A DNA stretch of 64,000 nt from Terriglobus roseus (GTDB lineage: Bacteria > Acidobacteriota > Terriglobia > Terriglobales > Acidobacteriaceae): positions 1 to 64,000 of the forward strand of contig NZ_FNSD01000002.1 in assembly GCF_900105625.1 (NCBI RefSeq). The letters are read 5' to 3'. Shown one piece after another: positions 1 through 64,000 of this stretch. A model generated the notes under the pieces. It saw only the letters and a list, made by a program, of their open reading frames with translations, had not been told where the DNA came from and did no database searches. Within the stretch, counting starts at the first letter, position 1; the number at the start of each line of letters is the position of its first letter. The position numbers were made by a program, and so were the translations under genes.

Positions 1-892
1 CAGCCATGACGCGGCCAAACACGCCCACCTTGAAAAAGCTGATGAACTTTTCTTGTTGTGAAATCTCGGCGCGTACCTTTGCCGCAGACTTCGGCCTCCA
101 GGTCGTGCAAAGGACGCTATCGCAGTCCAGCGTCATCAAACCCGCAAACTGGCATGGCCGCGAGACCTCCGGCGTGTTCATCAGGGAGAACATCTGGACG
201 TAGCGCTTCCCTACCCGCAGGTGGTCGCCCTCGATGGCGACGGGGCTTTGTACGATCTGGCGATCCAGTCCCGCATCGGTCTTGAGCTTGGCGTGGTCGG
301 CCCACGGCTCAAGATTGAAGAGGTAGGCGAATAATGGAAAAGCTTCGGCCTTGTCCAGTACGCGAAGGCCGATCACGGATGCCAACTGCGTTTCAAGGAT
401 GCTGGCAGTCTTGCGCAGCATCGCAAGACGACGAGTGTTGTCGGCCTCGGCATCCTTGGGCTTGCGGTTCAGAGGGTTCGTTTCCGATGGCTCAAAAGTG
501 ATGCACCAGAAGAGATCGATGCGCCGGAATCCTGCGTTGGCGTTTAGATACTCAAGCCGGTCATTCACAAACGAGTCGAGAACAGGATCGCCGTAGGTTT
601 CTTTGCGCGGGATCTCATAACCGGAGAGCACACGGCTGTACTGGTAGAGGCAAGCGCCTTCAGGCAGGCCACGCAACGCGCCTTCAATGGCGCGGGTGCG
701 GACTTCGAGTTCCTGGTCGGTAAGGCTTTCTTCGTCGATGCCCGTTAGGGAGGCGAGAATGCCATAGCCACCATTCTTCAAGGCGAAGATCGTTGGGGAG
801 ACCCAACGGGATAGCGGGATGATGCTCGACGCCGCGCCAGCTTTCGCGTACCACGGCAACAAACGGGACTGCTCAGAACTTGCGCGGGTCAT
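1..892 (-). CDS. VirB4/TrbE-family T4SS ATPase, N-terminal part (cut by window edge)
   Basis: The reading frame starts at the ATG complementary to 890-892 and stays open to base 1, giving about 297 residues with the C-terminus outside the window. The start (MTRASSEQSRLLPWY...) overlaps the end of the VirB3 gene by 20 bp, the usual coupled virB3-virB4 arrangement. VirB4 proteins are the large conserved ATPases that energise conjugative pilus assembly and substrate transfer at the inner membrane. The part seen is the non-ATPase N-terminal domain, so Walker motifs are not expected here. The call rests on length, position after VirB2/VirB3 and family-like text such as the YGDPVLDSFVNDRLEYLN stretch. 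Confidence 0.82.
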   Translation of the reverse strand, partial: MTRASSEQSRLLPWYAKAGAASSIIPLSRWVSPTIFALKNGGYGILASLTGIDEESLTDQELEVRTRAIEGALRGLPEGACLYQYSRVLSGYEIPRKETYGDPVLDSFVNDRLEYLNANAGFRRIDLFWCITFEPSETNPLNRKPKDAEADNTRRLAMLRKTASILETQLASVIGLRVLDKAEAFPLFAYLFNLEPWADHAKLKTDAGLDRQIVQSPVAIEGDHLRVGKRYVQMFSLMNTPEVSRPCQFAGLMTLDCDSVLCTTWRPKSAAKVRAEISQQEKFISFFKVGVFGRVMA

Positions 893-1145
893 AGTAGCTC
901 TTCTGCTGGAGGCTGTGCCCCCAAAGCTGGAACATCTTGGGGTGTTTGCGGACAACGAGCCATGCCGCTGTGACTAAAAGCGGAAAGCTCGCCAGGGCCA
1001 ACATGCGAAAGCCGACGAGGAACACCGTGATCGACACAAAGACGATCACCATCCACGTTCCGAGTTCCAAGCCAAGCTTGGTTCTGGACCGGTTTAATGC
1101 TCCGTTGATGGGTTGCGGTGTTCCTCGCTTGCGCATGACTAGCAA
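873..1145 (-). CDS. VirB3/TrbD-family T4SS inner-membrane protein
   Basis: The product is a 90-residue protein with two adjacent hydrophobic segments (about residues 28-65) and a C-terminus ending YYDPRKF, typical of VirB3/TrbD. VirB3 is a small inner-membrane component that works with VirB4 during pilus biogenesis. The gene sits 3 bp downstream of VirB2 and overlaps the start of VirB4, so the three are translated as one operon from the promoter near 1712-1740. The ATG gives the conventional VirB3 length. Confidence 0.82.
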   Translation of the reverse strand: MLVMRKRGTPQPINGALNRSRTKLGLELGTWMVIVFVSITVFLVGFRMLALASFPLLVTAAWLVVRKHPKMFQLWGHSLQQKSYYDPRKF

Positions 1146-1148
1146 CTC

Positions 1149-1532
1149 CTACTGCGTGACCGACTGGCCGGTGAGAGAAGAAATCCAACCGGCGCCCCAG
1201 CCGAGCACACCGGCACCAAAGAGAGCACCGAAGAGGGCCGGAATAGCTTCCTGGAAGCGGCCGCCCATCATGCGAATGCCCGCGAAAATGAGGCTGCCGA
1301 GACAGATCACGGCTCCTGCGTATTCAGCGAATGTTTTGAAGGTGTTCATCACGTTGGTCGCTCCGCTCATGTCGATACTTCCGCCCTGAGCGTGAGCGAT
1401 GTTGGAAATCGTCAGAGCAATGAAGAGAGGGGCTGCGGTGCGTGCGGCAAGTGCGGCCTGTTGCTTTACCTGCTGGCGGGTGACGGTGAGGCTGCGAAGA
1501 CGGGCGAAGCGAGAGTGAAGGGCGTTGTTCAC
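1149..1532 (-). CDS. VirB2/TrbC-family pilin precursor
   Basis: I place the start at the GTG complementary to 1530-1532, preceded by a clear GCAGGAGA ribosome-binding site; a longer frame to 1655 has no such support. The 127-residue product has a long signal peptide ending in ALTISNIAHA, then a small pilin core with two hydrophobic helices (AEYAGAVICLGSLIFAGIRMM and a Gly/Ala-rich segment). That is the layout of VirB2/TrbC major pilins, which are cleaved and assembled into the conjugative pilus. It is the first gene of the leftward T4SS operon. Confidence 0.85.
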   Translation of the reverse strand: MNNALHSRFARLRSLTVTRQQVKQQAALAARTAAPLFIALTISNIAHAQGGSIDMSGATNVMNTFKTFAEYAGAVICLGSLIFAGIRMMGGRFQEAIPALFGALFGAGVLGWGAGWISSLTGQSVTQ

Positions 1533-1664
1533 GAAATTCTCCTGCGAGGGTTGAAGTGAATGGTTTGCTCTGTCTGGAGAGCCTTCAAGGCGTTGGGTAC
1601 TTCTCCTCCTTTCAATTAGGTTTTGCGGCCACAAGCGGAACGCCACGCGGGCCAATCCGCCGCC

Positions 1665-1771
1665 GTGTACACGTTGTTGTGTTACCGCAAACTTGTGTAC
1701 ATCTCGAACCGTTTATAGACCAACCGCCCACCACTGTCAACACAATGTAGATACTCACATTTCTGTGTACA
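1665..1771. promoter_or_regulatory. Three TGTGTACA-type boxes around the T4SS promoter
   Basis: The palindrome GTGTACAC lies at 1665-1672 and TGTGTACA at 1694-1701 and 1764-1771. They bracket the TTGACA/TATAAA promoter: one upstream of -35, one at about +1 and one in the leader. The divergent gene at 1903 encodes a small XRE repressor, so I infer these are its operators. A short inverted repeat GACAC/GTGTC follows near 1773-1788. Confidence 0.45.
1712..1740 (-). promoter_or_regulatory. Strong sigma-70-type promoter for the T4SS operon
   Basis: On the minus strand TTGACA (complement of 1735-1740) is followed by a 17-bp spacer and TATAAA (complement of 1712-1717), a near-consensus promoter. 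It points at VirB2, whose start lies about 170 nt downstream, leaving a long leader. No other minus-strand gene intervenes. Confidence 0.75.
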
Positions 1772-1902
1772 AGACACGAAGAAGTGTCACCACATTTGTG
1801 TGTGTGCGTTTGCGGTTGCTAAGATTCGTCAGGAGTCGCTAGGCTGTAAGGGCTTCAGGGGCTTCTGCACTTCTCAACGCGAGGTCCAGGTTCATCGATT
1901 CC

Positions 1903-2181
1903 ATGCTCCGGTACGACTACAAAGAGTTTTCAGCGGCATTCGGTAAGAAGGTCAAAGAACTGCGCAAGGCGCGCGGGCTGACTTTGCGCGCAATGATCGT
2001 TGAACATGGTTTTCATTTGACCCAGTTCCAGCGAATAGAAAAGGGCGAGGGTGTGTCAGTGCCGACACTTTTGCGCATAGCCGAGGTGTTCCAAATGCCC
2101 CTTGAAAAACTCGTCGCAGGCCTTGGTTTAGTTGAAGATTCTGACTCACGTCCGAAGATTTCAAAGGGTGCAAAGAAGTAG
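1903..2181 (+). CDS. XRE-family helix-turn-helix transcriptional regulator
   Basis: The 92-residue protein consists of an HTH_3/Cro-C1 domain. Residues about 10-65 carry the pattern KKVKELRKARGLTLRAM...HLTQFQRIEKGEGVSVPTLLRIAEVF, and a short charged tail follows. Such proteins are DNA-binding repressors or activators. It is divergent from the T4SS operon across a 370-bp intergenic region holding the T4SS promoter and TGTGTACA boxes, so control of conjugation genes is the simplest inference. It could instead regulate the downstream sigma factor operon. Confidence 0.8.
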   Translation: MLRYDYKEFSAAFGKKVKELRKARGLTLRAMIVEHGFHLTQFQRIEKGEGVSVPTLLRIAEVFQMPLEKLVAGLGLVEDSDSRPKISKGAKK

Positions 2182-2227
2182 CTCCTTCGACCGCAACAGT
2201 GTCGGAGTAGTAAAGTTGCATCTATCC

Positions 2228-2260
2228 TCTTAGCGGGTTGAGAGGGCCTTTTTTTGACAC
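2228..2260. promoter_or_regulatory. Conserved intergenic element, copy 1 of 3
   Basis: This element reads CTCTTAGCGGGTTGAGAGGG followed by a T-tract and TTGACAC. Two further copies lie at 9501-9533 (before the initiator gene) and 14496-14531 (before ssb). The common pattern on the + strand is YCTTAG(C/G)G..GTTGARA, about 8 bp, TTTTNTGACAC. Here it lies between the XRE gene and the sigma factor gene. Function is unknown; a shared promoter or operator is the best guess. Confidence 0.5.
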
Positions 2261-2294
2261 CGTTCGTCGTGTTTATTTTCTGAGTAAACGAACA

Positions 2295-2882
2295 ATGACT
2301 GAACCCATGAACCGGATGACCCTACATCTCGTGAATGCCGATGGGAGCGCGGTTAGCGCAGAGATTGAGAACGCTGTTAAACGAGCCTTCGTCTGGGTGA
2401 TCCGAGATTACCCACATGTTGATTCCGCTCTGGTTGCGAACTGGGCTGAAGACGTGGCTGCCGCGATGCAGTGCCGTGCAGACGAAATATCCTCCCCTAT
2501 CCGTTATGCGCAGGCCGCCCTTAAAGGGAAAGTGCATGATTGGCTTCGAAGTGCGACAGCAAGAGAAGAGGTTGTGGGTATTGGCTTTGACCTGGAGAGG
2601 TTGGCTGGCACGAGCGGGTCATTTGAAAAATCGGTCGAACGCCACATACTGTTCCAGCAACTAAAAGAAGTATTGAATGAGCGGGATCGGATGATTCTGT
2701 ATCTTCTCCTCGAAGACAAAACGAGCCCCAAAGATGTTGCGGCTGTACTGAACACTTCCTACCCTGCTGCGGCGCAAGCCATAAAGAGGGTCAAAGACCG
2801 AATTGCGAACACGTTGCGTGGCCCCCGGAAGAACGATGGAGAGGGCCGCCTCCCATCGCAATTTTGCGAGACGAAAGGGTAA
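2295..2882 (+). CDS. Sigma-70-family (ECF-like) RNA polymerase sigma factor
   Basis: The product is about 195 residues from ATG 2295; an upstream TTG at 2238 would begin inside the conserved element and is less likely. The C-terminal third (LFQQLKEVLNERDRMILYLLLEDKTSPKDVAAVLN...QAIKRVKDRI) has the look of a sigma region-4 helix-turn-helix, and the middle resembles region 2. ECF-type factors redirect RNA polymerase to a small regulon and are held inactive by an anti-sigma protein, which is exactly what the next gene encodes 3 bp downstream. The target promoters are not evident. No strong ribosome-binding site is visible at either start. Confidence 0.7.
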   Translation: MTEPMNRMTLHLVNADGSAVSAEIENAVKRAFVWVIRDYPHVDSALVANWAEDVAAAMQCRADEISSPIRYAQAALKGKVHDWLRSATAREEVVGIGFDLERLAGTSGSFEKSVERHILFQQLKEVLNERDRMILYLLLEDKTSPKDVAAVLNTSYPAAAQAIKRVKDRIANTLRGPRKNDGEGRLPSQFCETKG

Positions 2883-2885
2883 GCC

Positions 2886-3629
2886 TTGAACCCGGATCTG
2901 ATGAAGGATTTCCTTCTTGAGACTTTCCCGAACCCAGACAGAAAAGGCTGTCCGGATGAAAAGACGATCCAGGCAATCGCTGAAGATCGTGCGCCGCTGA
3001 CCGAAGCGGTCGGTATGCATATCGGTTCTTGCTCTGAGTGCTATGCGGAGTACAGGAACTTCCGGAAGGACTGGGAGGAAAGCGTTGATGAGACACCGGC
3101 TCCGCTGAAGCCGGTAGAGATTCCACGAATCACGGTGGCTCCTCAGCGAGCACATTCGCGTCTCGTCGCTATGGGAATCGCCGCCTCCCTGCTTGTAATC
3201 TGCTCGGGCGGCTACGTTCTTTACAGGGGCTCTAATCAAACAGAACAGGTAGCAATGACTGCTCATTCCAGTGATTCGCAGCCGGTATCCGCTCGTGTCG
3301 ATCTTTTCGAGAGCGGAACATTGCGCGGCGGCGACGAAGAATCGCTCACGCCTTTGAACCAAGTCACCCTGCCGGCTTCTGTCGTTCATCTCTCTGTCGT
3401 ACTTCCGCGATTCAGTGACAAAGGCACCTACAGGCTGAACGTTTCGACGGATAAACAGGGGAAAAACGTAATTGCCAGTGGAACAGGCGAAGCGGTGCAG
3501 AGTGATGGTGAAAAGATCACTCTGCCGGTGACGCTTGATCTGCGAGACGCCAAAGCAGGAGCGTATTTCTTGGCTACTGTGCGTGGAACTGACAACGGAA
3601 CGTATTACTACCCGCTTCAAATTAGGTGA
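2886..3629 (+). CDS. Membrane anti-sigma factor with zinc-binding (ZAS/zf-HC2) motif
   Basis: The frame opens with TTG at 2886, directly after the sigma factor, and yields 247 residues. The N-terminal region has the anti-sigma zinc motif H-x3-C-x2-C (HIGSCSECYAEY, about residues 44-55). One transmembrane segment follows (LVAMGIAASLLVICSGGYVLY, about residues 92-112), and the extracytoplasmic part has an Ig-like beta-rich ending. Such proteins bind and sequester their cognate sigma factor at the membrane and release it after proteolysis or conformational change. The stop overlaps the GTG of the peptidase gene (GTGA), so expression is coupled. Confidence 0.78.
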   Translation: MNPDLMKDFLLETFPNPDRKGCPDEKTIQAIAEDRAPLTEAVGMHIGSCSECYAEYRNFRKDWEESVDETPAPLKPVEIPRITVAPQRAHSRLVAMGIAASLLVICSGGYVLYRGSNQTEQVAMTAHSSDSQPVSARVDLFESGTLRGGDEESLTPLNQVTLPASVVHLSVVLPRFSDKGTYRLNVSTDKQGKNVIASGTGEAVQSDGEKITLPVTLDLRDAKAGAYFLATVRGTDNGTYYYPLQIR

Positions 3630-4891
3630 CGATGACGAAGACGAACACCCTGCTCCCCGAAGTAAAGCGCGATGTTCTCAAGAATGTCCTGAAGACTCTG
3701 GAAAACAAGTTCTACAAGCCTGAATTGCTTGGCGCTACGTGGCAGGATGCCGTCTCAACTCATCGTGGGTCGATTGAAGATGCCCCGACGACTGATGCCT
3801 TCGAGTCGGAGGTCTCAAATCTACTTCAAACACTCAAAACCTCTCATCTGGGCTTTTTTCACGGGGACGCGCGTAGAGCGTCTAGCCGCGCTGCTCTAAG
3901 CGCGACGTACCTGTTAACGGACACCGGCACGCACGGGCAACGGTGGGTCTTCCAGGATGTCCATGAAGGCGGCGCTGCTGCCACCGCTCGGATCAAACCG
4001 GGAGACATACTTCTGGCCGTGGACGGTCGTGACATCGCCCCACCTGAACACCCGGTCTTTCCGATGGGTAAGACATCGGAACTGGTTGTTGTTGGAAGTG
4101 ACAGTGCAAAGCGAACGGTGAGCGTGACAGTGGCCAGACCAAAGGGTAAGAAGCTCCAATATGTTGAGCCGACCCTCGTTATAGCGAAGACACCAGCCCT
4201 AAACATTGGCTATCTGAAGGTCGCCATGTTTCCAGGCATGGTCGGAGTTGACATCGCAAATGCCATGTCGGCGGCGATCAGAGATTTAGGGGCTATCAAG
4301 GGCTTGATAGTTGATCTACGCGGAAATACTGGCGGGGGAGCTGGCTCGCTCAGGCTCATGAGCCTTCTGACAGATGGCAAGATTCCGGTGGGCTTCGCCG
4401 CTGACAAGAAGTGGGCCGAAAAAGATCTTTCCGGCTTGAAAGGATCATTTCCCCGCTTCGACAGCATCCCCGAGAAATCGCAATTCCTATGGCTTCTCGC
4501 TCTACGCTTCCTGCCTACTCTCATCACCAAGTCACCTGTCGTTCTTGAAACGGAAGGCCTTGGTGCTAAGCCGTATCACGGAAGGGTGGTTCTCCTAGTG
4601 AATCGCCACACTGCCAGTGCTGCTGAGATGGTCACGATATTCGCCAAGGAAAACCACTTGGCGACTATCGTTGGAGAACCAACCGCGGGCCGTCTGCTGT
4701 CTGCCACATCGGCGAAGGTAGGCCACGGCTTCCGTTTGGCTCTCCCAACCGGGGCGTACTACACATGGAACGGGACCGCTCTGGAGGGAAGTCCGATCGA
4801 ACCTGACTACCTTGAAGAGTTTGCCTGGGAAGAACGCCGTGACGGGGTGGATGCGCAGCTTGCTAAGGCAATTGAACTTCTAAACGTCTAG
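3626..4891 (+). CDS. S41-family (C-terminal-processing-like) peptidase with PDZ domain
   Basis: The 421-residue protein has a PDZ-like segment (about residues 100-175, PGDILLAVDGRDIAP) followed by an S41 core. The presumed nucleophile is Ser331 in HTASAAEM. Classic CtpA/Prc enzymes have a catalytic Lys 25 residues after the Ser; here that position is Arg356 (EPTAGRLL). The protein may therefore be inactive, or belong to the tricorn/IRBP-like S41 branch that does not use Lys. No signal peptide is visible, so it should be cytoplasmic. It is coupled by GTGA overlap to the anti-sigma gene and ends 4 bp from the convergent CHAT gene, suggesting a shared signalling or proteolysis role. Confidence 0.82.
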   Translation: MTMTKTNTLLPEVKRDVLKNVLKTLENKFYKPELLGATWQDAVSTHRGSIEDAPTTDAFESEVSNLLQTLKTSHLGFFHGDARRASSRAALSATYLLTDTGTHGQRWVFQDVHEGGAAATARIKPGDILLAVDGRDIAPPEHPVFPMGKTSELVVVGSDSAKRTVSVTVARPKGKKLQYVEPTLVIAKTPALNIGYLKVAMFPGMVGVDIANAMSAAIRDLGAIKGLIVDLRGNTGGGAGSLRLMSLLTDGKIPVGFAADKKWAEKDLSGLKGSFPRFDSIPEKSQFLWLLALRFLPTLITKSPVVLETEGLGAKPYHGRVVLLVNRHTASAAEMVTIFAKENHLATIVGEPTAGRLLSATSAKVGHGFRLALPTGAYYTWNGTALEGSPIEPDYLEEFAWEERRDGVDAQLAKAIELLNV

Positions 4892-4902
4892 AAGTCTAGA
4901 TG
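4879..4902. repeat. Octad repeat array A (3 units)
   Basis: Three consecutive 8-mers TCTAAACG, TCTAGAAG and TCTAGATG cover the junction of the convergent S41 and CHAT genes. The sequence also forms a near-palindrome (AAACGTCTAGA / TCTAGATGTTT). It is the only array of this family outside the 9.5-14.5 kb maintenance region. Confidence 0.55.
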
Positions 4903-7490
4903 TTTCCATGCGCATCACCAACCACCTGAAAGCTTGCCCAGAAGTATGGGGGCAGGCCGCTATCGAGCAATTCCAGTTGAGCTGACCGGAGCGCATCGAC
5001 CTTTGGCGCTCCGGTTGCGAGCTTGCCGTAGAAGGCCGCCATCAGATGTTCCGTCGTGTGATCCTCAAGCTCCCATAGTGTTGAAACCACCGAGTCTGCC
5101 CCAGCTTCTATGAATGCGTTGACTAGGTTTGCCACTCCTACCTCGCCAACAGGGCCGACGCCGGTGTCACAGGCCGACAGAGTCACCAGCTTCACGTTGA
5201 GTTTCAGATCCCGGATCTCCCGGACTTGGAGTAATCCGTCATTCGTATGGTCAGGCTCCGGCGCAAAGGCCAGTGCTGAACGGTCCGGATAGTCCAAGTC
5301 TGCGTACCCATGAAGAGCTAGATGAACCACGTCAGTGCTTGTTGACGAAATTTCCTTGAACTTCGTCTCCGTTGCTGCGGACCCGAGAAGGATCGTCCCT
5401 GGCTGAGGAAGCTCTTGGCCGATGGTTTCGACTTCTTTTTGACTGTCGGGTAGAGGAACCAACTCGCTGCGAGTAGGCCCTAAGAAAGCTCTGACAACGG
5501 GATTTCTTTGCGAGCTCTGTTGAGTCCAGGCGGCAACACCCAGATAGGGCATATTCGTCGCTTCCCTGCCCTTCACTCTTTGTTCAAGCTGCTCATAAAC
5601 GGTGCTCGATGGTGCAACGGCGACTGTGTGCGTCTTGAGTACATATGTACCGCTTTCGTCAACCAAGGCCGAGAACGGTAGGAGATGCAATGAGCCATCC
5701 GGTATGACAACGAGATCGGTCTTAATGCTGTACTCCGGAATCGGCTTGAGCAGCTCGTTGAAGAGTTGCTGCCCCAGGGTGCGATCATCCTTGCGCCCGC
5801 GAATCTCCTTTCGATACCGAACTGCATCGGCTTCTATGACACTCTTTGCTGGCAACAGATACGGTGTGGCTGTGTTGCTAGTGATGACCAGCGCGTGTGA
5901 GGCAGGCTCTGCAAGCACGTATTCGATCACTACTGCCGATGGTTGCAGTGTTCTCTGGAGAGCAGTGAGCGTGACTGGGTGAGTCATGGCCTCCTGTGCG
6001 ATTGCGCTCGGACTGATTGCAAGCTCTGCGCTCCGAATGGAGTTCAGAATTGCTTCTCTTTTGCCAGGGTCGTCTGTTGCAATGAGCGAGATGTTGAGCG
6101 CTGTGAGCTTCTTCTCTTCCGGTGTTGGAATATGAGGGGGCTGTGAAGCGTGATGCTCAAGAGCTTCTGCCTCAACCCGGCCGCGAATGTGCTCCACCAC
6201 TTGTAGGGCTTCGTTGTAGCGATGCCTATTGGAAAGAAAAGTGAAGAACCCCGAGTAAACATCGCTCATTTCACTCAGCAGGTATCGCTGTGTATTCGTG
6301 GTGTCGGCGTGCGTGAGCATAATGTCGACCGACGCGATCGCTTCTCGGTAGAGGCTTTCGGCTTCGGTCGCCTTGCCCATCTTTTCTGTGATCTCTGCTT
6401 TGATCACGAGATTTCGCGGAACCAAGTACAACTCATCCGGGATATGAGTGTTTGCTTCGATGGCGCTGTTGATCGCAGCGAGCGCTTCGGTCAAGTCATC
6501 GGTACGTTCAAGCGCCTGGGCGAGCTTTCCGCCAGCATCCGTGATGTCGCGATAGTTGCTCGTTGCGATCCCTATCGATATGGCCCGTTTGTAATCGGCA
6601 ATTGCAGCTTTCCAGTTTCCCGTTTCTCCAAAGATTGAACCTCGCGAGATGAGCACCTGGGCCTTGTGTTCTTCGTAAGGGGTGTTCTCGATTCTTTCGA
6701 GAGAGGCGTTAGCCAAAGAAAGGGCATCGTGATAGTTCTTTAGCCCTGATAGAGCGTCGATCTTGGCGTAAATTGCGATTGTCGGATACGCAAGCGCTGG
6801 GTTTGAGTTTGCCAACTTGATCGCTTGGTCCAGAAAAGTCAAAGCTTCCTTGTAGTCATGCACCTGGACCAAGCCAGCCCCAAAAACGCTCGCGTATCTC
6901 ACCGTGGCTGCAGTGTCTCGCTCTACTTTGGAGAGTCCCCAAGCTCTGACAACTTGCTTCTTGGCTGTGGTCGTGTCGCCGAGCAAGAAGGCGGCAATTC
7001 CCTGCTCCCCGACCGCTCGCGTAGCAAGCTGTACCTGGCCCGTTTTTAGAGCGAGTTTCTGCACCTCTTGCCAAGTTGAACGCGCCGAGCCAGCGTCATA
7101 GTTGGTCTCCAACATCCCGCGAATTGTCAGAATGCGAAGATGAGTTTCGGGATTTTGAGCTTCAGGCCTTGCCAGGTCATCGGTAAGCTGCAAAATCTTG
7201 CCTTCTACGCTCCCGGTTTCATCTGCAGGAATCTGGCTGACGCGGGCATAGAGTGCAAGATCGAGCCTGTGTTCTCTCTGGAATGCTTCCTCGGCCTTTT
7301 TGTAAACAGGTTTTGCATCGGCCCAGCGATTTCCCCAGGCCAGAGTGTCAGCTCGGTCCAGCAGACCGGAGGCGGACTCCGGCGGCGCGGAACTGTGGTG
7401 TGGGGTGACGATGTATGCGTAGCCGCCTGCAAGTACGGCAATAACAACGCCGGAAACAACAAGTAGGTTTCTGGCCCAGGATCTCAGCAT
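4896..7490 (-). CDS. Membrane-anchored TPR-CHAT (caspase-HetF-like) protein
   Basis: The 864-residue protein has a positively charged N-terminus and one transmembrane helix (about residues 10-27). A long helical TPR region follows (about 40-430), and the C-terminal CHAT domain occupies about residues 610-864. The caspase-type dyad is present: His727 in VVHLALHGYAD and Cys774 in TLSACDTG. By the positive-inside rule the TPR and CHAT parts would lie outside the cytoplasm. CHAT proteins are cysteine-peptidase relatives used in programmed cell death and, as TPR-CHAT (Csx29), in type III-E CRISPR systems. It faces the sigma/anti-sigma/S41 operon tail to tail with 4 bp between, so a link with anti-sigma release is plausible but inferred. 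Confidence 0.88.
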   Translation of the reverse strand: MLRSWARNLLVVSGVVIAVLAGGYAYIVTPHHSSAPPESASGLLDRADTLAWGNRWADAKPVYKKAEEAFQREHRLDLALYARVSQIPADETGSVEGKILQLTDDLARPEAQNPETHLRILTIRGMLETNYDAGSARSTWQEVQKLALKTGQVQLATRAVGEQGIAAFLLGDTTTAKKQVVRAWGLSKVERDTAATVRYASVFGAGLVQVHDYKEALTFLDQAIKLANSNPALAYPTIAIYAKIDALSGLKNYHDALSLANASLERIENTPYEEHKAQVLISRGSIFGETGNWKAAIADYKRAISIGIATSNYRDITDAGGKLAQALERTDDLTEALAAINSAIEANTHIPDELYLVPRNLVIKAEITEKMGKATEAESLYREAIASVDIMLTHADTTNTQRYLLSEMSDVYSGFFTFLSNRHRYNEALQVVEHIRGRVEAEALEHHASQPPHIPTPEEKKLTALNISLIATDDPGKREAILNSIRSAELAISPSAIAQEAMTHPVTLTALQRTLQPSAVVIEYVLAEPASHALVITSNTATPYLLPAKSVIEADAVRYRKEIRGRKDDRTLGQQLFNELLKPIPEYSIKTDLVVIPDGSLHLLPFSALVDESGTYVLKTHTVAVAPSSTVYEQLEQRVKGREATNMPYLGVAAWTQQSSQRNPVVRAFLGPTRSELVPLPDSQKEVETIGQELPQPGTILLGSAATETKFKEISSTSTDVVHLALHGYADLDYPDRSALAFAPEPDHTNDGLLQVREIRDLKLNVKLVTLSACDTGVGPVGEVGVANLVNAFIEAGADSVVSTLWELEDHTTEHLMAAFYGKLATGAPKVDALRSAQLELLDSGLPPYFWASFQVVGDAHGNI

Positions 7491-7665
7491 GTTCTTGATG
7501 TTATGTTCCTGTTCACACTTTTGTGGGTATGAGAAATGTTGCAGCTCTTAGGACGCGCTGGCCCCCTCGGAGGATGCAGGAGGTCATTTTGAGGTCATCA
7601 GTCGCTCTGCGAGCCGCTCAGGGCTCATTGCGTGCCACTCTGAGGCGAGGTTGTAATAGGCTCGG

Positions 7666-7697
7666 GGCCTTCAGCGATTGATCAGAAGGCCGTTTTT
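7666..7697 (+). terminator. Rho-independent terminator-like hairpin
   Basis: GGCCTTC (7666-7672) pairs with GAAGGCC (7685-7691) around a 12-nt loop and is followed by GTTTTT. It acts on the + strand, where no annotated gene lies upstream; a 35-codon frame (7574-7681) ends inside the stem. A second GC hairpin (CCCGGC-GCCA-GCCGGG, about 7775-7790) follows. The rest of 7491-7740 shows no gene I can support. Confidence 0.5.
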
Positions 7698-7740
7698 GAT
7701 GTGTGGTTCTCGGCTCTGGAGCTTTTGCTTTGCGTTTTGA

Positions 7741-8501
7741 GAACAGATCAAAATGAGATTTATGAAAACCCGGCGCCAGCCGGGGGATTAAGTTTTGATT
7801 TAAGAAGCTATTAAAAAGCTATTAGCGCATTTCCACAGAGTCTATAAACCATTTAGAATCAACTCTCTAAGAGAATAATTCTCGTAGCGCGGTCGGGCCA
7901 AATGCTCCGCTCGTCGGGTCAAATGCTCGGGGTCGTCGGGCAGGATGCTCGCCTCGGTCGGGCCAAATGCGCCACGTCCACAACTGTGGAAAACTTTCGG
8001 TCGGGCCAAATGCTCGTCGAACTCCCTAGGGAATCCTCGAAAAACCCTATAAATACGGGTGTTTCGTAGAATCGTGGTCGGGCCAAATGCTCGCATCTGC
8101 GCTCCAAAGTGCTCGTTTGCAGACCTCTGGTTCTGATCTGGTCGGGCCAAATGCTCTTACCGGCGCTTATCGCTGGTAAGCAGTCGGGTGAAATGCTCCG
8201 GAGTTCGAACAAATTCCCTCGGTCGGGCCAAATGCTCGGGTTCTGGCGCAATGACTTGGTCGGGGCAAATGCTCGCGAATGCCTTGCAACAGGCTTAAAG
8301 CCAGTTTTTCTGTAGATCTTGGGGTGTTCGGTCGGGCCAAATGCTCGCTGAAACGGGAGCACACGCCTCCTGGTCGGGCCAAATGCTCGCCTTAAGTCGG
8401 GCCAAATGCTCTCGCGGTCGGGCAGAATGCTCACGACTGGCCACGATGAAAATGCCGGAAACTGGGCAAAATCACCTATTTCGGGTCGGGCGGAATGCTC
8501 G
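7741..8501. other. Plasmid replication origin (oriV) candidate
   Basis: An A+T-rich stretch (7741-7885) contains two direct AAGCTATTA repeats 11 bp apart (7805-7813, 7816-7824) and a GAGAAT-A-ATTCTC palindrome (7871-7883). A near-match DnaA box ATTTCCACA lies at 7829-7837. An exact DnaA-box match TTTTCCACA lies on the minus strand at 7985-7993, inside the palindrome TCCACAACTGTGGA (7977-7990). The iteron array follows, and the TrfA-type initiator gene abuts the right end. AT-rich DNA, DnaA boxes, iterons and a Rep gene together are the classical form of an iteron-controlled origin. Confidence 0.82.
7891..8501. repeat. Iteron array, about 15 copies of an 18-bp repeat
   Basis: The consensus is GGTCGGGCCAAATGCTCG. 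Copies start at 7891, 7912, 7934, 7956, 7999, 8076, 8140, 8182, 8221, 8258, 8330, 8372, 8395, 8416 and 8484, with a decayed one near 8461. Several start-to-start distances are 21-22 bp or twice that (42-43 bp), keeping copies on one helix face; others, such as 37, 39 and 64-77 bp, do not all fit. Variants differ mainly at positions 9-11. All face one way. The last copy ends 1 bp before the stop codon of the initiator gene, and an extra copy lies inside that gene at 9435-9452. Iterons bind the Rep protein for initiation and copy control. Confidence 0.93.
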
Positions 8502-8502
8502 A

Positions 8503-9480
8503 TTAGCGCTTCCGCGACCTTGAATCAAACAGCGACCCCAGAACGTCCTTAGCCGAACTCATCTCCGGCTTGCGTTCCGTCACGTTTGTTGTTGCACGCA
8601 CTGGGAGAATCGTGCGCTCCTTGTCCCGTTTCTTCATGTCCTCGATCGCCTTGCGGCGAGTGTCCACGCGAGAGAGATGTCGCGCCTGGGCGTCTGTTGG
8701 CGGTCTCGTTATTTTGACGAGGTCATCCTCGATCTCAAAGGTCCACCCGATAGCGTCCTGGATAGTGGTCAGAGCGTTACGCAGTTCAACCCGAAAGTGC
8801 TTCAGCAACTTCGTGGGGCTGCCGGTCTTGTCCTTCAGAAAGGACACGGTAACGGGATATGGGCGGGCGTGGGTAGTGAAATAGCTATGGAGCCATTGCG
8901 CCAGCGGCTTCCCTTTCAACCTCATGCGCTCATCCCACTCGATCACCGACCAGCTCGCGGGCGCAAAGAGCTGTTTTATCTGGGGTGACAGCGAGATCCG
9001 ATAGAGCTTGCTGTCGAGTTCGCGCGTGTAAGAGTCGATTAGGCTGCCGGTGAAGACGTAGCGATGGCCGTTGATGTTCCAAGAGACATCGACCGTTCCT
9101 CTCTTGAGCCGACGGAGCGAGTTGTCCAGGTCGTCATAGTTGAGGTTGTTACGGCTCCTGCCGATGCTGTTTAGAAAGTCGGCTCCGCTAAACATTGCCT
9201 CGTTACCCAAGGGGTGACGACGAGAACGGTGCAACACTTCGAAGAAAACATCAGCGTCGTACTGGTTGAGCTGAGTGCCTGCGTACTTGATGCTCTGGCC
9301 GTCTTGGGCTGCGATCACAACGCCCTCGGGCTCAGTATCCGGGCTCCGTTGTTCGCCCAATGTTTTGCGCTTTGAACTTTGAATCCCGGCGAAAAAGGCT
9401 GAGCGCAACAACACATTTGGGCCGCCACGGACGGCGTCGGGCCAAATGGGAAGTTGCGAAGGTACCTTCTTAACGATCAT
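8503..9480 (-). CDS. trfA: TrfA-type plasmid replication initiator
   Basis: The 325-residue protein matches the TrfA/RepA winged-helix initiator pattern in its middle and C-terminal parts: DADVFFEVLHRSRR, YRISLSPQIKQLF, then LAQWLHSYFTTHARPYPVTV and LLKHFRVELRNAL. Such proteins bind iterons, melt the origin and recruit host helicase. ATG 9480 has a fitting AAGGGA ribosome-binding site 8 nt upstream. Its gene lies to the right of the iterons and is transcribed toward them, so the origin is downstream of rep rather than upstream. An iteron copy covers codons about 10-15, and octads plus the conserved element lie upstream, suggesting autoregulation. The family name is by recognition and not verified. 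Confidence 0.82.
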   Translation of the reverse strand: MIVKKVPSQLPIWPDAVRGGPNVLLRSAFFAGIQSSKRKTLGEQRSPDTEPEGVVIAAQDGQSIKYAGTQLNQYDADVFFEVLHRSRRHPLGNEAMFSGADFLNSIGRSRNNLNYDDLDNSLRRLKRGTVDVSWNINGHRYVFTGSLIDSYTRELDSKLYRISLSPQIKQLFAPASWSVIEWDERMRLKGKPLAQWLHSYFTTHARPYPVTVSFLKDKTGSPTKLLKHFRVELRNALTTIQDAIGWTFEIEDDLVKITRPPTDAQARHLSRVDTRRKAIEDMKKRDKERTILPVRATTNVTERKPEMSSAKDVLGSLFDSRSRKR

Positions 9481-9500
9481 CTATGTCATCCCTTCTAAAC

Positions 9501-9533
9501 CCTTAGCGCGTTGAAAGTCAGGATTTTTGACAC
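9501..9533. promoter_or_regulatory. Conserved intergenic element, copy 2 of 3
   Basis: CCTTAGCGCGTTGAAAGTCA followed by GGATTTTTGACAC matches the copies at 2228-2260 and 14496-14531. It lies 20 bp upstream of the initiator start, so read on the minus strand (GTGTCAAAAA ... TCAACGCGCTAAGG) it is in promoter position for trfA. Confidence 0.5.
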
Positions 9534-9549
9534 CCATGGCGCTAATTTT

Positions 9550-9597
9550 TTTAGAGCCTCAGACATGTAAACGTCTGAACGGCTAGATGTTTAGTTC
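9550..9597. repeat. Octad repeat array B (6 units)
   Basis: Six abutting 8-mers run TTTAGAGC, CTCAGACA, TGTAAACG, TCTGAACG, GCTAGATG and TTTAGTTC. They fit the family pattern NYTRRANG (strongest bases T at 3, A at 6). The array sits between the initiator gene and the ribbon-helix-helix gene, covering the latter's stop codon, in the initiator promoter region. Confidence 0.7.
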
Positions 9598-9872
9598 TCT
9601 TTGAGCCAGTTGTTCATCAATTCCTCAACCAATTCGGACATATCGCGCTCGTCGTCGTTGATCTTTAAACGGTGTTCGCAGTTCGCGAGGGTCTTTTTAC
9701 GGAGGTAAAGAGTTGTGGTCCGAAAGTCAGGATCTTTGCTCTTGGCAAGCTTGCCAGCACTCTTCGATGGCGCTTCGATACCACGCTCGGCTACCGGTTC
9801 AGAAAGGGGTTTCCGACGGGGTGCGAGAATCGCGTCGAATTGGCTACCGGACGTTTTAGTGGCGGTTGGCAT
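9591..9872 (-). CDS. Ribbon-helix-helix partition/regulator protein (ParG/omega-like)
   Basis: The 93-residue protein has a basic, flexible N-terminal half. Its C-terminal ribbon-helix-helix fold is seen as FRTTTLYLRKKTLANCEHRL followed by an SELVEELMNNWL helix (about residues 50-90). It overlaps the end of parA by 17 bp, the standard order for type Ib partition operons in which a small RHH protein binds the centromere and stimulates ParA. RHH partition proteins of the omega family bind tandem short repeats, and tandem 8-bp repeats flank this operon on both sides. I infer that this protein is the octad-binding factor. Confidence 0.72.
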   Translation of the reverse strand: MPTATKTSGSQFDAILAPRRKPLSEPVAERGIEAPSKSAGKLAKSKDPDFRTTTLYLRKKTLANCEHRLKINDDERDMSELVEELMNNWLKEN

Positions 9873-10467
9873 ATTTCAAGGCTTCCTTTCCAGTTGTGAG
9901 GTAGGCTTCCCACGCGCGTTTGGCGCGTGGATCATCGACTTGCGAAACGAGCAATCCACCTGCGGCGGCACGCTCGAATGCTTTCAGCCTGGGAATGCCG
10001 ACGGAGAAAACGGGAACGTTTGCGCGCTCTAGCGCGGCCCGAAGGTTGTTGCCTTCGGGCTCCGGCGGCGGCGGCATCTTCGTGATGAGGACACGGTAGT
10101 TCTCTGCTCCGAGTGTCTGAAGTGCAGAGATAGTCAGCCGTAGACCGTCACTGTCCATTGTGGCCGGGACTGCGGGGATGATAAGCAGGTCGCATCCTTC
10201 AGCCAAAGCCTTGAGGTCCGCATCGCTTGGACGCTGGCCTGTGTCGATCACACTATGTTCGAACTGCTTGGCTAGTTTCATAGCCGAGCGCACATCAGCA
10301 ACTCGATACGGAAGTCCTGGGCCACGTTCTGACCATTCCGTCGCGTTGCGGGTAGCGTCTCCATCAAGTAGAAGCGTCGGCGCGAGTGTTTGGAGGTAGG
10401 CGGCAATATGAATTGCCGTCGTGGTCTTGCCTACTCCCCCCTTGAAGCTGGCGATGGCTACATGCAT
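9856..10467 (-). CDS. parA: ParA-family partition ATPase
   Basis: The protein begins MHVAIASFKGGVGKTTTAIH, with the deviant Walker A motif KGGVGKTT of ParA/MinD ATPases, followed by LLDGDATRNATEW (Walker A') and SVIDTGQRP (Walker B). I prefer the ATG at 10467, which has AGGGA about 10 nt upstream; an in-frame ATG at 10485 would add six residues without such a site. At 203 residues it is the short type Ib form without an N-terminal HTH, so DNA binding and autoregulation would fall to the RHH partner. It positions plasmid copies before cell division. Octad array C covers its promoter. Confidence 0.92.
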   Translation of the reverse strand: MHVAIASFKGGVGKTTTAIHIAAYLQTLAPTLLLDGDATRNATEWSERGPGLPYRVADVRSAMKLAKQFEHSVIDTGQRPSDADLKALAEGCDLLIIPAVPATMDSDGLRLTISALQTLGAENYRVLITKMPPPPEPEGNNLRAALERANVPVFSVGIPRLKAFERAAAGGLLVSQVDDPRAKRAWEAYLTTGKEALKYANRH

Positions 10468-10483
10468 GACGTTTCGTTCCCTC

Positions 10484-10547
10484 ATCAGAAGTGTAAATAG
10501 GAAAAGCTCTAAACACCTAGAACTCTGAATGTCTAAAAGCTCAGATG
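10484..10547. repeat. Octad repeat array C (8 units) upstream of parA
   Basis: Eight in-register 8-mers are seen: ATCAGAAG, TGTAAATA, a decayed GGAAAAGC, then TCTAAACA, CCTAGAAC, TCTGAATG, TCTAAAAG and CTCAGATG. The array starts 16 bp above the parA start codon and fills the promoter region, a position expected for an autoregulatory operator or centromere of a type Ib partition system. Confidence 0.7.
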
Positions 10548-10591
10548 TACCCCAAGAGATACGAGATTTGGGGCAAATAAGGCGATTTCAA

Positions 10592-10631
10592 GCTGAACGC
10601 TTAGAAGCCTAGACGTTTAGGCTGCTAGAAG
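10592..10631. repeat. Octad repeat array D (5 units) at the ardC 3' end
   Basis: The units are GCTGAACG, CTTAGAAG, CCTAGACG, TTTAGGCT and GCTAGAAG. The array spans the stop codon of the antirestriction gene and its last codons, and continues the set upstream of parA. Confidence 0.65.
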
Positions 10632-11591
10632 CATTCGATCAGTCGATGGGAAGCCCGTCTCGTCGGTCTCCCCCTCGCTTCCCTGCTCAACCGCAGCACC
10701 TTCACCTTTGATCAAGTCCACCGCGCGTTGCGCAGAGGCCGCTGCCTGAACAATCAGCCTGTTGTCCTGTTTCAGAGCGCTGATCCAGTGCTGGATGTAC
10801 GCGGTGGTGTTTTCTTCGGAATGTTCCGTGGCGATTCCAGCGATAGCACTGAGAAAGGCTGCACCTGTCTCTGCAATCAGCTCCTCTTTGCTGTAAAGCT
10901 CATCGCCAAAATTCACTCCGAAAGCCCTAGCGAGGCGACTCTCGTGGCCGGTGCTATGAATCAATTCGTGAAAGAGGGTCTTGTAGTAGTGGGCCGTATC
11001 GATGAAACGAAAACGAGCGGGCAGATGAACGGAATCAGTGCTTGGGCGATAGTAAGCTCGGCTTTCTGATTCAATCTCTGTCCGAATGTTGGGCCGTCCG
11101 GCCCAATTGTTCACGATAGCCTCGCAGGCGCTGTCCGTCTCAACCATGTTCGGCAGAGGCTCTTCAATGGTCGGCACGTCGAGGCCGTCGCATTGTTCTA
11201 CGTTGAAGACGTTGTAATAGGTGAGCATGAAGGGGGGGCGCTTGGTTTCGGTCTCATCCTCGCCCTGCTGATCCGCTTTGGAGCGCTGTGCAAGTTGCTT
11301 GTAAAAAACGATCCGCTCGCTGCGCTCACCCTTGCGAACTGAACCGCCCAACTCCTGGGCCTGTTTGAAAGTGAGCCAGAACGGAGAGCTAAACCCCGTG
11401 CCCCAAAGGAGCATAATATTCACGCCTCGGTATGGCTTGCCGGTGCAGAAGTTTCGCGGAAAGACACCGCCTGCATAACGAGGGGTCTTCCAAGGCTTCT
11501 CCCATGGGACGACGCCTTTTTCGAGACTTGCGATAATCCGGTCTGTGACGATCTGGTAGATGTTGAGTTTGTCTCCGTTAGGCTTGCTCAT
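10617..11591 (-). CDS. ardC: ArdC-family antirestriction protein (ssDNA-binding, zincin-like)
   Basis: The 324-residue protein starts with the ArdC ssDNA-binding domain (IYQIVTDRIIASLEKGVVPW...PWKTPR, with FRGVN-like KPYRGVNIMLL). The metallopeptidase-like C-terminal part carries HELIHSTGHESRL (HExxH, about residues 218-230) and a downstream EELIAE glutamate. ArdC proteins travel with conjugative plasmids and protect incoming DNA from host restriction. The leader carries AGTCAGGAGAGA before the ATG, nearly identical to those of the ParB-like and ssb genes. Octads and the duplicated structured element lie immediately upstream. Confidence 0.9.
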   Translation of the reverse strand: MSKPNGDKLNIYQIVTDRIIASLEKGVVPWEKPWKTPRYAGGVFPRNFCTGKPYRGVNIMLLWGTGFSSPFWLTFKQAQELGGSVRKGERSERIVFYKQLAQRSKADQQGEDETETKRPPFMLTYYNVFNVEQCDGLDVPTIEEPLPNMVETDSACEAIVNNWAGRPNIRTEIESESRAYYRPSTDSVHLPARFRFIDTAHYYKTLFHELIHSTGHESRLARAFGVNFGDELYSKEELIAETGAAFLSAIAGIATEHSEENTTAYIQHWISALKQDNRLIVQAAASAQRAVDLIKGEGAAVEQGSEGETDETGFPSTDRMLLAA

Positions 11592-11649
11592 TGGGTCTCT
11601 CCTGACTCTGGTTGATAGGTTGAGGTCGTCGGTGTTCCCGCACCGGGCT

Positions 11650-11729
11650 TCTAGATATTTAGACGTTTAGATGTCTAAAAGGTTGCGCGTTTAGAGTGTT
11701 ATTTTTCTAGATGTTTAGCAGGTTGAGTT
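11650..11729. repeat. Octad repeat array E (10 units) upstream of ardC
   Basis: All units share one register: TCTAGATA, TTTAGACG, TTTAGATG, TCTAAAAG, GTTGCGCG (decayed), TTTAGAGT, GTTATTTT (decayed), TCTAGATG, TTTAGCAG and GTTGAGTT. Units 1-6 are almost identical to array G before ssb, including the decayed GTTGCGCG, so the two arrays are duplicates. It lies about 60 bp upstream of ardC. Confidence 0.75.
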
Positions 11730-11740
11730 TGGGCGTCGTG

Positions 11741-11923
11741 ACGAACGGCATGAAACTTCATGCCGGAATGATGAGAGAAAGGCACTCGGGGCGGCAAAGT
11801 GCAATGGGGAGGGGAATCACCCATCCTCAGATTTCTCAGGACGAAGCGAAGCGTAGGTCTGCACAAGCGCAGCGCGGAAGACTGCGGGAAACCCCTTGCG
11901 CTGCGCCAGGGCGCAGCCCTCAG
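11741..11923. ncRNA. Duplicated structured element, copy 1 (function unknown)
   Basis: This ~180-bp non-coding segment is a diverged copy of 14976-15176. It starts with a perfect hairpin CGGCATGAA-AC-TTCATGCCG (11746-11765). Strongly shared blocks follow: GGGGAGGGGAATCACCCATC, GGTCTGCACAAGCG, GCGCGGAAGACTGCGGG and CCCCTTGCGCTGCGCCAGGG. A second stem GCTGCGCC-AG-GGCGCAGC closes it. The first hairpin has paired base changes in the other copy (AA/TT versus TA/TA), which argues for selection on structure. It lies upstream of ardC. It could be an RNA, a single-stranded-DNA promoter or a protein site; no open frame is conserved. Confidence 0.5.
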
Positions 11924-11926
11924 GGA

Positions 11927-12122
11927 ATTGAATGTTTAGAGCCTTGAAGCTCTAGCCATTTGAGCATCTAGAACTTCAGTCGCGGTCTTGAGCCTCAAAG
12001 CCTTCGGCATTCAAGCTACATAAAACGATGGACGCGTAAACTTCTGCATCTTTGAACATTCAGAGCCTTAGAGTGTTAGATGGCTAGAGTCTTAGCTGTT
12101 GAGATGGCTAGAGTTCTGATCT
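11927..12122. repeat. Octad repeat array F (about 22 units), largest array
   Basis: Three in-register runs are present. Run 1 (11927-11982) is ATTGAATG, TTTAGAGC, CTTGAAGC, TCTAGCCA, TTTGAGCA, TCTAGAAC, TTCAGTCG. Run 2 (11986-12017) is weaker. Run 3 (12035-12122) has eleven units such as TTTGAACA, CTTAGAGT, GTTAGATG, GCTAGAGT, CTTAGCTG. The array separates the structured element from the small gene at 12108-12371 and reaches its stop codon. Size and position between parA and the ParB-like gene make it the best centromere candidate. Confidence 0.65.
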
Positions 12123-12371
12123 TCGGGACTGATCGCGGGGACGAGCTTGGGTGAGTCGTGGCCGCGACCACGGAGAGGAACGACGTAGAAACTCCTTCAG
12201 AGCATCGTCCAACTTCTGACGTGCCTGGAGTAGGTCATAAAGATTCCAGCTAGTAGAGCAGCCGCCTTTGATTCCGCTGCGGCCGTCCTTCTCAGGGTTG
12301 TAGCGTGGATGCCGGTCGCACTTTGCTGTGACACGTTCGCGAAGCTGAACTTTGTGCGTGAATTTGAGCAT
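12108..12371 (-). CDS. Small conserved-looking plasmid protein, unknown function
   Basis: The 87-residue protein contains AKCDRHPRYNPEKDGRSGIKGGCSTSW followed by a helical NLYDLLQARQKLDDALKEFL. Two Cys and a His suggest a small metal-binding or structural fold. ATG 12371 has a GGAG ribosome-binding site 9 nt upstream, and the gene follows the ParB-like gene by 53 bp on the same strand. I do not recognise a family. The very basic C-terminal tail (SRPRLTQARPRDQSRR) is probably disordered and nucleic-acid-contacting. Confidence 0.6.
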   Translation of the reverse strand: MLKFTHKVQLRERVTAKCDRHPRYNPEKDGRSGIKGGCSTSWNLYDLLQARQKLDDALKEFLRRSSPWSRPRLTQARPRDQSRRSEL

Positions 12372-12424
12372 GGTACTGGTCTCCGTCGCGCGGTGGGGCC
12401 GAGTAAACCCCGGCCCTCATCCGG

Positions 12425-13975
12425 CTATGCCTTGCGATTCGTCGTTGTTTTCAAAGACTTTCGTGGAGTGGTCTTCTTGCCTTCGCGAGTAGGGCGAGCG
12501 GTTTTAGGAAACAACTTCTCGGCTTCCAACAGATAGTCAGGCTCCCCGGGACGGGGAAGTCCCAGCCAGCTTCCAAGGGCCAGTTCAGCCAGAAAACCGA
12601 ATAAGCTGGAGGAAGGGCACGAAGAAACTGCATCGGCGCATACATCATCACTACCTTTATCTCCGTCTGGTGAGCCGTCTTCGAATCGCAAGGCAATTCG
12701 TTCCATAGCGTCATCAAGATCACCGCGCACAAGAGCCGTGAGGATGAGCCGCGTTTGAGCTTCAGAACCTACAGAAGGGAACCGAAGGATGAGCGACCTG
12801 AATCGTTTTTCCCTTTGCTCCTTTTGCTTTTGTAGCTTTTCGCGTTCAAGCTGGGCCTGTTGCATCCGCTCTTCGAAGTCCGAATCCTCCTCGCTATCGC
12901 CTGTGTCGGCGCGGCGGCGCGGATGATGAACCGAACAATTCTTGTCTGTGCAGACGGTGTATTGCTGTCCGAGGCCTGAACCATAGGTGACGATTGCAAC
13001 TGCTGCATTTGGGCAGGTATGCGGTGGAACGTCACCCTCCTCAGCCTCTTCGCCAGCGATAACGGTGTACTCGAAAGGGGCAAGTTCCCCAGTCGGGCGG
13101 TCTTTCTCGGGTCGCCATCCGGTGCTGATCTGCACTAATGCTGCATTTTGTGACTTCGCTCGCTCAATATGGGCCGCGATCTTGGAACGGAAACAGATGG
13201 CGTTCGTGCAGTTGTCATCCTTTACGTCCGCGAAGAGGGCGGTGTTGAAACCGGTCCTGCTTGGGCAGGTTAGGCAGCATCCTGCTTCGGGGAGCAGGTC
13301 AGCGTCGTCGGCAGGGAAGGGAGCTGACGATAGGCCGAGAAACAGGTTCTCCTGAATCCATGCCGAAAGGTGTTTTGCCGGGAGCAAGTGGCGTTCGTCA
13401 TCACGGTAGTCTTTGCGGAACGCATTAGGGAAGGCTTCGGATTGTTGGTCAGAGGACAGGCGGGCGAGAAGGTTCGCATGGCTAGCCGTAATCTCGTCCT
13501 GCTGAAATGCCTCGGCAATCTCGGGAATGAGTGATAGCAACGTGAGCCGCGCATAGATATGGCTCTGGCTCTTGCTGCACTTCGACGCGAGAGCGGCTAC
13601 ATCGTATCCGGGCACCTCTAGGAGCCGCTTATACCCGCTGGCCTCTTCGTAGGGATGAACGTCTTCACGCTGGCTGTTCTCGATGATCTGAACTTCAAGG
13701 GTCTGGGCGTCGCTCAGGTCGATGATTCTGGCCGGGACATCAGCCAGGTCTGCGATCTGCGCTGCACGATAACGCCTAGCACCGGCGACGATTTCGAAGC
13801 GTTCTGCTTTCGGGCGAACGGTGATGGGCTGAATGAGGCCGTGGGTGCGGATGCTTCCTGCAAGCTCCTGCAGCTTGGCCGGATCGAACGTGCGGCGAGG
13901 ATTTGTGGCTGATTCGAAGAGGCTAGCAATCGGAAGGGTCTGGTAGTCTGTCTGTGAAATCGTCGCGGTGTTCAT
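12425..13975 (-). CDS. ParB/RepB/Spo0J-family protein with Cys cluster
   Basis: The 516-residue protein has a ParB N-terminal domain: NPRRTF, the CTP-binding-type motif as GARRYRAA, and ENSQREDVHPYEEA at about residues 100-112. A helix-turn-helix follows (VAALASKCSKSQSHIYARLTLL). A cysteine-rich segment then appears (CCLTCPSRTGFN...DNCTNAICF, about residues 230-262), and a highly charged coiled region lies near residues 360-395. It is larger than classical ParB and lies apart from parA, so it may be a ParB-like plasmid regulator or nuclease rather than the ParA partner. It shares the AGTCAGGAGA leader with ardC and ssb. Confidence 0.83.
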   Translation of the reverse strand: MNTATISQTDYQTLPIASLFESATNPRRTFDPAKLQELAGSIRTHGLIQPITVRPKAERFEIVAGARRYRAAQIADLADVPARIIDLSDAQTLEVQIIENSQREDVHPYEEASGYKRLLEVPGYDVAALASKCSKSQSHIYARLTLLSLIPEIAEAFQQDEITASHANLLARLSSDQQSEAFPNAFRKDYRDDERHLLPAKHLSAWIQENLFLGLSSAPFPADDADLLPEAGCCLTCPSRTGFNTALFADVKDDNCTNAICFRSKIAAHIERAKSQNAALVQISTGWRPEKDRPTGELAPFEYTVIAGEEAEEGDVPPHTCPNAAVAIVTYGSGLGQQYTVCTDKNCSVHHPRRRADTGDSEEDSDFEERMQQAQLEREKLQKQKEQREKRFRSLILRFPSVGSEAQTRLILTALVRGDLDDAMERIALRFEDGSPDGDKGSDDVCADAVSSCPSSSLFGFLAELALGSWLGLPRPGEPDYLLEAEKLFPKTARPTREGKKTTPRKSLKTTTNRKA

Positions 13976-14017
13976 TCCTTGTCTCTCCTGACTTGGGTTT
14001 GTGCAGCGTGGCGGTTA

Positions 14018-14041
14018 GGGGCAGTGTTCCCGCACTGCCCC
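14018..14041. terminator. GC hairpin between ssb and the ParB-like gene
   Basis: GGGGCAGTG (14018-14026) pairs perfectly with CACTGCCCC (14033-14041) around TTCCCG. No T-tract follows on the minus strand, so it may attenuate or stabilise rather than terminate. A related, weaker hairpin with the same TTCCCG loop (GGTG/CACC) lies near 11631-11644, upstream of ardC. Confidence 0.45.
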
Positions 14042-14056
14042 ACCTGAAAGCCCTCG

Positions 14057-14398
14057 TTATTCGGTATCCTTCGCGGTGACCAGCTCAATCGCAGAAGCAA
14101 GAATCTCGGCGCTGTACATGGTCACCTTCTCGCCACCAACTTCCTTCTCATAGTTGTTGTTCCTCAGCTTTCCTTCGACGAAAATCCGGTCGCCCTTCTT
14201 GAGCTTCTTTGCGTAAGAGCGAAGGTTTCCAAAGACCACAATGGTGTGCCAGTCGGTACGGGTCTGCCAGTTCTTTTCGTCGTCTGTCCACTTCTCAGAG
14301 GTCGCGATGCTGAAGGTGACTGGAGCGTTCTCGCTTGCCTGCTTCGGATCGGCTCCGAGGTGTCCAATCTGAAGGGTCTTGTTGAGGTCGTTAATCAT
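14057..14398 (-). CDS. ssb: Single-stranded DNA-binding protein
   Basis: The 113-residue protein is a single OB fold of the SSB family: MINDLNKTLQIGHLGADPK, TFSIATSEKW, DWHTIVVFGNLRSYAKKLKKGDRIFVEGKL. It lacks the long acidic-tipped C-terminal tail of chromosomal SSBs, ending VTAKDTE. Plasmid SSBs coat the transferred strand during conjugation and support replication. ATG 14398 follows AGTCAGGAGA. Octad array G and conserved element copy 3 lie directly upstream. Confidence 0.92.
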   Translation of the reverse strand: MINDLNKTLQIGHLGADPKQASENAPVTFSIATSEKWTDDEKNWQTRTDWHTIVVFGNLRSYAKKLKKGDRIFVEGKLRNNNYEKEVGGEKVTMYSAEILASAIELVTAKDTE

Positions 14399-14425
14399 GG
14401 TTTTTCTCCTGACTTGTTTTGTACT

Positions 14426-14473
14426 TCTAGATGTTTAGACGTTTAGATGTCTAGAAAGTTGCGCGTTTAGAGT
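14426..14473. repeat. Octad repeat array G (6 units) upstream of ssb
   Basis: The units are TCTAGATG, TTTAGACG, TTTAGATG, TCTAGAAA, GTTGCGCG (decayed) and TTTAGAGT, nearly identical to units 1-6 of array E. The array lies 28 bp upstream of the ssb start codon. Confidence 0.75.
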
Positions 14474-14495
14474 AGTTATTTTTGTTTGTTCGTTA

Positions 14496-14531
14496 CTCTT
14501 AGGGCGTGTTGAGACGCGGGTTTTGTGACAC
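14496..14531. promoter_or_regulatory. Conserved intergenic element, copy 3 of 3
   Basis: CTCTTAGGGCGTGTTGAGAC, then GCGGGTTTTGTGACAC, aligns with 2228-2260 and 9501-9533. It lies between the stop of the 14533-14946 gene and octad array G, about 100 bp above ssb. Confidence 0.5.
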
Positions 14532-14532
14532 T

Positions 14533-14946
14533 TCAGGCGGATTTTGTCGCTTGGTGCGCCCGTAAGAAACCTTGCTCGATGAGGTTCCGGCTCCAGGTCT
14601 CGGAGAATGCGCGTTGCTCTCGGATCATCCTCGCGCAGATGATTTTGGTGTCTTCATCAATGGCATTCTGCTCAAATCCGGCGTAGTCATTTCGGAAGTA
14701 GTAGGGATGTGCCTCTTTGAGGCGGTCGCCTTCGATCTCAAGCTCGAAGCACATTTCGGGGTCACGCATCAGGTCGCCATTCTGCTCGCCGTAGTGACAG
14801 ATGGAGAGGGCGGGGAGGCCGCGAGGCCCTAGCCCGATATTCTCGACAGTCAAAGCCATGTAAGGCTCATTGACAATCTTGACGGCGGTTCCGGTGCGAT
14901 TGAGTAGCGCGGGTTCGAGCGTGGTTAGGTGCGTAAGAAAAAGCAT
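14533..14946 (-). CDS. Plasmid hypothetical protein (DUF6908-like)
   Basis: ATG 14946 has an excellent GGAGG five nt upstream; an in-frame start at 14985 would fall in the structured element and is rejected. The 137-residue protein has the segment ALSICHYGEQNGDLMRDPEM and an acidic middle, which I associate with plasmid proteins of the DUF6908 type found near ardC; this is recognition only. No catalytic motif or membrane segment is visible. It lies upstream of ssb, with duplicated element copy 2 at its 5' side, as copy 1 sits upstream of ardC. Confidence 0.65.
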   Translation of the reverse strand: MLFLTHLTTLEPALLNRTGTAVKIVNEPYMALTVENIGLGPRGLPALSICHYGEQNGDLMRDPEMCFELEIEGDRLKEAHPYYFRNDYAGFEQNAIDEDTKIICARMIREQRAFSETWSRNLIEQGFLRAHQATKSA

Positions 14947-14975
14947 TGTTGCCTCCGTTTTTTGCTTTTGCAGGT

Positions 14976-15176
14976 CGTGGAACACGGCATGTACCTACAT
15001 GCCGAACGCCTACGTGGCGAACGGCGGGGCGGCAAAGCGCAAGGGGAGGGGAATCACCCATCCTTGCAGCGGAAGCGAAGCTGAAGCGGAAAGGACGAGC
15101 GTAGCGAAGGTCTGCACAAGCGAAGCGCGGAAGACTGCGGGATACCCCTTGCGCTGCGCCAGGGCAGAGCCCTCAG
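14976..15176. ncRNA. Duplicated structured element, copy 2 (function unknown)
   Basis: This ~200-bp counterpart of 11741-11923 begins with CGGCATGTA-CC-TACATGCCG (14985-15004), which preserves the stem but changes both strands relative to copy 1. Shared blocks GGGGAGGGGAATCACCCATC, GGTCTGCACAAGCG and GCGCGGAAGACTGCGGG follow. The terminal stem seen in copy 1 is imperfect here (GCTGCGCC / GGCAGAGC). It ends 160 bp before the transposase stop codon; 15177-15337 shows no gene I can support. Confidence 0.5.
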
Positions 15177-15289
15177 CAAGGTTTGGTTTCCTTATTCGCG
15201 TGCATAGCACGCCTATTGAAAGAGTGGGCGTTGCGGGCAGGAACGAGACCGTTACGAAACTCAACAGAGATTGGAAATTGAAGAAGTGA

Positions 15290-16690
15290 TGCAGAGACTT
15301 TCGGTAACGAGAGCGCAAGTTTTGGGGCGAGATTCTGTTAGTCAGCCGCTAGCCGTGAGACCAAGCTGGCCGCGCCAAGAACTTTTGTGATGCGCTTGAG
15401 GTTATAGACCATCGTTGCGATGGCAATCTCACTTCGTGCTCCACTTAGCCCACGGACCAACAGGCGCGGATGCCCAAAAATCCGGTACTTGATCGTCGCG
15501 AATGGATGCTCCACCGTCTGGCGTCTGAGTCGCATGGACGCCGGAGTCATGCGTTGCTCCATACGATTCAAGGCGTCCTCATAGAGATGGCGTGCCAAAC
15601 CTCGTCGCGGAGCAAGGGTACATTGGGATTTCAATGAACACGGTCCGCAGTCTGCACTTGATGCTTTGTACATCGTGTAACGGTCTTTAAAGTTTGTATG
15701 CTTCCGTAGCAAACGCTTTTGTCCGGGACAGACATAGCTGTCTGACGCCGCGTCGTATTTGAAGTCTGTTCGGCCATAGAGAGTTCCATCGCCTTGATTG
15801 TTCACCGTGCGCATGACAGGGACAAAGGGCGTGATGCCCGCCTCCTCGCATTGAGCAATCTGTTCTCCGTTGGAGTACCCAGCATCGGCGACGACTTGGA
15901 GCGTGTCCACTTCAAGCGCGGCCTTTGCAGCATCAGCCATGGGTTTCAAGCTTCGAATATCAGAGGCATCAACGATCACTGAGTGAGCGACGATCAGAGC
16001 ATGCTCCGCATCCACTGCGGTTTGAACGTTATATGCGGGAAGCGCCATCTGCCGAACCAACATAAAATTGGCCTCAGGCTCGGGATGCTGTTTCAACTTC
16101 TCAAGGGCCTTCTGAACTGCAGAATCGTCGATCTCGGTCCGTTGTTCGTAATCTGCCTTTTGCATCTTGTCGAGATAACGCAGCAGTTCAACCCGCTCAC
16201 GAGTGGCATCAACGCTCGCGACAGCTCTGAACTTGGAACCGTCAATCGCAATCCATTCGCCACGAATCAATCCGCACTGTCGCGCGAAGTGAACGAGCTG
16301 CGCTCCGGCCGCCGTGATCGCCTCCCGGTGAAGACGGCGAAACTCTGAAATGCTCTTGTGGTCTGGGTACAAGCGACCAATCAGCCACATCAGTTCTACG
16401 TTTCTGCGACATTCCGCTTCGAGCCGACGGGAAGAACGGACTTGATTGAGATATCCATACAGATACAACTTCAGGAAATCCCGTGGGTCGTACCCTGGGC
16501 GGCCAGTGTCCGCCGCCTCCGACCTCTCGAATCCGAGCTGGGACATGGCTAGCCGACCGACAAAAGCATCGATGACACGGCACATATGATCGGGCGGCAC
16601 GAGGTCATCCAGCAAAACAGGAAAGAGCGTGCCCTGATGTCGTCCTTCTCCTTCTATATATGCCATCCGCGCGACCTCCTTACACGTGTT
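15290..16690 (-). mobile_element. IS1182-type insertion sequence (ends approximate)
   Basis: A complete transposase gene with little flanking DNA lies between the maintenance block and the arsenic cluster. I could not find convincing terminal inverted repeats or a target duplication by eye, so both ends are estimates. On the right it abuts the acr3 stop codon at 16689-16691, and the transposase ribosome-binding site lies only a few bases away. Confidence 0.6.
15338..16666 (-). CDS. IS1182-family transposase
   Basis: The 442-residue DDE transposase shows the N-terminal transposase domain (LLDDLVPPDHMCRVIDAFV, YDPRDFLKLYLYGYLN), then the catalytic Asp in IAIDGSKFRAV, the second Asp in VVADAGYSNGEQI and the Glu in VEHPFATIKYR. 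A Cys pattern (CGPCSLKSQC) typical of this group precedes the last motif. The length and all three acidic residues indicate an intact enzyme. AAGGAGGT lies 7 nt upstream of the ATG. Insertion next to acr3 suggests it brought or bounded the arsenic cluster. Confidence 0.9.
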   Translation of the reverse strand: MAYIEGEGRHQGTLFPVLLDDLVPPDHMCRVIDAFVGRLAMSQLGFERSEAADTGRPGYDPRDFLKLYLYGYLNQVRSSRRLEAECRRNVELMWLIGRLYPDHKSISEFRRLHREAITAAGAQLVHFARQCGLIRGEWIAIDGSKFRAVASVDATRERVELLRYLDKMQKADYEQRTEIDDSAVQKALEKLKQHPEPEANFMLVRQMALPAYNVQTAVDAEHALIVAHSVIVDASDIRSLKPMADAAKAALEVDTLQVVADAGYSNGEQIAQCEEAGITPFVPVMRTVNNQGDGTLYGRTDFKYDAASDSYVCPGQKRLLRKHTNFKDRYTMYKASSADCGPCSLKSQCTLAPRRGLARHLYEDALNRMEQRMTPASMRLRRQTVEHPFATIKYRIFGHPRLLVRGLSGARSEIAIATMVYNLKRITKVLGAASLVSRLAAD

Positions 16691-17765
16691 ATTCCCAAGT
16701 CAAGCGATCCCGGAGCCAGTAGGCCACGTTCACCAATCCGATGAGCGCAGGGACTTCGATCAGTGGCCCCACCACGCCGACAAATGCTTCACCGGAATTC
16801 AGTCCGAACACTGCGACTGCCACCGCGATCGCGAGTTCGAAGTTGTTCCCTGCGGCAGTGAAGGAAAGCGTCGCGGACTGTGCGTAGTTTGCTCCAAGGC
16901 GGCGCCCCATCAGGAAGCTGACCAGGAACATCACCAAGAAATAGATCACCAACGGAATCGCAATCTTAATAACGTCGAAGGGCAGCCTAACAATCAGATC
17001 ACCCTTGAGAGAAAACATGACCAGGATCGTGAAGAGCAACGCAGCGAGTGTAAACGGGCTGATCAGCGGAACAAAGCGAGTGGTGTACCATTCGTCCCCT
17101 TTGGCTCGAAGCAGTAAGTAACGAGCAACAAAACCGGCTGCGAAGGGCACGCCCAGATAAAGCCCGACGCTTTGGGCGATCTGCGCAATGCCGACATGCA
17201 CGACGCTGCCTTGAAGACCAAACCATCGCGGTGCGATCGTCAGAAACACCCAAGCGTAGACACTATAGAAGAGCACCTGGAAGACGCTGTTGATGGCAAC
17301 GAGACCAGCAACGTAGTCGGTGTCACCCTCAGCAAGTTCGTTCCATACCAGCACCATGGCAATACAGCGAGCGATACCGATGAGGATCAGCCCGCGCATA
17401 TACGCGGGTTCGTTCCGAAGGAACAGTAAGGCAAGCACGAACATCAGAACCGGCCCAATCAGCCAGTTCTGCAGGAGCGACAAGCCCAGCACGCGACGAT
17501 TCCGAAAGACCTCACCCAACTTGTCGTAACGCACCTTCGCCAGTGGAGGGAACATCATCACAATGAGTCCAATGGCGATGGGAACGTTCGTCATTCCGAA
17601 TTGGAAGTGGTAGATGAAACCAGCGAAACCGGGAACGAAGTGCCCGATGCTGATTCCTACTGCCATTGCAAGGAAGATCCAGAGCGTCAGGTAACGATCT
17701 AGGAAAGACAGGCGCTTCCTTTGAACAGGTCTACAGCTGCGTCCTTGCGTTGGAGTCGGCGTCAT
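16689..17765 (-). CDS. acr3: ACR3-family arsenite efflux permease, copy 1
   Basis: The 358-residue protein has about ten transmembrane segments and ACR3 hallmarks, including [19 protein letters not shown] with the conserved Cys, [17 protein letters not shown] and [15 protein letters not shown]. It exports As(III) using the proton motive force. Compared with copy 2 (49711-50832), the C-terminus is about 15 residues shorter and differs (RDRLTWE), right where the insertion sequence abuts, so the natural end may have been replaced. The start overlaps arsR by 4 bp, forming an arsR-acr3 operon. Confidence 0.93.
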
Positions 17766-18172
17766 GAGCGCACATCACAGCAGACTTCTGACACAGCCAT
17801 TGGCAGCGGCGCACCTTCAAGGGAATATCGAGCTGGGGAATAACAAGCCTTGCTAAGACGGCTCCGATCGCTCTGCATGGCTTTATCGTTCTTCAACGAG
17901 TGGAGTGTCTGACGGAGAATATGAGCAGCGCCGATGTGCGGGGGAACCTCGATGCGATAGTGCATCCATTTGCCTTCACGCCGCGCCGAAACAATACCAG
18001 CGCTCCGCAGGTACGCGAGGTGGCGAGATATCTTCGGCTGAGGCGCGTCCAGAATCTCCACGAAGTAGCAAACGCAGACTTCCTGCTCTCCCATAAGGTT
18101 CAGAAGTCGAAGGCGCGTCCTGTCGCCTAAGGCTTGGAAGAAGCGCGGCAAATCAAACTGTGTGCGGGGCAT
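17762..18172 (-). CDS. arsR: ArsR-family arsenite-responsive repressor, copy 1
   Basis: The 136-residue winged-helix protein (LFQ-type core [21 protein letters not shown]) has the As(III)-sensing cysteines in [11 protein letters not shown]. The DNA-recognition helix region is [18 protein letters not shown], and extra C-terminal cysteines (SEVCCDVRS) are present. It represses its operon until As(III) binds. It is divergent from arsM across a 74-bp promoter region. Confidence 0.92.
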
Positions 18173-18188
18173 GTATTACAGATATGTT

Positions 18189-18217
18189 TTGACGCATGCG
18201 TATGCAAGAGATACATT
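18189..18217 (+). promoter_or_regulatory. arsM1 promoter with ArsR operator candidate
   Basis: TTGACG (18189-18194), a 17-bp spacer and TACATT (18212-18217) face arsM. The palindrome ACGCATGCGT overlaps the -35 region and is a candidate ArsR site for both divergent genes. The second cluster has the same TTGACG-ATGC layout at 49252-49280. Confidence 0.55.
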
Positions 18218-18246
18218 TGCCTAAACGATTATGTTTGAGGTGAAGA

Positions 18247-19146
18247 ATGGCGGACATCCTGGAATCGGTTCGATCAAAATATGGCGCGGTCGCAGAGAGC
18301 ACCCTTTCAACAAAGCATGAGGGAGTCTAGGCAGTTGCCGAAGCGTTCGGCTACTCGGCAGAAGAACTGACATCGATCCCGCCTGAGGCAAATATGGGCT
18401 TGTCTTGCGGCAATCCGACGGCAACTGCTCATCTCCGGAACGGTGAAGTCGTCGTGGATGTTGGTTCCGGTGGTGGGCTGGATGTCTTCCTTGCTGCAAC
18501 GAAGGTTGGGCCGGAAGGTCGAGCCATCGGCATCGATATGACTCCGGCTATGATTGAGCGCGCACGGGCCAACGCTGTGTCAGGTGGTTTCACGAATGTT
18601 GAGTTCTATCTAGCGATGATCGACAACATCCCGCTGGCTGATGCCTCCGTTGATTGCGTGATTTCCAATTGCGTGCTGAATCTCGCTCCTGACAAGCCTG
18701 CGGTCTTTCGAGAAATTGCACGCATCTTGAAGCCGGGTGGCCGCCTCGCTGCTAGCGACATCGCTCTGAAGGGTGAACTACCCGAAGCGGTTGCGCGCAG
18801 CATGGCTGCCTACGTGGGGTGCATCGCAGGAGCGATCCGTATTGAGGACTACCGAAGAGGGTTGCTCGACGCTGGCTTTAGCCATGTCGAGATCGTCGAC
18901 AGCGGCAGCGACCTTAACGCCTACGCCAAAGTTGAGAATCAATCTGGGTGTTGTTCGCCTGCCATGGATGAAACCACGTGTTGCTCGCCTGCGGCTTCAG
19001 ACCCAACGTTGCACGCAGAACTGTCCGAACTCCTCAGCCAATACGACGTGAACACGGCTGCGGCAAGTGTGAAGGTCTATGCACTCAAGCCGGGTGGAAG
19101 TGTGGGCACGGCCACCGCGCCTTGCTGCCCACCGGGATGCTGCTGA
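18247..19146 (+). pseudogene. arsM: arsM (arsenite methyltransferase) interrupted by an amber codon
   Basis: The frame from ATG 18247 reads [19 protein letters not shown]..., aligned with the intact copy at 48338-49225, but codon 28 (18328-18330) is TAG where neighbours suggest Lys or a similar residue. Downstream the frame is intact for 271 codons: SAM site [13 protein letters not shown], Cys in MGLSCGNP and YVGCIAGA, and a CCSP-rich tail. Translation might restart at ATG 18394, giving 250 residues without the first 49. ArsM methylates As(III) to volatile or less toxic forms. Either a recent nonsense mutation or a sequencing error explains it. Confidence 0.85.
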
Positions 19147-19162
19147 TCGCAACAGAGGAGAG

Positions 19163-19564
19163 ATGATGATCAAGGTGATCTTTGCTTGTGTTCACAATGC
19201 AGGACGGTCGCAGATGGCAGCTGCGTTCTTCAATCAGCTCGTAGATTCACGCAAGGCAGTTGGACTATCGGCGGGAACTGAACCTGGCAAACACGTGCAT
19301 CCTGAGGTGCAAGCAGTCATGTCGGAAGTCGGCATCGACCTCAGCACTGCACGACCTCAGAAGCTGACTGAGGAACTGGCGAAGGATGCGCAGCTTCTGA
19401 TTACGATGGGCTGCGGGGACAAATGCCGCTATGTGCCTGGACTTCGTCGAGATGACTGGCCACTTCGCGATCCGAAGGGATTGCCCCTCCAAGAGGTTCG
19501 AAGAATCCGGGATGAAGTAAAGGCCAGAGTGGAAGACCTTGTGTCTTCGCGAGCTCTGGCCTAG
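19163..19564 (+). CDS. arsC: Arsenate reductase, low-molecular-weight phosphatase type, copy 1
   Basis: I start at ATG 19163, which has AGAGGAGAG upstream; longer frames read into arsM. The 133-residue product starts MMIKVIFACVHNAGRSQMAA with the P-loop C-x5-R (CVHNAGRS) of LMW phosphatase-like reductases, and has MGCGDKCRYVPGLRRDDWPL with further Cys. It reduces As(V) to As(III) for export or methylation. It is close to the paralogue at 46069-46470. It forms an operon with the broken arsM. Confidence 0.9.
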   Translation: MMIKVIFACVHNAGRSQMAAAFFNQLVDSRKAVGLSAGTEPGKHVHPEVQAVMSEVGIDLSTARPQKLTEELAKDAQLLITMGCGDKCRYVPGLRRDDWPLRDPKGLPLQEVRRIRDEVKARVEDLVSSRALA

Positions 19565-19581
19565 CCCGCTTCAAGGAGTGC

Positions 19582-20289
19582 TTAGTTGCCCTGCATCTGC
19601 ATCTGGTGCGTCTTGTAGTCTTCTTCCACGCTCATGCGGCGAATCACCGTTAGACCATCCGAACCTAGCAGGAAGGTTGTGCCTGTGTCGTTGTTCGTGA
19701 CGTGGTGTTTGACGGCTTTGACGGTCGTTAGAAGCGCCGGTTCAGATGGGACTGAGATATCGACGACCTGGTAGTCACGAGGCACTGCGCGGACATAGTT
19801 GTATGGCTCATCAATGCCGAGATAACCCGATTCTCCGAGAGCCTGGCTCTGGCCGGGATTGATTAACGCGTTGACCATGCGGAGGGTCGGCATCTTGCTC
19901 TTGCGCAGGTCAAGCACTCCTACGGTCCCACCCTGGCGGAATCGTACGAGTTCAGCGCGACCGTCGAGCGGTCTGACGAAATCGAACGCGCCCCGGTCTT
20001 CGAGAGACTGTGTCGAGACCGCTTTGATACGCGCGGGATCGGTTACGTCGAACACTACCAGTCTCTTTCCATCGAGTTGTTCCACGTAGAGGAAGGTGCT
20101 TCCAGCATCATCGGAGTGAAGGAATAGCGAGTTGCCACCTGCCTGTGCTTGCTCGGGCAAGCGGTTGGGGCTCTCGACGACCAGCTCCTTGTTGTGCGAC
20201 TGAATTTGAGCCTGTACTGGAAGTGCTGCCAGAGCAGCGAGCGCTGCTGCGATGCCGAAACGGGTAATGCTCTTTTCGATGAAGTTCAT
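19582..20289 (-). CDS. Secreted beta-propeller-like protein, unknown function
   Basis: The 235-residue protein has a Sec signal peptide (FGIAAALAALAALPVQAQ). Repeated strands such as LYVEQLDGKRLVVFDVTDPARI and YQVVDISVPSEPALLTTVKAVK resemble LVIVD-type propeller repeats, with DVTDP and DISVPSEP as repeat cores. It should be periplasmic or exported. It is convergent with arsC1, and its start faces the sulfur/respiration genes, so a role with the sulfite oxidase cluster is possible but unproven. Confidence 0.65.
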   Translation of the reverse strand: MNFIEKSITRFGIAAALAALAALPVQAQIQSHNKELVVESPNRLPEQAQAGGNSLFLHSDDAGSTFLYVEQLDGKRLVVFDVTDPARIKAVSTQSLEDRGAFDFVRPLDGRAELVRFRQGGTVGVLDLRKSKMPTLRMVNALINPGQSQALGESGYLGIDEPYNYVRAVPRDYQVVDISVPSEPALLTTVKAVKHHVTNNDTGTTFLLGSDGLTVIRRMSVEEDYKTHQMQMQGN

Positions 20290-20361
20290 TGAAGGACCTC
20301 TCTTTCATCACTGACTGTGCGCCTTGTCGTCGGGGCCAGTCCAAGAAGAAAAAGTGATGCT

Positions 20362-20384
20362 CGATAAGGCTACTTAGCTTATCG
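20362..20384. promoter_or_regulatory. ATAAG inverted repeat, candidate LysR-type operator
   Basis: CGATAAG and CTTATCG form a perfect 7-bp inverted repeat around a 9-bp spacer, about 85 bp upstream of the 20470 gene. A related ATAAG-5-CTTAT repeat lies upstream of yeiH at 29122-29136, and single ATAAGG motifs follow nearby. Binding by the island's LysR protein is inferred. Confidence 0.35.
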
Positions 20385-20469
20385 TCCATAAGGTTTTGCG
20401 ATTGGATTCGTGACTGATAAGGGCAGAAGCTGTTTCTAGCGGTAACGACTCCGCGAAAGGAGTACCACC

Positions 20470-20694
20470 ATGAACCTCAAGACACTCGAGAACGATCTCA
20501 GCAAGAATCTACAGACCACCGCTCACACATTCGCGCAGGATGCGAAGGCGGAAGGGAAGCATATCGCCGATCCGTCTCAGTGCGGTTCTATTGTGCAGCG
20601 TCACTTCGATGGCATTGCATTCGGCTTGATGGGATTTATCGGAGTGTTTCTCGTCGCTGCGGTTGTTGCCATCGCTGTGTATACCGTTCGCTAG
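20470..20694 (+). CDS. Small single-pass membrane protein, unknown function
   Basis: The 74-residue protein has an amphipathic, Thr/Ala-rich N-terminal half (LSKNLQTTAHTFAQDAKAEG) and a C-terminal transmembrane segment (GLMGFIGVFLVAAVVAIAVYTV). The start ATG follows GCGAAAGGAGTACCACC, a strong ribosome-binding site, which supports real expression. It opens a rightward run that leads to the sulfite oxidase. I do not recognise a family; a small respiratory subunit or envelope protein is possible. Confidence 0.65.
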   Translation: MNLKTLENDLSKNLQTTAHTFAQDAKAEGKHIADPSQCGSIVQRHFDGIAFGLMGFIGVFLVAAVVAIAVYTVR

Positions 20695-20721
20695 AGTGCA
20701 TCGAACAAAAGGAGGCTGAAC

Positions 20722-21126
20722 ATGGTGCAAGCAGAATCTCAAAATGCAGTTTGCTTTCGACTCTTGAAAGCCATCTCTGAGGTAGATGAAGAGACGATTC
20801 GTGCTCTCTGTGAGAACGATGTCCAGTTGCAGGTGCCTGGCGCACGCGACGTTGATTTGACAGCCGAGCGCAGTGGCGTCGGAGCATTCATTTCCTGGGC
20901 ATCCGATGTGCAGCGGCTGTGCGGAAAGACTACCTTCAATATCCATCGCTATTTCGAAAACGGATGTGAACTCATGGCTTCGGGCGCCATCCACATCCAG
21001 CGTCATCCCCGGACCTTCAGGTCGCCTTGCTCGATCCTGATCCGCTTTGAGGGCGGCAAGATTGGTTTCTTCCAGCTCCTTCTCGATACCTACGCTCTCG
21101 AGAAGTTTCGCGGGCAGATGGACTAG
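20722..21126 (+). CDS. NTF2/SnoaL-like fold protein
   Basis: The 134-residue protein has the cone-shaped NTF2-like pattern: an N-terminal helix (FRLLKAISEVDEETIRALCENDVQLQVPG), ISWASDVQRL, and paired strands near ELMASGAIHIQRHPRTFRSP and SILIRFEGGKIGFFQLLLDTYAL. Members bind or turn over small ligands and some are accessory proteins. AAAGGAGG lies upstream of the ATG. It sits between the small membrane protein and the sulfite oxidase on the same strand; its substrate cannot be told from sequence. Confidence 0.65.
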   Translation: MVQAESQNAVCFRLLKAISEVDEETIRALCENDVQLQVPGARDVDLTAERSGVGAFISWASDVQRLCGKTTFNIHRYFENGCELMASGAIHIQRHPRTFRSPCSILIRFEGGKIGFFQLLLDTYALEKFRGQMD

Positions 21127-21210
21127 GGCGAGTCATAAGAAGGAATGATTGGCCGGTAGCGTTCACGGCAACGTAACATTGCAACTTCGCAGGTAGCGTC
21201 GAGGAGTCCG

Positions 21211-22455
21211 ATGAACGAAGAAATCCAGGTAGCGCGACGGCGGCTTCTGAAGGCGATGCTCGCGACGGGTGCAACAACTGCGCTGGCAGGCTGCTCCTCG
21301 GGTTCGCTCTTCCGCCGGTTCACAGAGGCAGGTCTGCCCGACCACCTTGGCCAAGGGCCGGTAGATATGAGGCCGTGGGCGCGGTATCCCGAGAAGGCTG
21401 ACCTGATCATGCTCGCGGATCGGCCCCCGTTGCTTGAAACGCCCATGCATTACTTCAAGACGGACCTGACGCCGAACGACGCCTACTTTGTCCGCTGGCA
21501 TTACGCTGGGCTTCCCACGCATGTTGACCTGCGCACCTTCCGCCTCAATTTCATGGGAGCGGTCAAGACGCCGTTGCAGCTTTCGTTCCAGGATTTGCTT
21601 ACCAAGTTTGAGCCCGTCAGTGCCACGGTCTTCAGCCAATGCGCTGGCAACTCTCGTAGCTTCTTTCGTCCCCAGGTTCCGGGCGCGGAGTGGACAAATG
21701 GTGCGATGGGCAATGCCCACTATAAGGGCGTTCTCCTGCGCGATGTGTTGAAGATGGCTGGAGTACAGGGCAACGCCGTCGAAGCAAGCTTCCGTGGGTT
21801 GGATGAGCCGCCATTGCAAAGCTCTCCCCATTTCGAGAAGCCGCTCACCATCGATCATGCACTGCAGGGCGACGCGATGATCGCATATGAGATGAACGGC
21901 GCGCCCATGCCGATGTTGAACGGATTTCCGATCCGATTGGTCGTCCCGGGCTGGTTTGCTACCTACTGGGTGAAGGCGCTTTCTCAGATCACTTTGCGTA
22001 CGGAGCCGCTCGACAATTTCTGGGTGAAGACTGCTTATCGCATTCCGGTGACACCGGGCTTTACCGAAGACCCGAAGCATCCGACAGAGACGACAACTCC
22101 GCTAACGAACTATCCGACACGAGCGATCTTTGTCTCGCCGGAAGCGGGCGGCAAGCTTCATAAAGGCTCTCCGTGCATTGTCGAGGGAATCGCTGTGGAC
22201 GACGGGGCAGGCATCCGTCGCGTGGAAGTGTCTACGGATGGTGGCAGGACATGGGGTGATGCCCAGCTTGACGCTGTCATCGACAAGTATTCCTGGAGAC
22301 GCTGGAAGGCTCGGTGGACGCCAACAGAAACGGGCACGGCCACGCTGAAATGCAGAGCGACCAATGCAAATGGCGAGACACAGCCCGACTATGAGTGGAA
22401 CCATGGCGGCTATCGCCGCCGTGTCGTCGAATCGCTTGCCGTGGAGGTGGTGTAA
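21211..22455 (+). CDS. sorA: Sulfite dehydrogenase/oxidase molybdenum subunit (SorA-like)
   Basis: The 414-residue protein begins with an RRRLLKAMLATGATTALAGC leader that looks like a twin-arginine signal and lipobox. The oxidoreductase molybdopterin domain has the Mo-ligand Cys144 in FSQCAGNSRSFF, then NAHYKGVLLRDVLK and NGFPIRLVVPGWFA. A C-terminal Mo-co dimerisation Ig-like domain (IAVDDGAGIRRVEVSTDGG, WRRWKARWTPTETG) completes the SorA/sulfite oxidase layout. It should oxidise sulfite to sulfate in the periplasm and pass electrons to the cytochrome encoded next, which overlaps by one base. Substrate is inferred from family and neighbours. Confidence 0.85.
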   Translation: MNEEIQVARRRLLKAMLATGATTALAGCSSGSLFRRFTEAGLPDHLGQGPVDMRPWARYPEKADLIMLADRPPLLETPMHYFKTDLTPNDAYFVRWHYAGLPTHVDLRTFRLNFMGAVKTPLQLSFQDLLTKFEPVSATVFSQCAGNSRSFFRPQVPGAEWTNGAMGNAHYKGVLLRDVLKMAGVQGNAVEASFRGLDEPPLQSSPHFEKPLTIDHALQGDAMIAYEMNGAPMPMLNGFPIRLVVPGWFATYWVKALSQITLRTEPLDNFWVKTAYRIPVTPGFTEDPKHPTETTTPLTNYPTRAIFVSPEAGGKLHKGSPCIVEGIAVDDGAGIRRVEVSTDGGRTWGDAQLDAVIDKYSWRRWKARWTPTETGTATLKCRATNANGETQPDYEWNHGGYRRRVVESLAVEVV

Positions 22456-22883
22456 TGCAGACCTTTCGCGTTCTCGGCATCCTCGGCATCTTTGCGCTGC
22501 TCATCCTCGGCTATGCCTTTTGGGGCCGTTCTGGTCGGGAGGCTTCGCTACCGCCCGCGCCTGCAGCAAAGGCTATCCCTGTCTCGCAGCTCACCGAGTT
22601 GCAACCCGTAAAGGACATCCAGTTGGAGTATCACCAGCCGGATATGCCGGCGGGCCCAGGCCGCGAACAGTTCGTAACCCAGTGCGTTATCTGCCATTCG
22701 CCACGCTACGTCTTGAACCAGCCGATCTTCCCGCGGAAGACATGGACGACTGAGGTCGCGAAGATGGTCAAGGCGTACGGTGCTCCCATTACGCCTGAGG
22801 AGCAGAAGCCGATCGTCGATTATCTGGTGGCCTGGCACGGCAAGGAAGACCCGCCCGCAGCTCCGACACAGAACACAAAATAG
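22455..22883 (+). CDS. Membrane-anchored monohaem cytochrome c (SorB-like)
   Basis: Translation starts at ATG 22455, sharing its first base with the stop of the molybdoenzyme gene. The 142-residue protein has an N-terminal transmembrane anchor (VLGILGIFALLILGYAFWG) and one haem c site CVICH in FVTQCVICHSPRYV, with a likely Met ligand region near TTEVAKMVKAYG. This fits the electron-accepting c subunit of a sulfite dehydrogenase (SorB). Electrons would then reach the terminal oxidase encoded 30 bp downstream. Confidence 0.82.
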   Translation: MQTFRVLGILGIFALLILGYAFWGRSGREASLPPAPAAKAIPVSQLTELQPVKDIQLEYHQPDMPAGPGREQFVTQCVICHSPRYVLNQPIFPRKTWTTEVAKMVKAYGAPITPEEQKPIVDYLVAWHGKEDPPAAPTQNTK

Positions 22884-22913
22884 TTTGGCCAGCACCACGC
22901 AAGGACGGATGGC

Positions 22914-25619
22914 ATGAAGGAATCAACCTACGGGGCGGACACACGCCTGAACAAGAGAACGCTTGCGCTGCCGCGCACGGAACACGATCTGATCCGCTGG
23001 CACGGACACGCAGCTCTGATCACAGTCGTGATCTCGGCGTTGTTCGGCATACTCGTTGCGACGAAGTTCAACTTTCCGAACTTCATGGGCGGTCACGCGT
23101 GGGAGACTTGGGGACGTCTTCGGTACAACCACACGCAGGGGATATTCTTCGGATGGCTGGGCAACGCCTTCATCGCGTTCCTCTATTACGTGGTACCTCG
23201 GTTGACGAGCAGGCCCGTAACCAGCCGCAAGCTGGGATGGACCATCTTTTGGGTCTGGAACTTCGTAGTAGTACTGCCAGGATGGGTACTGGTATGTCTC
23301 GGCTTCAGTCAGCCTTTGGAGTGGGCGGAATTCCCGCTCATCGTGGATGTCTTTGTCATCCTCTCCTTCTGCCTGTTGCTGTACCAGTTTGTGAAGCCAT
23401 TCTTCCGGGTGCCTGCGGGAGAACTCTATGTCTCCGGCTGGTACATCATCGGTGGCCTCGTCTTCACAACATTCGCCTATACCATCGGCAACATCGTCCC
23501 AGAGCTTGTGCCCGGAGCGAAGGGAGCTGCCTTCAGCGGTCTCTGGATTCATGATGCTGTGGGTCTCTTCGTCACTCCGCTTGCCGTCGCGATGGCCTAC
23601 TACGTCATCCCGGCCACAACCAGGCGCCCTATCTATAGCCACTTCATCTCGATGCTGGGCTTCTGGCTGCTGTTCTTTATCTATCCGCTGAATGGCACAC
23701 ACCACTACGTCTATTCCGCCATTCCAATGAGTGCTCAGCGAGGCGCGATCATCGCCTCTGCATACCTCGGTCTCGACGTGATCCTTGTCGTCACGAACCT
23801 GCTCCTCTCGCTGCGCGGTTCTGGTGACAAGGTTGGTGGCAATGTCGCGCTGCGTTTTACTTGGTTCGGCGTCGTCGCCTACCTCGTCGTCAGCCTGCAG
23901 GGTTCAATGCAGGCATTCATGCCCATCAACCGTTTCATCCATTTTTCTGACTGGGTAATCGGTCATTCGCATCTTGCGATGATCGGCTTTGCGAGCTTCA
24001 CCGCGGCGGGTGCATTAGCCCACGTCTGGAGCAACACACCGGGCGTACGCTACAGCAGCCGTGCGATGAATTGGGCCTTCTGGCTGCTTACGATTGGCCT
24101 CGGCCTGATGGTTGTTGACCTGACTGCAGCAGGGCTGGTTGAGGGGCAGATGTGGGTAAGCCGCGCTCCATGGATCGACTCGGTTCGAGCCGCGTATCCC
24201 TATTGGTTTACGCGTATCCTATCGGGCTTCCCGATCATCGCAGGTTTCATCCTCTTTTGGGTTGGGCTTGTTACCGGTCCACGGAACCCCGCGGCGCAAC
24301 CAGCGGCCGACTTGACGCGCACCGATGCGAAGCCCTTGCAGGATGAAAGCCATGAACCGAACGCAGTCGATCATGGTGTGCCGTCGATCCTTAGCCATGC
24401 CTTCGTTGTTGCGTTCGTTGCGGGCTTCGGCTTTTTTGCACTCTCCTTCGTTGTGCTAGCGATCATCCCCGGACGAAACCTGCAAGCGGAGATCGACCGC
24501 ACCGCACCCAAGTCCATGCAGCGTCTCACCGCGTCGGAAGAACATGGCCGACAGCTTTATGGTCGTGAGGGATGCGCCTATTGCCACACGGAGCAGGTGC
24601 GCACCATTCTTTCCGACGTGCAGCGCTTCGGCGCGCCAACGGCGGCGTGGGAGACCCAATATGATTATCCGCAGCTCTGGGGAACCCGCCGAATCGGTCC
24701 CGATCTCGCGCGTGAAAACGGCATCCGCACCGAAGACTGGCAATACGCTCATCTCTACAATCCGCGCAGCACCGTGCCTGATTCCATCATGCCCGGCTAC
24801 ACATGGATGTTCCACGGCGATGCAGCGAAGCCCGGCTCGGACGCTTATGATCTCGTCGCCTACCTCCAATCGCTAGGCCGTGAGCGCAACAATGCAGGAG
24901 AGTCTGGCGATCAACAAGTAGACCACGGCATGGCGATGGAGATGAGCTCCAGCTATGGCTCCCAAGGTGTTCCCGACACCCACCCTCGCGTCACTGCCTT
25001 TGGCCTGGATGATGCTGCCCCGATCTTTGCGATGGCGCAGTCGCCCGATCCCAACCGTCTGGCCCATGGACATGATGTGTATGCCCATAACTGCTCTGGC
25101 TGCCACGGAGACAATGCGGACGGCAAAGGCCTCGCGGGTGCCGCGTTGCGTCCACGCGCCATCGACCTGCACATGGAGCACTTCTCGGAGGCACACCTCG
25201 CTACCGTATTGTGGGACGGTGTCTCTGGCTCTGCCATGCCGACCTGGAGACAGTTGGAAAAGAGTGATCTGGAAGACGTGACGACCTATGTCCGCTCGCT
25301 CGAAGCGAAAACAGCTTCACCAATGCTGTCTCCAGATCAACAGGCGGGAGCGGCAAAACTGTATGCCGCGAACTGCGTTAGTTGCCATGGCGCAACGGGA
25401 CGTGGCGATGGTCCCGCAGCAGGAGCTCTGAAACCCTCTCCTGTGAACTTCCAAGTTCGCCAGCCGTCCACGGAACGTGCTCGGATCGTTCTGAATGATG
25501 GCATCTCTGGAAGCGCCATGCCAGCATGGAAGTCACGTCTGACGCAGCAGGAGATCGAGAGTCTCATCCCGTACATCCAGAGTATGTACGGCAAGCCAAT
25601 GGAGATGGCCCATCCATGA
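22914..25619 (+). CDS. ccoNO: cbb3-type cytochrome c oxidase, CcoN-CcoO-CcoP fused in one chain
   Basis: Residues 1-470 form the CcoN haem-copper subunit, including NHTQGIFFGWLGN, GTHHYVYSAIPM and HSHLAMIGFASF histidines. One further membrane helix and a CcoO domain follow, with haem c site CAYCH at 554-558 and the IGPDLARE / MPGYTWMF signature. Two more cytochrome c domains resembling CcoP carry CSGCH (727) and CVSCH (821). cbb3 oxidases normally use three separate proteins; here 901 residues carry the whole N/O/P haem set. It reduces oxygen with electrons from cytochrome c, probably fed by the sulfite dehydrogenase. Confidence 0.9.
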   Translation: MKESTYGADTRLNKRTLALPRTEHDLIRWHGHAALITVVISALFGILVATKFNFPNFMGGHAWETWGRLRYNHTQGIFFGWLGNAFIAFLYYVVPRLTSRPVTSRKLGWTIFWVWNFVVVLPGWVLVCLGFSQPLEWAEFPLIVDVFVILSFCLLLYQFVKPFFRVPAGELYVSGWYIIGGLVFTTFAYTIGNIVPELVPGAKGAAFSGLWIHDAVGLFVTPLAVAMAYYVIPATTRRPIYSHFISMLGFWLLFFIYPLNGTHHYVYSAIPMSAQRGAIIASAYLGLDVILVVTNLLLSLRGSGDKVGGNVALRFTWFGVVAYLVVSLQGSMQAFMPINRFIHFSDWVIGHSHLAMIGFASFTAAGALAHVWSNTPGVRYSSRAMNWAFWLLTIGLGLMVVDLTAAGLVEGQMWVSRAPWIDSVRAAYPYWFTRILSGFPIIAGFILFWVGLVTGPRNPAAQPAADLTRTDAKPLQDESHEPNAVDHGVPSILSHAFVVAFVAGFGFFALSFVVLAIIPGRNLQAEIDRTAPKSMQRLTASEEHGRQLYGREGCAYCHTEQVRTILSDVQRFGAPTAAWETQYDYPQLWGTRRIGPDLARENGIRTEDWQYAHLYNPRSTVPDSIMPGYTWMFHGDAAKPGSDAYDLVAYLQSLGRERNNAGESGDQQVDHGMAMEMSSSYGSQGVPDTHPRVTAFGLDDAAPIFAMAQSPDPNRLAHGHDVYAHNCSGCHGDNADGKGLAGAALRPRAIDLHMEHFSEAHLATVLWDGVSGSAMPTWRQLEKSDLEDVTTYVRSLEAKTASPMLSPDQQAGAAKLYAANCVSCHGATGRGDGPAAGALKPSPVNFQVRQPSTERARIVLNDGISGSAMPAWKSRLTQQEIESLIPYIQSMYGKPMEMAHP

Positions 25620-25780
25620 TCAACGCTATCGTTATCGTCGTGACACTCTTTGCTCTTGCCTTCGTGCTGGTGTGGATATTGAGACCATCTTTCCGGAAGT
25701 GGGTGGAAGCACCCAAATACACCATGCTTGAAAAGGAAGAGATGTATCGCAAACACGCTGAGGAGAATCAGCGAGGGTGA
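25616..25780 (+). CDS. CcoQ-like small oxidase subunit
   Basis: The 54-residue protein starts at ATG 25616 with a 4-bp ATGA overlap to the oxidase gene. It has one transmembrane helix (IVIVVTLFALAFVLVWIL) followed by RPSFRKWVEAPKYTMLEKEE, which is the size and layout of CcoQ/FixQ assembly subunits of cbb3 oxidases. Longer upstream starts lie inside the oxidase gene and are rejected. Confidence 0.72.
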   Translation: MINAIVIVVTLFALAFVLVWILRPSFRKWVEAPKYTMLEKEEMYRKHAEENQRG

Positions 25781-26535
25781 GCCGTATCCTCATTCTCGCC
25801 TTTTTGCTTCCTACGGGAGTCTTAGCCGCCCAGAGCTACCCAAATGACGGCGTGATGCAAAGCGCATGGTTCGCCTACATTGGCGATCACACCTTTGCCA
25901 GGAAGCCCAGTGAGGGCAAATGGGGGCTTCACCTTGAGGGCCAGCTTCGCAGATCACCGTTTGTCGCAAACAGCCAACAACTGCTCCTTCGTCCCGGCCT
26001 CTTTCGCAAGGTCGCAGAATCTCAGCGCATCACGGTGGGCTACACCTACGTTCGCAACTCACCTCCTGCGAACAGTGCAACGATTCTTGGCGTCGAGCCG
26101 CGACACACCGTCTACACGCAATACGACCGTGACGACAAGCTCGGTCGGATCAAGCTGAAGCAATCGGCACGTCTGGAGAACACGTTCGCAGGAAGCAGAC
26201 GGGAGCACGTTGACATCCGCTACTCCTTTCGGCAACGTGTTCGCTACCGCTTGGAAGCGAAGGTTGAAGCCAGCGCGTCGAACGGGCCACTGCCAGACTT
26301 CTACAAGGCCTACGACGAGGTCGCGTTCCGCATTGCTCCAACGAATGAGCTCACCGTATTGAATCAGAATCGAACGTATGGCGGACTGGGCTGGCGCATC
26401 GCCGAAAAAACGAACCTGGAATTTGGCTATATGTTTCAGTACCGCCCGCTGAGCAATGGAATCGTAGCCGAACAAAATCACTCGATTCAGTTCACCATCA
26501 GTTCAGACAAGAGCCTGCGGGATTTATTTCGGTAG
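25777..26535 (+). CDS. DUF2490-type outer-membrane beta-barrel protein
   Basis: The GTG start at 25777 overlaps the CcoQ-like gene by 4 bp. The 252-residue protein has a signal peptide (LILAFLLPTGVLAAQ) and alternating strands with family-like text: SQQLLLRPGLFRKV, ITVGYTYVRN, EHVDIRYSFRQRVRYRLE and LEFGYMFQYRP. DUF2490 proteins are predicted outer-membrane barrels of unknown substrate. Its place in the oxidase operon is unusual and may reflect an envelope function linked to this pathway. Confidence 0.75.
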   Translation: MSRILILAFLLPTGVLAAQSYPNDGVMQSAWFAYIGDHTFARKPSEGKWGLHLEGQLRRSPFVANSQQLLLRPGLFRKVAESQRITVGYTYVRNSPPANSATILGVEPRHTVYTQYDRDDKLGRIKLKQSARLENTFAGSRREHVDIRYSFRQRVRYRLEAKVEASASNGPLPDFYKAYDEVAFRIAPTNELTVLNQNRTYGGLGWRIAEKTNLEFGYMFQYRPLSNGIVAEQNHSIQFTISSDKSLRDLFR

Positions 26536-26551
26536 AGATGAACCCGGCAGG

Positions 26552-27088
26552 CTACTGTGTGTCGGCGACGATGTCTTTCAACTCCGCATCGGCTGCCTTC
26601 GGTCGTGTTCGCCTCATGGCGTAAATCGCTGTGACGAGCACAGCCACGAGACCTCCTAGCACGCCCATCTCGATCATCGCGGAGTGGAACATGGCCCCGT
26701 TCTGTGCGCCGGAATTGTTCGAGGTGAGCGCTTCTGCCTGCAACGTCAGCACTAAAAGACGCCGCACGATGGCAATGAGCCCCACAATCAGGAACGGCTC
26801 TACGACCAGCATGTGGGACTTGATCGAGATACGGACAGTATGGAGAATCTCGACCAGCATGAGGACAAAGAGCAATCGGTCGATGAGTTCGAAGACGGCC
26901 TTCGTTCCGGTCCAGTCTTTGATAGAAACCCACAGAAGATGCACGGCACCGGCGATGCCGACCGCAGCCGCCGCACAAAGCAGTACGCCCAGGATGACGT
27001 AGATTGCGACTTCGGCAACCGACAGATAGCCGCAGCACCAGACGCGCAAATTGTCTTCCGAAGGACGGGTTGGGGGCGTCCTCGTCAT
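26552..27088 (-). CDS. PsiE-family membrane protein
   Basis: The 178-residue protein has four hydrophobic segments and the PsiE-like stretch FELIDRLLFVLMLVEILHTVR, with VEPFLIVGLIAIVRRLLVLTL. PsiE proteins are phosphate-starvation-inducible membrane proteins without a known reaction. The start overlaps the LysR stop codon (ATGA), so it is co-transcribed with the regulator and possibly yeiH. It is convergent with the DUF2490 gene. Confidence 0.75.
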   Translation of the reverse strand: MTRTPPTRPSEDNLRVWCCGYLSVAEVAIYVILGVLLCAAAAVGIAGAVHLLWVSIKDWTGTKAVFELIDRLLFVLMLVEILHTVRISIKSHMLVVEPFLIVGLIAIVRRLLVLTLQAEALTSNNSGAQNGAMFHSAMIEMGVLGGLVAVLVTAIYAMRRTRPKAADAELKDIVADTQ

Positions 27089-28038
27089 TTCGTGATCCTC
27101 TTTCGCGCTGTCTTCTCGGATGCCTTTCCGGTAGTGCGAGGCACAACGTCGTAGGCGTTTTGGAGCAGGAAGCGGTGGAAGGCTCCTGCGCTACCGACCG
27201 GCACTGGGCCGATGCGATAGGCCACGGAGAACACACGAGACAGTTTGACGCCTTTGACTCGTGCAAGCTTCAATGTACCCAGCGAAAGCTGGTTCCTCAC
27301 GGCCCAGCGCGATACGAACGCCACGCCAAGTCCAGCTTCAACAGCACTCAGCAAGCCCTCGGTCGAGTCGAGGGTCAATGCGATATGAATGCTCTGTACG
27401 CGTATCCCAGCCTCTGTCAACGCATTCTCGACGACGCGTCGTGAACCGGAACCAAGTTCGCGTGTAATCAATGGCATCTCTCGTAGCATGGCAACATCGA
27501 CCTCGCTGTCCGCCCACTCGTGGTCTGGCGGGACAACGAGCACCATGTGGTCTTCCATGAATGGCTCGCTCTTCACATCGCCGCGCGAACTTGGACCTTC
27601 AATCAAAGCAAGATCGATCTTATGATCCGCTAGCTCCTGTAACACCTCATCCGTGTTGCCGCTAGCTCCAGACAATGCGACGTTGCCGTGCGACTTCAGA
27701 AAACCTGCCAAGAGGTTCGGCAGAAGATATTGCCCGATGGTCTGAGAGGCTCCAACGCGAAGCTCGTCGCGGTGTTGCCCAGAGATCTCAGCAACTGTCT
27801 GCGCTGCTTCATCCGCAAGAGACTTCAGGCGTTCGGCGAAGCCAAGCAGTGCTGTACCTGCTTCGGTGAGTGTGACCTTTCCTTTGGTGCGATCGAAGAC
27901 AGGTGTGCCGATCTCATCTTCAAGCGCCTTGATCTGCTGAGTCACCGCCGGTTGCGAGATGAAGAGCGCCTCCGATGCCTTTCGAAAGTTCAGGCTTTGC
28001 GCAACAGTCCGGAACACCTTAAGACGAAAGTTTTCCAT
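27085..28038 (-). CDS. LysR-family transcriptional regulator (CysB/CbbR-like group)
   Basis: I start at ATG 28038 (MENFRLKVFRTVAQSLNFRKA), the canonical LysR N-terminus, with GGAG 10 nt upstream; a longer frame to 28110 lacks support. The helix-turn-helix spans SQPAVTQQIKALEDEIG and a periplasmic-binding-like effector domain follows, 317 residues in all. LysR proteins next to yeiH genes usually regulate them in response to a sulfur or anion signal. Candidate ATAAG-N-CTTAT operators lie upstream of yeiH and of the sulfite oxidase run. Confidence 0.85.
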   Translation of the reverse strand: MENFRLKVFRTVAQSLNFRKASEALFISQPAVTQQIKALEDEIGTPVFDRTKGKVTLTEAGTALLGFAERLKSLADEAAQTVAEISGQHRDELRVGASQTIGQYLLPNLLAGFLKSHGNVALSGASGNTDEVLQELADHKIDLALIEGPSSRGDVKSEPFMEDHMVLVVPPDHEWADSEVDVAMLREMPLITRELGSGSRRVVENALTEAGIRVQSIHIALTLDSTEGLLSAVEAGLGVAFVSRWAVRNQLSLGTLKLARVKGVKLSRVFSVAYRIGPVPVGSAGAFHRFLLQNAYDVVPRTTGKASEKTARKRITK

Positions 28039-28131
28039 CGCATGACGCTCCTTCGGCGTGTTGCACGAAGCATTGGAAGTTTTAGCAACGAACCTGTCTG
28101 ATTCCTTCATAAGTCTATCGCCCGTCGCTTT

Positions 28132-29055
28132 CTAAATCCCGATGAGGTGGCTTCGTATTGCCAGCAGGGAGAGGGTTGCAACAACCACCCAAAGCACGAC
28201 TCCTTGGACCATTGGGCGCACCCCGACCTGGCGGAAGGTCTCCCTGGAGAGCCCCGTGCCGATAAGAAACAGCGTTACTGTCAGGCCGATCTTGCCCAGA
28301 TGGTTGAGCGGCATATACATGCTGGAGAATGATGGGAGGTACGTGCTGGCAACTGCCGCGAGCAGAAATAGAAGAATGAACCACGGGAACTGAACCTTCG
28401 CCTTGCTCTTCGTGAACATCGCCGTCGCAAACGACAGGGGGACGATCCAAAGCGCCCTCGCCAACTTAACCGTTGTTCCCACCGCAAGAGCCTGGGGACC
28501 ATACTTCGCTGCTGCCCCCACAACAGAACTCGTATCGTGGATGGCCAGAGCGGCCCACAGGCCGAATTGATCCTGCGTGAAATGAAGCCACCAGCCGATC
28601 AGGGGGAACGCGAGCAACGCCACCGCATTGAGGGTGAACACGGTTCCGAGAGAGACGGCCATGTCTTCTTCGCTTGCATCTGTGATGGGAGCGAGTGCCG
28701 CAATGGCGCTCCCACCGCAGATCGCAGTCCCGCAGGTGATGAGGAAGGAAGCCTTGGGGGCGATCTTCATCCACTTGCCAAGCAACAAGCCCAGAGCAAT
28801 GGCGAAGGTAATGCTGATGGCTGTGTACACAAAACCGGACCGGCCGGCGTGAATCACCTCATGCAGATTCATCCCAAAGCCAAGGCCAATGACCGAGGCC
28901 TGAAGCAGGAACTTCGCGAGCGAGTGGCTTTCAGCCCGATAGGGATGCGCCACGGAAAAGCCGAACACGATGCCCGCCAAAAGAGCCAGCGGCGGCGACA
29001 CCAGGCCACTGGCAGCGATGATCACACCGACAAAGAAAATCTTCTTGGAATCCAC
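28132..29055 (-). CDS. yeiH: YeiH-family (UPF0324) putative sulfate/anion exporter
   Basis: The 307-residue protein has about nine transmembrane helices and YeiH signatures: SHSLAKFLLQASVIGLGFGM, FLITCGTAICGGSAIAALAP, and DTSSVVGAAAKYG. The family is annotated as sulfate exporters and is often next to a LysR regulator, as here. In this island it could remove sulfate formed by sulfite oxidation. The direct substrate is not proven for the family as a whole. Confidence 0.85.
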   Translation of the reverse strand: MDSKKIFFVGVIIAASGLVSPPLALLAGIVFGFSVAHPYRAESHSLAKFLLQASVIGLGFGMNLHEVIHAGRSGFVYTAISITFAIALGLLLGKWMKIAPKASFLITCGTAICGGSAIAALAPITDASEEDMAVSLGTVFTLNAVALLAFPLIGWWLHFTQDQFGLWAALAIHDTSSVVGAAAKYGPQALAVGTTVKLARALWIVPLSFATAMFTKSKAKVQFPWFILLFLLAAVASTYLPSFSSMYMPLNHLGKIGLTVTLFLIGTGLSRETFRQVGVRPMVQGVVLWVVVATLSLLAIRSHLIGI

Positions 29056-29121
29056 GTTTTCTCTCCATATGAAGTGTGGCTCTGTGGAGAGGCGCAGTCC
29101 AAGATCAAGTTCTTCTGGTCA

Positions 29122-29136
29122 ATAAGGTGAACTTAT
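29122..29136. promoter_or_regulatory. ATAAG-GTGAA-CTTAT inverted repeat upstream of yeiH
   Basis: This perfect 5-bp inverted repeat with 5-bp spacer lies 67 bp upstream of the yeiH start and resembles 20362-20384. It is a candidate LysR-protein site (T-N11-A type half-sites). Confidence 0.35.
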
Positions 29137-29160
29137 CGGTGAGAGATGGGGTCATGTGCC

Positions 29161-30546
29161 TCAAACATCTCCCAGGGGAAGGTGTTGGGCATTCCAGGCC
29201 ATCATGCCACCTGCCATACTGCTGACATCGGTAAAGCCAGCCTGTTGCAACAAGCTTGCTGCGATGTTCGACCTGTAACCCGAGCCGCACGCGACGTAGA
29301 GTGGGAGACTGCTCTGCAGTTCTTGAAGGCGCTTGGTGAGATCGCCCAGCATGATGTGCTTCGCTCCTGCGATGTGGCCTGCTTTCCACTCCTGATCGCT
29401 CCGTACATCCACAACTTCCACGCTACTCGCACGATCGTGCATTTCCTGCGTCGAAAGCTGCCTCGTGCGAGCGATAGGAAGGCCGGATTCGATCCAGGTT
29501 GGAAAGCCCTTCGCAAGATATCCCTCAACACAATCGAGGCCAACCCTCAAGAGAGAAAGGCGAGCTTCTTCGATAGTTCCAGAGTCTCCGATCAGCAAAA
29601 TCTGGGTCTCGGGGTCCAGCAACCAACCAGCCCAGAGTGACAAATTCTGTCCGGCTCCAATGTTGATGGCATTTGGTATATGCGCGCCACCGAACGCCTC
29701 AGGTCTACGAAGATCGAGCAGCGTGACATGACCATTCTTCATGTGGAGATTGAACTGGCCTGGTGACAACGGCTTCGGTGATGCAACTTCGTGAACGTCG
29801 ACCGCTCCGGAAGAGTTGAGTGCCTTCATCCGTGGGTAGTAGGTTGGCAGTGGAGGAGCGCTTGCCAGAATCTCACGGACAAACTCATTTTCATCGAGTC
29901 TGAAGAGATGCTGCGTCCTTCGTTCCTCACCCAGAGTCGATTCCGTCTGATCGCTCATGCCAGAGCCACAGAGCGACCCCGCACCGTGACCTGGACAAAC
30001 ACGGACTTCGTCAGGCAGCATTGCGATCCGCTCATGCACACTCCGATATAGCTCCCTTGCGAGTCGCTGTGTTTCTCCACCCCCCAGAAGATCCGGTCTT
30101 CCTAGAGAACCGGCAAAGAGGAAGTCACCCGAAAAAAGTGCCGTCGGTTCGAACGTATCTGTGCCTTCACCAAGCAGAAGGAAGGAAAGATGCTCCGGGG
30201 TGTGCCCTGGAGTATGTATCGCTCTTACCTTGATCTTGCCAAGCGACAGTTCCTCACCATCGCGGAGCGTACGGTGCGGCATGGCATAGCGGTATAGCTC
30301 TCCCTCATCGTGTCCACTCAAGACAAGTTCCGCGCCCGTAGCTGTTGCCAACGCGGCGGCTCCTGATGCGAAGTCGGCGTGGATGTGGGTCTCGGTTACA
30401 TACCTGATGGTTAGCCCTTGCTTTTCGGCGTACTCAAGGTAGCGGTTGTAGTCACGTATGGGGTCAATGACGATGGCTTCGCCTTCGGACGAGATCACGT
30501 AGGCGTATTGAGATAAGCCTGGGATTTCGAATTGCTTCACGTTCAT
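29161..30546 (-). CDS. CstB-like persulfide dioxygenase-rhodanese fusion
   Basis: The 461-residue protein has an ETHE1-like metallo-beta-lactamase domain (residues 1-230): THIHADFASG, HTPGHTPEHLSF, FSGDFLFAGSLGRPDL. A rhodanese-like domain without a catalytic Cys follows (DSGTIEEA in the loop), then an active rhodanese with Cys420 in CGSGYRS. This three-domain order, with a degenerate central rhodanese, matches CstB enzymes, which oxidise persulfides to sulfite and thiosulfate. It overlaps the upstream repressor gene by 4 bp. Sulfite produced would be the substrate of the SorA-like enzyme in this island. Confidence 0.85.
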   Translation of the reverse strand: MNVKQFEIPGLSQYAYVISSEGEAIVIDPIRDYNRYLEYAEKQGLTIRYVTETHIHADFASGAAALATATGAELVLSGHDEGELYRYAMPHRTLRDGEELSLGKIKVRAIHTPGHTPEHLSFLLLGEGTDTFEPTALFSGDFLFAGSLGRPDLLGGGETQRLARELYRSVHERIAMLPDEVRVCPGHGAGSLCGSGMSDQTESTLGEERRTQHLFRLDENEFVREILASAPPLPTYYPRMKALNSSGAVDVHEVASPKPLSPGQFNLHMKNGHVTLLDLRRPEAFGGAHIPNAINIGAGQNLSLWAGWLLDPETQILLIGDSGTIEEARLSLLRVGLDCVEGYLAKGFPTWIESGLPIARTRQLSTQEMHDRASSVEVVDVRSDQEWKAGHIAGAKHIMLGDLTKRLQELQSSLPLYVACGSGYRSNIAASLLQQAGFTDVSSMAGGMMAWNAQHLPLGDV

Positions 30547-30899
30547 CGTTTGCTCCTTGCAGCTACGGGCTTACCCAGCTCTTCAAAATCGCGGCGCTTC
30601 TTATCTGCCTCACTCTGACAAACCAAGGCGCAGAGCTTAAACACCATGGGATCGCTGATGCCATAGAGGATCGAGTTTCCGTCACGCCTGCGGCCAACCA
30701 AACCCGCGTCATACAGAACCTGCAGGTGCTTCGAGACATTCGATTGATTTCCGTCCAGCGCGGCAACCAATTCGCCGACAGAACGTTCTCCCACCTCAAG
30801 TTCTTGCAGGATTCGTAAACGGTAGGGCTCGCCCAGCATCCGGAAGCGGCGGGCAACCAGGTCCAGCATCTTCTCACTCATGCCATGCGTGGTCTTCAT
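30543..30899 (-). CDS. ArsR-family sulfide/persulfide-type repressor (BigR/SqrR-like)
   Basis: The 118-residue winged-helix repressor (ARRFRMLGEPYRLRILQELE, DGNQSNVSKHLQVLYDAGLV) has Cys residues in KLCALVCQ near the C-terminus but no As(III)-type CVC motif, resembling the BigR/SqrR group that senses reactive sulfur by disulfide or tetrasulfide formation. It is in one operon with the CstB-like enzyme and divergent from the rhodanese-TauE operon. The palindromic operator at 30901-30930 overlaps its start. The ATG at 30899 lies too close to the predicted -10, so translation may begin at ATG 30881. Confidence 0.8.
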   Translation of the reverse strand: MKTTHGMSEKMLDLVARRFRMLGEPYRLRILQELEVGERSVGELVAALDGNQSNVSKHLQVLYDAGLVGRRRDGNSILYGISDPMVFKLCALVCQSEADKKRRDFEELGKPVAARSKR

Positions 30900-30930
30900 T
30901 TGACTATATTACCATACGGTCATATAGTCA
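30900..30930. promoter_or_regulatory. Symmetric divergent promoter/operator of the persulfide genes
   Basis: TGACTATAT (30901-30909) and ATATAGTCA (30922-30930) form a perfect 9-bp inverted repeat. On the + strand TTGACT (30900-30905), a 17-bp spacer and TATAGT (30923-30928) make a good promoter for the rhodanese gene. The mirror arrangement GTGACT-17-TATAGT exists on the minus strand. One repressor dimer here could silence both directions. Confidence 0.7.
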
Positions 30931-30947
30931 CCATTGAGGTTAGGCAG

Positions 30948-31424
30948 ATGAGACTGATTGATGTTCGAGAATACCCAGAGTATGCAGCAGAACATATCGA
31001 AGGTTCAGAGCTCGTCCCCCTCGGAAAGCTGACAGTCACGTGCGAGGCATGGGACCGTTCGCAGCCCCTAAAACTCGTCTGCCGAAGTGGTAGGCGCGCG
31101 ACGCAAGCAAAGCAGCTTCTCGGCGCGAAGGGATTTCTCTCCGTTGAAATTCTCGACGGAGGCATTGAAGCCTGGAAGCACTCGGGGCGCTCCATCTTGA
31201 CCGCACAACACAAGCCCTGGGCCATGGAGCGGCAGGTGCGGGTCGTCGCGGGCTCCCTGGTATTGCTCTTCGTGCTGCTCGGCTCGCTCGTGTGGAAGTA
31301 TTTCTTCGCAGCAGCCGGACTGGTAGGAGTGGGGTTGATCTTCGCTGGCGTCAGCAACACCTGCATGATGGCTTCGGTACTGGGGCGGATGCCCTGGAAC
31401 CAGCCGAAGAAGATCACCGCATGA
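30948..31424 (+). CDS. Rhodanese with C-terminal DUF2892-like membrane domain
   Basis: Starting at ATG 30948, the 158-residue protein has a rhodanese domain (LIDVREYPEYAAEHIEGSELVPLG, active-site loop CRSGRRA) followed by two transmembrane helices (VVAGSLVLLFVLLGSLVWKYF and FAAAGLVGVGLIFAGVS). Sulfur is likely transferred between thiosulfate or persulfide and a membrane partner. It overlaps the TauE-like gene by ATGA and is expressed from the divergent promoter. Confidence 0.83.
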   Translation: MRLIDVREYPEYAAEHIEGSELVPLGKLTVTCEAWDRSQPLKLVCRSGRRATQAKQLLGAKGFLSVEILDGGIEAWKHSGRSILTAQHKPWAMERQVRVVAGSLVLLFVLLGSLVWKYFFAAAGLVGVGLIFAGVSNTCMMASVLGRMPWNQPKKITA

Positions 31425-31789
31425 CTCCCTTGGCAATGTTGGGAGGTCTGCTTATCGGTGTGGTGATCGGTGCCATCTCTGGTCTGATCGGCATTGGAGG
31501 CGGGGCGTTCCTGATTCCAGCTCTAACCTTTTTCTACGGGATGTCTCAAAAGCGGGCGCAAGGCACGTCAGTTGCTACTATTCTCTTGCCCATCGGCATC
31601 TTCGCGTTCTTGACCTATTACAAAGCTGGACATGTCGACGTAAAACTGGCGATGCTCATCGGCGTTGGCTTTGCTATTGGAGGTTGGTTCGGAGGAGCCT
31701 GGGCCCAGCACCTGCCTGACATCGTACTTCGAAGAGGCTTTGTTGTTCTTCTGGTATTGCTTGCCGCAAAACTGGCATTTGGCCAGTAA
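31421..31789 (+). CDS. Half-size TauE/SafE-family sulfite/sulfur-compound permease
   Basis: The 122-residue protein has the TauE/SafE N-terminal signature (GLLIGVVIGAISGLIGIGGGAFLIPAL) and four transmembrane segments. Full TauE proteins are about 250 residues with two such repeats, so this is a single-repeat form that would need to dimerise. The start overlaps the rhodanese stop (ATGA). Export or import of sulfite or a related anion is the family role. Confidence 0.8.
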   Translation: MTPLAMLGGLLIGVVIGAISGLIGIGGGAFLIPALTFFYGMSQKRAQGTSVATILLPIGIFAFLTYYKAGHVDVKLAMLIGVGFAIGGWFGGAWAQHLPDIVLRRGFVVLLVLLAAKLAFGQ

Positions 31790-31831
31790 GGGATTCTCAG
31801 ATCAGAAGCCAATATGAAAGGAACACGAACA

Positions 31832-32527
31832 ATGCGAAGACACCGTGAACACCACAAGCAAGACAGAATTGGATGGCTACGTGCTGCCGTCCTTGGTGCA
31901 AATGACGGTGTAATCTCCGTTTCAAGCATTATGCTTGGAGTCACAAGTGCGCAGGCTTCGCGTGGCAGCATCCTTCTTTCTGGAGTTGCTGGCCTTACTG
32001 CTGGTGCCATGTCTATGGCGGCCGGAGAGTACGTTTCCGTTCATTCTCAAGCCGACACCGAAGCCGCGGAACTCGAACGCGAGCGATCAGAGCTTGCTGA
32101 AGACCCAATCGGTGAGCAGGCGGAGTTATCTCAAATCTACGTGCGGCGGGGCCTAAGCGCTGATTTGGCCACGCAGGTTGCGCAAGAGCTTATGCGCCAC
32201 GATGCTCTCGCCGCTCATATGCGCGATGAGCTGGGGATAACCGATGAGAGCAACGCGCGGCCGGTACAAGCTGCACTCGCTTCGGCAGCGAGCTTCACTG
32301 TAGGTGCGGCACTTCCGCTCTGTCTCGCACTTCTTGCACCCGTCTTGCACGCCACACCCTTGATCGTGATCGGCTCACTACTCACCCTGGCCGTCCTAGG
32401 TGGACTAGCCGCATACGTTGGAGGAGCTTCCATTTGGAAGGGCGTAGTGCGAGTCACTTTCTGGGGAGCGTTCGCTATGGCAGTAACCGCCGGCATCGGC
32501 GCTTTGATAGGAAACAGAGGTATCTGA
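31832..32527 (+). CDS. VIT1/CCC1-family iron/manganese transporter
   Basis: I favour ATG 31832, with AAAGGA 9 nt upstream, over ATG 31814. The 231-residue protein has family features: WLRAAVLGANDGVISVSSIMLGV, GLTAGAMSMAAGEYVSVHSQ, a charged loop (EAAELERERSELAEDP...), then three C-terminal helices. Members move Fe2+ or Mn2+ out of the cytosol. Its role beside the sulfur genes is unclear; it may supply or detoxify metal for the oxidase. Confidence 0.85.
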   Translation: MRRHREHHKQDRIGWLRAAVLGANDGVISVSSIMLGVTSAQASRGSILLSGVAGLTAGAMSMAAGEYVSVHSQADTEAAELERERSELAEDPIGEQAELSQIYVRRGLSADLATQVAQELMRHDALAAHMRDELGITDESNARPVQAALASAASFTVGAALPLCLALLAPVLHATPLIVIGSLLTLAVLGGLAAYVGGASIWKGVVRVTFWGAFAMAVTAGIGALIGNRGI

Positions 32528-33104
32528 CTACGCTCATAACAAAAAAATCAGTGTCAGGCGAATACCATGGGATAGAACTCGCACGATCCCACGATGATCC
32601 TCTCGACCTGACCTTCACTCGGGCCGTCTGTAGGACTGAGTGCGACGAATCGATGAGGTGAGGAATCCGAAGGCTAGGAGGCGGCCATGCATCTTGCCAC
32701 GGCTTCATGGATTTCTCTTGGAATCGGTGCCTATCGGCGGCCCGTGACCGCTCGTTCGTACTTCCGTTGCTCTTGATCGTCTGCATCGCGACGCTGACCT
32801 CTCGAACTATAGAACCCCGGTCAATCTACGATGCACGCCTCTCCGACGGGCAAATCGCTGAACGTCGGCGGTTGCGAGAACTTCCCGCGCATTAGGCCAA
32901 GCACAGTCGGAAATCGCCAAAGATTCAATGGGGCTGCAAACACCTCTGTTTAGCGCTTTCTGAGTTTCGTAACAGACTCGAACAGGCCCGCTGGGATGGG
33001 GAGTCTCCAAGACAGGAGGCCGGGGTTTTGTTGCCGGGACGAGCTTCCGAAGGTGCGATCCCGCTGAACCTGCCGTTTGCAAGTAAGTTACGGCCCCGAG
33101 GGAG
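32528..33104. other. Intergenic region without a supported gene
   Basis: About 575 bp separate the transporter and the GIY-YIG gene. Short frames are present (for example 29 codons from ATG 32686 after AGGAGG), but none has family-like sequence. Base composition is ordinary. It probably marks the boundary between the sulfur island and the defence-like module. Confidence 0.5.
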
Positions 33105-33836
33105 ATGAATATCGCGCACGTGGCTCTGCGATACTTAGCTATGAACGCAGTTGAAATTGAGGCGGCGGTAACGGATCTCGCAGCGGAGCAGTTCAATGCT
33201 CTGGAGTTTCCATTCCAGTTTCTAGCCGCTTTCGATAAAAAAGAGACCACGCTCAAGCGCCTGCGTAAGGGTGACTCCAACAAAAGTGACGTAGTTGGCG
33301 GCGTACTACTGCAGCGATCCTTACAGCGCGCGCTCTATGAGCCGGAAAGACAAGGCCGCCGTCTCACCCAGGGAAGCATGGGTCCACTTTTCGGAGGCAC
33401 TTTGGAAGACGGGGACATTCCAAGTGGAACGATCTACGTGCTGCGAAGCCTCTCGACCAAACCGCAGATTGCGGCGATGCGCGATGTGCTCTTCAAAATT
33501 GGGGTGACAGGAGGCCGTGTCGAGGACAGAATCGGCAACGCCGAACGAGACCCAACCTACTTGCTCGCCCCAGTGGAGATTGTTGCCACTTGGAAACTCG
33601 CCAACATCAAGCAATTCAAGTTTGAACAAACAATCCACCGCATCTTGGCGTCGGCCCAGCTTCAGCTTCACGTACCTGACCGGTTTGGCATACCGGTAGA
33701 GCCAAGAGAGTGGTTCGTGGTTCCGCTACCCGTTATCAACGAGATCATGGAGCGCATCCAGGATGAATCGATAACCGAGTTTGTGTACGACCCTTCGGCT
33801 GGCGGGTTGCGTCGGCTGACCTCAGCCCACGCTTAG
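33105..33836 (+). CDS. GIY-YIG-family nuclease
   Basis: The 243-residue protein has a helical N-terminal region and a GIY-YIG domain from about residue 105. It shows GTIYVLRSLS (first motif), FKIGVTGGRVEDRI (second motif and Arg), Glu174 in FEQTIHRI as probable metal ligand, and EWFVVPL near the end. This resembles the T5orf172/Mug113-type subgroup. Such enzymes nick or cleave DNA. It is convergent with the HEPN gene 10 bp away and probably supplies the nuclease of the adjacent methyltransferase/ATPase module. ATG 33105 is the likeliest start, though ATG 33141 is possible. Confidence 0.8.
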   Translation: MNIAHVALRYLAMNAVEIEAAVTDLAAEQFNALEFPFQFLAAFDKKETTLKRLRKGDSNKSDVVGGVLLQRSLQRALYEPERQGRRLTQGSMGPLFGGTLEDGDIPSGTIYVLRSLSTKPQIAAMRDVLFKIGVTGGRVEDRIGNAERDPTYLLAPVEIVATWKLANIKQFKFEQTIHRILASAQLQLHVPDRFGIPVEPREWFVVPLPVINEIMERIQDESITEFVYDPSAGGLRRLTSAHA

Positions 33837-33846
33837 AGCGGTGACG

Positions 33847-34755
33847 CTATCCGCGCGGCCTATTGTGAAAGGCTTTGAAACGGTCGTATAGGTCTCTTGC
33901 AGGCAGCGATGGAACGGCATCGTCCTCGGTCTTGAAGAGGTTGTAATACTTCAGAAACCGTGTTCTGTCCTTTTGGAATTTCCAATTCCAGTCAACATCA
34001 AATACGAAAGCGTCAGGATCTCGTGGAGTTCTTCCTGGAGCCGAAGGCGCATACTGTGCTGTGCGCTTCAGTACAGCCGCAAATGTGTTGCGGTTTAGCG
34101 TCTTCACTAGGATTCGAAGATTGTCAGCTATTTCAGTGAGACTGGCGGCGTCGAGCTTCAGAGGTTTGTCTAAAGCCACACGGTGCAAATCGAGACCCAG
34201 CTTCTCAGCATTGTAGGTGCCTAATCGGCCAAATCGGTGCGTGCAGCAATGTCGCAGTTGGCAAACCCTCTCAAAGGTGTCTAAGGGTGCCTTCAGCTCA
34301 CTCACGGGAAGGTCAACTCCGATCAGATCCTTAAATGTTTTTTTGATCTGATCTCCGCTAGCGAGAGACGTTCGTTCAAGGAGGGCCTCAGGAAGCAGAT
34401 CATGGCTATAGGACAACGCAGCTCCGAAGGAAACCTGCCTTTCTTTTGCACTCCATTTGGCATACGCGTCGATGTTGATCAGTCCGCGGACGACTGCGCG
34501 AATATAACTTTCGACGGCAGACACATAGCCAAGGAGAATCAGCGTTCCCATTAGAGGATCGAATGGCTGTGCGCCAGGAAGGTACAGCAAATTGAGACGG
34601 TTTGCATTCCCCAAAAAGAGATCGAGAGGCGATTTAGTAGGAGCGGCATTCGTCGTGTCGAACAGCTCGTGTGTCTCCAACTTTCGAGCAGGCGGCGAGA
34701 CGCTGCAGATATCAGAGAAGTCCCCAGCAATACTTGTAGTGCGGCGTCCGCTCAT
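33847..34755 (-). CDS. HEPN-like protein of the candidate defence module
   Basis: The 302-residue protein is mostly helical. It contains Arg168-x4-His173 in QLRHCCTHRFG, the R-x4-6-H signature of HEPN ribonucleases, here in a long helix context (TFERVCQLRHCCTHRFG). The N-terminal region GYVSAVESYIRAVVRGLI fits the first HEPN helix. HEPN proteins act as RNases or toxins in many defence systems. Its start overlaps the ATPase stop by 4 bp (ATGA), so it is the last gene of a three-gene operon. The HEPN call is from motif alone; specific family unknown. Confidence 0.6.
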   Translation of the reverse strand: MSGRRTTSIAGDFSDICSVSPPARKLETHELFDTTNAAPTKSPLDLFLGNANRLNLLYLPGAQPFDPLMGTLILLGYVSAVESYIRAVVRGLINIDAYAKWSAKERQVSFGAALSYSHDLLPEALLERTSLASGDQIKKTFKDLIGVDLPVSELKAPLDTFERVCQLRHCCTHRFGRLGTYNAEKLGLDLHRVALDKPLKLDAASLTEIADNLRILVKTLNRNTFAAVLKRTAQYAPSAPGRTPRDPDAFVFDVDWNWKFQKDRTRFLKYYNLFKTEDDAVPSLPARDLYDRFKAFHNRPRG

Positions 34756-36512
34756 GACAAGAACTCGTCTACGAAAATGGTTACTGCATCGATGACTTTT
34801 GCTGCTCGTTTTTGCCCGACTCGTTTAATCTTTCGGAGTTCGGTGCCGGGGTCCTGGTGCGCAAGAAGATCACCAATTGTCTTGATCTGTGACAGATCCT
34901 CTTCGATTCGTTCCCGCAGCCACGAGGTGAGTCCAGGCACTTGCGTTAGGGACAGTGACATGCAACGGGCAAAAGTAGAAACATCTGAAAGCTCGTTTCC
35001 GCACTGATGGCAGAAGCGCTGCCCCTCCGAAAGACGTGGGGTATGACATTTAGCGCATGGGGGAAGGTCGAGCCTGAGAGCATCTAGCTCACTCTTGTCG
35101 ATTAGGCTGGTCAGACTTCGCCGCAATGGATGTTTTGTTGAGCGTCTCTTTAAGGCTTCAACGACCTGACGAGGGGACGTGCCGCGCTCCTTGCCAGAAA
35201 ACGCACGGACCTGCAGGAGCGCAGCCAAATGAGGGGTGTAGCGATCATAGGTGCGATCTGGTCCCCCATGAGAAACCTTGGGATGTTCGAAGAGCAAACC
35301 TGCCTCCATGAGGAGATGAAGCATGCGCCCTATAAGCGGATAAGGTTCGGCCCCCGAAATGCCGATTAGAAGCTGCTTTTCGTTTCTGTTTTCCAGAACG
35401 TCATTCTGATCTTTCAACGCCCTCACTGTGGTCCTAAAAACTTCTTCTCCCTTTCGGATTAGAGTGGCGAAGCGCGGTGCCTTCAGAGCCAAGGACCTAT
35501 ACTCCTCAACTCGCGCAGTCGCATGTTCCTCGACGATCCGATTCAAACTTTGTTGGGAGCGTTCCGACGAAAGCCGGTATTGATGCAACATCATCAGATA
35601 AGCGCGAGGAATGCCGAACGAAGCAAACTTGAGGTATTCAGAAGCATCGGGTGGAATCTTGTCGAATTCCGGATACCGCTGCCTCGCAATTGCCCCCATC
35701 ACTTCTGAGTATTCAGGATCATCAATTGAAAGCCATACCGATAAGATCTGAGCCTCTTGCGTTGCATGGAAACGGGGGCCATACTCGGTTGTTCCTGGGT
35801 ACACCGAGGCTTTGGGTGCGATGGTAGGACTCTTGATGGACCTGATGATGTCGAACAGCTCTTGCAGGTACTCGGGGGTGAGCGTCAGCGCTGCGTCATC
35901 GAGCAGGAGAACCGATCGCTTCCGACCGGAAGCGTGAGCAGCCGAATCGATCAGAACCTTTAATCGTTCTATTGATAGGCTGTTGAACACTTCCTCTTCC
36001 TGGTCATCCAAACCCAAGCCGCGCTCTAGCTTGTCTACAAGAGATTGGTACCGAGGGGCGGGAAACTCCAACAGGTTGAGAGACTGCTGCTGGAAAAGGG
36101 AAGGGAAGGTGATGGACGAAAGCGTTTCATTAACACCTAGCACAATGCGTGCGAGTACCCATGCGTGGAAAAGATCTATGGCGTTTGACCGAGCCTTTGT
36201 GAGCGGCTCAAGACGGTAATAGCGGTTGAAACTCACGTACACACAGAACGGTAAGTCTTTGGAATCCTGACAGACGACCGATGTGTATCGCATCATGTGC
36301 GTTTTGCCGCAGCCACGAGGCCCGACAATCAACGTGGTACCTTTCGCCATCAAGGCATGATGAACACGGTTGAGCAAGTCGGCAGTGGCCGTACCGTCGA
36401 TGAGCTGCGCGGCGGGTATATAGTCTGCGCGCTGCTCAACTACCTCGAATTGGTCCTGGTCAATTTCGACCTGCGAGCCTTTTAGATCACGATGTGCAGT
36501 TTGCTTAGGCAA
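34752..36512 (-). CDS. AAA+ ATPase with zinc ribbon and helix-hairpin-helix C-terminus
   Basis: The 586-residue protein has Walker A GPRGCGKT (residues 64-71) and Walker B RSVLLLDDAAL (about 200), followed by a long helical region. Near residues 496-515 is a zinc ribbon (CAKCHTPR...FCHQCGNE). The end carries tandem helix-hairpin-helix-like motifs (LTQVPGLTSWLRERI and LRKIKRVGQKRAAKVID). This points to an ATPase that binds DNA and couples recognition to an effector. It lies 9 bp after the methyltransferase and overlaps the HEPN gene. I do not recognise a named family. Confidence 0.75.
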   Translation of the reverse strand: MPKQTAHRDLKGSQVEIDQDQFEVVEQRADYIPAAQLIDGTATADLLNRVHHALMAKGTTLIVGPRGCGKTHMMRYTSVVCQDSKDLPFCVYVSFNRYYRLEPLTKARSNAIDLFHAWVLARIVLGVNETLSSITFPSLFQQQSLNLLEFPAPRYQSLVDKLERGLGLDDQEEEVFNSLSIERLKVLIDSAAHASGRKRSVLLLDDAALTLTPEYLQELFDIIRSIKSPTIAPKASVYPGTTEYGPRFHATQEAQILSVWLSIDDPEYSEVMGAIARQRYPEFDKIPPDASEYLKFASFGIPRAYLMMLHQYRLSSERSQQSLNRIVEEHATARVEEYRSLALKAPRFATLIRKGEEVFRTTVRALKDQNDVLENRNEKQLLIGISGAEPYPLIGRMLHLLMEAGLLFEHPKVSHGGPDRTYDRYTPHLAALLQVRAFSGKERGTSPRQVVEALKRRSTKHPLRRSLTSLIDKSELDALRLDLPPCAKCHTPRLSEGQRFCHQCGNELSDVSTFARCMSLSLTQVPGLTSWLRERIEEDLSQIKTIGDLLAHQDPGTELRKIKRVGQKRAAKVIDAVTIFVDEFLS

Positions 36513-36521
36513 TCCATCTCC

Positions 36522-37772
36522 TCACAGCGAATCGAGTGGCATAGAAAGAAGATCAGCTTTGGACAGGTGTCGTGCCGCTGATCCGTGCGCCGCCGAACCC
36601 AACAAGGCGCGACCATGATCTGAGGACAGGTAGCGCATCACTCGAGTGCGGTGCTGACGAGGAACCTCGAGGCGGTACACACAATCTGACAGAACAGCGT
36701 ATCCGCTTGTCACTAGACAGAGCTGACGCTCAAGGTGACGTCCGATCCGAGCAAGCAGAATGTCACCTGGTCTGGCAACTGTGCTCTTTGGGAACTCTGA
36801 GATCAAGCTGAGGTTCCCAGAAAGGTGTACCTTTCGATGTTTGTCTTGAGCAGCAAAGTCTGCCAAATGAAAGGTTGGTACCTGTAGCGCTTTTATCTCC
36901 GCCGAACTAAAGGTGCCGCGACTCACGGCCTCAGTCACATCAGCCAGCTTTATACCCGAAGAGTAGGCATCAGCCCGACGAACGGCATGATAGTCGAAGT
37001 CTAGGCGGGCTTCGGCTTCATCGAAGTTTATGTGTACGGAGCGGCTAAGCCCCTTTCCTTTCACAAGTTCGATTAGCTCAATCGTTCGCGTGCTTGGAGT
37101 CTGTTTTGCCAAGAGTAGGATGTGGCCACGAGCTTCGGTTCCCCTGAAGGACCCAATCGGTAGCTGGATTACAGATTTGACGGAATGCTCTCGAATCAAT
37201 GCTCGCCGAAGAGGAGCGTATTTTTGAGCTGAGATTAACGCATCGGGCACAATGATGCCTGCTTGCCCACCGGGACTCAGCAGCCGTAGGTTCTGAGCGA
37301 TAAACATCAACTCTGCCGGTATGTCAGAGGAGGCAGGCAGCACTCTCAGCCCAACTTCATCCAAAAGTGCATCGAAATGCTTCCTCCAGCGCAGTCTTGC
37401 GTAAGGAGGATTACAAACGGCGACGTCTGCACTGCCCTGCCGGACCCCTATACGTGAACTGACATCAAGGCATAGAGCGTCAGCATGGACATGAGCAAAG
37501 CGTCCCAGTTCAGCCTTTGTGAAATGGTGAGGGTGTTTCGTTGCGATCCGAGCGTCAATATCGACGCTCACGAGATTCGCATGCCGCCAGCGCCGTAAGG
37601 CTGCCGAACTAAGGACGCCGCTTCCTGACCCCAAGTCGATAACGAGCTTCGGGTTGGTCTTGATTCTCGAGACCAGGATCTCTCCGACGTATGGCGCCGT
37701 GAAGAACTGACCGAGATGGTTCGTCGATGTTGTCGGTAGCAAGGACATTTCCGTTCCAGGTCGGTTCGTCAA
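36522..37772 (-). CDS. N6-adenine DNA methyltransferase with specificity-like C-terminus
   Basis: The 416-residue protein starts with HLGQFFTAPYVGEILVSRI, typical of HsdM-type gamma MTases. It has SAM motif I (VIDLGSGSGVL, residues 44-54) and catalytic motif IV NPPY (121-124). The last 150 residues resemble a target-recognition domain: PGDILLARIGRHLERQL, YAVLSDCVYRLEVP, LSSDHGRALLGS and HLSKADLLSMPL. No nuclease domain is present. It would mark host DNA, with the ATPase, HEPN and GIY-YIG genes acting against unmarked DNA. It is the first gene of the operon, divergent from the recombinase. Confidence 0.85.
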   Translation of the reverse strand: MTNRPGTEMSLLPTTSTNHLGQFFTAPYVGEILVSRIKTNPKLVIDLGSGSGVLSSAALRRWRHANLVSVDIDARIATKHPHHFTKAELGRFAHVHADALCLDVSSRIGVRQGSADVAVCNPPYARLRWRKHFDALLDEVGLRVLPASSDIPAELMFIAQNLRLLSPGGQAGIIVPDALISAQKYAPLRRALIREHSVKSVIQLPIGSFRGTEARGHILLLAKQTPSTRTIELIELVKGKGLSRSVHINFDEAEARLDFDYHAVRRADAYSSGIKLADVTEAVSRGTFSSAEIKALQVPTFHLADFAAQDKHRKVHLSGNLSLISEFPKSTVARPGDILLARIGRHLERQLCLVTSGYAVLSDCVYRLEVPRQHRTRVMRYLSSDHGRALLGSAAHGSAARHLSKADLLSMPLDSL

Positions 37773-37810
37773 AACACCTAGTTTATTTCAAAATTGAGAG
37801 CGACAGGCGA

Positions 37811-37839
37811 CGTATCAACGGGTATACCTCAACGATACG
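37811..37839. promoter_or_regulatory. Recombinase res-like site candidate
   Basis: CGTATC (37811-37816) and GATACG (37834-37839) form an inverted repeat centred on GTATAC. Two further half-sites (CGTATCG near 37861 and GATACGG near 37890) follow just before or at the recombinase start. Serine recombinases use paired half-sites around a 2-bp core, so this may be the crossover or regulatory site. Confidence 0.4.
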
Positions 37840-37887
37840 TAACAGCCTCTATCGAAATCCCGTATCGAAAAGGTTGAATTCTCCTTT

Positions 37888-38595
37888 ATGATACGGCTAA
37901 TGGTGCGGGTCAAAGAGCTTACTGTTACAAAAAAGAGCGCGAGACAGACGAAGCCGACGAAGGCTGCGAAATCGGCTCGGTCCACACCACCGGCAAAAGC
38001 CGCAAAGTCGGCTCGACCCTCGAAGGGGCAGTGCGTCGGATACATCCGAGTGAGCACGCTCGACCAACGTGAGGATCGGCAGCTCGAAGGCGTGACGGTG
38101 GACCGCCGTTTCGTGGATCACGTTTCAGGCAAAGACGTAAAACGGCCGCAGCTCACAGCCATGCTCTCGTTCGTCCGCGAGGGAGACACCGTGGTGTGTC
38201 ACTCGATGGACCGGCTGGGCCGCAACCTGGATGATCTTCGCAAGCTGGTCTTCGGCTTGACAGAACGAGGCATACGCGTCGAGTTCCGCAAGGAAAATCT
38301 CATCTTCACCGGCGAGGACTCGCCGATGGCGAATCTGCTGTTGAGCGTTATGGGAGCCATTGCAGAGTTTGAGAGGCAACTGATTCGTGAGCGCCAACGA
38401 GAGGGAATTGAGCTTGCGAAAAAGCGCGGCGTTTACAAAGGCAGGCCAAGAACGCTGAGTGCGGAAGTCGTCGCTTCGCTCGTCCAAAGGTTTGAAGCCG
38501 GGGAAAAGCCGTCGGTGCTTGCGCGAGAATTTGGGGTTTCGAGAATGACTCTGCATCGCTATAGAACGAAAGCGATCGGCGCGGGCTCCTCATGA
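37888..38595 (+). CDS. Serine recombinase (resolvase/invertase family)
   Basis: The 235-residue protein has a 45-residue Lys/Ala/Ser-rich extension containing two near-identical KAAKSAR units, then a resolvase domain. The catalytic Ser is in GYIRVSTLDQRE, with DRLGRNLDDL and GAIAEFERQLIRERQREGI. A Hin-type helix-turn-helix ends the protein (LAREFGVSRMTLHRYR). It would catalyse multimer resolution or inversion. The basic extension is unusual for this family and may add DNA affinity. It overlaps the HNH gene by 4 bp. Confidence 0.88.
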   Translation: MIRLMVRVKELTVTKKSARQTKPTKAAKSARSTPPAKAAKSARPSKGQCVGYIRVSTLDQREDRQLEGVTVDRRFVDHVSGKDVKRPQLTAMLSFVREGDTVVCHSMDRLGRNLDDLRKLVFGLTERGIRVEFRKENLIFTGEDSPMANLLLSVMGAIAEFERQLIRERQREGIELAKKRGVYKGRPRTLSAEVVASLVQRFEAGEKPSVLAREFGVSRMTLHRYRTKAIGAGSS

Positions 38596-39059
38596 CGAAG
38601 CCGAAGCAGATCGTGATGCATTGCCCCTGTGGGAACGCCAAGGTTCTCGCAAAGGGCCTGTGCTCGACGTGCTATACGCTGAAGCGCCAGGATGAGGAGT
38701 ACTTCGGCGGTCATCGTGAGGAAGTGCTGAAGCGTGACGACTATCGCTGCCGCGTTCCAGGATGCACAACTCTGAAGCGTGGGAAGCGCTCGGTGGCGGT
38801 ACATCACAGGGAAGCGGGGAACAGCGACCCGGCAAAGATGCTGACGCTGTGCTTGCCATGTCACGCGAAGGTGACACGCACCTTTTACGTGCAGGACGAC
38901 TGGCCGGAGTTCTTGCGAGTGCTGTGGCGAGAACAACATCCTGAGGGGCATGAGCAGGGCGCTTTAGATTTCGTGACGACGACGCCTCAAGCGAAGAACG
39001 TATTGCTCTTCAAAGAGATGGATGATCGGCCGGAAGCAAAACGAACGCGACAGCGGTAG
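38592..39059 (+). CDS. HNH endonuclease
   Basis: The 155-residue protein opens with a zinc-finger-like CPCGNAKVLAKGLCSTC. The HNH domain follows: VLKRDDYRCRVPGC, VAVHHREAGNSDPAKMLTLCLPCHAKVTR, with the His pair and the structural CxxC. It is translationally coupled to the recombinase (ATGA overlap). It may be a homing-type or defence nuclease, or an accessory of the recombinase unit. The perfect hairpin at 39115-39140 ends the transcript. Confidence 0.82.
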   Translation: MTKPKQIVMHCPCGNAKVLAKGLCSTCYTLKRQDEEYFGGHREEVLKRDDYRCRVPGCTTLKRGKRSVAVHHREAGNSDPAKMLTLCLPCHAKVTRTFYVQDDWPEFLRVLWREQHPEGHEQGALDFVTTTPQAKNVLLFKEMDDRPEAKRTRQR

Positions 39060-39114
39060 CTTTTGCGTATTTTCGTATTGACGAATTGACGTTATTCAGA
39101 AGGTGATGCTAGTG

Positions 39115-39140
39115 CGAAGGGAGCCGAGAGGCTCCCTTCG
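39115..39140. terminator. Bidirectional hairpin between HNH and metal operon
   Basis: CGAAGGGAGCC (39115-39125) pairs perfectly with GGCTCCCTTCG (39130-39140) around GAGA. It separates the rightward HNH gene from the leftward metal operon, so it probably terminates both. Confidence 0.7.
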
Positions 39141-39152
39141 TCAGAACTGATG

Positions 39153-39584
39153 CTAACGGTCCATTCTCTCTAGGATGGGTCCAAGCAAGTACGCTACGAA
39201 AAAGCCTCCACCATAAATAAGCGCCGAACCCCAAAGCAGGAACCGGCTCAATTTGCTGACTTCGCCGCATGTCGTTGGGTCATCTGCATCGCAAGTCTCT
39301 CCGTCACGAAGGCGTGGAGCGATCACGTAGGTCATGACAAAACTACATGCAATCAGAGTTCCCGCGACGCTAAAGGTCCAAGCCTTATGCCTGGATAGAC
39401 TGACCAGCCACGGAGCCGCGGAGAGCAGGGAAGCCACGGCGGTTCCCATCCCAAGGAGCACCAGGACGGAAGGCAGGGCACAGCAAATGAGCGTGCTGAA
39501 CGAGCTGAACAGGGAGAAGTAGTTGAGCAGGGCCGCTCGTCTGGCCCTGCGTTCTGATGCGATCGAGGTTGTTGCGGCGTTCAT
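39153..39584 (-). CDS. MerC/MerT-like membrane protein
   Basis: The 143-residue protein has four hydrophobic segments and a Cys pair in the first (STLICCALPSVLVLLGMG), as in mercuric transporters MerT and MerC. A loop with two more Cys (GETCDADDPTTCGE) is extracytoplasmic. It is the last gene of a six-gene leftward operon and overlaps the preceding HMA gene by 4 bp. It may pass a soft metal from the HMA protein across the inner membrane. Confidence 0.65.
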   Translation of the reverse strand: MNAATTSIASERRARRAALLNYFSLFSSFSTLICCALPSVLVLLGMGTAVASLLSAAPWLVSLSRHKAWTFSVAGTLIACSFVMTYVIAPRLRDGETCDADDPTTCGEVSKLSRFLLWGSALIYGGGFFVAYLLGPILERMDR

Positions 39585-40066
39585 TTCGCCTCCGAGATGG
39601 AGTCGTACTTGAGCGTGTCTGGGACTTTACCCTTGGGAGCCTGTGGGAGCGTGCCGGTGATGCTGACAGTCTTGCCGAGCAGGGAAGAGACGTTCGTCCC
39701 TGACCCGCTCAGCGAGTACCTATCGTTCGTGCCGGCCACCTCAAACACAGGTGCATCGGCCGTGCCGGTGATCTTTCCCTTGGCGACGATCTTCGCGTCC
39801 TTGTGAGTGAATCCGTTCTTCTCTACAGCCTGATTGAACTGCTGCATTCCAGCCCCGTTGCCGACCGCGAGCTGGATCGAAACAAGGCCGCTGTTCAGGT
39901 CGACATCGACCTTATTGACTCCCTGTATGCCCTTCATCGAGACGTGAATCGCATGAGCGCAGGGAGCACAATCCATCCCGAAGACGGTCATGTTGACTTG
40001 GTTGTACTCGGCGTGGGCGGCGAGTGTGGAAAGCGAGAGCGCTGCGAGAACGATGAGCTTATTCAT
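39581..40066 (-). CDS. Periplasmic heavy-metal-associated (HMA) domain protein
   Basis: The 161-residue protein has a signal peptide (LIVLAALSLSTLAAHA), then an HMA domain with the metal-binding motif GMDCAPCA and the beta-alpha-beta core VNKVDVDLNSGLVSIQL. A second domain (residues about 95-161) is beta-rich without Cys. It resembles a MerP-type carrier with an added domain. Neighbours suggest it delivers metal to the MerC/MerT-like protein. Confidence 0.75.
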   Translation of the reverse strand: MNKLIVLAALSLSTLAAHAEYNQVNMTVFGMDCAPCAHAIHVSMKGIQGVNKVDVDLNSGLVSIQLAVGNGAGMQQFNQAVEKNGFTHKDAKIVAKGKITGTADAPVFEVAGTNDRYSLSGSGTNVSSLLGKTVSITGTLPQAPKGKVPDTLKYDSISEAK

Positions 40067-40075
40067 GACTGGTCC

Positions 40076-40933
40076 TTAGTGTTTGGTCGTCTTGGACGAG
40101 AACCGGAGATAGCTGAAGTTGAGGGCGAAGCGGACGTTTTCGCGTCCATAACGGGTCGTGGAAACGTCTCGATAGAGCGGCGCCTGTATGCCGCCTTCGA
40201 TCGCCACGTTCTTAAAGATCGCGAGTACGGAAGGCCCGAGCCAAAGCGAGGTAGAGCTGCTGTCGGGTACGACCGCGTTTTGGACACGTACGCCCCCGGT
40301 GTGCTCGCCGGTGAACTCCACGAGGCCACGGTAGTCCCACTGGTCGTAGCCGCGCCGCAGCTTCGCGGGTCGGAAACCGTACACCGTACTCCACGAGATG
40401 GTGTCAGGACGCCTGCTTTCTCCCTTCTCGAAGAAGCCGGTGTACCCGCCCCCAAGCCAGAGGTACTGACTGCGCGAAGCAAAGCCCGCAGCCAGCGTAC
40501 CGGCGACTCCAGGAGCCCGGTGGATGTTTCCAAGGATGCCCGCATCAGGCTGCGGTCCGGGCACGACAAGAGCGAGTGAGCCTGTTGCTTCCAGCCGTTT
40601 CCCCACTTGGGTGACGGAGTGAAAGAAGCGCCACGACGCCCCTGCACTCCATTCGCCTGTCGGGAAGATGCGAGACTCGGGCAGTGATCCGCTACCGAAG
40701 GTGGCTGGAAGGAAGGCAGTGAAAGTGAGGTGTGGGGTTAAGCCATAGCCACATGCTGTGCCGGTGGAAAGCTGCGTTCCCCGGCTCCCATTGCGTCCGA
40801 AGATACCGGCATCGCAGCTTACCTCCCCTTGAGAATTGACTGGCGTTGCATAGCCGAATACGGGGCCATGGTCTGAGGCCCAGAGCGGTGCAGAAAGCAT
40901 CAACACACCCGCCAGGGTGGCGAGATGTCTCAT
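40076..40933 (-). CDS. Outer-membrane beta-barrel-like protein, unknown function
   Basis: The 285-residue protein has a signal peptide (ATLAGVLMLSAPLWA), strand-rich sequence with alternating aromatic residues (LTPHLTFTAFLPATFG, QYLWLGGGYTGFFEKGE) and a C-terminus ending in a strand (VRFALNFSYLRFSSKT). It is probably an outer-membrane channel or sensor of the metal operon. No family was recognised with confidence. Confidence 0.65.
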   Translation of the reverse strand: MRHLATLAGVLMLSAPLWASDHGPVFGYATPVNSQGEVSCDAGIFGRNGSRGTQLSTGTACGYGLTPHLTFTAFLPATFGSGSLPESRIFPTGEWSAGASWRFFHSVTQVGKRLEATGSLALVVPGPQPDAGILGNIHRAPGVAGTLAAGFASRSQYLWLGGGYTGFFEKGESRRPDTISWSTVYGFRPAKLRRGYDQWDYRGLVEFTGEHTGGVRVQNAVVPDSSSTSLWLGPSVLAIFKNVAIEGGIQAPLYRDVSTTRYGRENVRFALNFSYLRFSSKTTKH

Positions 40934-41002
40934 CGTTACTCCTTGGTTGCAAATGAATTTCAGGCACGCGGAAGCGTGCAGGTCATTTGGCCTGGGAGCG
41001 AA

Positions 41003-41359
41003 TCAGATGCGGAGAACGATGGTCGAAGCGATCAAAAGACCCGGAGGAGAATGCTGACTCGGGAACTGCCAGGAGTGACCGACAGAGGCGGGCAGTTCGA
41101 ACACTAGAGGATAGAGGAGCGCTACCAAAACAAGAGGGAGGACGGGAGCCGCCACGACATGAGCCGGTAGCTGGCCAGGGTCGTTTCGGACCTCGATCTG
41201 GCAGCATCCCTGCTTCGCCATTTCCCCGCACTTGCCGTGCATCTGCTGGCAGCAGTCCTGTTCCATCTGAGTCATCTTCGGACTCGCTGCGCACGCAAGG
41301 ACCGGCATCATCATGACGAGCATGATGAAAACAGCCACGACGCTGGAAAGCCTGCGCAC
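41003..41359 (-). CDS. Small secreted or membrane Cys-rich protein
   Basis: The 118-residue protein has an N-terminal signal or anchor (VVAVFIMLVMMMPVLACAA). A Cys/Met/His/Gln-rich stretch follows (MTQMEQDCCQQMHGKCGEMA, then KQGCCQIE), and a second hydrophobic segment (VLPLVLVALLYPLVFEL) completes it. Clustered Cys and Met suggest soft-metal binding in the periplasm. It lies inside the metal operon. Confidence 0.6.
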   Translation of the reverse strand: MRRLSSVVAVFIMLVMMMPVLACAASPKMTQMEQDCCQQMHGKCGEMAKQGCCQIEVRNDPGQLPAHVVAAPVLPLVLVALLYPLVFELPASVGHSWQFPSQHSPPGLLIASTIVLRI

Positions 41360-41383
41360 CTCTTAACTATATTCCTCTGGCCT

Positions 41384-41992
41384 CTAGCAATGGCAGACCT
41401 CGCCCTTGCTGGCTTCGCTAGCCTCTTTCAGCACGATGGGGAGTAGAAGCAATGCGGCGACGGAGTCGGCCCACGCGAGATTGAAGAAAAAGTTGACTAG
41501 AAGGCCAGCGAGAGCGATCCACGACATATAAGCGCAGATGTTGCTCTGGGCTGCATCGGCACTTAGAGCGCGGCTCCCCGTCTCCGCTGCCAGCTTCTTC
41601 TTCGCCCGTCCCAGCAGAGGCATGATGATCGCGGCGACGACAAGCAGCCCAATCCCCAGCACTGTAGGCTCCGGCTGGAGCGGGGTACTCACAAGGCTTA
41701 GGGCCGAAGTGACCACGATGTACGCTGCAAGAACGTACAGAAGAGCCGCTGAGATTCGGGCAGCGAGGCGTTCGGAAATCGATCCAGAGGCGAAACGCTG
41801 GAGAACGACAAAAGCTGAAAGCAGTTCAATCCCGCTATCCGCACCGAAGGCAGTCAGCGCAACGCTGCGGGCCCGAATTCCAGCAAAGAGTGCGACGCTC
41901 AATTCGACGCACATCCATCCGATGGTGACGAGCTGGAGCATCCTCACGGTAGAGGCTTGCTGCTTCGACGTATTTGTGAGTACCTGCTCCAA
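41384..41992 (-). CDS. Cation-diffusion-facilitator-like transporter, truncated form
   Basis: The 202-residue protein has about six transmembrane helices. The CDF metal-site pattern appears as ALTAFGADSGIELLSAFVVL and later as SADAAQSNICAYMSWIAL, echoing the HxxxD/DxxxD transport sites. It lacks the cytoplasmic C-terminal domain of standard CDF proteins and ends in a Cys/His tail (GEVCHC). It probably moves a divalent metal ion. It follows the TonB receptor by 14 bp. Confidence 0.7.
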   Translation of the reverse strand: MEQVLTNTSKQQASTVRMLQLVTIGWMCVELSVALFAGIRARSVALTAFGADSGIELLSAFVVLQRFASGSISERLAARISAALLYVLAAYIVVTSALSLVSTPLQPEPTVLGIGLLVVAAIIMPLLGRAKKKLAAETGSRALSADAAQSNICAYMSWIALAGLLVNFFFNLAWADSVAALLLLPIVLKEASEASKGEVCHC

Positions 41993-42006
41993 GTGTTGTC
42001 CCCGTT

Positions 42007-44151
42007 TTAGAAGCTGAATTTGGCGCCGCCATTAGCAACCCGCCCGTCCAGCGGAGCCCATGCGTCAACCGTCCAGCGCCCGTCCGACTCCCGGCTCGGT
42101 AGCAACAGAGGATCCCAGCGCGTCTGCCGAACGTTTGTAAGATTCTCCAGGTTGAGAAAGAGCTTCACATGCGCGGTAACCTTGCGCTCTCCCATGGCAC
42201 CGACCAGAACGTAGGGGCGGGATACATCGCGGTAAGGGTTGTACTCCAAGCGCTGCTCTCCGGTGTAGTAGCACTCAAGCCCGATGCGGGTTGTGCCTTC
42301 CCTTTCCCAGGTGCCTACGACGCCGAAGTTCTGACGCGGAGTAAGGGCCACATCGGCGCGGCCGCCTACAGGTTCAAGTTCGCTGGTCCGGACGTAGGTA
42401 TATGTGCTGGTCACGGAAAACGGCGCTTTCCGGTAGGTTGCCAGCAGCTCCACGCCTCGATTCCTCGTCGGCCCAGTCAGATTGAGAAGCTCGTACACTG
42501 CACCGCGATCTGTGTAGACCGGGTGATCGATGTTGGAAGCGAAGAACGTAGAGCTGAGTGATATTGCCCCAAAGCTCCGCGATAGATCGACAGAGGCATT
42601 GCGACCGCGTTCTGCTTTGAGTGGCGCGAGCAGTTGAAGTTTGGCGAGCCCTGCCGCCTCGGTCTCTTCGGTGAGTGGCGTTGGCGCAAAGAAACCCTGC
42701 CCAACCGAGAGACGGCTTGTCCACCCAGCCTTTCTTAGAAGTACCGAAATTCTGGGACTGAAGAATGTGCCGTACACATTATGAAAATCGACCCTGGCGC
42801 TGCCTGAAATGCTCATCCACGGGGCTACTTCGATGTCGTCCTGGCCGAAGATGCCTGGGACAACATAGGTGTAGGAAAAACGTGGAACGTCGTGAGGCCG
42901 GTAGCTATCCCTTTGAGCCGCAGCGCCCGCTACCCATGTGTTCTTGCGTGCCGATCCGCGCAGCGACACCTCGCCAAAGATTAGGCCGTGACGATCCTTC
43001 TCTACATCCTCGCCGAACTGGTGACGGTGGTCCTGATCGGAAGCTGCGAAGCGAGTTGAAAGGACATAACGACCATCGAGAATCCTTTGCGCATTCCCGC
43101 CTAGATCGTAGCGAGCGGACTTCAGCGCCTCGGTGTATGGCTGGCCGGTCACGGGCAGCACCGCTCCGGCAATCGTGCCGCCTGAGCGGTCTTCATACGT
43201 GATTCCGGCTGTTAGGACAGCGGTGCCGCCGTTCTTGTTATCCCAGAAGAATCGGGGCCGAAACACGCCGCGACCGTAGCCTGCGACATCTGCCCAGCCG
43301 TCGCCGTTTAGGTCCTGATGTTCCTGACCATAACCTCCCGCAAGCAGGGTCGCTCCCCAGTGAGGCGTGAGCTGGGAGCCGAGAAACATGGAACCGTCAG
43401 TTGCTCCGAGAGACGAGCGGTTGAAGAGGAATTCACGTGTTGGTTTTTTGTCGGGTCGGCGTGAAATTAGGTTGACGACGCCGGCCATTGCCGAGCTGCC
43501 GTAAAGAGCAGAGGCGTTGCCCTTGATGATCTCGACCTGGGCTAGATCCATCGGTGGAATTTGCAGTAGTCCTAGTCCCGCTCCTTGCTGACCGAACAAA
43601 GGGAGGCCATCGGTTAGGAAAGCGGTATATCTGCCCCTCATACCTTGAACCCGAACGCTGGAGGCTCCAAGTCCTGGAGAGGTGGTCTGCACACGGATGC
43701 CACCCATCTCGTTTAGCAGCATGCTGATGTCGCCAGGTCTCATGGCCAGCTCTTCGTTGATTTCATCGGTGCCGACGACCTCAACATGCAGCGGAGAATC
43801 CTGCAGTCGGGTGTTCGTACGAGTCGCGTACACCGTGACTTCTTCTTCCTCGGTCTTGGCAGGCTGTAGTTCGATCTCCACTCCTGCCTGCTGATTGGCC
43901 GTAACGGTGACGATCGTGTGGACAGGGAAGAAACCGTCCTTGCTCACGTCGATGGCTATCCGCCCCGGCGAACTCGGCAGTACAGCCGTTCCATCTGGTC
44001 CCGTACTGACACTCTTGCCATTTGTGGTGACGACGGCATCGTTTACAGGGCCTAAGTCAGTCTTGACCTCGACGCGGATCGTAGGGCCCGCCGACTGCGC
44101 CGAAGCGGTGGTGGCGACACACAGAAGCAGAAGCGCGAGGGCAGCTTTCAT
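42007..44151 (-). CDS. TonB-dependent outer-membrane receptor
   Basis: The 714-residue protein has a signal peptide (ALALLLLCVATTASA), a carboxypeptidase-regulatory-like N-terminal domain (about 22-95), and a plug domain. The plug shows EVTVYATRTNTRLQDSP as a TonB-box-like region, then VRVQGMRGRYTAFLTDGLPL and ASALYGSSAMAGVVNLISRR. A 22-strand barrel ends in GGAKFSF. It imports a scarce or bound ligand across the outer membrane; the operon suggests a metal complex. The predicted MerR-type promoter places the transcription start at or near the ATG, implying a leaderless mRNA. Confidence 0.88.
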   Translation of the reverse strand: MKAALALLLLCVATTASAQSAGPTIRVEVKTDLGPVNDAVVTTNGKSVSTGPDGTAVLPSSPGRIAIDVSKDGFFPVHTIVTVTANQQAGVEIELQPAKTEEEEVTVYATRTNTRLQDSPLHVEVVGTDEINEELAMRPGDISMLLNEMGGIRVQTTSPGLGASSVRVQGMRGRYTAFLTDGLPLFGQQGAGLGLLQIPPMDLAQVEIIKGNASALYGSSAMAGVVNLISRRPDKKPTREFLFNRSSLGATDGSMFLGSQLTPHWGATLLAGGYGQEHQDLNGDGWADVAGYGRGVFRPRFFWDNKNGGTAVLTAGITYEDRSGGTIAGAVLPVTGQPYTEALKSARYDLGGNAQRILDGRYVLSTRFAASDQDHRHQFGEDVEKDRHGLIFGEVSLRGSARKNTWVAGAAAQRDSYRPHDVPRFSYTYVVPGIFGQDDIEVAPWMSISGSARVDFHNVYGTFFSPRISVLLRKAGWTSRLSVGQGFFAPTPLTEETEAAGLAKLQLLAPLKAERGRNASVDLSRSFGAISLSSTFFASNIDHPVYTDRGAVYELLNLTGPTRNRGVELLATYRKAPFSVTSTYTYVRTSELEPVGGRADVALTPRQNFGVVGTWEREGTTRIGLECYYTGEQRLEYNPYRDVSRPYVLVGAMGERKVTAHVKLFLNLENLTNVRQTRWDPLLLPSRESDGRWTVDAWAPLDGRVANGGAKFSF

Positions 44152-44157
44152 CGTTTA

Positions 44158-44188
44158 AACGTAGAGCCTATAGTCGCTATAGGGTCAA
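44158..44188 (-). promoter_or_regulatory. MerR-type promoter of the TonB/metal operon
   Basis: On the minus strand TTGACC (complement of 44183-44188), a long 19-bp spacer and TACGTT (complement of 44158-44163) form a MerR-type promoter. The spacer carries the dyad CCTATAG-TCG-CTATAGG (44167-44183), extending to GAG/GTC at 44164-44186. The adjacent divergent MerR gene is the obvious regulator. Confidence 0.72.
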
Positions 44189-44194
44189 GCGATT

Positions 44195-44608
44195 ATGGTG
44201 GAACATCTGAGTATTGGTGAGCTAGCAAAGAAATCGGGCGTAAAAGTCGTCACGATTCGGTATTACGAGCAGATCGGGCTGCTGCCCGCTCCAGCACGGA
44301 CGGAAGCGAACTACCGCGCTTATAACCGAGAGCACGCCAGTCGGCTCGGATTCATCCGTAGAGGTCGTGATCTCGGTTTCACGCTCGATCAGGTACGAGG
44401 TCTCCTTCGCTTGTCGTCCGAAGACGCGCCTTCTTGCGAGGAGGTCTGCTGCTTGGCAGCAACACATCTGCAATCGATTGAAGAAAAGATAGCTGACTTG
44501 GAACGACTCGCCGCAGAGCTGCGAAGGATTAGCGCTTCGTGTAGCGGATGCCTGCCTATGTCCGAATGCCGGATTATTGAGGCTCTGACTCAAGATGCTC
44601 GGACTTGA
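44195..44608 (+). CDS. MerR-family metal-responsive regulator
   Basis: The 137-residue protein has the MerR winged helix (LSIGELAKKSGVKVVTIRYYEQIGLLPAP) and a dimerisation helix. Cysteines fit metal sensing: APSCEEVCCLA at the start of the dimerisation helix and SCSGCLPMSEC in the C-terminal loop. It resembles the Hg/Pb/Cd-sensing branch, though the metal cannot be fixed by eye. It is divergent from the TonB operon over the 19-bp-spacer promoter. Confidence 0.85.
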   Translation: MVEHLSIGELAKKSGVKVVTIRYYEQIGLLPAPARTEANYRAYNREHASRLGFIRRGRDLGFTLDQVRGLLRLSSEDAPSCEEVCCLAATHLQSIEEKIADLERLAAELRRISASCSGCLPMSECRIIEALTQDART

Positions 44609-44611
44609 GGG

Positions 44612-44902
44612 TTACCGTGATCTATTCACAATCTGAGAAGGAAAGCCTATGGCTGCCGTCGATTTCATGATGGCGTCGGGCGTGGTTCTTTCGTCATCGA
44701 AGGACACAACCAACTCTTTGCTGTCATAACGGACAGCAACATTCTCCACGCCTTTATCCTTCAGAAGAGCCTTCTTGATGGTCACAGGGCATGTAGGACA
44801 GTTCATCCCTGGGACTTTTACGATCACAGTTCTAGGTGCGGCCCAGACAGGCGATGCCATAGCAAAGAGCAGAGTGATGAGCGCGGAAGGAGCAATCTTC
44901 AT
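44612..44902 (-). CDS. merP: MerP-like periplasmic mercury-binding protein
   Basis: The 96-residue protein from ATG 44902 has a signal peptide (LITLLFAMASPVWA) and one HMA domain with GMNCPTCPVTIKKALL, the MerP motif GMxCxxC. The pattern VKVPGMNC...VENVAVRYDSKELVVSFDD is typical. MerP captures Hg(II) in the periplasm and passes it to MerT. It follows merT by 15 bp and is the last gene of the operon. Upstream TTG 44914 is possible but less likely. Confidence 0.85.
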   Translation of the reverse strand: MKIAPSALITLLFAMASPVWAAPRTVIVKVPGMNCPTCPVTIKKALLKDKGVENVAVRYDSKELVVSFDDERTTPDAIMKSTAAIGFPSQIVNRSR

Positions 44903-44917
44903 AGAACCTTTCAAGAG

Positions 44918-45271
44918 TTAGTAAAGGAAAGGAGCAATGTAGGGGAATGTGAAGCCGATGAGAGCCAGCAGACCAATTACACCCAGGAAGATCATTTGGA
45001 AACGTTTGGCCTTCGGAGTGAAACAGGGGTTGTCGGCCCCGCATTCGGGGGGCTTTCGGAAGATGCGGAGCGAGGCCAGACACAGGGCAAGAACACTCAA
45101 AGCGAGGAAGAATGGCCGATACGGTTCCAGCGCAGACAGACTCCCGATCCATGCTCCGCTAAACCCGAGCATCACAAGCACGAGCGGTCCAAGACAGCAG
45201 GATGATGCAAGCAAGGCGGCAACGCCGCCCATCGCCAGGACTCCCGAACTGCCTTTAGCTTCTGTCTTCAT
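44918..45271 (-). CDS. merT: MerT-like mercuric transport protein
   Basis: The 117-residue protein has three transmembrane helices, the CysCys pair in the first (LLASSCCLGPLVLVMLGFSG), and a loop with two Cys (PPECGADNPC), all features of MerT. MerT receives Hg(II) from MerP and delivers it inside. It overlaps the preceding gene by 4 bp. No mercuric reductase (merA) is seen in the operon. Confidence 0.9.
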   Translation of the reverse strand: MKTEAKGSSGVLAMGGVAALLASSCCLGPLVLVMLGFSGAWIGSLSALEPYRPFFLALSVLALCLASLRIFRKPPECGADNPCFTPKAKRFQMIFLGVIGLLALIGFTFPYIAPFLY

Positions 45272-45588
45272 GCATTCTGACTTTCACGCGCGGCCTGTCT
45301 TATGACTTCAAGCGGAGGCAGGCCGGAACGTCTTCCTTCCGCATCGGCGTACGTACGGCAGCCAAACCCGAAGGTTACCGTCTCCCGCGCTTCAGGCTCG
45401 ATGTCCAGACCGTTTACTCGAACACTTGGCGATCCGAGAAAGCTCATTTTCCGAGCCATTGCGGGATCGGTAATTTCGACTTCTTCCACGGCCAATGTGA
45501 GGCCTTCCATCGACAAGGCTTTTCGGACCTGCTCCACAGCGGGTTCATGATTTGGGCAACCCTTGAAATACAGAACTTCTACGGTCAT
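45268..45588 (-). CDS. Thioredoxin-fold protein of the mer operon
   Basis: The 106-residue protein from ATG 45588 starts MTVEVLYFKGCPNHEPAVEQV, a thioredoxin-like strand-turn with Cys10-x3-His, and has the cis-Pro-like loop FLGSPSVRVNGLDIEP plus a later Cys (FGFGCRTY). Proteins of this kind occur in mer operons as possible mercury-binding or transfer factors. It is coupled by 4-bp overlaps to merR upstream and merT downstream. Confidence 0.7.
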   Translation of the reverse strand: MTVEVLYFKGCPNHEPAVEQVRKALSMEGLTLAVEEVEITDPAMARKMSFLGSPSVRVNGLDIEPEARETVTFGFGCRTYADAEGRRSGLPPLEVIRQAARESQNA

Positions 45589-46004
45589 CTCGACACTTTC
45601 TCTTTCCCCGATTCCAGCTCCTGTAAAACCGGGCATTTCACATCGCATGAATTGGTGAGGGCTGCGTTGCATTGCTGCTGTGCCTTGGCTAGACGCTTCT
45701 CGATCGACTTGAGGCCGGCGATTTTCGCTTTAACCTGTTCAATCTTGCTGGCTATGAGGTCACGAACATGCGAGCATTCACCCGACTCGCCGTCTTCGAT
45801 AACCAGCAACTCACGGATCTCTTGAAGGGAGAAGCCTAATTGTTGTGCGCGGCCAATAAGCTGCAATCGGTCCACAGCATGCTCGTCATAGAGCCGGTAA
45901 CCTCCGGCGCTACGCTGTGGCGGCCCAATCAGGCTCTCCTTTTCGTAGAAGCGGATCGTGTCGATGCTCAAACCAGTATTCTGCGCAACTTCCCCGATCA
46001 GCAT
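45585..46004 (-). CDS. merR: MerR-family mercury regulator
   Basis: I start at ATG 46004 (MLIGEVAQNTGLSIDTIRFYEKE). The 139-residue protein has the MerR HTH, dimerisation helix and Cys residues at GECSHV, QQCNA and SCDVKCPVL. These match the three-Cys Hg(II) site of MerR within the tolerance of visual comparison. It heads the operon it controls, which differs from the divergent layout of Tn21. Longer frames read back into the promoter. Confidence 0.85.
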   Translation of the reverse strand: MLIGEVAQNTGLSIDTIRFYEKESLIGPPQRSAGGYRLYDEHAVDRLQLIGRAQQLGFSLQEIRELLVIEDGESGECSHVRDLIASKIEQVKAKIAGLKSIEKRLAKAQQQCNAALTNSCDVKCPVLQELESGKEKVSR

Positions 46005-46019
46005 ATCGGCCTCACAATT

Positions 46020-46051
46020 AGCATAGAGTCTGGAGTCAACTCCAGAGTCAA
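46020..46051 (-). promoter_or_regulatory. MerR-type promoter of the mer operon
   Basis: On the minus strand TTGACT (complement of 46046-46051), a 20-bp spacer and TATGCT (complement of 46020-46025) enclose the perfect dyad TCTGGAGT-CA-ACTCCAGA (46029-46046). Overlong spacers with a central dyad are diagnostic of MerR-activated promoters. Confidence 0.78.
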
Positions 46052-46068
46052 GCCTGCGTGCAATAGCT

Positions 46069-46470
46069 TTAGCGAGCAAGACCTTCCTTGCCTAGCAGGG
46101 ACTGCACTCTCTTCCGGATGTCGTCACGGATGACCCGAACCTCCTCCACAGGCAGACCTTTCGGATCTTTCAGAGGCCAATCGTCCCGTCGTAGGCCGGG
46201 GACATAAGGGCAGTTGTCGCCGCAGCCCATGGTGATGAGGAGACTCGCGTCATTCGCAAGCTCCTGGGTGAGCTTCTGAGGCTTGGCATTGGAAAGATCA
46301 ATGCCGACCTCCTGCATGATCGTCAACACTTCCGGATGCACCCGCACACCGGGGTCCGTACCGGCGGAAACGGCCTGAGCCTTTGTCGGATCTGCGAGCT
46401 GATTGAAGAATGCGGCTGCCATCTGAGACCGGCCTGCGTTGTGGATGCAGGCGAAAATTACCTTGCGCAT
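46069..46470 (-). CDS. arsC: Arsenate reductase, low-molecular-weight phosphatase type, copy 2
   Basis: The 133-residue protein from ATG 46470 starts MRKVIFACIHNAGRSQMAA with the C-x5-R loop and has MGCGDNCPYVPGLRRDDWPL. It is paralogous to 19163-19564. The ATG follows AAGGAA. Its start overlaps the end of the FAD enzyme gene by 13 bp, so it is the last gene of a four-gene leftward arsenic operon. Confidence 0.9.
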   Translation of the reverse strand: MRKVIFACIHNAGRSQMAAAFFNQLADPTKAQAVSAGTDPGVRVHPEVLTIMQEVGIDLSNAKPQKLTQELANDASLLITMGCGDNCPYVPGLRRDDWPLKDPKGLPVEEVRVIRDDIRKRVQSLLGKEGLAR

Positions 46471-47834
46471 GAAGATTCCTTTGTTGGTTGGTTTTGGGAT
46501 TGCAGGCTCCATGCCTGGCTTGCCATTTGAACGGGGTCCCACGGGCTGCTGAGTGGTGGGGTATAGCTTAGGTCGAGATCGGAGACCTCATCGACCGTCA
46601 TCTCGTGGAAGAGTGCCGCTGCGAATATGTCGATACGCTTGGAGACTTCCGCTCCCCATGTACCCATAAGCTGGGCACCTAAGAGCCGACCTGTAGTGAG
46701 ATCCGCGGTTACGCGGGCGCGCAACTGCGTAGCTCCTGGGTAGTAAGCTTTGTGGTCGTTCAGGGTGCTCTCAACGGTAAAGGGTCGGAAGCCTTCGCGC
46801 TGGGCCTCATCCTGTCGTAGTCCTGTCCGGGCGATCACCCGGTTGAAGATTTTGACGACCTGCGTCCCCAGAGAGCCTGCGAATTCACGGTGAAGGCCCA
46901 GAGCAGTCTCCCCAGCCGTTCGACCTTGCTTGTGGGCCGTGGTTCCGAGCGGAAGATAGGTGTGGCGCTTGAGAAGACGGTGCCAGGTCTCGGCACAATC
47001 ACCTGCAACGTAGATATCAGGGGCACCGCTTTCCATCTTGCGATTGGTGAGCAGGGCACCTTTCTCGCCAGTCTGCAGGCCGGCCTCGATGCCAAGAGTC
47101 GCATTGGGCTTTACACCCACAGCAATCAACACCAGCTCGCAGTCCTGCTCAAAGCCCTGACTGCCGGAAACGTGGAGGTGGTCGCTGACCTGGGTGATGC
47201 GCTGCACCTCGACGTTTGTAGAGACGGCTATGCCGTGATGTTCCAACTCCTGGCGAACCGTCTCACCAAACTCAGAATCCACAGTTGCGAGGACCGTCTT
47301 TGTGCGGCTGGCGACGGTCACCTCAATCCCTCGATGCGTGAGCGCGTCCGCCATCTCCAAGCCGATGTATCCGGCACCAACGATGACCGCGCGGCGTGGC
47401 TTCGCTCTGTCCAAATATTCATGGACCGCAAAGCTGTCCTTCATCGTATGGAGCAGGAAGATGCCCGGGAGTTGCCAGCTATCAATCCGGGGCGCGACGG
47501 GGCTTGCACCCGTCGCAATCAGTAGCTTGTCGTACGGAAGGGAAAGATGCCCCTTGACCTCAGCCTCAACCTCTACGGTTTTGGAGTGTCTATTGATCCT
47601 GGTCGCGCGATGGCCTCGGCGAACCGAGATGCCCGCGAACTCCGTTCGATGGGCAAGGCTGCGCCAGTCGGGGGTTTCCCCGCTCAGATAAAAGGGGAGA
47701 CCGCAGATGCTGTAATTCGGGAAGTCGTCCTCCAGAAGTACTTCGATCTCGGCCTCTGGGTTGATCTCCTGAGCACGGAGGGCGGCGCTGATTCCCGCGT
47801 CGCTGCCGCCAATGATGAGAAACCGGGGCGTCAT
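46458..47834 (-). CDS. FAD-dependent pyridine nucleotide-disulfide oxidoreductase (Cdr/Nox-like)
   Basis: The 458-residue protein has an N-terminal FAD site (FLIIGGSDAGISAALRAQ) and a single redox Cys in NYSICGLPFYLSG, the position used by CoA-disulfide reductases and NADH oxidases. An NAD(P)H site (AVIVGAGYIGLEMADAL), a second FAD motif (IYVAGDCAET) and a dimerisation domain follow. It is not MerA: the CxxxxC motif and C-terminal Cys pair are absent. Within the arsenic operon it may recycle thiols or provide reducing power; the substrate is unknown. It overlaps the next arsC gene upstream by 4 bp. Confidence 0.8.
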   Translation of the reverse strand: MTPRFLIIGGSDAGISAALRAQEINPEAEIEVLLEDDFPNYSICGLPFYLSGETPDWRSLAHRTEFAGISVRRGHRATRINRHSKTVEVEAEVKGHLSLPYDKLLIATGASPVAPRIDSWQLPGIFLLHTMKDSFAVHEYLDRAKPRRAVIVGAGYIGLEMADALTHRGIEVTVASRTKTVLATVDSEFGETVRQELEHHGIAVSTNVEVQRITQVSDHLHVSGSQGFEQDCELVLIAVGVKPNATLGIEAGLQTGEKGALLTNRKMESGAPDIYVAGDCAETWHRLLKRHTYLPLGTTAHKQGRTAGETALGLHREFAGSLGTQVVKIFNRVIARTGLRQDEAQREGFRPFTVESTLNDHKAYYPGATQLRARVTADLTTGRLLGAQLMGTWGAEVSKRIDIFAAALFHEMTVDEVSDLDLSYTPPLSSPWDPVQMASQAWSLQSQNQPTKESSCAR

Positions 47835-48325
47835 CCCTGCAGCCTTCCGATGCTGTCGAGTTCCTTCTTGATGGCGAAGGTTTCCATGCTTGCGAGAGGA
47901 AGGGCGAGCAGCAGTGAGAGCCGGGTGGAGAGCATGGCAAATGCCTGCTTGTAAGCCCGCTCCACGTTCGCCGCATCGCCCTCAACGCAGGCGGGATCGG
48001 GTATGCCCCAGTGAGCCGTGATTGGCTGCCCCGGCCATACCGGGCAGACTTCCTTGGCGGCGTTATCGCATACGGTGAAGACGAAGCTGAGATGCGGAGC
48101 GTGGGGTCCGGTGAACTCTTCCCACGACTTGCTCCTAAGCCCTTCAGCGTTGAGACCGGCATCTTTGATTTGCCTGATAGCTTCCGGGCGCACCGATCCT
48201 GATGGGTGACTTCCGGCACTGAACGCCGTGAAGTTCGGTGCGCCTCGGTGGTTCATAATGGCTTCCGCCATGATGGACCGGCTGGAATTGCCAGTGCAAA
48301 GAAACAAGACGTTGAAGTGTGGCAT
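47831..48325 (-). CDS. Arsenate reductase-like LMW phosphatase, second type
   Basis: The 164-residue protein has VLFLCTGNSSRSIMAEAI with the C-x5-R loop and later Cys in FVFTVCDNAAKEVCPVWPG. The sequence AHWGIPDPACVEGD is typical of the thioredoxin/glutaredoxin-linked ArsC group and differs from the other two copies here. It probably reduces arsenate. It lies between arsM (12 bp upstream) and the FAD enzyme. Confidence 0.88.
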   Translation of the reverse strand: MPHFNVLFLCTGNSSRSIMAEAIMNHRGAPNFTAFSAGSHPSGSVRPEAIRQIKDAGLNAEGLRSKSWEEFTGPHAPHLSFVFTVCDNAAKEVCPVWPGQPITAHWGIPDPACVEGDAANVERAYKQAFAMLSTRLSLLLALPLASMETFAIKKELDSIGRLQG

Positions 48326-48337
48326 GCGCGTCCTCTA

Positions 48338-49225
48338 CTACACCGCTGAGGGCTTGATAGCGTAGACCTTCACGCTGGCGGCCGCTTCGTTCACGTCGTA
48401 CTGCGAGAGCAGGGTCGTTAGTTCCTCGTGCAGGGAAGGGGACGCGCTGGACGCTGGGGTGCAGCAAGCCTCTTCAAGGACCTGGAGCGGATTGCCGGTG
48501 TCCATGCTGGGTGAGCAGCAACCTGCCTGATTCTCGACCTTGGCGTAAGCGTTGAGGTCGGCTCCGCTGTCCACGATCTCAACGTGTTGGAATCCAGCTT
48601 CAACGAGACCTGCGCGGTAGTCGTCGATCAGGACAGCACCTGCGATGCAACCCACGTACGCTGCCATACTTTGAGCTACTGCCTCGGGCAGTTCGTGTTT
48701 CAGGGCAATGTCGCTCAAGGCCACTCGGCCGCCCGGCTTGAGCACACGTGCGATTTCGCGGAAAACGGCTGGCTTGTCGGGCGCAAGATTGATGACGCAG
48801 TTGGAGATGACGCAATCGACTGAGGCATCGGGCAAGGGAATTTGGTCGATGGTCGATTGGTAGAACTCAACGTTGCTGTATCCGCCTTTGACGGCGTTTT
48901 CCCTTGCACGTTCAATCATTGCGGTGGTCATGTCGATGCCAATGGCACGGCCTTCAGGGCCAACCATTCGCGCTGCGAGGAACACATCCAACCCGCCACC
49001 TGATCCCAGGTCCACGACGACCTCACCGGAACGGAGATGGGCTGTCGCTGTCGGATTACCGCAGGAAAGTCCCATGTTGGCCTCTGCAGGTATGGACGTC
49101 AGTTCCTCGGCGCTGTACCCGAAGGCCTCCGCTACGGCCTTTACTCCTGCATGATCGCTCGACAGGCTGCTTTCTGCGACAGCTCCATACTTCGACTTCA
49201 CCGAATCCAATAGCTGTTCTGACAT
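48338..49225 (-). CDS. arsM: Arsenite S-adenosylmethionine methyltransferase
   Basis: The 295-residue protein from ATG 49225 (GGAGG just upstream) has SAM motif [16 protein letters not shown] and [14 protein letters not shown]. Conserved Cys are in [16 protein letters not shown] and the CCSP-type tail ([17 protein letters not shown]). It methylates As(III) stepwise. It is the intact counterpart of the broken gene at 18247-19146, so the plasmid keeps the activity. It is divergent from arsR across a 72-bp promoter region. Confidence 0.92.
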
Positions 49226-49251
49226 ACCGCCTCCAAACATTCGCTTAGGCG

Positions 49252-49280
49252 ACTATATGGCTTGCCTTTGCATACGTCAA
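49252..49280 (-). promoter_or_regulatory. arsM2 promoter
   Basis: On the minus strand TTGACG (complement of 49275-49280), a 17-bp spacer and TATAGT (complement of 49252-49257) face arsM. The layout matches the first arsenic cluster, including the TTGACG-ATGC core and a GCCTAA-CGAATGTTTG leader. Confidence 0.6.
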
Positions 49281-49297
49281 GGCGTATACATAAAAAC

Positions 49298-49711
49298 ATG
49301 GCTGCAAAGAAGGCGTATGACATCGAGCGGTTCTTTCAGGCGCTGGGAGACAATACCCGGCTCAGACTGCTGAACCTCATGGGCGATCAAGAAATTTGTG
49401 TTTGCTACTTCGTGGAAATCCTCGGCGGTCCGCAGCCGAAGATTTCCCGGCATCTTGCGTACCTTCGGAGCGCAGGCATTGTTGAGGCCAGACGAGAGAG
49501 CAAGTGGATGCACTACCGCATCGTCATGCCACCCCATATCGGAGCGACACAGGTTCTCCGGCAAACTCTTGCATGGCTCAAGGACGAGAAAACCATGCAG
49601 GCGGATAAGGCGAAACTCACCAAGGCTTGCTGCTCACCGTCGAAATACGCCCTTCTTGAGGGGGCTCCGCTTCCCACGCCAGTCAACGATGCTTCCTGCG
49701 AGGCCTGCTAG
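49298..49711 (+). CDS. arsR: ArsR-family arsenite-responsive repressor, copy 2
   Basis: The 137-residue protein from ATG 49298 parallels copy 1: [21 protein letters not shown], sensor [11 protein letters not shown], recognition segment [18 protein letters not shown]. Its tail has more Cys ([14 protein letters not shown]). Its stop shares one base with the GTG of acr3. It controls this operon and probably the divergent arsM operon. Confidence 0.92.
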
Positions 49712-50832
49712 TGTCTACCGCCCCTGTTACTCACGGCCAAGTCTGTGCGCCTGCTGCACGGAAGAAACTCTCGTTTCTGGACCGATTCCTGACGCTCTGG
49801 ATCTTCCTGGCGATGGCGATCGGCGTCGCCATCGGCCACTTCGTTCCATCCTCTGCCGACTTCGTGAACCGCTTTCAGAGCGGAACAACGAACATCCCTA
49901 TCGCCATTGGCCTCATCATCATGATGTTCCCGCCGCTTGCGAAGGTTCGTTATGAGAAGCTGGGCGAAGTATTCCGCAACAAGCGCGTCCTCGGGCTCTC
50001 ACTTGTACAGAATTGGCTTATTGGACCCGTCCTGATGTTCTTCTTGGCGATCCTCTGTCTGCGTAGTGAGCCAGCCTACATGCGCGGTCTGATATTGATC
50101 GGCATCGCGCGGTGCATCGCGATGGTGCTGGTCTGGAACGAACTGGCTGAAGGTGATACCGACTATGTTGCCGGCCTCGTCGCTATCAATAGCGTTTTCC
50201 AAGTGCTCTTCTATAGCCTCTACGCTTGGCTCTTCCTGACTATCTTGCCAAGGTATTTTGGGCTGCAGGGAAGTGTCGTGCCTATCGGAATCGCCCAAAT
50301 CGCGAAGAGCGTAGGCCTTTACCTGGGCGTCCCGTTCGTCGCTGGGTTCCTGACTCGCTTTGTCCTGATCCGCGCCAAAGGTGAAGAATGGTACCGAACC
50401 CGCTTCGTACCGCGCATCAGCCCTCTTACCCTGGTGGCACTGCTATTCACGATCCTCGTGATGTTCTCGCTCAAGGGCGATTTGATTGTGCGGCTTCCAC
50501 TCGATGTGGTGAAGATCGCGATTCCACTCGTTATCTACTTCCTCATCATGTTCCTGGTCAGTTTCTGGATGGGCAAGAAGTTGGGTGCGGACTACGCGCA
50601 GTCCGCAACGCTTTCGTTCACCGCAGCGGGCAACAATTTCGAGCTGGCTATTGCTGTCGCTGTTGCCGTGTTCGGTCTCAACTCTGGAGAGGCTTTCGTA
50701 GGCGTCGTAGGACCACTGATCGAGGTGCCAGCACTGATCGGTCTCGTCAACGTAGCGTTCTGGATGCGTCGCCGCTACTTCAGTTCCGAAGCCAAGAGCT
50801 TTCAGGTTCATCCAGCGGAAGACGCGCCATAA
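49711..50832 (+). CDS. acr3: ACR3-family arsenite efflux permease, copy 2
   Basis: The 373-residue protein with a GTG start at 49711 has about ten transmembrane helices and the motif [19 protein letters not shown]. The C-terminus continues as [15 protein letters not shown], longer than copy 1. It exports As(III). The two copies are clearly homologous along their whole length and lie in opposite orientation on the plasmid. Confidence 0.93.
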
Positions 50833-51107
50833 CCGCGTTCAACAATGCCTTAGGCGCTTCGACTATACAGAACTATCCTTATCAGACGTAAACGTTTTAG
50901 AATGAATAGGATGGGTCGGACTTGCCGTTTTGGGAATGGTACAACAGACGTGAGCTTGGAGAATAGGTTGGGGGGGTTGCACTCTGCCTCAAAGAGGAGC
51001 ATCATATTGAAAGCGACATTTATGTGCATCGGCTCAAGCCGTGATGTCGTTCCCGCCAGCAATGGCTTCCACGAGTGTGGTCATATCCAAGAGGCGCGCG
51101 AAAGTCT
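50833..51107. other. Intergenic region without a supported gene
   Basis: Overlapping short frames on both strands (for example 50850-51062 minus and 50902-51333 plus) have no family-like sequence and no convincing ribosome-binding site. The region probably contains only the end of the arsenic island. Confidence 0.5.
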
Positions 51108-51138
51108 GACAAAGCCCCCGATGTTTGGGGGCTTTGTC
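51108..51138 (-). terminator. Strong hairpin terminator after the 51142-51795 gene
   Basis: GACAAAGCCCCC (51108-51119) pairs perfectly with GGGGGCTTTGTC (51127-51138) around a 7-nt loop, a 12-bp stem immediately after the stop codon. It also blocks read-through from acr3. Confidence 0.72.
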
Positions 51139-51141
51139 ACG

Positions 51142-51795
51142 TTAGCGTGGAATTCGCAGTCCTTTGTACGTGTTGTTGAGGATGATCCAAAACCTGACGC
51201 GCCTACCGTTCAAGGGCGTCGATCGATAGTCGGGCTCCTCAATGTATGCCGTCTCGACCAGCAGCTCCATCCGACCCTTTCCAGACTTCCTAACGCTGAA
51301 GATGATTACGTACTTCACAGGATTGCCTTGTAGATCCAAGAGGTCGCGTGTGAAGAAATTGCCGTTGACGCCGTTGTGCTGGGGCTTATTGTTTGGAAGG
51401 CTGCGAATGAGTTCAGGCAAGAGCTTCGACAATTCGTTACGACGCGGGCAGAAAAGCCGGATCTTCTTTTCACCGTTCGCGTAGACAAGGCTAGGGTCGT
51501 AGACCTCTCCTGGTTTTGGCTTCCGGGTGAAACAGTGATCTGTATATCGAACGTCCACTGTAAAGCTTTCCGAAGGCAGTTCTCCGTCGGCTGGCCGTAC
51601 GAACGTCTCGGTATGAGGCTCAAGATGAGCGAATTTGTACGTCTTGCCCTCATAGATGTGAGAAGTCCAAGCCAACCTCAGAGTCTCCTTTTCTGCTACT
51701 GCCGCTGTAGGGCAAGCTGCTAAACCGCACAATGCGGGGCAATCAGTTGACGGTTTGGGTGGGGACGAATCGCGCCGCGCTATCTCTTCGATCAT
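51142..51795 (-). CDS. Hypothetical protein
   Basis: The 217-residue protein has coherent text without membrane segments: YKFAHLEPHTETFVRPADGE, FTVDVRYTDHCFTRKPKPGE, VKYVIIFSVRKSGKGRMELL. The compact central region has several His/Cys/Asp (DVRYTDHCF, RLFCPRRNEL) that could bind metal. A strong hairpin follows the stop, supporting expression. I do not recognise a family; neighbours are the relaxase and arsenic genes, giving no functional clue. Confidence 0.62.
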   Translation of the reverse strand: MIEEIARRDSSPPKPSTDCPALCGLAACPTAAVAEKETLRLAWTSHIYEGKTYKFAHLEPHTETFVRPADGELPSESFTVDVRYTDHCFTRKPKPGEVYDPSLVYANGEKKIRLFCPRRNELSKLLPELIRSLPNNKPQHNGVNGNFFTRDLLDLQGNPVKYVIIFSVRKSGKGRMELLVETAYIEEPDYRSTPLNGRRVRFWIILNNTYKGLRIPR

Positions 51796-51955
51796 AAAGG
51801 GCCTCTACAATGCACCCTCATAGTCCGTTGGTCACCTTTACCTACCAAAGGCAGCCGTTACGAACAACGCATAGTAGGGGCCGTGGAAATGCCGGACCCC
51901 AGCCCTCGACGACGGGTGATTTATGTAAAGACACAAAGACATAAAGGCGTCGGGG

Positions 51956-54900
51956 CTAAAAGCCGATGCCGAAATCATGCTGCTGCCTTGCAGGCTGTGC
52001 GAGTTCAGGCGCCGCAATCTCTTTGGAGGCAGAGAAATCCTGCTGCGGCTGGTTGGTGTACAAAGCGAGATCCGTTTTCGGAGAAACGCCTTGGAAGGTC
52101 TGTTGGGAAAGGCCATCGCCCGTTGCGATCACCCGTTCCGCGCGGAGATTCTTCATGCCATCGACGGCGTAGCCGTATTCGATGTGCCGGGCCTTCTCTG
52201 GAGAGACCTCCGCGGTCTTACCGGAATCGAGCTTCACGGTCATGGAGTTGTCATGGCCGATCCGAGTCACAGTGCCGAGATCGCCGGAACGCACGCCAAT
52301 ATCCCTATCGTTGGTCGTGAACCGGATGCGCTCACCGTCCGCAATCTCGCGGGTTTCTTCCTGAAAGACTCGACTTTCTCGCGTTTGCGGCCGAAGCTGG
52401 GCGGGGTTGTAGGAGACCTCTTCGCGGGTTGAATCGACCTTGACGATGAGCACATTGCCTCGGGGCTTCATACCAACGACGGTGGCCTGACTGTCGTTAG
52501 GAATCCCGTCAAGGCTTGGGCTGCCGGTCTTGTAGTGGATCTTGTCACCGGGCTGATAGCTCTCTACGCGCATCTTGCTGCCGGTCTCTTTTTCAATCAA
52601 CACCGGCACAGCTCGGGCGTCGCGGCCGAGTTTGCCTTGCACGTGAAGGTCGGCCCGGATGAGCTGGGTCAGCTCCTCTCGCTCCGCGCGATCGGGCGCA
52701 ACGATGACGCTCTGCTGTGGTCTGCTGACGTACTCTTGGGCGACGGCGGCAAGCCGCGAATCTGCGTTGTTGTATTCGTAAATGGCGACGGGCTTCGCAA
52801 CTTTCGTTGGGGAAGACGAGGGCTGCTCGCTGGTCACTGTAAAGTCCAGGGCAGCGGTCTTGGTCACGTCCGTAGCCAGTCGTGAGCCGAGGGTTTCGGC
52901 GTTGTTCGTGTAAATCCTTGCGTCCTCTGACGCGCGAGAGATGGCGACATAAGCAAGCCGGTTGTTGATGAGGCTGCGCGATGAATCGGTGTCGATGTTG
53001 GCTATGACGCGATCTGCTGTGAGTCCCTGGGAGCTGTGGGACGTGACCGCGTAGCCGTGGTCGAACTGCCGGAACGCTGCAGGATCGAATCTGATGGAAC
53101 GCTTCTCTTTGCCGTCCATCAGGACCGTGAGACGGTCTGCCTCGATCTTCGTGATGGTGCCCATGTCGCGATTCGAGATCCCCAGATCTTTGTTCAGCGC
53201 GGAGAACTGCAGGCGGTCGCCTGTCGCAAACTCCCGGCTTACGTCGCGATAGACGTTTACGCCGTAGACGCGGCGAGGGTCGTACTCGACGCTGGACCCG
53301 TTCGAAAGCTCGACCGTCACCCGGTTGTTGGCAACATCGTTTGACCGCACCACGACAAAGCTGTTGCGCTCGATACCTTCGGCCTTGCTGCCGCGCTCGT
53401 ACTGGACGACATCGCCGGGGCGGTACATGGCCGCCCATGTGCGATCCGGTCCGGTCATATCGGAACGGTGCGATAGTGTGAGGTACTGCTTGCCATCGTC
53501 GGCCAGCGTGCCGGCTTTCAGCAACTCGGAACGCACGGCCTCATTGATCTGCTGGCGGCTGCGATTGTCTGGAGAAACGATAATCGTGTTCTCTGGACGT
53601 GCAGCATAGTCCCGCGCGATGGCCGCGATGCGCTCAGGCGCACTGGCAAGCTCAGTCACACGGCCTTGTTCGGAAAGTAGAGCAATTCCCTTCTCTGTTT
53701 CGTGCGTCGCAAGATGCTGCACTGCGCGAAGCAGCTCCGGGTCTTTCTGCCGCATGATCGTGTCCAGCTTGGAAGTTTGCATGCCCGCTTCTTGCATCTG
53801 CTGGAACGGCCGTCCGGCGTCCACGCCCTGATGCTGGCGGGTGTCACCGATGACAAGGACGCGATCTTCCGGGCGTATCTTATTGAGGAAAGCCCGCATC
53901 TGCTGCGTGCTGGCAAGGCTGGATTCATCCAGCATGTAGAGATGTTTGCTGGCAGGCTCGGGGTCTTTCTGTCGCGCCAGGAAGCTTTGAAGCGTATTCG
54001 CCTCGATCCCTGCCTCGCGGAGCTGGCCCGCCGCCTTCGAGGTTGGGGCGAAGCCCTCGACCTTGTAGCCGCCCTGCTCCGCGCCTTCTCGAATGGCCTC
54101 AAGCGTCGTCGTCTTTCCGGTGCCTGCAAGCCCCTGAAAACCATGTACGCGGTCGGTGCTGGTGAGCACTTCGCGGATAGCTGTGCGCTGCCCCTCGTTT
54201 AGAAAAACCCGTGATTGCGCCTGGTGCTCGGCGGCGCCCTCACTCAGCATGGGCGACGTTGCGCCGCGTCCATTCAAGACGTGCTGCACGTTCGCCCGCT
54301 CGGCGGCGATCGTTTCCGGTGTTGTAAAGCTGCGGCCGGAACTGTGCTTTTGGCCCTGCACCAAACGAAATTCGCCCTCTTCGCGGCGGCGCTGGAACTC
54401 ACTCTGCACGTCGATGAAGCTGACTTCGCCCATGCCTCGGCGTAATGCCTCTCGCATGATGATGCGCTCGTCCGCGACGGCCTCACGCTCAAACACCTTG
54501 TCCTTCGCGAAGGCCACGGCTCCACGCGCATCGGACTGTAGACCTGCTCCCCTCGCCTGACTCAAGGAGCGTTCGCGCGCTTCCGCGATCACTCGTTCGG
54601 GCTGGTTGCCGAACTCCGCGGCCATCTCTTTATGCGCTGCCAACACCTCGGCGGGCGTGAGGGTCTGCTTACGATCGCGCGTCGCATGTGCGGCGATCTG
54701 CGCGGCCTCTGGTCCTTGGAAACCGGCGCGCTCCATCTGCTCTTTGATCTGCTGCGAACGTGGGCTGGACGCATCAAGGTACGCCTGCGAGTAGCCCTTG
54801 ATTTCCGGTGCGCCGCTCTGCCCTGGCTCGATCTCGTAGCCCAGCTTGCGAAGGTTATGGGTCAGCACCGATTGATAGACGGCGGTCGCATAGTTCTGCG

Positions 54901-55513
54901 ACTCAAACAATGTCCGCTCCTGGATGGCGCGCGTCGAACCGTCCTCGCGCTCGGTGACATTGAAGATGACGGCATGCGTGTGGAGCTGGGGCGCGGCGTA
55001 GCCGTTCACCGGCCTAGCGGTGTCATGTTCGAACTTCGCTGCGATGAAACTGCCGGTCTGCTCGGCGGGGTTGTTGCCGCCGATCCGCGCGTGTGTGTAC
55101 CGCTCCAATTCGTTGAGTGCGGTCGTCACGGCGGCGCGGTGAGCCTCTTTAACCCGCTCGTCCCCACCCACGAGCGCTGTCAACGAGACGGACTTGGGCG
55201 CGGAAAAGGTAGCGTCCCATCCGGCGCGATGCTCGACCGGCTTCGTCACGCTGCCGTCTGGGTTGGTGTACTCCTTCCCTTCCCGGTGCTTCACCATCTG
55301 TTCTTCAGTCTGGGGATGCTGGCCTTCTGTGAGCCGCGCGAACTCCAGCGGAGATACCTCACCCGATAAGCCAAGGGAAGCGGCAAGTTTGCCCTGCCAC
55401 TCCCCTTTCACGGTGTCGTCTTGCTTGTAATAGCTCTGCGCATCGCTGGTGTATTCCAGCTTGTGATACGTCTGCGCCTGAGCTGGGCTTATCGCTTTGG
55501 AGATGGTGAGCAT
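51956..55513 (-). CDS. MobF-family conjugative relaxase-helicase (TrwC/TraI-like)
   Basis: The 1185-residue protein has an N-terminal relaxase domain with catalytic-type Tyr residues (TYHKLEYTSDAQSYYKQDD, residues 15-33) and the metal-binding His motif LHTHAVIFN (about 180). A RecD-like helicase region includes Walker A FQGLAGTGKTTTLEAI, YMLDESSL and YAVTSHSSQGLTADRVI. It would nick oriT, attach to the 5' end and unwind the strand to be transferred. It follows the coupling protein and TrwA-like gene in the R388-type order oriT-trwA-trwB-trwC. Confidence 0.92.
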   Translation of the reverse strand: MLTISKAISPAQAQTYHKLEYTSDAQSYYKQDDTVKGEWQGKLAASLGLSGEVSPLEFARLTEGQHPQTEEQMVKHREGKEYTNPDGSVTKPVEHRAGWDATFSAPKSVSLTALVGGDERVKEAHRAAVTTALNELERYTHARIGGNNPAEQTGSFIAAKFEHDTARPVNGYAAPQLHTHAVIFNVTEREDGSTRAIQERTLFESQNYATAVYQSVLTHNLRKLGYEIEPGQSGAPEIKGYSQAYLDASSPRSQQIKEQMERAGFQGPEAAQIAAHATRDRKQTLTPAEVLAAHKEMAAEFGNQPERVIAEARERSLSQARGAGLQSDARGAVAFAKDKVFEREAVADERIIMREALRRGMGEVSFIDVQSEFQRRREEGEFRLVQGQKHSSGRSFTTPETIAAERANVQHVLNGRGATSPMLSEGAAEHQAQSRVFLNEGQRTAIREVLTSTDRVHGFQGLAGTGKTTTLEAIREGAEQGGYKVEGFAPTSKAAGQLREAGIEANTLQSFLARQKDPEPASKHLYMLDESSLASTQQMRAFLNKIRPEDRVLVIGDTRQHQGVDAGRPFQQMQEAGMQTSKLDTIMRQKDPELLRAVQHLATHETEKGIALLSEQGRVTELASAPERIAAIARDYAARPENTIIVSPDNRSRQQINEAVRSELLKAGTLADDGKQYLTLSHRSDMTGPDRTWAAMYRPGDVVQYERGSKAEGIERNSFVVVRSNDVANNRVTVELSNGSSVEYDPRRVYGVNVYRDVSREFATGDRLQFSALNKDLGISNRDMGTITKIEADRLTVLMDGKEKRSIRFDPAAFRQFDHGYAVTSHSSQGLTADRVIANIDTDSSRSLINNRLAYVAISRASEDARIYTNNAETLGSRLATDVTKTAALDFTVTSEQPSSSPTKVAKPVAIYEYNNADSRLAAVAQEYVSRPQQSVIVAPDRAEREELTQLIRADLHVQGKLGRDARAVPVLIEKETGSKMRVESYQPGDKIHYKTGSPSLDGIPNDSQATVVGMKPRGNVLIVKVDSTREEVSYNPAQLRPQTRESRVFQEETREIADGERIRFTTNDRDIGVRSGDLGTVTRIGHDNSMTVKLDSGKTAEVSPEKARHIEYGYAVDGMKNLRAERVIATGDGLSQQTFQGVSPKTDLALYTNQPQQDFSASKEIAAPELAQPARQQHDFGIGF

Positions 55514-55519
55514 GGCGGC

Positions 55520-57631
55520 CTAGAGGTTGTGCGAGAGTGGAGCTGACTCGACCTGCAGCGTGGAAACGACGGTCTTCGGTGCCTCGGGGACTAGCTGCGG
55601 CACGAGGGCTTCGGCTTCCTTCAAGGGAGCGCCCGCGCTGGTTTTCGGCTTCGCGTTCCGCTTTGGCTTGGGCTTCTCTTCCGGGTTGGTCAGCCACTCC
55701 TCTTCCTCATCAGCGTCAGCCTTTGTGGAAGTAGTGTCGGGAGCTGATGGTTGGGGTTTCTTGTCGGCGGGGGCGAGTGGATCGAACCACATCTTGCTTT
55801 CCGGAATCGCGCGAGGAAGAAGCGCGTCCGCGATGATGGGCAGCGTCATGTGCGGAAAGGCAAAGCGGGAGACATAGTTGTTGTGCTTCACAAAGGTGTG
55901 AAGATCGGGCAAGCCTTCAATCTCGGACTTCATCACCAGCGGCTCGATCTGCCGGTCAAGCGTAAAGCTCTTACCCTGACGCTTGCCGTCGGCAACCGTT
56001 TCCCGGACACGCTCGATCTCGACCTCGCCGATGAGGTCTGCTGCCCACTTCGCTGCGTTTGGTTCACCAGTACGCACGATGAACTTCGTGCTGGGCATGG
56101 AAAGCATGACCTCGGCCAGATGACCGTACACCGTTTCGAGCTGGGCCTTGCCCTGGTAGGCGAACACGATGGGGTTGTCGCTCTTACGTCCTTCTGTAAG
56201 GGCGGTGTGGAACTGCGGGAGAAGCTGCAGGCTGGCAAGCTCGTCAATCACCAGCCACACCTTTTTCTGATTGGGCTTCGGCTTCGTCAGGAGACGGAGG
56301 ACCAACAGGTCGATCCACAACGACTGCAAGGGACGCAGGGCTTCGCGCGTGGCTTTGGTGGACGTGAGGAAGATCCAACCCTCGCGCTTCTCTGCCCACT
56401 CGGTAGCGCTCCACTGTCGGCCGCCCGCCTCCTCTAACGTCGGCAACAGGCGCAGTCCATCCGCAATCAGCCCAAGGGAACCCAGCACACCGCGCCGCTG
56501 CTGCGGCGCGTCCATCGGTGCGAAGTTCGCCAACTCCGTACCTTTGAGGCGACGGTCGATCTCTTCCTCGTTCGACATCCAGTCCACCAGCTCTTCCGGC
56601 GAAGGACGATACTTCAGGAGATGGGCAAAGATTTTTTGCGGTGTCTCCGTAAAGAACTCGCCCCGCTTGTCATCGCGCGGCTGGTACATCGACGTGGCGA
56701 TGGTGCGTGCCTCGGCAGGGTTGCGCAACTCACTTGATGGTGTCCAGTACGGTGTCCGCGCATCGAGCGGATTCAGAATCCAGTCGCCCCGGTCCTTCTT
56801 GTAAAAGCGCTCTGTGAACTCGCCCGCCGTGTCGTAGACAATCGCAATCTCGTCGCGGTCGGCGATCTGTTGAAGGATCTGTGTGAGCAGCGTGGACTTG
56901 CCCGAACCCGTATCGCCCATAATCTGGATGTGCTGCGGCTCGGCACGTTTTGGAATCCGAAGCTGCGTTGCATGACGGGCATACCAGGGCTTCTCTGCGG
57001 TCGTGAATGCCAGCCCATCGGACTTTAGAGCCTTGTTGAACTGTGGCGGTGGAACCATCACCGGGCCTTTAAGACGACGCCCGTACTTCAGTTGCCGAAA
57101 GCGTTTCACATCGGCGCGACCGGCGAAGCCGAGTGCAATTACGAGGACGAGAAGCCCCTCGCATAATGGCTCCGTGTAGACCTGGACGAGTCCCTTCCCC
57201 TCAAAGAAGACATCGCCAAGCCACCGGCTGAGAGCCACGTCGTTGTAGTCCTTCTCGGGGCCTTTGTAGAAAACCGTGTAGCCTCTCTGCTTCGCGGCAG
57301 CCGAAAGATCGACCGGGGAGATAGAACCATCGGGGAGCTTGGTGGCGCCTGGAACGAAATCAGCCGGCAGCGCCAGGCGTGGGTTCGCTTTGCCGCCGCC
57401 CACGTAAAGCAGCCGGTATTTCCCATGCTGTTTGAACGTCGCTCCGATGAGGGTCTGCGCATACGTCGTGGTGTACGTCCGGCGCAAAGGCGTCTCTTCG
57501 ACGTTCAGAAATTGCCACACGAAGAAGAGCGTAGCCATCACGCCCAGTGCGAACGCGCTGAACGTGTAGATCGGCGCGTGTGGCGGCCATACGATGGTCT
57601 CTTTGCGTCCCCAGGCTTGTTTGCTATTCAT
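55520..57631 (-). CDS. Type IV coupling protein (TrwB/TraD/VirD4-like)
   Basis: The 703-residue protein has an N-terminal membrane segment (FSAFALGVMATLFFVWQFL) with a second near residue 155. The Walker A motif IMGDTGSGKSTLLTQIL is followed by AIVYDTAGEFTERFY and Walker B VWLVIDELASLQLL, as in TrwB/TraD hexamers. It links the relaxosome to the secretion channel and pumps DNA. The tail is proline/lysine-rich and disordered. It overlaps the TrwA-like gene by 4 bp. Confidence 0.92.
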   Translation of the reverse strand: MNSKQAWGRKETIVWPPHAPIYTFSAFALGVMATLFFVWQFLNVEETPLRRTYTTTYAQTLIGATFKQHGKYRLLYVGGGKANPRLALPADFVPGATKLPDGSISPVDLSAAAKQRGYTVFYKGPEKDYNDVALSRWLGDVFFEGKGLVQVYTEPLCEGLLVLVIALGFAGRADVKRFRQLKYGRRLKGPVMVPPPQFNKALKSDGLAFTTAEKPWYARHATQLRIPKRAEPQHIQIMGDTGSGKSTLLTQILQQIADRDEIAIVYDTAGEFTERFYKKDRGDWILNPLDARTPYWTPSSELRNPAEARTIATSMYQPRDDKRGEFFTETPQKIFAHLLKYRPSPEELVDWMSNEEEIDRRLKGTELANFAPMDAPQQRRGVLGSLGLIADGLRLLPTLEEAGGRQWSATEWAEKREGWIFLTSTKATREALRPLQSLWIDLLVLRLLTKPKPNQKKVWLVIDELASLQLLPQFHTALTEGRKSDNPIVFAYQGKAQLETVYGHLAEVMLSMPSTKFIVRTGEPNAAKWAADLIGEVEIERVRETVADGKRQGKSFTLDRQIEPLVMKSEIEGLPDLHTFVKHNNYVSRFAFPHMTLPIIADALLPRAIPESKMWFDPLAPADKKPQPSAPDTTSTKADADEEEEWLTNPEEKPKPKRNAKPKTSAGAPLKEAEALVPQLVPEAPKTVVSTLQVESAPLSHNL

Positions 57632-58014
57632 CGCGCGGTCTCCGTGGCGGCGTACTGCTGCATGACTTCGGCTGCTGCTTTATGCTTTGTTGACCGGATT
57701 CCCTGAAGCTCTTCTTGGAAGGCTTCAGGCGTCATCACGTCGCCACAGGCGACCGCCCGAAGCGTGGAATTGAGTAGCTGACGGATGGCAACTATCTCGG
57801 TGAAGCTGGGAGTAATCGCCTCCCCGCGTGCAGCGGCAAGCAGAGTCTCCCTGCTCCACTCGCTCAAGGCTTTGCCTTGGGAACGCGCCTCCGTTTCCAA
57901 CTCTTCTAGTTCTGCTTTCGTGACTCGGGCGCTTGCGATGAAGTTCCGTGCTGTTCTGCCTCTTGCGCGACGGAGGCGGTCTTCGAAATTGATTGCTACG
58001 GTCGGCTCTTGCAT
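57628..58014 (-). CDS. TrwA-like relaxosome accessory protein
   Basis: The 128-residue protein has an RHH-like N-terminal portion (NFIASARVTKAELEELETEARSQG) with helix KALSEWSRETLLAAA. A helical C-terminal half follows. Its size, position and linkage to TrwB- and TrwC-like genes match TrwA, which binds oriT and regulates the operon. The palindromic oriT candidate lies directly upstream. Direct TrwA homology is inferred from context as much as from sequence. Confidence 0.72.
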   Translation of the reverse strand: MQEPTVAINFEDRLRRARGRTARNFIASARVTKAELEELETEARSQGKALSEWSRETLLAAARGEAITPSFTEIVAIRQLLNSTLRAVACGDVMTPEAFQEELQGIRSTKHKAAAEVMQQYAATETAR

Positions 58015-58036
58015 AGTTCCTGCTCTCTGGATTCGT

Positions 58037-58127
58037 GTCTACAACCGTTGACCCAATGTCCACGGTTGTAGACAGAATTCGCCTAATTGCTGCGCTATCA
58101 GCGAGGTAGACAACCGTAGACGCTGAT
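58037..58127. other. Origin of transfer (oriT) candidate
   Basis: A perfect 12-bp inverted repeat GTCTACAACCGT (58037-58048) / ACGGTTGTAGAC (58062-58073) flanks a 13-bp centre. Another related motif TAGACAACCGTAGAC (58107-58121) sits inside a second inverted repeat ATCAGCG/CGCTGAT (58097-58103, 58121-58127). The position just upstream of the trwA-trwB-trwC-like genes is that of oriT in R388-type plasmids. The nic site cannot be assigned by eye. Confidence 0.6.
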
Positions 58128-58269
58128 CGCTTTCAACGACACCCTGGAAGGGATGGAGTGTCATCCTTTTCATGCGCAAAGCGCATCCGCTCTTGTTGTT
58201 GCTGTTGCCTCTGCATTTGTTGTTGCTGTTGACATTGCTTCTGCGTCGGGAAGTGAGAGCTCGATGCGC

Positions 58270-58557
58270 TTACTTCGTAGCCGTGGGCGCTGGCTGAGCG
58301 GTTGTCTTGGCTGCTTTAGCTGAGCCGGGAGCCTTCTTGATACGCACCGAAGGCGGCACAGTGGCGTTGGCATTTGCTGTAAGGTGTTGCTGAAAATCCT
58401 TATCGTGTTTGAAGATGTATTCCAACGCCTCATTCACCACGTCATCAGCCGGTCCCTGATGGAAATGTGCGTAACGATCCAGCATTTTTGCCGTTGACTC
58501 TTCAAGCCGGATGTTGGTTTCTACCTTCTTGGAAGTCTTCACTGTGAACAGGGCCAT
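58270..58557 (-). CDS. Small CopG/RHH-like protein in the T4SS operon
   Basis: The 95-residue protein begins MALFTVKTSKKVETNIRLEESTAKMLDRYAHFHQ, a strand followed by two helices as in ribbon-helix-helix proteins, then a low-complexity Ala/Thr/Pro/Lys tail (SAKAAKTTAQPAPTATK). It may be a regulator or relaxosome factor. It lies 24 bp after VirB11. The region between it and the oriT candidate holds imperfect TTGTTGTTGCTG repeats. Confidence 0.58.
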   Translation of the reverse strand: MALFTVKTSKKVETNIRLEESTAKMLDRYAHFHQGPADDVVNEALEYIFKHDKDFQQHLTANANATVPPSVRIKKAPGSAKAAKTTAQPAPTATK

Positions 58558-58581
58558 GATGCGTTTCCTCTCCTCTTTCGG

Positions 58582-59613
58582 TTATGCGAACTGCGCAGTG
58601 GGTGTTGCAGCCGATGCGCCGACAAGCATCAGCTCACGGCTCGTCTTCGGCTGGGGTGCTGAGTAAACTTCCTCGACCTGGAACTGTTCCGAGCGATAGT
58701 CGTAGCCCTTCACCAACACGACTTCGCGCACCTGACGCCGACCGTTGGCGGCACGCTCGCAATACAGCGTGAAGTCGATGGCTTTCGCGGTTTCGCTCCG
58801 CATGAACGCGTGATTGAGGTTCGCTCGGGCACTCAGGGCAAGGTTGGCGAGACGATCCAGCGCTTCGACGGCGCTGCTGGCATGAATCGTAGACATCGTG
58901 CCGCCGTGTCCGGTGTTCATCGCTTGAAGCAGGTCGTACCCTGCCTCGTTGCGAATCTCGCCCATGATGATGCGATCAGGACGATGACGAAGCGCAGCGG
59001 CCAACAACTCGCTGGGTGTCACTGCAACCTGACCAGGAATCGCATCAACGGCTTCCCAACGAATGGTGTTCGGCTGCAATATCTGCAACTCGGCGGGCTG
59101 CTCGATCACACACAGGCGCTCGCACATCGGGACGTGATCGAGCAACGCCTTCATCAGCGTTGTCTTCCCAGAGCCGGTTCCACCGGCGATGATTCCGTTC
59201 TTGCGCTGGCCGATGAGAGAAACGATGAGGTCACGCACTTCGACGGTCAGGCTTCCACTCGCCACCAGCTCATCGCTCGTGTACCACTTGTTGAACTTCC
59301 GAATCGTTAAAGTGGGGCCAGAGATGGAAGCTGGCGGCCCCACCACAGCGACACGCGAACCATCCGGCAAGCGCGTGTTTAGGATGGGGTTCTGCATCGT
59401 GAGGTCTTGCCCCAACACACGCGCGACACGTTCAATCGCTGCGGTCAGACGTTCGTTGGTGTACGCATCGGCGAGCTTCACTCGCTCGACCACACCGGCA
59501 CGGTCGGCATAGACCCCGCTCGTGCCGTTAATCATAAGGTCGGAGATGGACGGGTCGAGAAGTAGCATCCGAATCTCTTCGGGAAAGAATGGGAGGATGA
59601 GGTTGTAGCTCAC
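58582..59613 (-). CDS. VirB11/TrbB-family T4SS traffic ATPase
   Basis: The 343-residue protein has Walker A AGGTGSGKTTLMKALL, the Asp box VIEQPAELQI, Walker B DRIIMGEIRNEAGYDLLQAM and the His box TGHGGTMSTIHASSA. These identify a VirB11/TrbB hexameric ATPase that powers pilus assembly and substrate transfer on the cytoplasmic side. The start overlaps the VirB8 gene by 4 bp. Confidence 0.93.
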   Translation of the reverse strand: MSYNLILPFFPEEIRMLLLDPSISDLMINGTSGVYADRAGVVERVKLADAYTNERLTAAIERVARVLGQDLTMQNPILNTRLPDGSRVAVVGPPASISGPTLTIRKFNKWYTSDELVASGSLTVEVRDLIVSLIGQRKNGIIAGGTGSGKTTLMKALLDHVPMCERLCVIEQPAELQILQPNTIRWEAVDAIPGQVAVTPSELLAAALRHRPDRIIMGEIRNEAGYDLLQAMNTGHGGTMSTIHASSAVEALDRLANLALSARANLNHAFMRSETAKAIDFTLYCERAANGRRQVREVVLVKGYDYRSEQFQVEEVYSAPQPKTSRELMLVGASAATPTAQFA

Positions 59614-60461
59614 TGTGCGACCCCAGGCGTTGTCGTTTCCGGCATGAAGGGGCTGCTGGGCGCGAGTGGTGTGGAGGCGGCGTGCTGAGGCTTCGGCAAT
59701 GTTGCTCCGTCGATGGCGATTGGATCGACACCAAGACGGTTTTCATGGAATTCCGTCACGGTCAGACCTAGCGGATTGATGGTCTCGAACTGCGGAAAGA
59801 CCTTCGCCTGGTCGGATACCTGCTTGGGGTTCAGGTAGTACGTCACGCTCAACATCCAATGTTCCGTGCGCGGCTGCCGAGAGTTTCGAACAGAGAACAG
59901 CTTGTCGAAGTTCACAAGCGCGGTACCCTTTGCCATCACTGCGCCTTGAACCTGCTCCGTGGACATGCTCGTGATGGTGACGTTGCGCACATCCACTTCG
60001 CTCTGCTCTGTTTGACCTGCCGTGACCTGCGAGATGGTGTGGTTGGCGTTGTCCTCGCCCATGAGCTGCAACGCTAGCTGCTGCGAGAGGAAGTAGTAGT
60101 TCAGCGGATACTTCTTCGCCACCGTCTCCCGGTTCAGCGTGTAGCGGTAGTTGGTCCAATCGGTGAGGTAGGTTCGCACCTCGCCCTCGCGGGGTGAGTA
60201 GTTGAGGTCGCTGTACACAATGGCCTGCGCTTTGCCCATCTCGTCGATGCGGATGTACCGGTTGATGACAGGTTTATGAGCAAGGGCAACGATGCTTGCG
60301 AACGATCCGAGTAGCAGAACAGACAGGCCACCGATGATGATTCGGCTCGTCTTGCGCTCGTTATAGTGCGCGGCATAGACCTCGTTCGCAATGGTGTCGG
60401 TAAGCACAGCGTGGTCTGAGGTGTAGGCGGCGTCGGTAAGCGGTGCGATCTGAGTAGCCAT
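59610..60461 (-). CDS. VirB8/TrbF-family T4SS protein
   Basis: The 283-residue protein has one N-terminal transmembrane helix (IIIGGLSVLLLGSFASIVALA) and a periplasmic NTF2-like domain (EGEVRTYLTDWTNYRYTLNRETVAKKYPLNY, HWMLSVTYYLNPKQV) characteristic of VirB8/TrbF. It bridges inner-membrane and core complexes. A Pro/Ser-rich tail follows. The start overlaps the next upstream gene by one base. Confidence 0.85.
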   Translation of the reverse strand: MATQIAPLTDAAYTSDHAVLTDTIANEVYAAHYNERKTSRIIIGGLSVLLLGSFASIVALAHKPVINRYIRIDEMGKAQAIVYSDLNYSPREGEVRTYLTDWTNYRYTLNRETVAKKYPLNYYFLSQQLALQLMGEDNANHTISQVTAGQTEQSEVDVRNVTITSMSTEQVQGAVMAKGTALVNFDKLFSVRNSRQPRTEHWMLSVTYYLNPKQVSDQAKVFPQFETINPLGLTVTEFHENRLGVDPIAIDGATLPKPQHAASTPLAPSSPFMPETTTPGVAQ

Positions 60462-60703
60462 TATGTACGCGGTCCTTTCGGGGTAAAGGGTGTATGCCGC
60501 CGATGCTGTGCTGCGTTGTGTACCGGCTTAGGGTTGTGCGCGACCTGAGAGATAACGCTGGAGCAGCGGTACAGCGAATAAGGGACTGAAGCTACACAGG
60601 TGAGGATGATGAACCACTTGAAAGCACCTCCGATGAAGTGGATCAAGGGAAACGGAATGATTGCGGGATAAGCGATGTAACTTTCAACCGTCTGTCTGCG
60701 CAT
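60461..60703 (-). CDS. Small membrane protein of the T4SS operon
   Basis: The 80-residue protein has one or two hydrophobic segments (PAIIPFPLIHFIGGAFKWFIILTC) and a polar tail (NPKPVHNAAQHRRHTPFTPKG). It lies between VirB6 and VirB8 with 3-bp and 1-bp spacing, so it is translated with them. I do not recognise it. A role as an accessory subunit in the channel is inferred. Confidence 0.65.
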   Translation of the reverse strand: MRRQTVESYIAYPAIIPFPLIHFIGGAFKWFIILTCVASVPYSLYRCSSVISQVAHNPKPVHNAAQHRRHTPFTPKGPRT

Positions 60704-60706
60704 GGT

Positions 60707-61576
60707 CTAACGTCCTTTGATAAACGGGATTAGCCGCATGACTGTTTGCTGTGCAGAGGCGGTGGTGCCTGCAGCGCCGCCGAATACTGCCTGAGTGATC
60801 GTCGGGATGAAAAGCATGTTGATGATGAAAGCGACGAACACCATGGTGACCGGGAGGATATTTGCTATCCACATCCCAATCGAATAGTCGCCATTGAAGG
60901 TTTGTTGTAGGAATGTCGTGTAGAAACCTGACCATACGAAGATGAAGGCGGCGGCAACAGCCCGAATCATGGCGAAGCTCACAAGTACGTCAATGAAGTG
61001 AAGGAACTTCCCGCGAAAGGTATCGGTCATGTACAACGGGATGAAGAGCGGCCCGAACAGCGCCGTTACGGCGTAGAAGATGAAGCTGCTCACGTTGATA
61101 ACGAAAATAATTGCAGCCGCAACCCCCATCAGGACCTGAACGTAGACGTACTCGAAGATCTCAAGTGGAGAGATGAGCGACGGCGGACCGGTCTTTTGCC
61201 ACGCTTCCTGAATGACACATGTTAGTTGAGCCTGAGTGTTCTGATCGAGCACTTTGACAATTTCCTGCGCGATGGCAGAGAACAGTTTGTTGAAGCCCCA
61301 GCTCGCACCCGGCAAAGGATTGATCCAGTAGGTTTCAAGGATGCAGCAGAATCCTAGCCTCAACATGAACTTGACGATCTCGCCACCTTCTAACGGGGCA
61401 GGATTGAAGCTGAAGCTCATGTTGGCTGTGCTGAAGTTGATGACCATCTTGGCAAGCTGCATGAACGCGATGAAGCTGAGTAGCGTCAGGCCGAAGCTGG
61501 TCAGCGCCCCACCGTTGGCGGTTGTGAGCGCTGTCAGATTATTGGTGAACTGGTAAAGCCAATCGGTGCCTGGCAT
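60707..61576 (-). CDS. VirB6/TrbL-family polytopic T4SS protein
   Basis: The 289-residue protein has five or six transmembrane segments, including AAIIFVINVSSFIFYAVTALFGPLFIPLYM with the GPLFIPLYM signature seen in TrbL/VirB6. VirB6 forms part of the inner-membrane channel. An N-terminal periplasmic part (WLYQFTNNLTALTTANGG) and a central loop with Cys (QLTCVIQEAWQ) are visible. Confidence 0.83.
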   Translation of the reverse strand: MPGTDWLYQFTNNLTALTTANGGALTSFGLTLLSFIAFMQLAKMVINFSTANMSFSFNPAPLEGGEIVKFMLRLGFCCILETYWINPLPGASWGFNKLFSAIAQEIVKVLDQNTQAQLTCVIQEAWQKTGPPSLISPLEIFEYVYVQVLMGVAAAIIFVINVSSFIFYAVTALFGPLFIPLYMTDTFRGKFLHFIDVLVSFAMIRAVAAAFIFVWSGFYTTFLQQTFNGDYSIGMWIANILPVTMVFVAFIINMLFIPTITQAVFGGAAGTTASAQQTVMRLIPFIKGR

Positions 61577-61596
61577 TTCACGCCTCTGGAATCTGC

Positions 61597-61878
61597 TTAG
61601 GGTTGTTGGATCGAACCCGGGCTATGTTTCACAACGTTGTTGGAGTTGTGCTTCTTCTTTGCAGCCTCCACGCTCTTCCAGAGGCGGCAATCTTCCGCTT
61701 TCGCGGGGTCGGCAATGGCAGCACAATCCTTATTCGTCGGATCGGGGTGTTCGTTTGTTGCAGGTTGAGAAACTGTGGCCTTTGGCTCCGGGGACGAAAC
61801 CGCAGGCGTTTTTGCTTCGCAACCAGCAAGAACGGTCATAGAGAACGAAAGAACAAGTAGAACGGTGGTGTTTTTCAT
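61597..61878 (-). CDS. VirB7-like lipoprotein
   Basis: The 93-residue protein has a lipoprotein signal (VLLVLSFSMTVLAGC), a Pro/Ala/Thr-rich linker and a motif with two Cys (NKDCAAIADPAKAEDCRLW). Position between VirB5 and VirB6 fits VirB7/entry-exclusion lipoproteins. VirB7 stabilises VirB9; entry-exclusion proteins block redundant transfer. Which role applies cannot be decided from sequence. Confidence 0.68.
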   Translation of the reverse strand: MKNTTVLLVLSFSMTVLAGCEAKTPAVSSPEPKATVSQPATNEHPDPTNKDCAAIADPAKAEDCRLWKSVEAAKKKHNSNNVVKHSPGSIQQP

Positions 61879-61938
61879 TGGAGGCTCCTGTTTTAAGGAG
61901 AGTACAGCGCTATCCGGGGACGGCGCTGCACCCCGACG

Positions 61939-62727
61939 CTATGGCAGGTAGTCCGTATACGTGCCCGTTGAGTTCACGTATCCGGTTGGGTTGGCGTTCC
62001 GTTGGGCTTGTACGTTGGCAGCGAGATTGAGGTCGTGGACCATGGCCTCTCTCTCCTGCATGTTCTGAATGGTCATCTGTTGCGCGATGCAAGCGTGGAG
62101 CGCACCCTGGGCCTGCTGCTCGTTGAGCTGCTGGGCTTGCGATGCGTTCACGAGGTTGAGCTGCTGCACTTCGCTGTTCGTGGTGCTGGTGCCGTCAAGC
62201 TGGTTGGCCTGAAGGCTTGTATTCGCCGTTACGGAAGCGGATCGTGCGGCGCGGTAGGAGCCGACTGCGTTCAGGCAATCGGGTGAAACCGTGTCGGACG
62301 TTTCTACGATGGCGAGCTGGGTGAGCTTGTCGCTGTTCCCAGCCGCCTCACTCGCAAGGTAGGAGTTGGTGTTGGAAGATATAGCTACGCTCGAATTTGT
62401 CCATGCCGTGGTTGCGGCTGTGGTGGAGTTCTGATTGAGCGCGGTGGTCATGCCGTTCGTCTCGCCGTGGCGATTGACGACCTGAACCTGCTTCATCTTG
62501 TTCAATGCTGTCTGCCACTGCGTCTTCACGCTGAAGTTGACGACATTGCTTTTAAAGCTCTTGTACTGGCTCTCCAACGTGGTCAGTTGGGACACGAGAG
62601 AGGCATAGCTGGTTGGATCGAAAACGATGTCTCCGATGCCGAAGAGAGCGAAGCTGGGTGTAGCCGTGCAGAGCACCAAGGCTCCTACGGCGATCCATTT
62701 CCGCTTGCGGGATAGTTTGAACTGCAT
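61939..62727 (-). CDS. VirB5/TrbJ-family T4SS minor pilin
   Basis: The 262-residue protein has a signal peptide (AVGALVLCTATPSFA) directly followed by LFGIGDIVFDPTSYASL, the conserved TrbJ/VirB5 N-terminus. A long coiled helical region (LTTLESQYKSFKSNVV) follows, then a Gln/Ala-rich helix (LNEQQAQGALHACIAQQM). VirB5 caps the pilus and contacts the recipient. It is next to the VirB10 gene as in P-type systems. Confidence 0.85.
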   Translation of the reverse strand: MQFKLSRKRKWIAVGALVLCTATPSFALFGIGDIVFDPTSYASLVSQLTTLESQYKSFKSNVVNFSVKTQWQTALNKMKQVQVVNRHGETNGMTTALNQNSTTAATTAWTNSSVAISSNTNSYLASEAAGNSDKLTQLAIVETSDTVSPDCLNAVGSYRAARSASVTANTSLQANQLDGTSTTNSEVQQLNLVNASQAQQLNEQQAQGALHACIAQQMTIQNMQEREAMVHDLNLAANVQAQRNANPTGYVNSTGTYTDYLP

Positions 62728-62750
62728 GCGTCCTCCGTATGCGAGTTGCG

Positions 62751-64000
62751 TTAGAGGGATGGGTCTACGCGATGCTCTGCGTAGCTGGGGATGAGAATGT
62801 CCTGGTTGATATAAACGCGCGCTCTGGAACCCTCCTTTACCGTGATGACGGGCAGACGATTGAGGAATTTGTTCAATATCTGCTCCGACTCCTGCGCGGT
62901 CTGCGAGGAGATCCCGTTGCGGATTTGCGTATTCGCATCCAGCACGCTTCCGTTGTTGCCGACCTGGGCCAGTCCACCGATCCCACCGACTGCGGCAGCG
63001 GCGGCGAAGGAACTGAGGTAGTGGTTGTTCACGTTCGTTGCAAGCCCGGTCGTACCCAGCGGATCGAGACCGGTGTACTTGTTGAGGTCGAGTGAGAACC
63101 CATCGGGGCAGATCGCGCGATTGAAGGTAACGAAAAGCTTCCGCTGCCCTGCACCCGACACACTCTGCACTTGACCGATGAGCCGCGTGCCCTGCGGAAG
63201 AAGAAGCTGCTGGTGATCGTGGGAGTAATAGTCCGTCGTAAGCATCACGATCATGGGGCCGCTGAAACCGCCGTCGATGTGGTTCGTCAGCACACCTTCA
63301 AGCACAGTGCCCTCGAAGACGCGATAGAGGCGTCCTTGGTAGCCGTCAAAGTCGTATTGACCCATTGGGTCTTTGCGGGGCGGCGTTTCTGCTGAGACAG
63401 GCCGTGCCGTAGGGCGTCCTTGGGCGATGTCCTCACCTACTGCCTTGTCTGCTGGCCCATCGGCTGAGGCCGCTTCCACGGCGGTATTGTTGTTGGCATT
63501 GCCCGATGCCGGGGCGGTCCGCGCGAAGTCGATCGCCACGGTATCGCTGTTGAGTGCTTCCTGATGCTGCCGTTCCCTCTCAAGCTGACGCTGCTTGGCT
63601 TCGGCCTGTGCCTGGGACTGTCCTGAGGTCTTCTGTGGTGCGTTGGGATTGTTGGTGCCGTACATCGCTTGCCGCTGGGCAGGAGTCATCGGTGCGGCGT
63701 CCTGCGATTCTGGCCCTGGAAAGGCCTGCTCCTGTTGAAGCTGTGCATTCTGCGCGGCAAGCACAGCCTGCCGCTGCCGCTCCTCCGCATCCTTGCGTGC
63801 AATAAGTCGCTGCTGAGCCTCAAAGCTGTTGACCTGCGTCGCGTTCGGGGAAGTAGGCTTCTGCATCGCGCTATTGGCGAGAGGAACCTGCTTCGTGCTG
63901 TTGTGGAGGTTCGCAAGCCCGATGACGAGGATGACAGCGGCGATGCCGCCGACCACCTTGACGTTCACCTTCTTGCTGCCGGTCGCTTCCGGTTGCGCAG
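62751..64000 (-). CDS. VirB10/TrbI-family T4SS core protein (cut by window edge)
   Basis: The frame remains open to base 64000; a GTG at 63968 is internal, since upstream codons (AQPEATGSKK) continue the reading. A transmembrane helix (VVGGIAAVILVIGLANL) precedes a long Gln/Arg-rich linker (about residues 60-145). The C-terminal beta-barrel domain shows VLTNHIDGGFSGPMIVMLT, LLPQGTRLIGQVQSV and RLPVITVKEGSRARVYINQDI. VirB10 spans both membranes and senses ATP-driven changes to open the channel. The N-terminus lies outside the window. Confidence 0.9.
   Translation of the reverse strand, partial: AQPEATGSKKVNVKVVGGIAAVILVIGLANLHNSTKQVPLANSAMQKPTSPNATQVNSFEAQQRLIARKDAEERQRQAVLAAQNAQLQQEQAFPGPESQDAAPMTPAQRQAMYGTNNPNAPQKTSGQSQAQAEAKQRQLERERQHQEALNSDTVAIDFARTAPASGNANNNTAVEAASADGPADKAVGEDIAQGRPTARPVSAETPPRKDPMGQYDFDGYQGRLYRVFEGTVLEGVLTNHIDGGFSGPMIVMLTTDYYSHDHQQLLLPQGTRLIGQVQSVSGAGQRKLFVTFNRAICPDGFSLDLNKYTGLDPLGTTGLATNVNNHYLSSFAAAAAVGGIGGLAQVGNNGSVLDANTQIRNGISSQTAQESEQILNKFLNRLPVITVKEGSRARVYINQDILIPSYAEHRVDPSL

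Follow-up and report, generated by a model that had tools for sequence, protein, structure and literature searches.

A 64,000-nucleotide stretch of Terriglobus roseus DNA (the window) contains seven arrays of abutting 8-bp repeats, or octads, which are most likely the binding sites of a 93-residue RHH-like protein encoded beside a small ParA ATPase. This assignment follows from three observations: the arrays are real, they recur beside the same gene pair elsewhere, and their sequence changes with the residues predicted to read DNA. By analogy with known partition systems, we think it highly probable that genes and arrays form a type Ib (ParF/ParG-like) module in which RHH-coated octads would serve as the centromere and would also repress genes.

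Octad arrays in the maintenance region

A cyclic 8-bp HMM fitted to the window gave the octad consensus TYTRRANG, which is composed of two loose bases and a palindromic core, TYTARA, and placed about 70 degenerate units in the seven arrays of Table 1. The initial annotation had counted about 60 units; the arrays it described exist, and the total is slightly larger. Its sizes for arrays C, D and E (8, 5 and 10 units) were recovered unchanged, arrays B and G, each given six units, are larger in the HMM, and array F, read as about 22 units in three runs, resolved into two runs separated by a 4-bp slip. The HMM positions agree with its placement of arrays before parA, ardC, ssb and the initiator gene (rep).

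Table 1. Octad arrays and genes of the window
Feature	Position	Strand	Units or length	Evidence and remarks
HTH_31/XRE-type protein	1903-2181			Pfam
Array A	4863-4910		6 units	HMM; 4 firm, 2 doubtful
TrfA/RepA-like replication initiator	8503..9480	-		TrfA E 5.1e-11; array B upstream
Array B	9494-9597		13 units	HMM; upstream units weak by eye
Putative RHH-like centromere-binding protein (ParB/ParG role)	9591..9872	-	93 aa	ORF, alignment with relatives
ParA ATPase	9856..10485	-	209 aa	CbiA E 2.3e-13
Array C	10484-10547		8 units	HMM; directly upstream of parA
Array D	10592-10631		5 units	HMM; overlaps ardC 3' end
ardC-like antirestriction gene	10617..11591	-		ArdcN E 1.5e-38, MPTase-PolyVal E 8.8e-37; array E upstream
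Array E	11650-11729		10 units	HMM; 59-138 bp upstream of ardC
Array F	11927-11982 + 11987-12130		7+18 units	HMM; 4-bp slip, 3 doubtful
ParB-like HTH protein	12425-13975		516 aa	ParB_N E 1.2e-26; TIGR00180 parB_part E 1.2e-43
ssb gene	14057..14398	-		SSB E 7.8e-22; array G upstream
Array G	14418-14473		7 units	HMM; 20-75 bp upstream of ssb

Array A lies where an S41-protease gene meets a convergent 864-aa ORF, and is not at a promoter. Array B separates the end of the RHH gene from the start of rep. Array F, the longest with 25 units, is mostly non-coding, overlapping the final 23 bp of an 87-aa ORF that has no Pfam match; it is the candidate main centromere. Arrays E and G have in common a 59-bp block that is 88% identical, so that a single operator module seems to have been copied to ardC and ssb, rather than two arrays having been gained independently. 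The HMM also returned doubtful short runs at 3434-3449 (two units) and 59290-59313 (three units). A promoter scan found one site where 2.1 were expected and none at an array, and the window gave no match to Rfam at gathering scores.

Comparison with shuffled sequence confirmed that the arrays exist. The cyclic model scored the window at a log-odds of 141.0, against a mean of 17.1 and a maximum of 30.2 for 20 dinucleotide shuffles. The number of units with posterior >0.5 (72 in the window against a shuffle mean of 37.7 and maximum of 54) separates real from shuffled sequence less well, because EM fits noise too. There are 55 high-scoring units (>5.5 bits) in the 9.8 kb from 4.8 to 14.6 kb, 20 of them fully within coding sequence, and 52 of the 56 pairs lying ≤40 bp apart are spaced by 8, 16, 24, 32 or 40 bp. 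Neighbours exactly 8 bp apart number 18 in this region, none in the window's other 54.2 kb and four in 100 kb of chromosome. The strict pattern TNTAGANGTNTAGANG matches the genome five times, always on the 66,414-bp plasmid contig; a search of the 4.74-Mb chromosome found none. Autocorrelation at lag 8, a check the initial annotation had proposed, bore out the period in six array regions (z=2.4 to 5.2); over the whole of 9.4-14.6 kb the signal is diluted (z=2.7, with lags 9, 12, 16 and 24 higher) and not decisive. The reversed sequence gave a log-odds of 142.9 and 68 units, which is invalid as a control because a reversed period-8 array keeps period 8.

A small ParA and its probable RHH partner

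The ParA carries the Walker A motif KGGVGKTT near its N-terminus and gave no HTH match. Its match to ParF is nearly full-length, yet in the PDB it is far closer to 3cwq (E 1.1e-59) than to ParF (4dzz, E 2.6e-6). Its gene and the RHH gene overlap by 17 bp. The 93-aa protein itself matched nothing in Pfam at E up to 1, in NCBIfam, or in the PDB by phmmer at E up to 10. Among 13 relatives, Pfam identified ParG in two and RHH_1 in one, and a profile of the family had ParG (1p94) as its best, weak PDB match (E 0.027). The protein has a predicted β-strand in FRTTTLYLR followed by two C-terminal helices, and its N-terminal tail carries an S-x-F motif that is almost invariant. An AlphaFold monomer model built with seven sequences was of low confidence (mean pLDDT 61.7, pTM 0.24), with helices at 59-71 and 78-92, and a Foldseek search with it gave no useful PDB match (best E 4.9) and did not confirm the RHH fold. 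It is very probable that this 93-aa protein partners the 209-aa ParA as its RHH protein.

Period 8 recurs across the ParA/RHH family

The initial annotation had suggested looking for similar arrays in related plasmids, and these were found. Among periods 5-13, period 8 came out ahead upstream of parA for 31 of the 39 family loci and 13 of the 19 held-out loci, compared with 7/78, 1/70 and 3/50 for control loci. Loci with period 8 best include members of the Acidobacteriota, Alphaproteobacteria, Cyanobacteriota, Deinococcota and Abditibacteriota, and the sole planctomycete locus had it best downstream; abutting octads of this putative centromere class are seen in six bacterial phyla. The eight exceptions upstream were L017, L025, L027, L031, L034, L127, L135 and L136, and the six held-out ones L139, L141, L142, L144, L230 and L231; in L034, L127 and L142 period 8 appears downstream. 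The window itself was modest in this 700-bp test (z8 3.5 upstream; z8 2.3 downstream, where period 9 was best), and the Synechocystis PCC 6803 plasmids pSYSX and pSYSM gave upstream z8 of 4.8 and 5.7. Heptads and other periods were ruled out, since period 8 dominates: period 7 was best upstream in 0/39 loci, with z7 mostly between -2 and 2. An RHH-like profile match followed parA in 49 of 56 loci (28 of 35 once the profile's own 21 seeds were removed). The octads are quasi-palindromic, with z >0 in 37 of 38 well-fitted loci and p ≤0.1 in 22 of them.

Octads co-vary with the outward strand residues

We compared octads with the β-strand residues of the RHH-like proteins, taking the inward and outward faces to be those indicated by alignment to the MetJ and Arc structures. 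Octad distance correlated with distance over the outward triplet (partial r 0.389, p 0.0003, n=28, after correction for distance in the remainder of the domain), and the outward triplet ranked first of 43 among i/i+2/i+4 triples; the inward residues gave 0.053. The correlation held when the Lys group was excluded (n=21, r 0.404, p 0.0003; 0.123 for the inward residues), below 60% identity (n=20, r 0.328, p 0.0037; 0.097 for the inward residues) and at a stricter fit threshold (n=21, r 0.386, p 0.0005). MetJ Lys23 and Thr25 align by eye with residues that co-vary in the family. Loci with Lys at the Thr25 position have G at octad position 7 in 81% (seven loci), and the Thr/Ser groups have A there in 50-71%. 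Two single columns that resemble clade markers, W66 and L46, rank above the strand columns in the full set. The only two low-identity pairs with identical triplets do not have especially close octads (mean 0.45 vs 0.39 for one difference).

The correlation set was drawn from the 49 loci with an RHH profile match, of which 44 yielded a row in the alignment (L021, L126, L132, L147 and L222 being lost for technical reasons). Loci with fit ≤30 or information ≤3.4 bits were left out, the Synechocystis loci among them, and L124, L223 and L231 (near-duplicates) and L135 and L148 (doubtful RHH rows) were removed by hand, leaving 28.

A proposed octad centromere and operator

The proposal that the octads are sites of the 93-aa protein very probably holds, given their recurrence beside the gene pair and the strand-residue co-variation. 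The binding, centromere activity and repression that we infer would proceed as follows. An RHH dimer would bind one palindromic octad, and dimers would align side by side along abutting octads in the geometry of MetJ on tandem met boxes, each octad being read by the strand residues at the positions of MetJ Lys23, Thr25 and Ser27, here Thr, Thr and Tyr. Coated in this way, the arrays, chiefly array F together with the 13 units at parA, would form the centromere, and ParA would move it by way of the N-terminal tail of the RHH protein. The octad centromere may also switch nearby genes: RHH protein on the arrays that precede parA, rep, ardC and ssb would repress these genes and so tie maintenance functions to its own level. 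The dual role given to the octads in the initial annotation is consistent, as to centromere and autoregulation, with type Ib precedents; 'plasmid-wide' was too strong a description of a regulator whose arrays are confined to 9.4-14.5 kb and one short array at 4.9 kb.

The octads could instead be operators of a maintenance regulon only, with the RHH protein an autorepressor and the centromere elsewhere, for example under the 516-aa ParB-like HTH protein. That the arrays stand upstream of four genes and that such a protein is encoded (Table 1) would suit this reading. We consider it improbable, however, because three relatives scanned over 20-50 kb have octads almost only at the par flanks, beside parA-RHH, array F has no start codon adjoining, and known RHH-ParB sites, in the cited part of PMC9499535, overlap promoters too. 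Binding of the octads by another protein (ParB/Noc-like, XRE-type or a host factor) is very unlikely: the plasmid does encode HTH_31/XRE-type and ParB-like candidates, but the arrays accompany the parA-RHH pair from phylum to phylum, and the octad sequence changes with the RHH strand residues. It is scarcely credible that the octads arose by slippage or are selfish tandem repeats, and have no role in binding, as the block duplicated between arrays E and G might suggest, since the units are degenerate yet in phase and quasi-palindromic, and since distant plasmids again have the arrays beside parA, varying together with the protein.

Relation to known systems

The preferred reading, a type Ib module with an octad centromere, accords with a ParA that is short and has a Walker A motif and no N-terminal HTH domain, and with arrays C and D at parA, a likeness in the presence of repeats only. 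Type Ia does not fit, the encoded partner of ParA having no HTH match and the ParB-like HTH protein being encoded apart from parA. MetJ is a methionine repressor that is not known to have a ParA partner. We found no homology to it: the 93-aa protein's Pfam search was empty, and MetJ was absent from the four PDB profile matches (E up to 10) and from 21 Pfam families. The initial annotation had measured the arrays against the heptads of omega; ParG-type systems and the met boxes of MetJ are nearer precedents. As described in the cited part of PMC9499535, omega of pSM19035 is an RHH protein on abutting, promoter-overlapping repeats that act as centromere and regulatory site, but those repeats are 7-bp and non-palindromic, whereas the window's are 8-bp and quasi-palindromic with little period-7 signal. 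Nor is an 8-bp pitch new for RHH proteins. MetJ operators are, in the section of PMC4239095 concerned, tandem boxes of consensus AGACGTCT, which the window octads match when written in another phase, ARANGTYT. In the parA-parG locus of pP62BP1 the 8-bp repeat AATACTCA occurs in seventeen identical, adjacent copies, in the cited portion of PMC3346939, so that abutting octads beside parA-RHH were already known. According to the cited excerpts, pP62BP1 and the ParF-ParG-parH system of TP228 resemble the window in having a small ParA, a repeat array at parA and a downstream RHH protein, a probable one in the window. They differ from it in that the octads of pP62BP1 have another sequence, parH consists of degenerate tetramer boxes with AT-rich spacers between (PMC7308502), and the window has further arrays ahead of ardC, ssb and rep. 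ParG, which acts as an operator repressor (PMC7308502), is a precedent for the proposed repression.

The breadth is new, and so are the octads at ardC and ssb and what appears to be a recognition code. In the cited parts of these papers, type Ib centromeres have repeat layouts unlike each other; our data suggest one rule, a pitch of 8 bp and strand residues that vary along with the octads, for a broad family to which two plasmids of a laboratory strain, pSYSX and pSYSM, belong. If that rule is right, both the centromere and the incompatibility group of many an unstudied plasmid could be predicted from sequence, and an RHH recognition code could be tested directly by residue swaps. We give an even chance to the wider reading that this is a widespread, hardly described centromere class defined by abutting palindromic octads, a simple RHH residue-to-base code, drift and a regulon. 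In its code, Lys at the Thr25 position would go with G and Thr/Ser with A, and Lys, Arg or Thr rather than Gln at the Lys23 position would shift G versus A. If true, new incompatibility types would arise by changing the three strand residues and the octads together, and some plasmids, as this one, would duplicate octad modules next to further maintenance genes and form a regulon.

Locus sets

The 39 family loci comprised the window, 13 of 18 places and 25 plasmid loci hand-picked for taxonomic spread. The five places omitted were the window's own, two identical to fetched plasmids, a partial gene and a second copy on the same contig. Of the plasmid loci, 24 were drawn from 227 records and one from another search, and seven had previously been viewed with the window's matrix. 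The 19 held-out loci, fetched later, were the best 10 of 80, four of a further five, the fifth repeating one of these, and five of eight places, the other three repeating known ones. Close relatives remain among the loci (L123/L124, L016/L025, L222/L223, L227/L229 and L230/L231). The 78 controls came from a scan of genome contigs (80 kept, two too short) and are mostly generic ParAs, though a few (L041-L043) could in fact belong to the family. The 56 profile-searched loci were the 39 and the 19 less L034 and L040.

Octad arrays in the plasmid maintenance region

The contig under study is plasmid-sized (66,414 bases, of which the window covers 64,000; the genome's other contig is 4.74 Mb), and its maintenance region lies on the minus strand. 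Among 72,556 plasmid records, the top match for both ParA (77.3% identical) and its RHH-like partner (48.5%) was Granulicella tundricola pACIX904. The initial annotation had reported at least seven arrays of abutting 8-bp units (octads), and a hidden Markov model built on a cyclic 8-bp unit and seeded with the annotation's consensus recovered arrays A–G where they had been reported. The claimed periodicity also stood out from shuffled DNA: the total log-odds was 141.0, and 20 dinucleotide shuffles reached no more than 30.2. Between 4.8 and 14.6 kb, 52 of 56 unit pairs (units >5.5 bits, pairs within 40 bp) were spaced by 8, 16, 24, 32 or 40 bp; this stretch of 9.8 kb held 18 neighbours exactly 8 bp apart, the other 54.2 kb held none, and a 100-kb sample of the chromosome held 4.

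Table. Maintenance genes and octad arrays of the window
Feature	Position	Strand	Remark
ssb	14398-14057	-	
ParB-like HTH protein	12425-13975	-	516 aa
ORF	12371-12108	-	87 aa
ardC	11591-10617	-	
parA	10485-9856	-	
RHH gene	9872-9591	-	
TrfA-like rep	9480-8503	-	
Array A	meeting point of two convergent genes		
Array B	14-117 bp upstream of rep		
Array C	immediately upstream of parA		
Array E	59-138 bp upstream of ardC		
Array F			25 units; DNA mostly non-coding
Array G	20-75 bp upstream of ssb		

The consensus T-Y-T-R-R-A-n-G contains the palindrome TYTARA and, with the phase moved four bases, reads ARANGTYT, which is close to the MetJ box AGACGTCT (PMC4239095). A 59-bp block recurs in arrays E and G at 88% identity, as though a single module had been duplicated. 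A consensus promoter scan detected no promoter at any octad array.

The 516-aa product is a second partition-like protein, without its own ParA beside it; it is similar to the Noc/ParB and PRTRC ParB models, at scores under their cut-offs, and passes that of the general parB_part domain.

Period 8 across the ParA/RHH family

We ran a motif-free comparison of periods of 5–13 bp on the DNA flanking parA and its partner gene (up to 700 bp per side) at 39 loci with related parA genes that were hand-picked for spread, some of them not independent. Period 8 was best upstream of parA in 31 of 39 loci and downstream of the partner in 16 of 39. The score for period 8 (z8) exceeded 4 on one or both sides at loci from Acidobacteriota, Alphaproteobacteria, Cyanobacteriota, Deinococcota, Planctomycetota and Abditibacteriota; neither the only Rubrobacter locus (Actinomycetota) nor the only Acinetobacter locus showed the period. 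The window's own flanks were modest (z8 3.5 upstream and 2.3 downstream, where period 9 was best). Period 8 was best in 7 of 78 generic parA control loci, 1 of 70 pieces of T. roseus chromosome and 3 of 50 distal pieces from the plasmids that carry the family loci, one of these last matches, on a Thermus plasmid, resembling by eye a further true array. At 19 loci fetched later (14 viral contigs and 5 genome places), it was best upstream in 13 and downstream in 8, and 13 had z8 >4 in at least one flank.

Published precedent for adjacent 8-bp repeats beside parA-parG exists in pP62BP1, whose authors term the arrangement apparently unique (PMC3346939). Judged by titles and the start of abstracts, no paper among those listed in a search of mostly open-access literature describes an octad rule for the whole family or a recognition code.

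The partner protein and its co-variation with the octad

An RHH-like profile made from 21 loci gave a hit behind parA in 49 of the 56 loci examined (28 of 35 among non-seeds). Members of the family have an N-terminal tail in which an S-x-F motif is near-invariant, a linker that is frequently GRPxGKRSDP, and one predicted strand followed by two helices with ELLxxWL at the end. The top PDB match of the family profile was ParG (E 0.027), which is suggestive only; Pfam RHH_1 matched 1 of 13 members (best E 3e-5) and Pfam ParG 2 of 13 (best E 0.0028). The predicted structure was too weak a model to decide the fold.

We fitted an octad matrix to the flanks of each of the 56 loci and, for the 28 well-fitted loci with an aligned partner, compared octad distance with differences at three strand positions, those that align with MetJ 23, 25 and 27, regressing out distance in the rest of the domain. 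The strand triplet gave a partial r of 0.389 (permutation p 0.0003), compared with 0.053 for the interleaved inward positions, and ranked 1 of 43 i/i+2/i+4 triplets, above 99.73% of 18,424 column triples. The correlation was r 0.404 (p 0.0003, n=21; inward 0.123) without the group carrying Lys at the Thr25 position, and r 0.328 (p 0.0037, n=20; inward 0.097) among loci <60% identical. In the full set, W66 and L46, two columns with the look of clade markers, matched or outscored single strand columns, so that a clade effect contributes to the co-variation.

In MetJ, Lys23 and Thr25 contact bases. In octad matrices that were symmetrised and brought into one register, the 7 loci with Lys at the Thr25 position showed C and G (81%) at octad positions 2 and 7, respectively, where the Thr/Ser groups had T and A (50-71%). 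At the Lys23 position, Lys/Arg/Thr (3 loci) accompanied G or A at octad position 6 (48/41%) and Gln (7 loci) accompanied A (49%, with G at 19%).

L222, a viral-contig relative, carries words around GATGTACATCTG with period 8 upstream of parA (z8 4.2) and downstream of the partner (6.7). Its partner has no alignment row and a strand that looks different by eye; the locus is possibly another branch of the recognition code.

Proposed mechanism and extent of the putative regulon

Most likely, the octads would be coated by RHH dimers, one dimer per unit. A close precedent is omega of pSM19035, which binds as one dimer per repeat at sites overlapping promoters and requires at least four contiguous repeats before the ParA-ParB complex is stable and the ParA ATPase is activated efficiently (PMC9499535); arrays C and D together (13 units) and F lie above this minimum. 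In a similar way, parH is coated by ParG, which also represses parFG (PMC7308502). From the position of the arrays, the RHH protein, once plentiful enough, might hold down rep, ardC and ssb.

Scanning relatives at a threshold of at least 14 bits (50 of 55.3 kb of pPfer1, the whole 20.6-kb record of pANACY.05 and 50 of 102.9 kb of pIAD-21) recovered arrays at the par flanks of all three. Beyond these flanks, pANACY.05 had one array of 6 units and pIAD-21 one match of 2 units; a shuffled pPfer1 control likewise yielded one match. In pACIX904 (24.3 of 115.5 kb, window's own matrix), matches fell within ~1.3 kb either side of the parA-RHH pair, with one weak further match ~9 kb away. In these scans, which covered octads alone, the window's plasmid was the only one to show arrays upstream of ardC and ssb.

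Other features of the window

An iteron-like repeat, GTCGGGCCAAATGCTC, occurs sixteen times on the + strand with no more than 4 mismatches, at 7892-8500 and 9436, 15 copies lying beyond the 3' end of rep and one inside the start of its coding sequence; a further match with 4 mismatches lies at 54344 (- strand). A 79-nt element occurs in two copies (11845-11923 and 15098-15176, 92% identical), neither with an Rfam match at the gathering score, and by eye the similarity reaches further upstream. Judged from translation alone, 16689-19564 resembles an arsenic-resistance set, whose ORFs we take to be an ArsR-like regulator, an ACR3-like transporter, an ArsM-like methyltransferase and an ArsC-like reductase. 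Within 2238-7490, we noted by eye a sigma-factor-like ORF and a possible anti-sigma protein, and an S41/PDZ protease (identified by search) faces a TPR and CHAT-like ORF (by eye) across array A.
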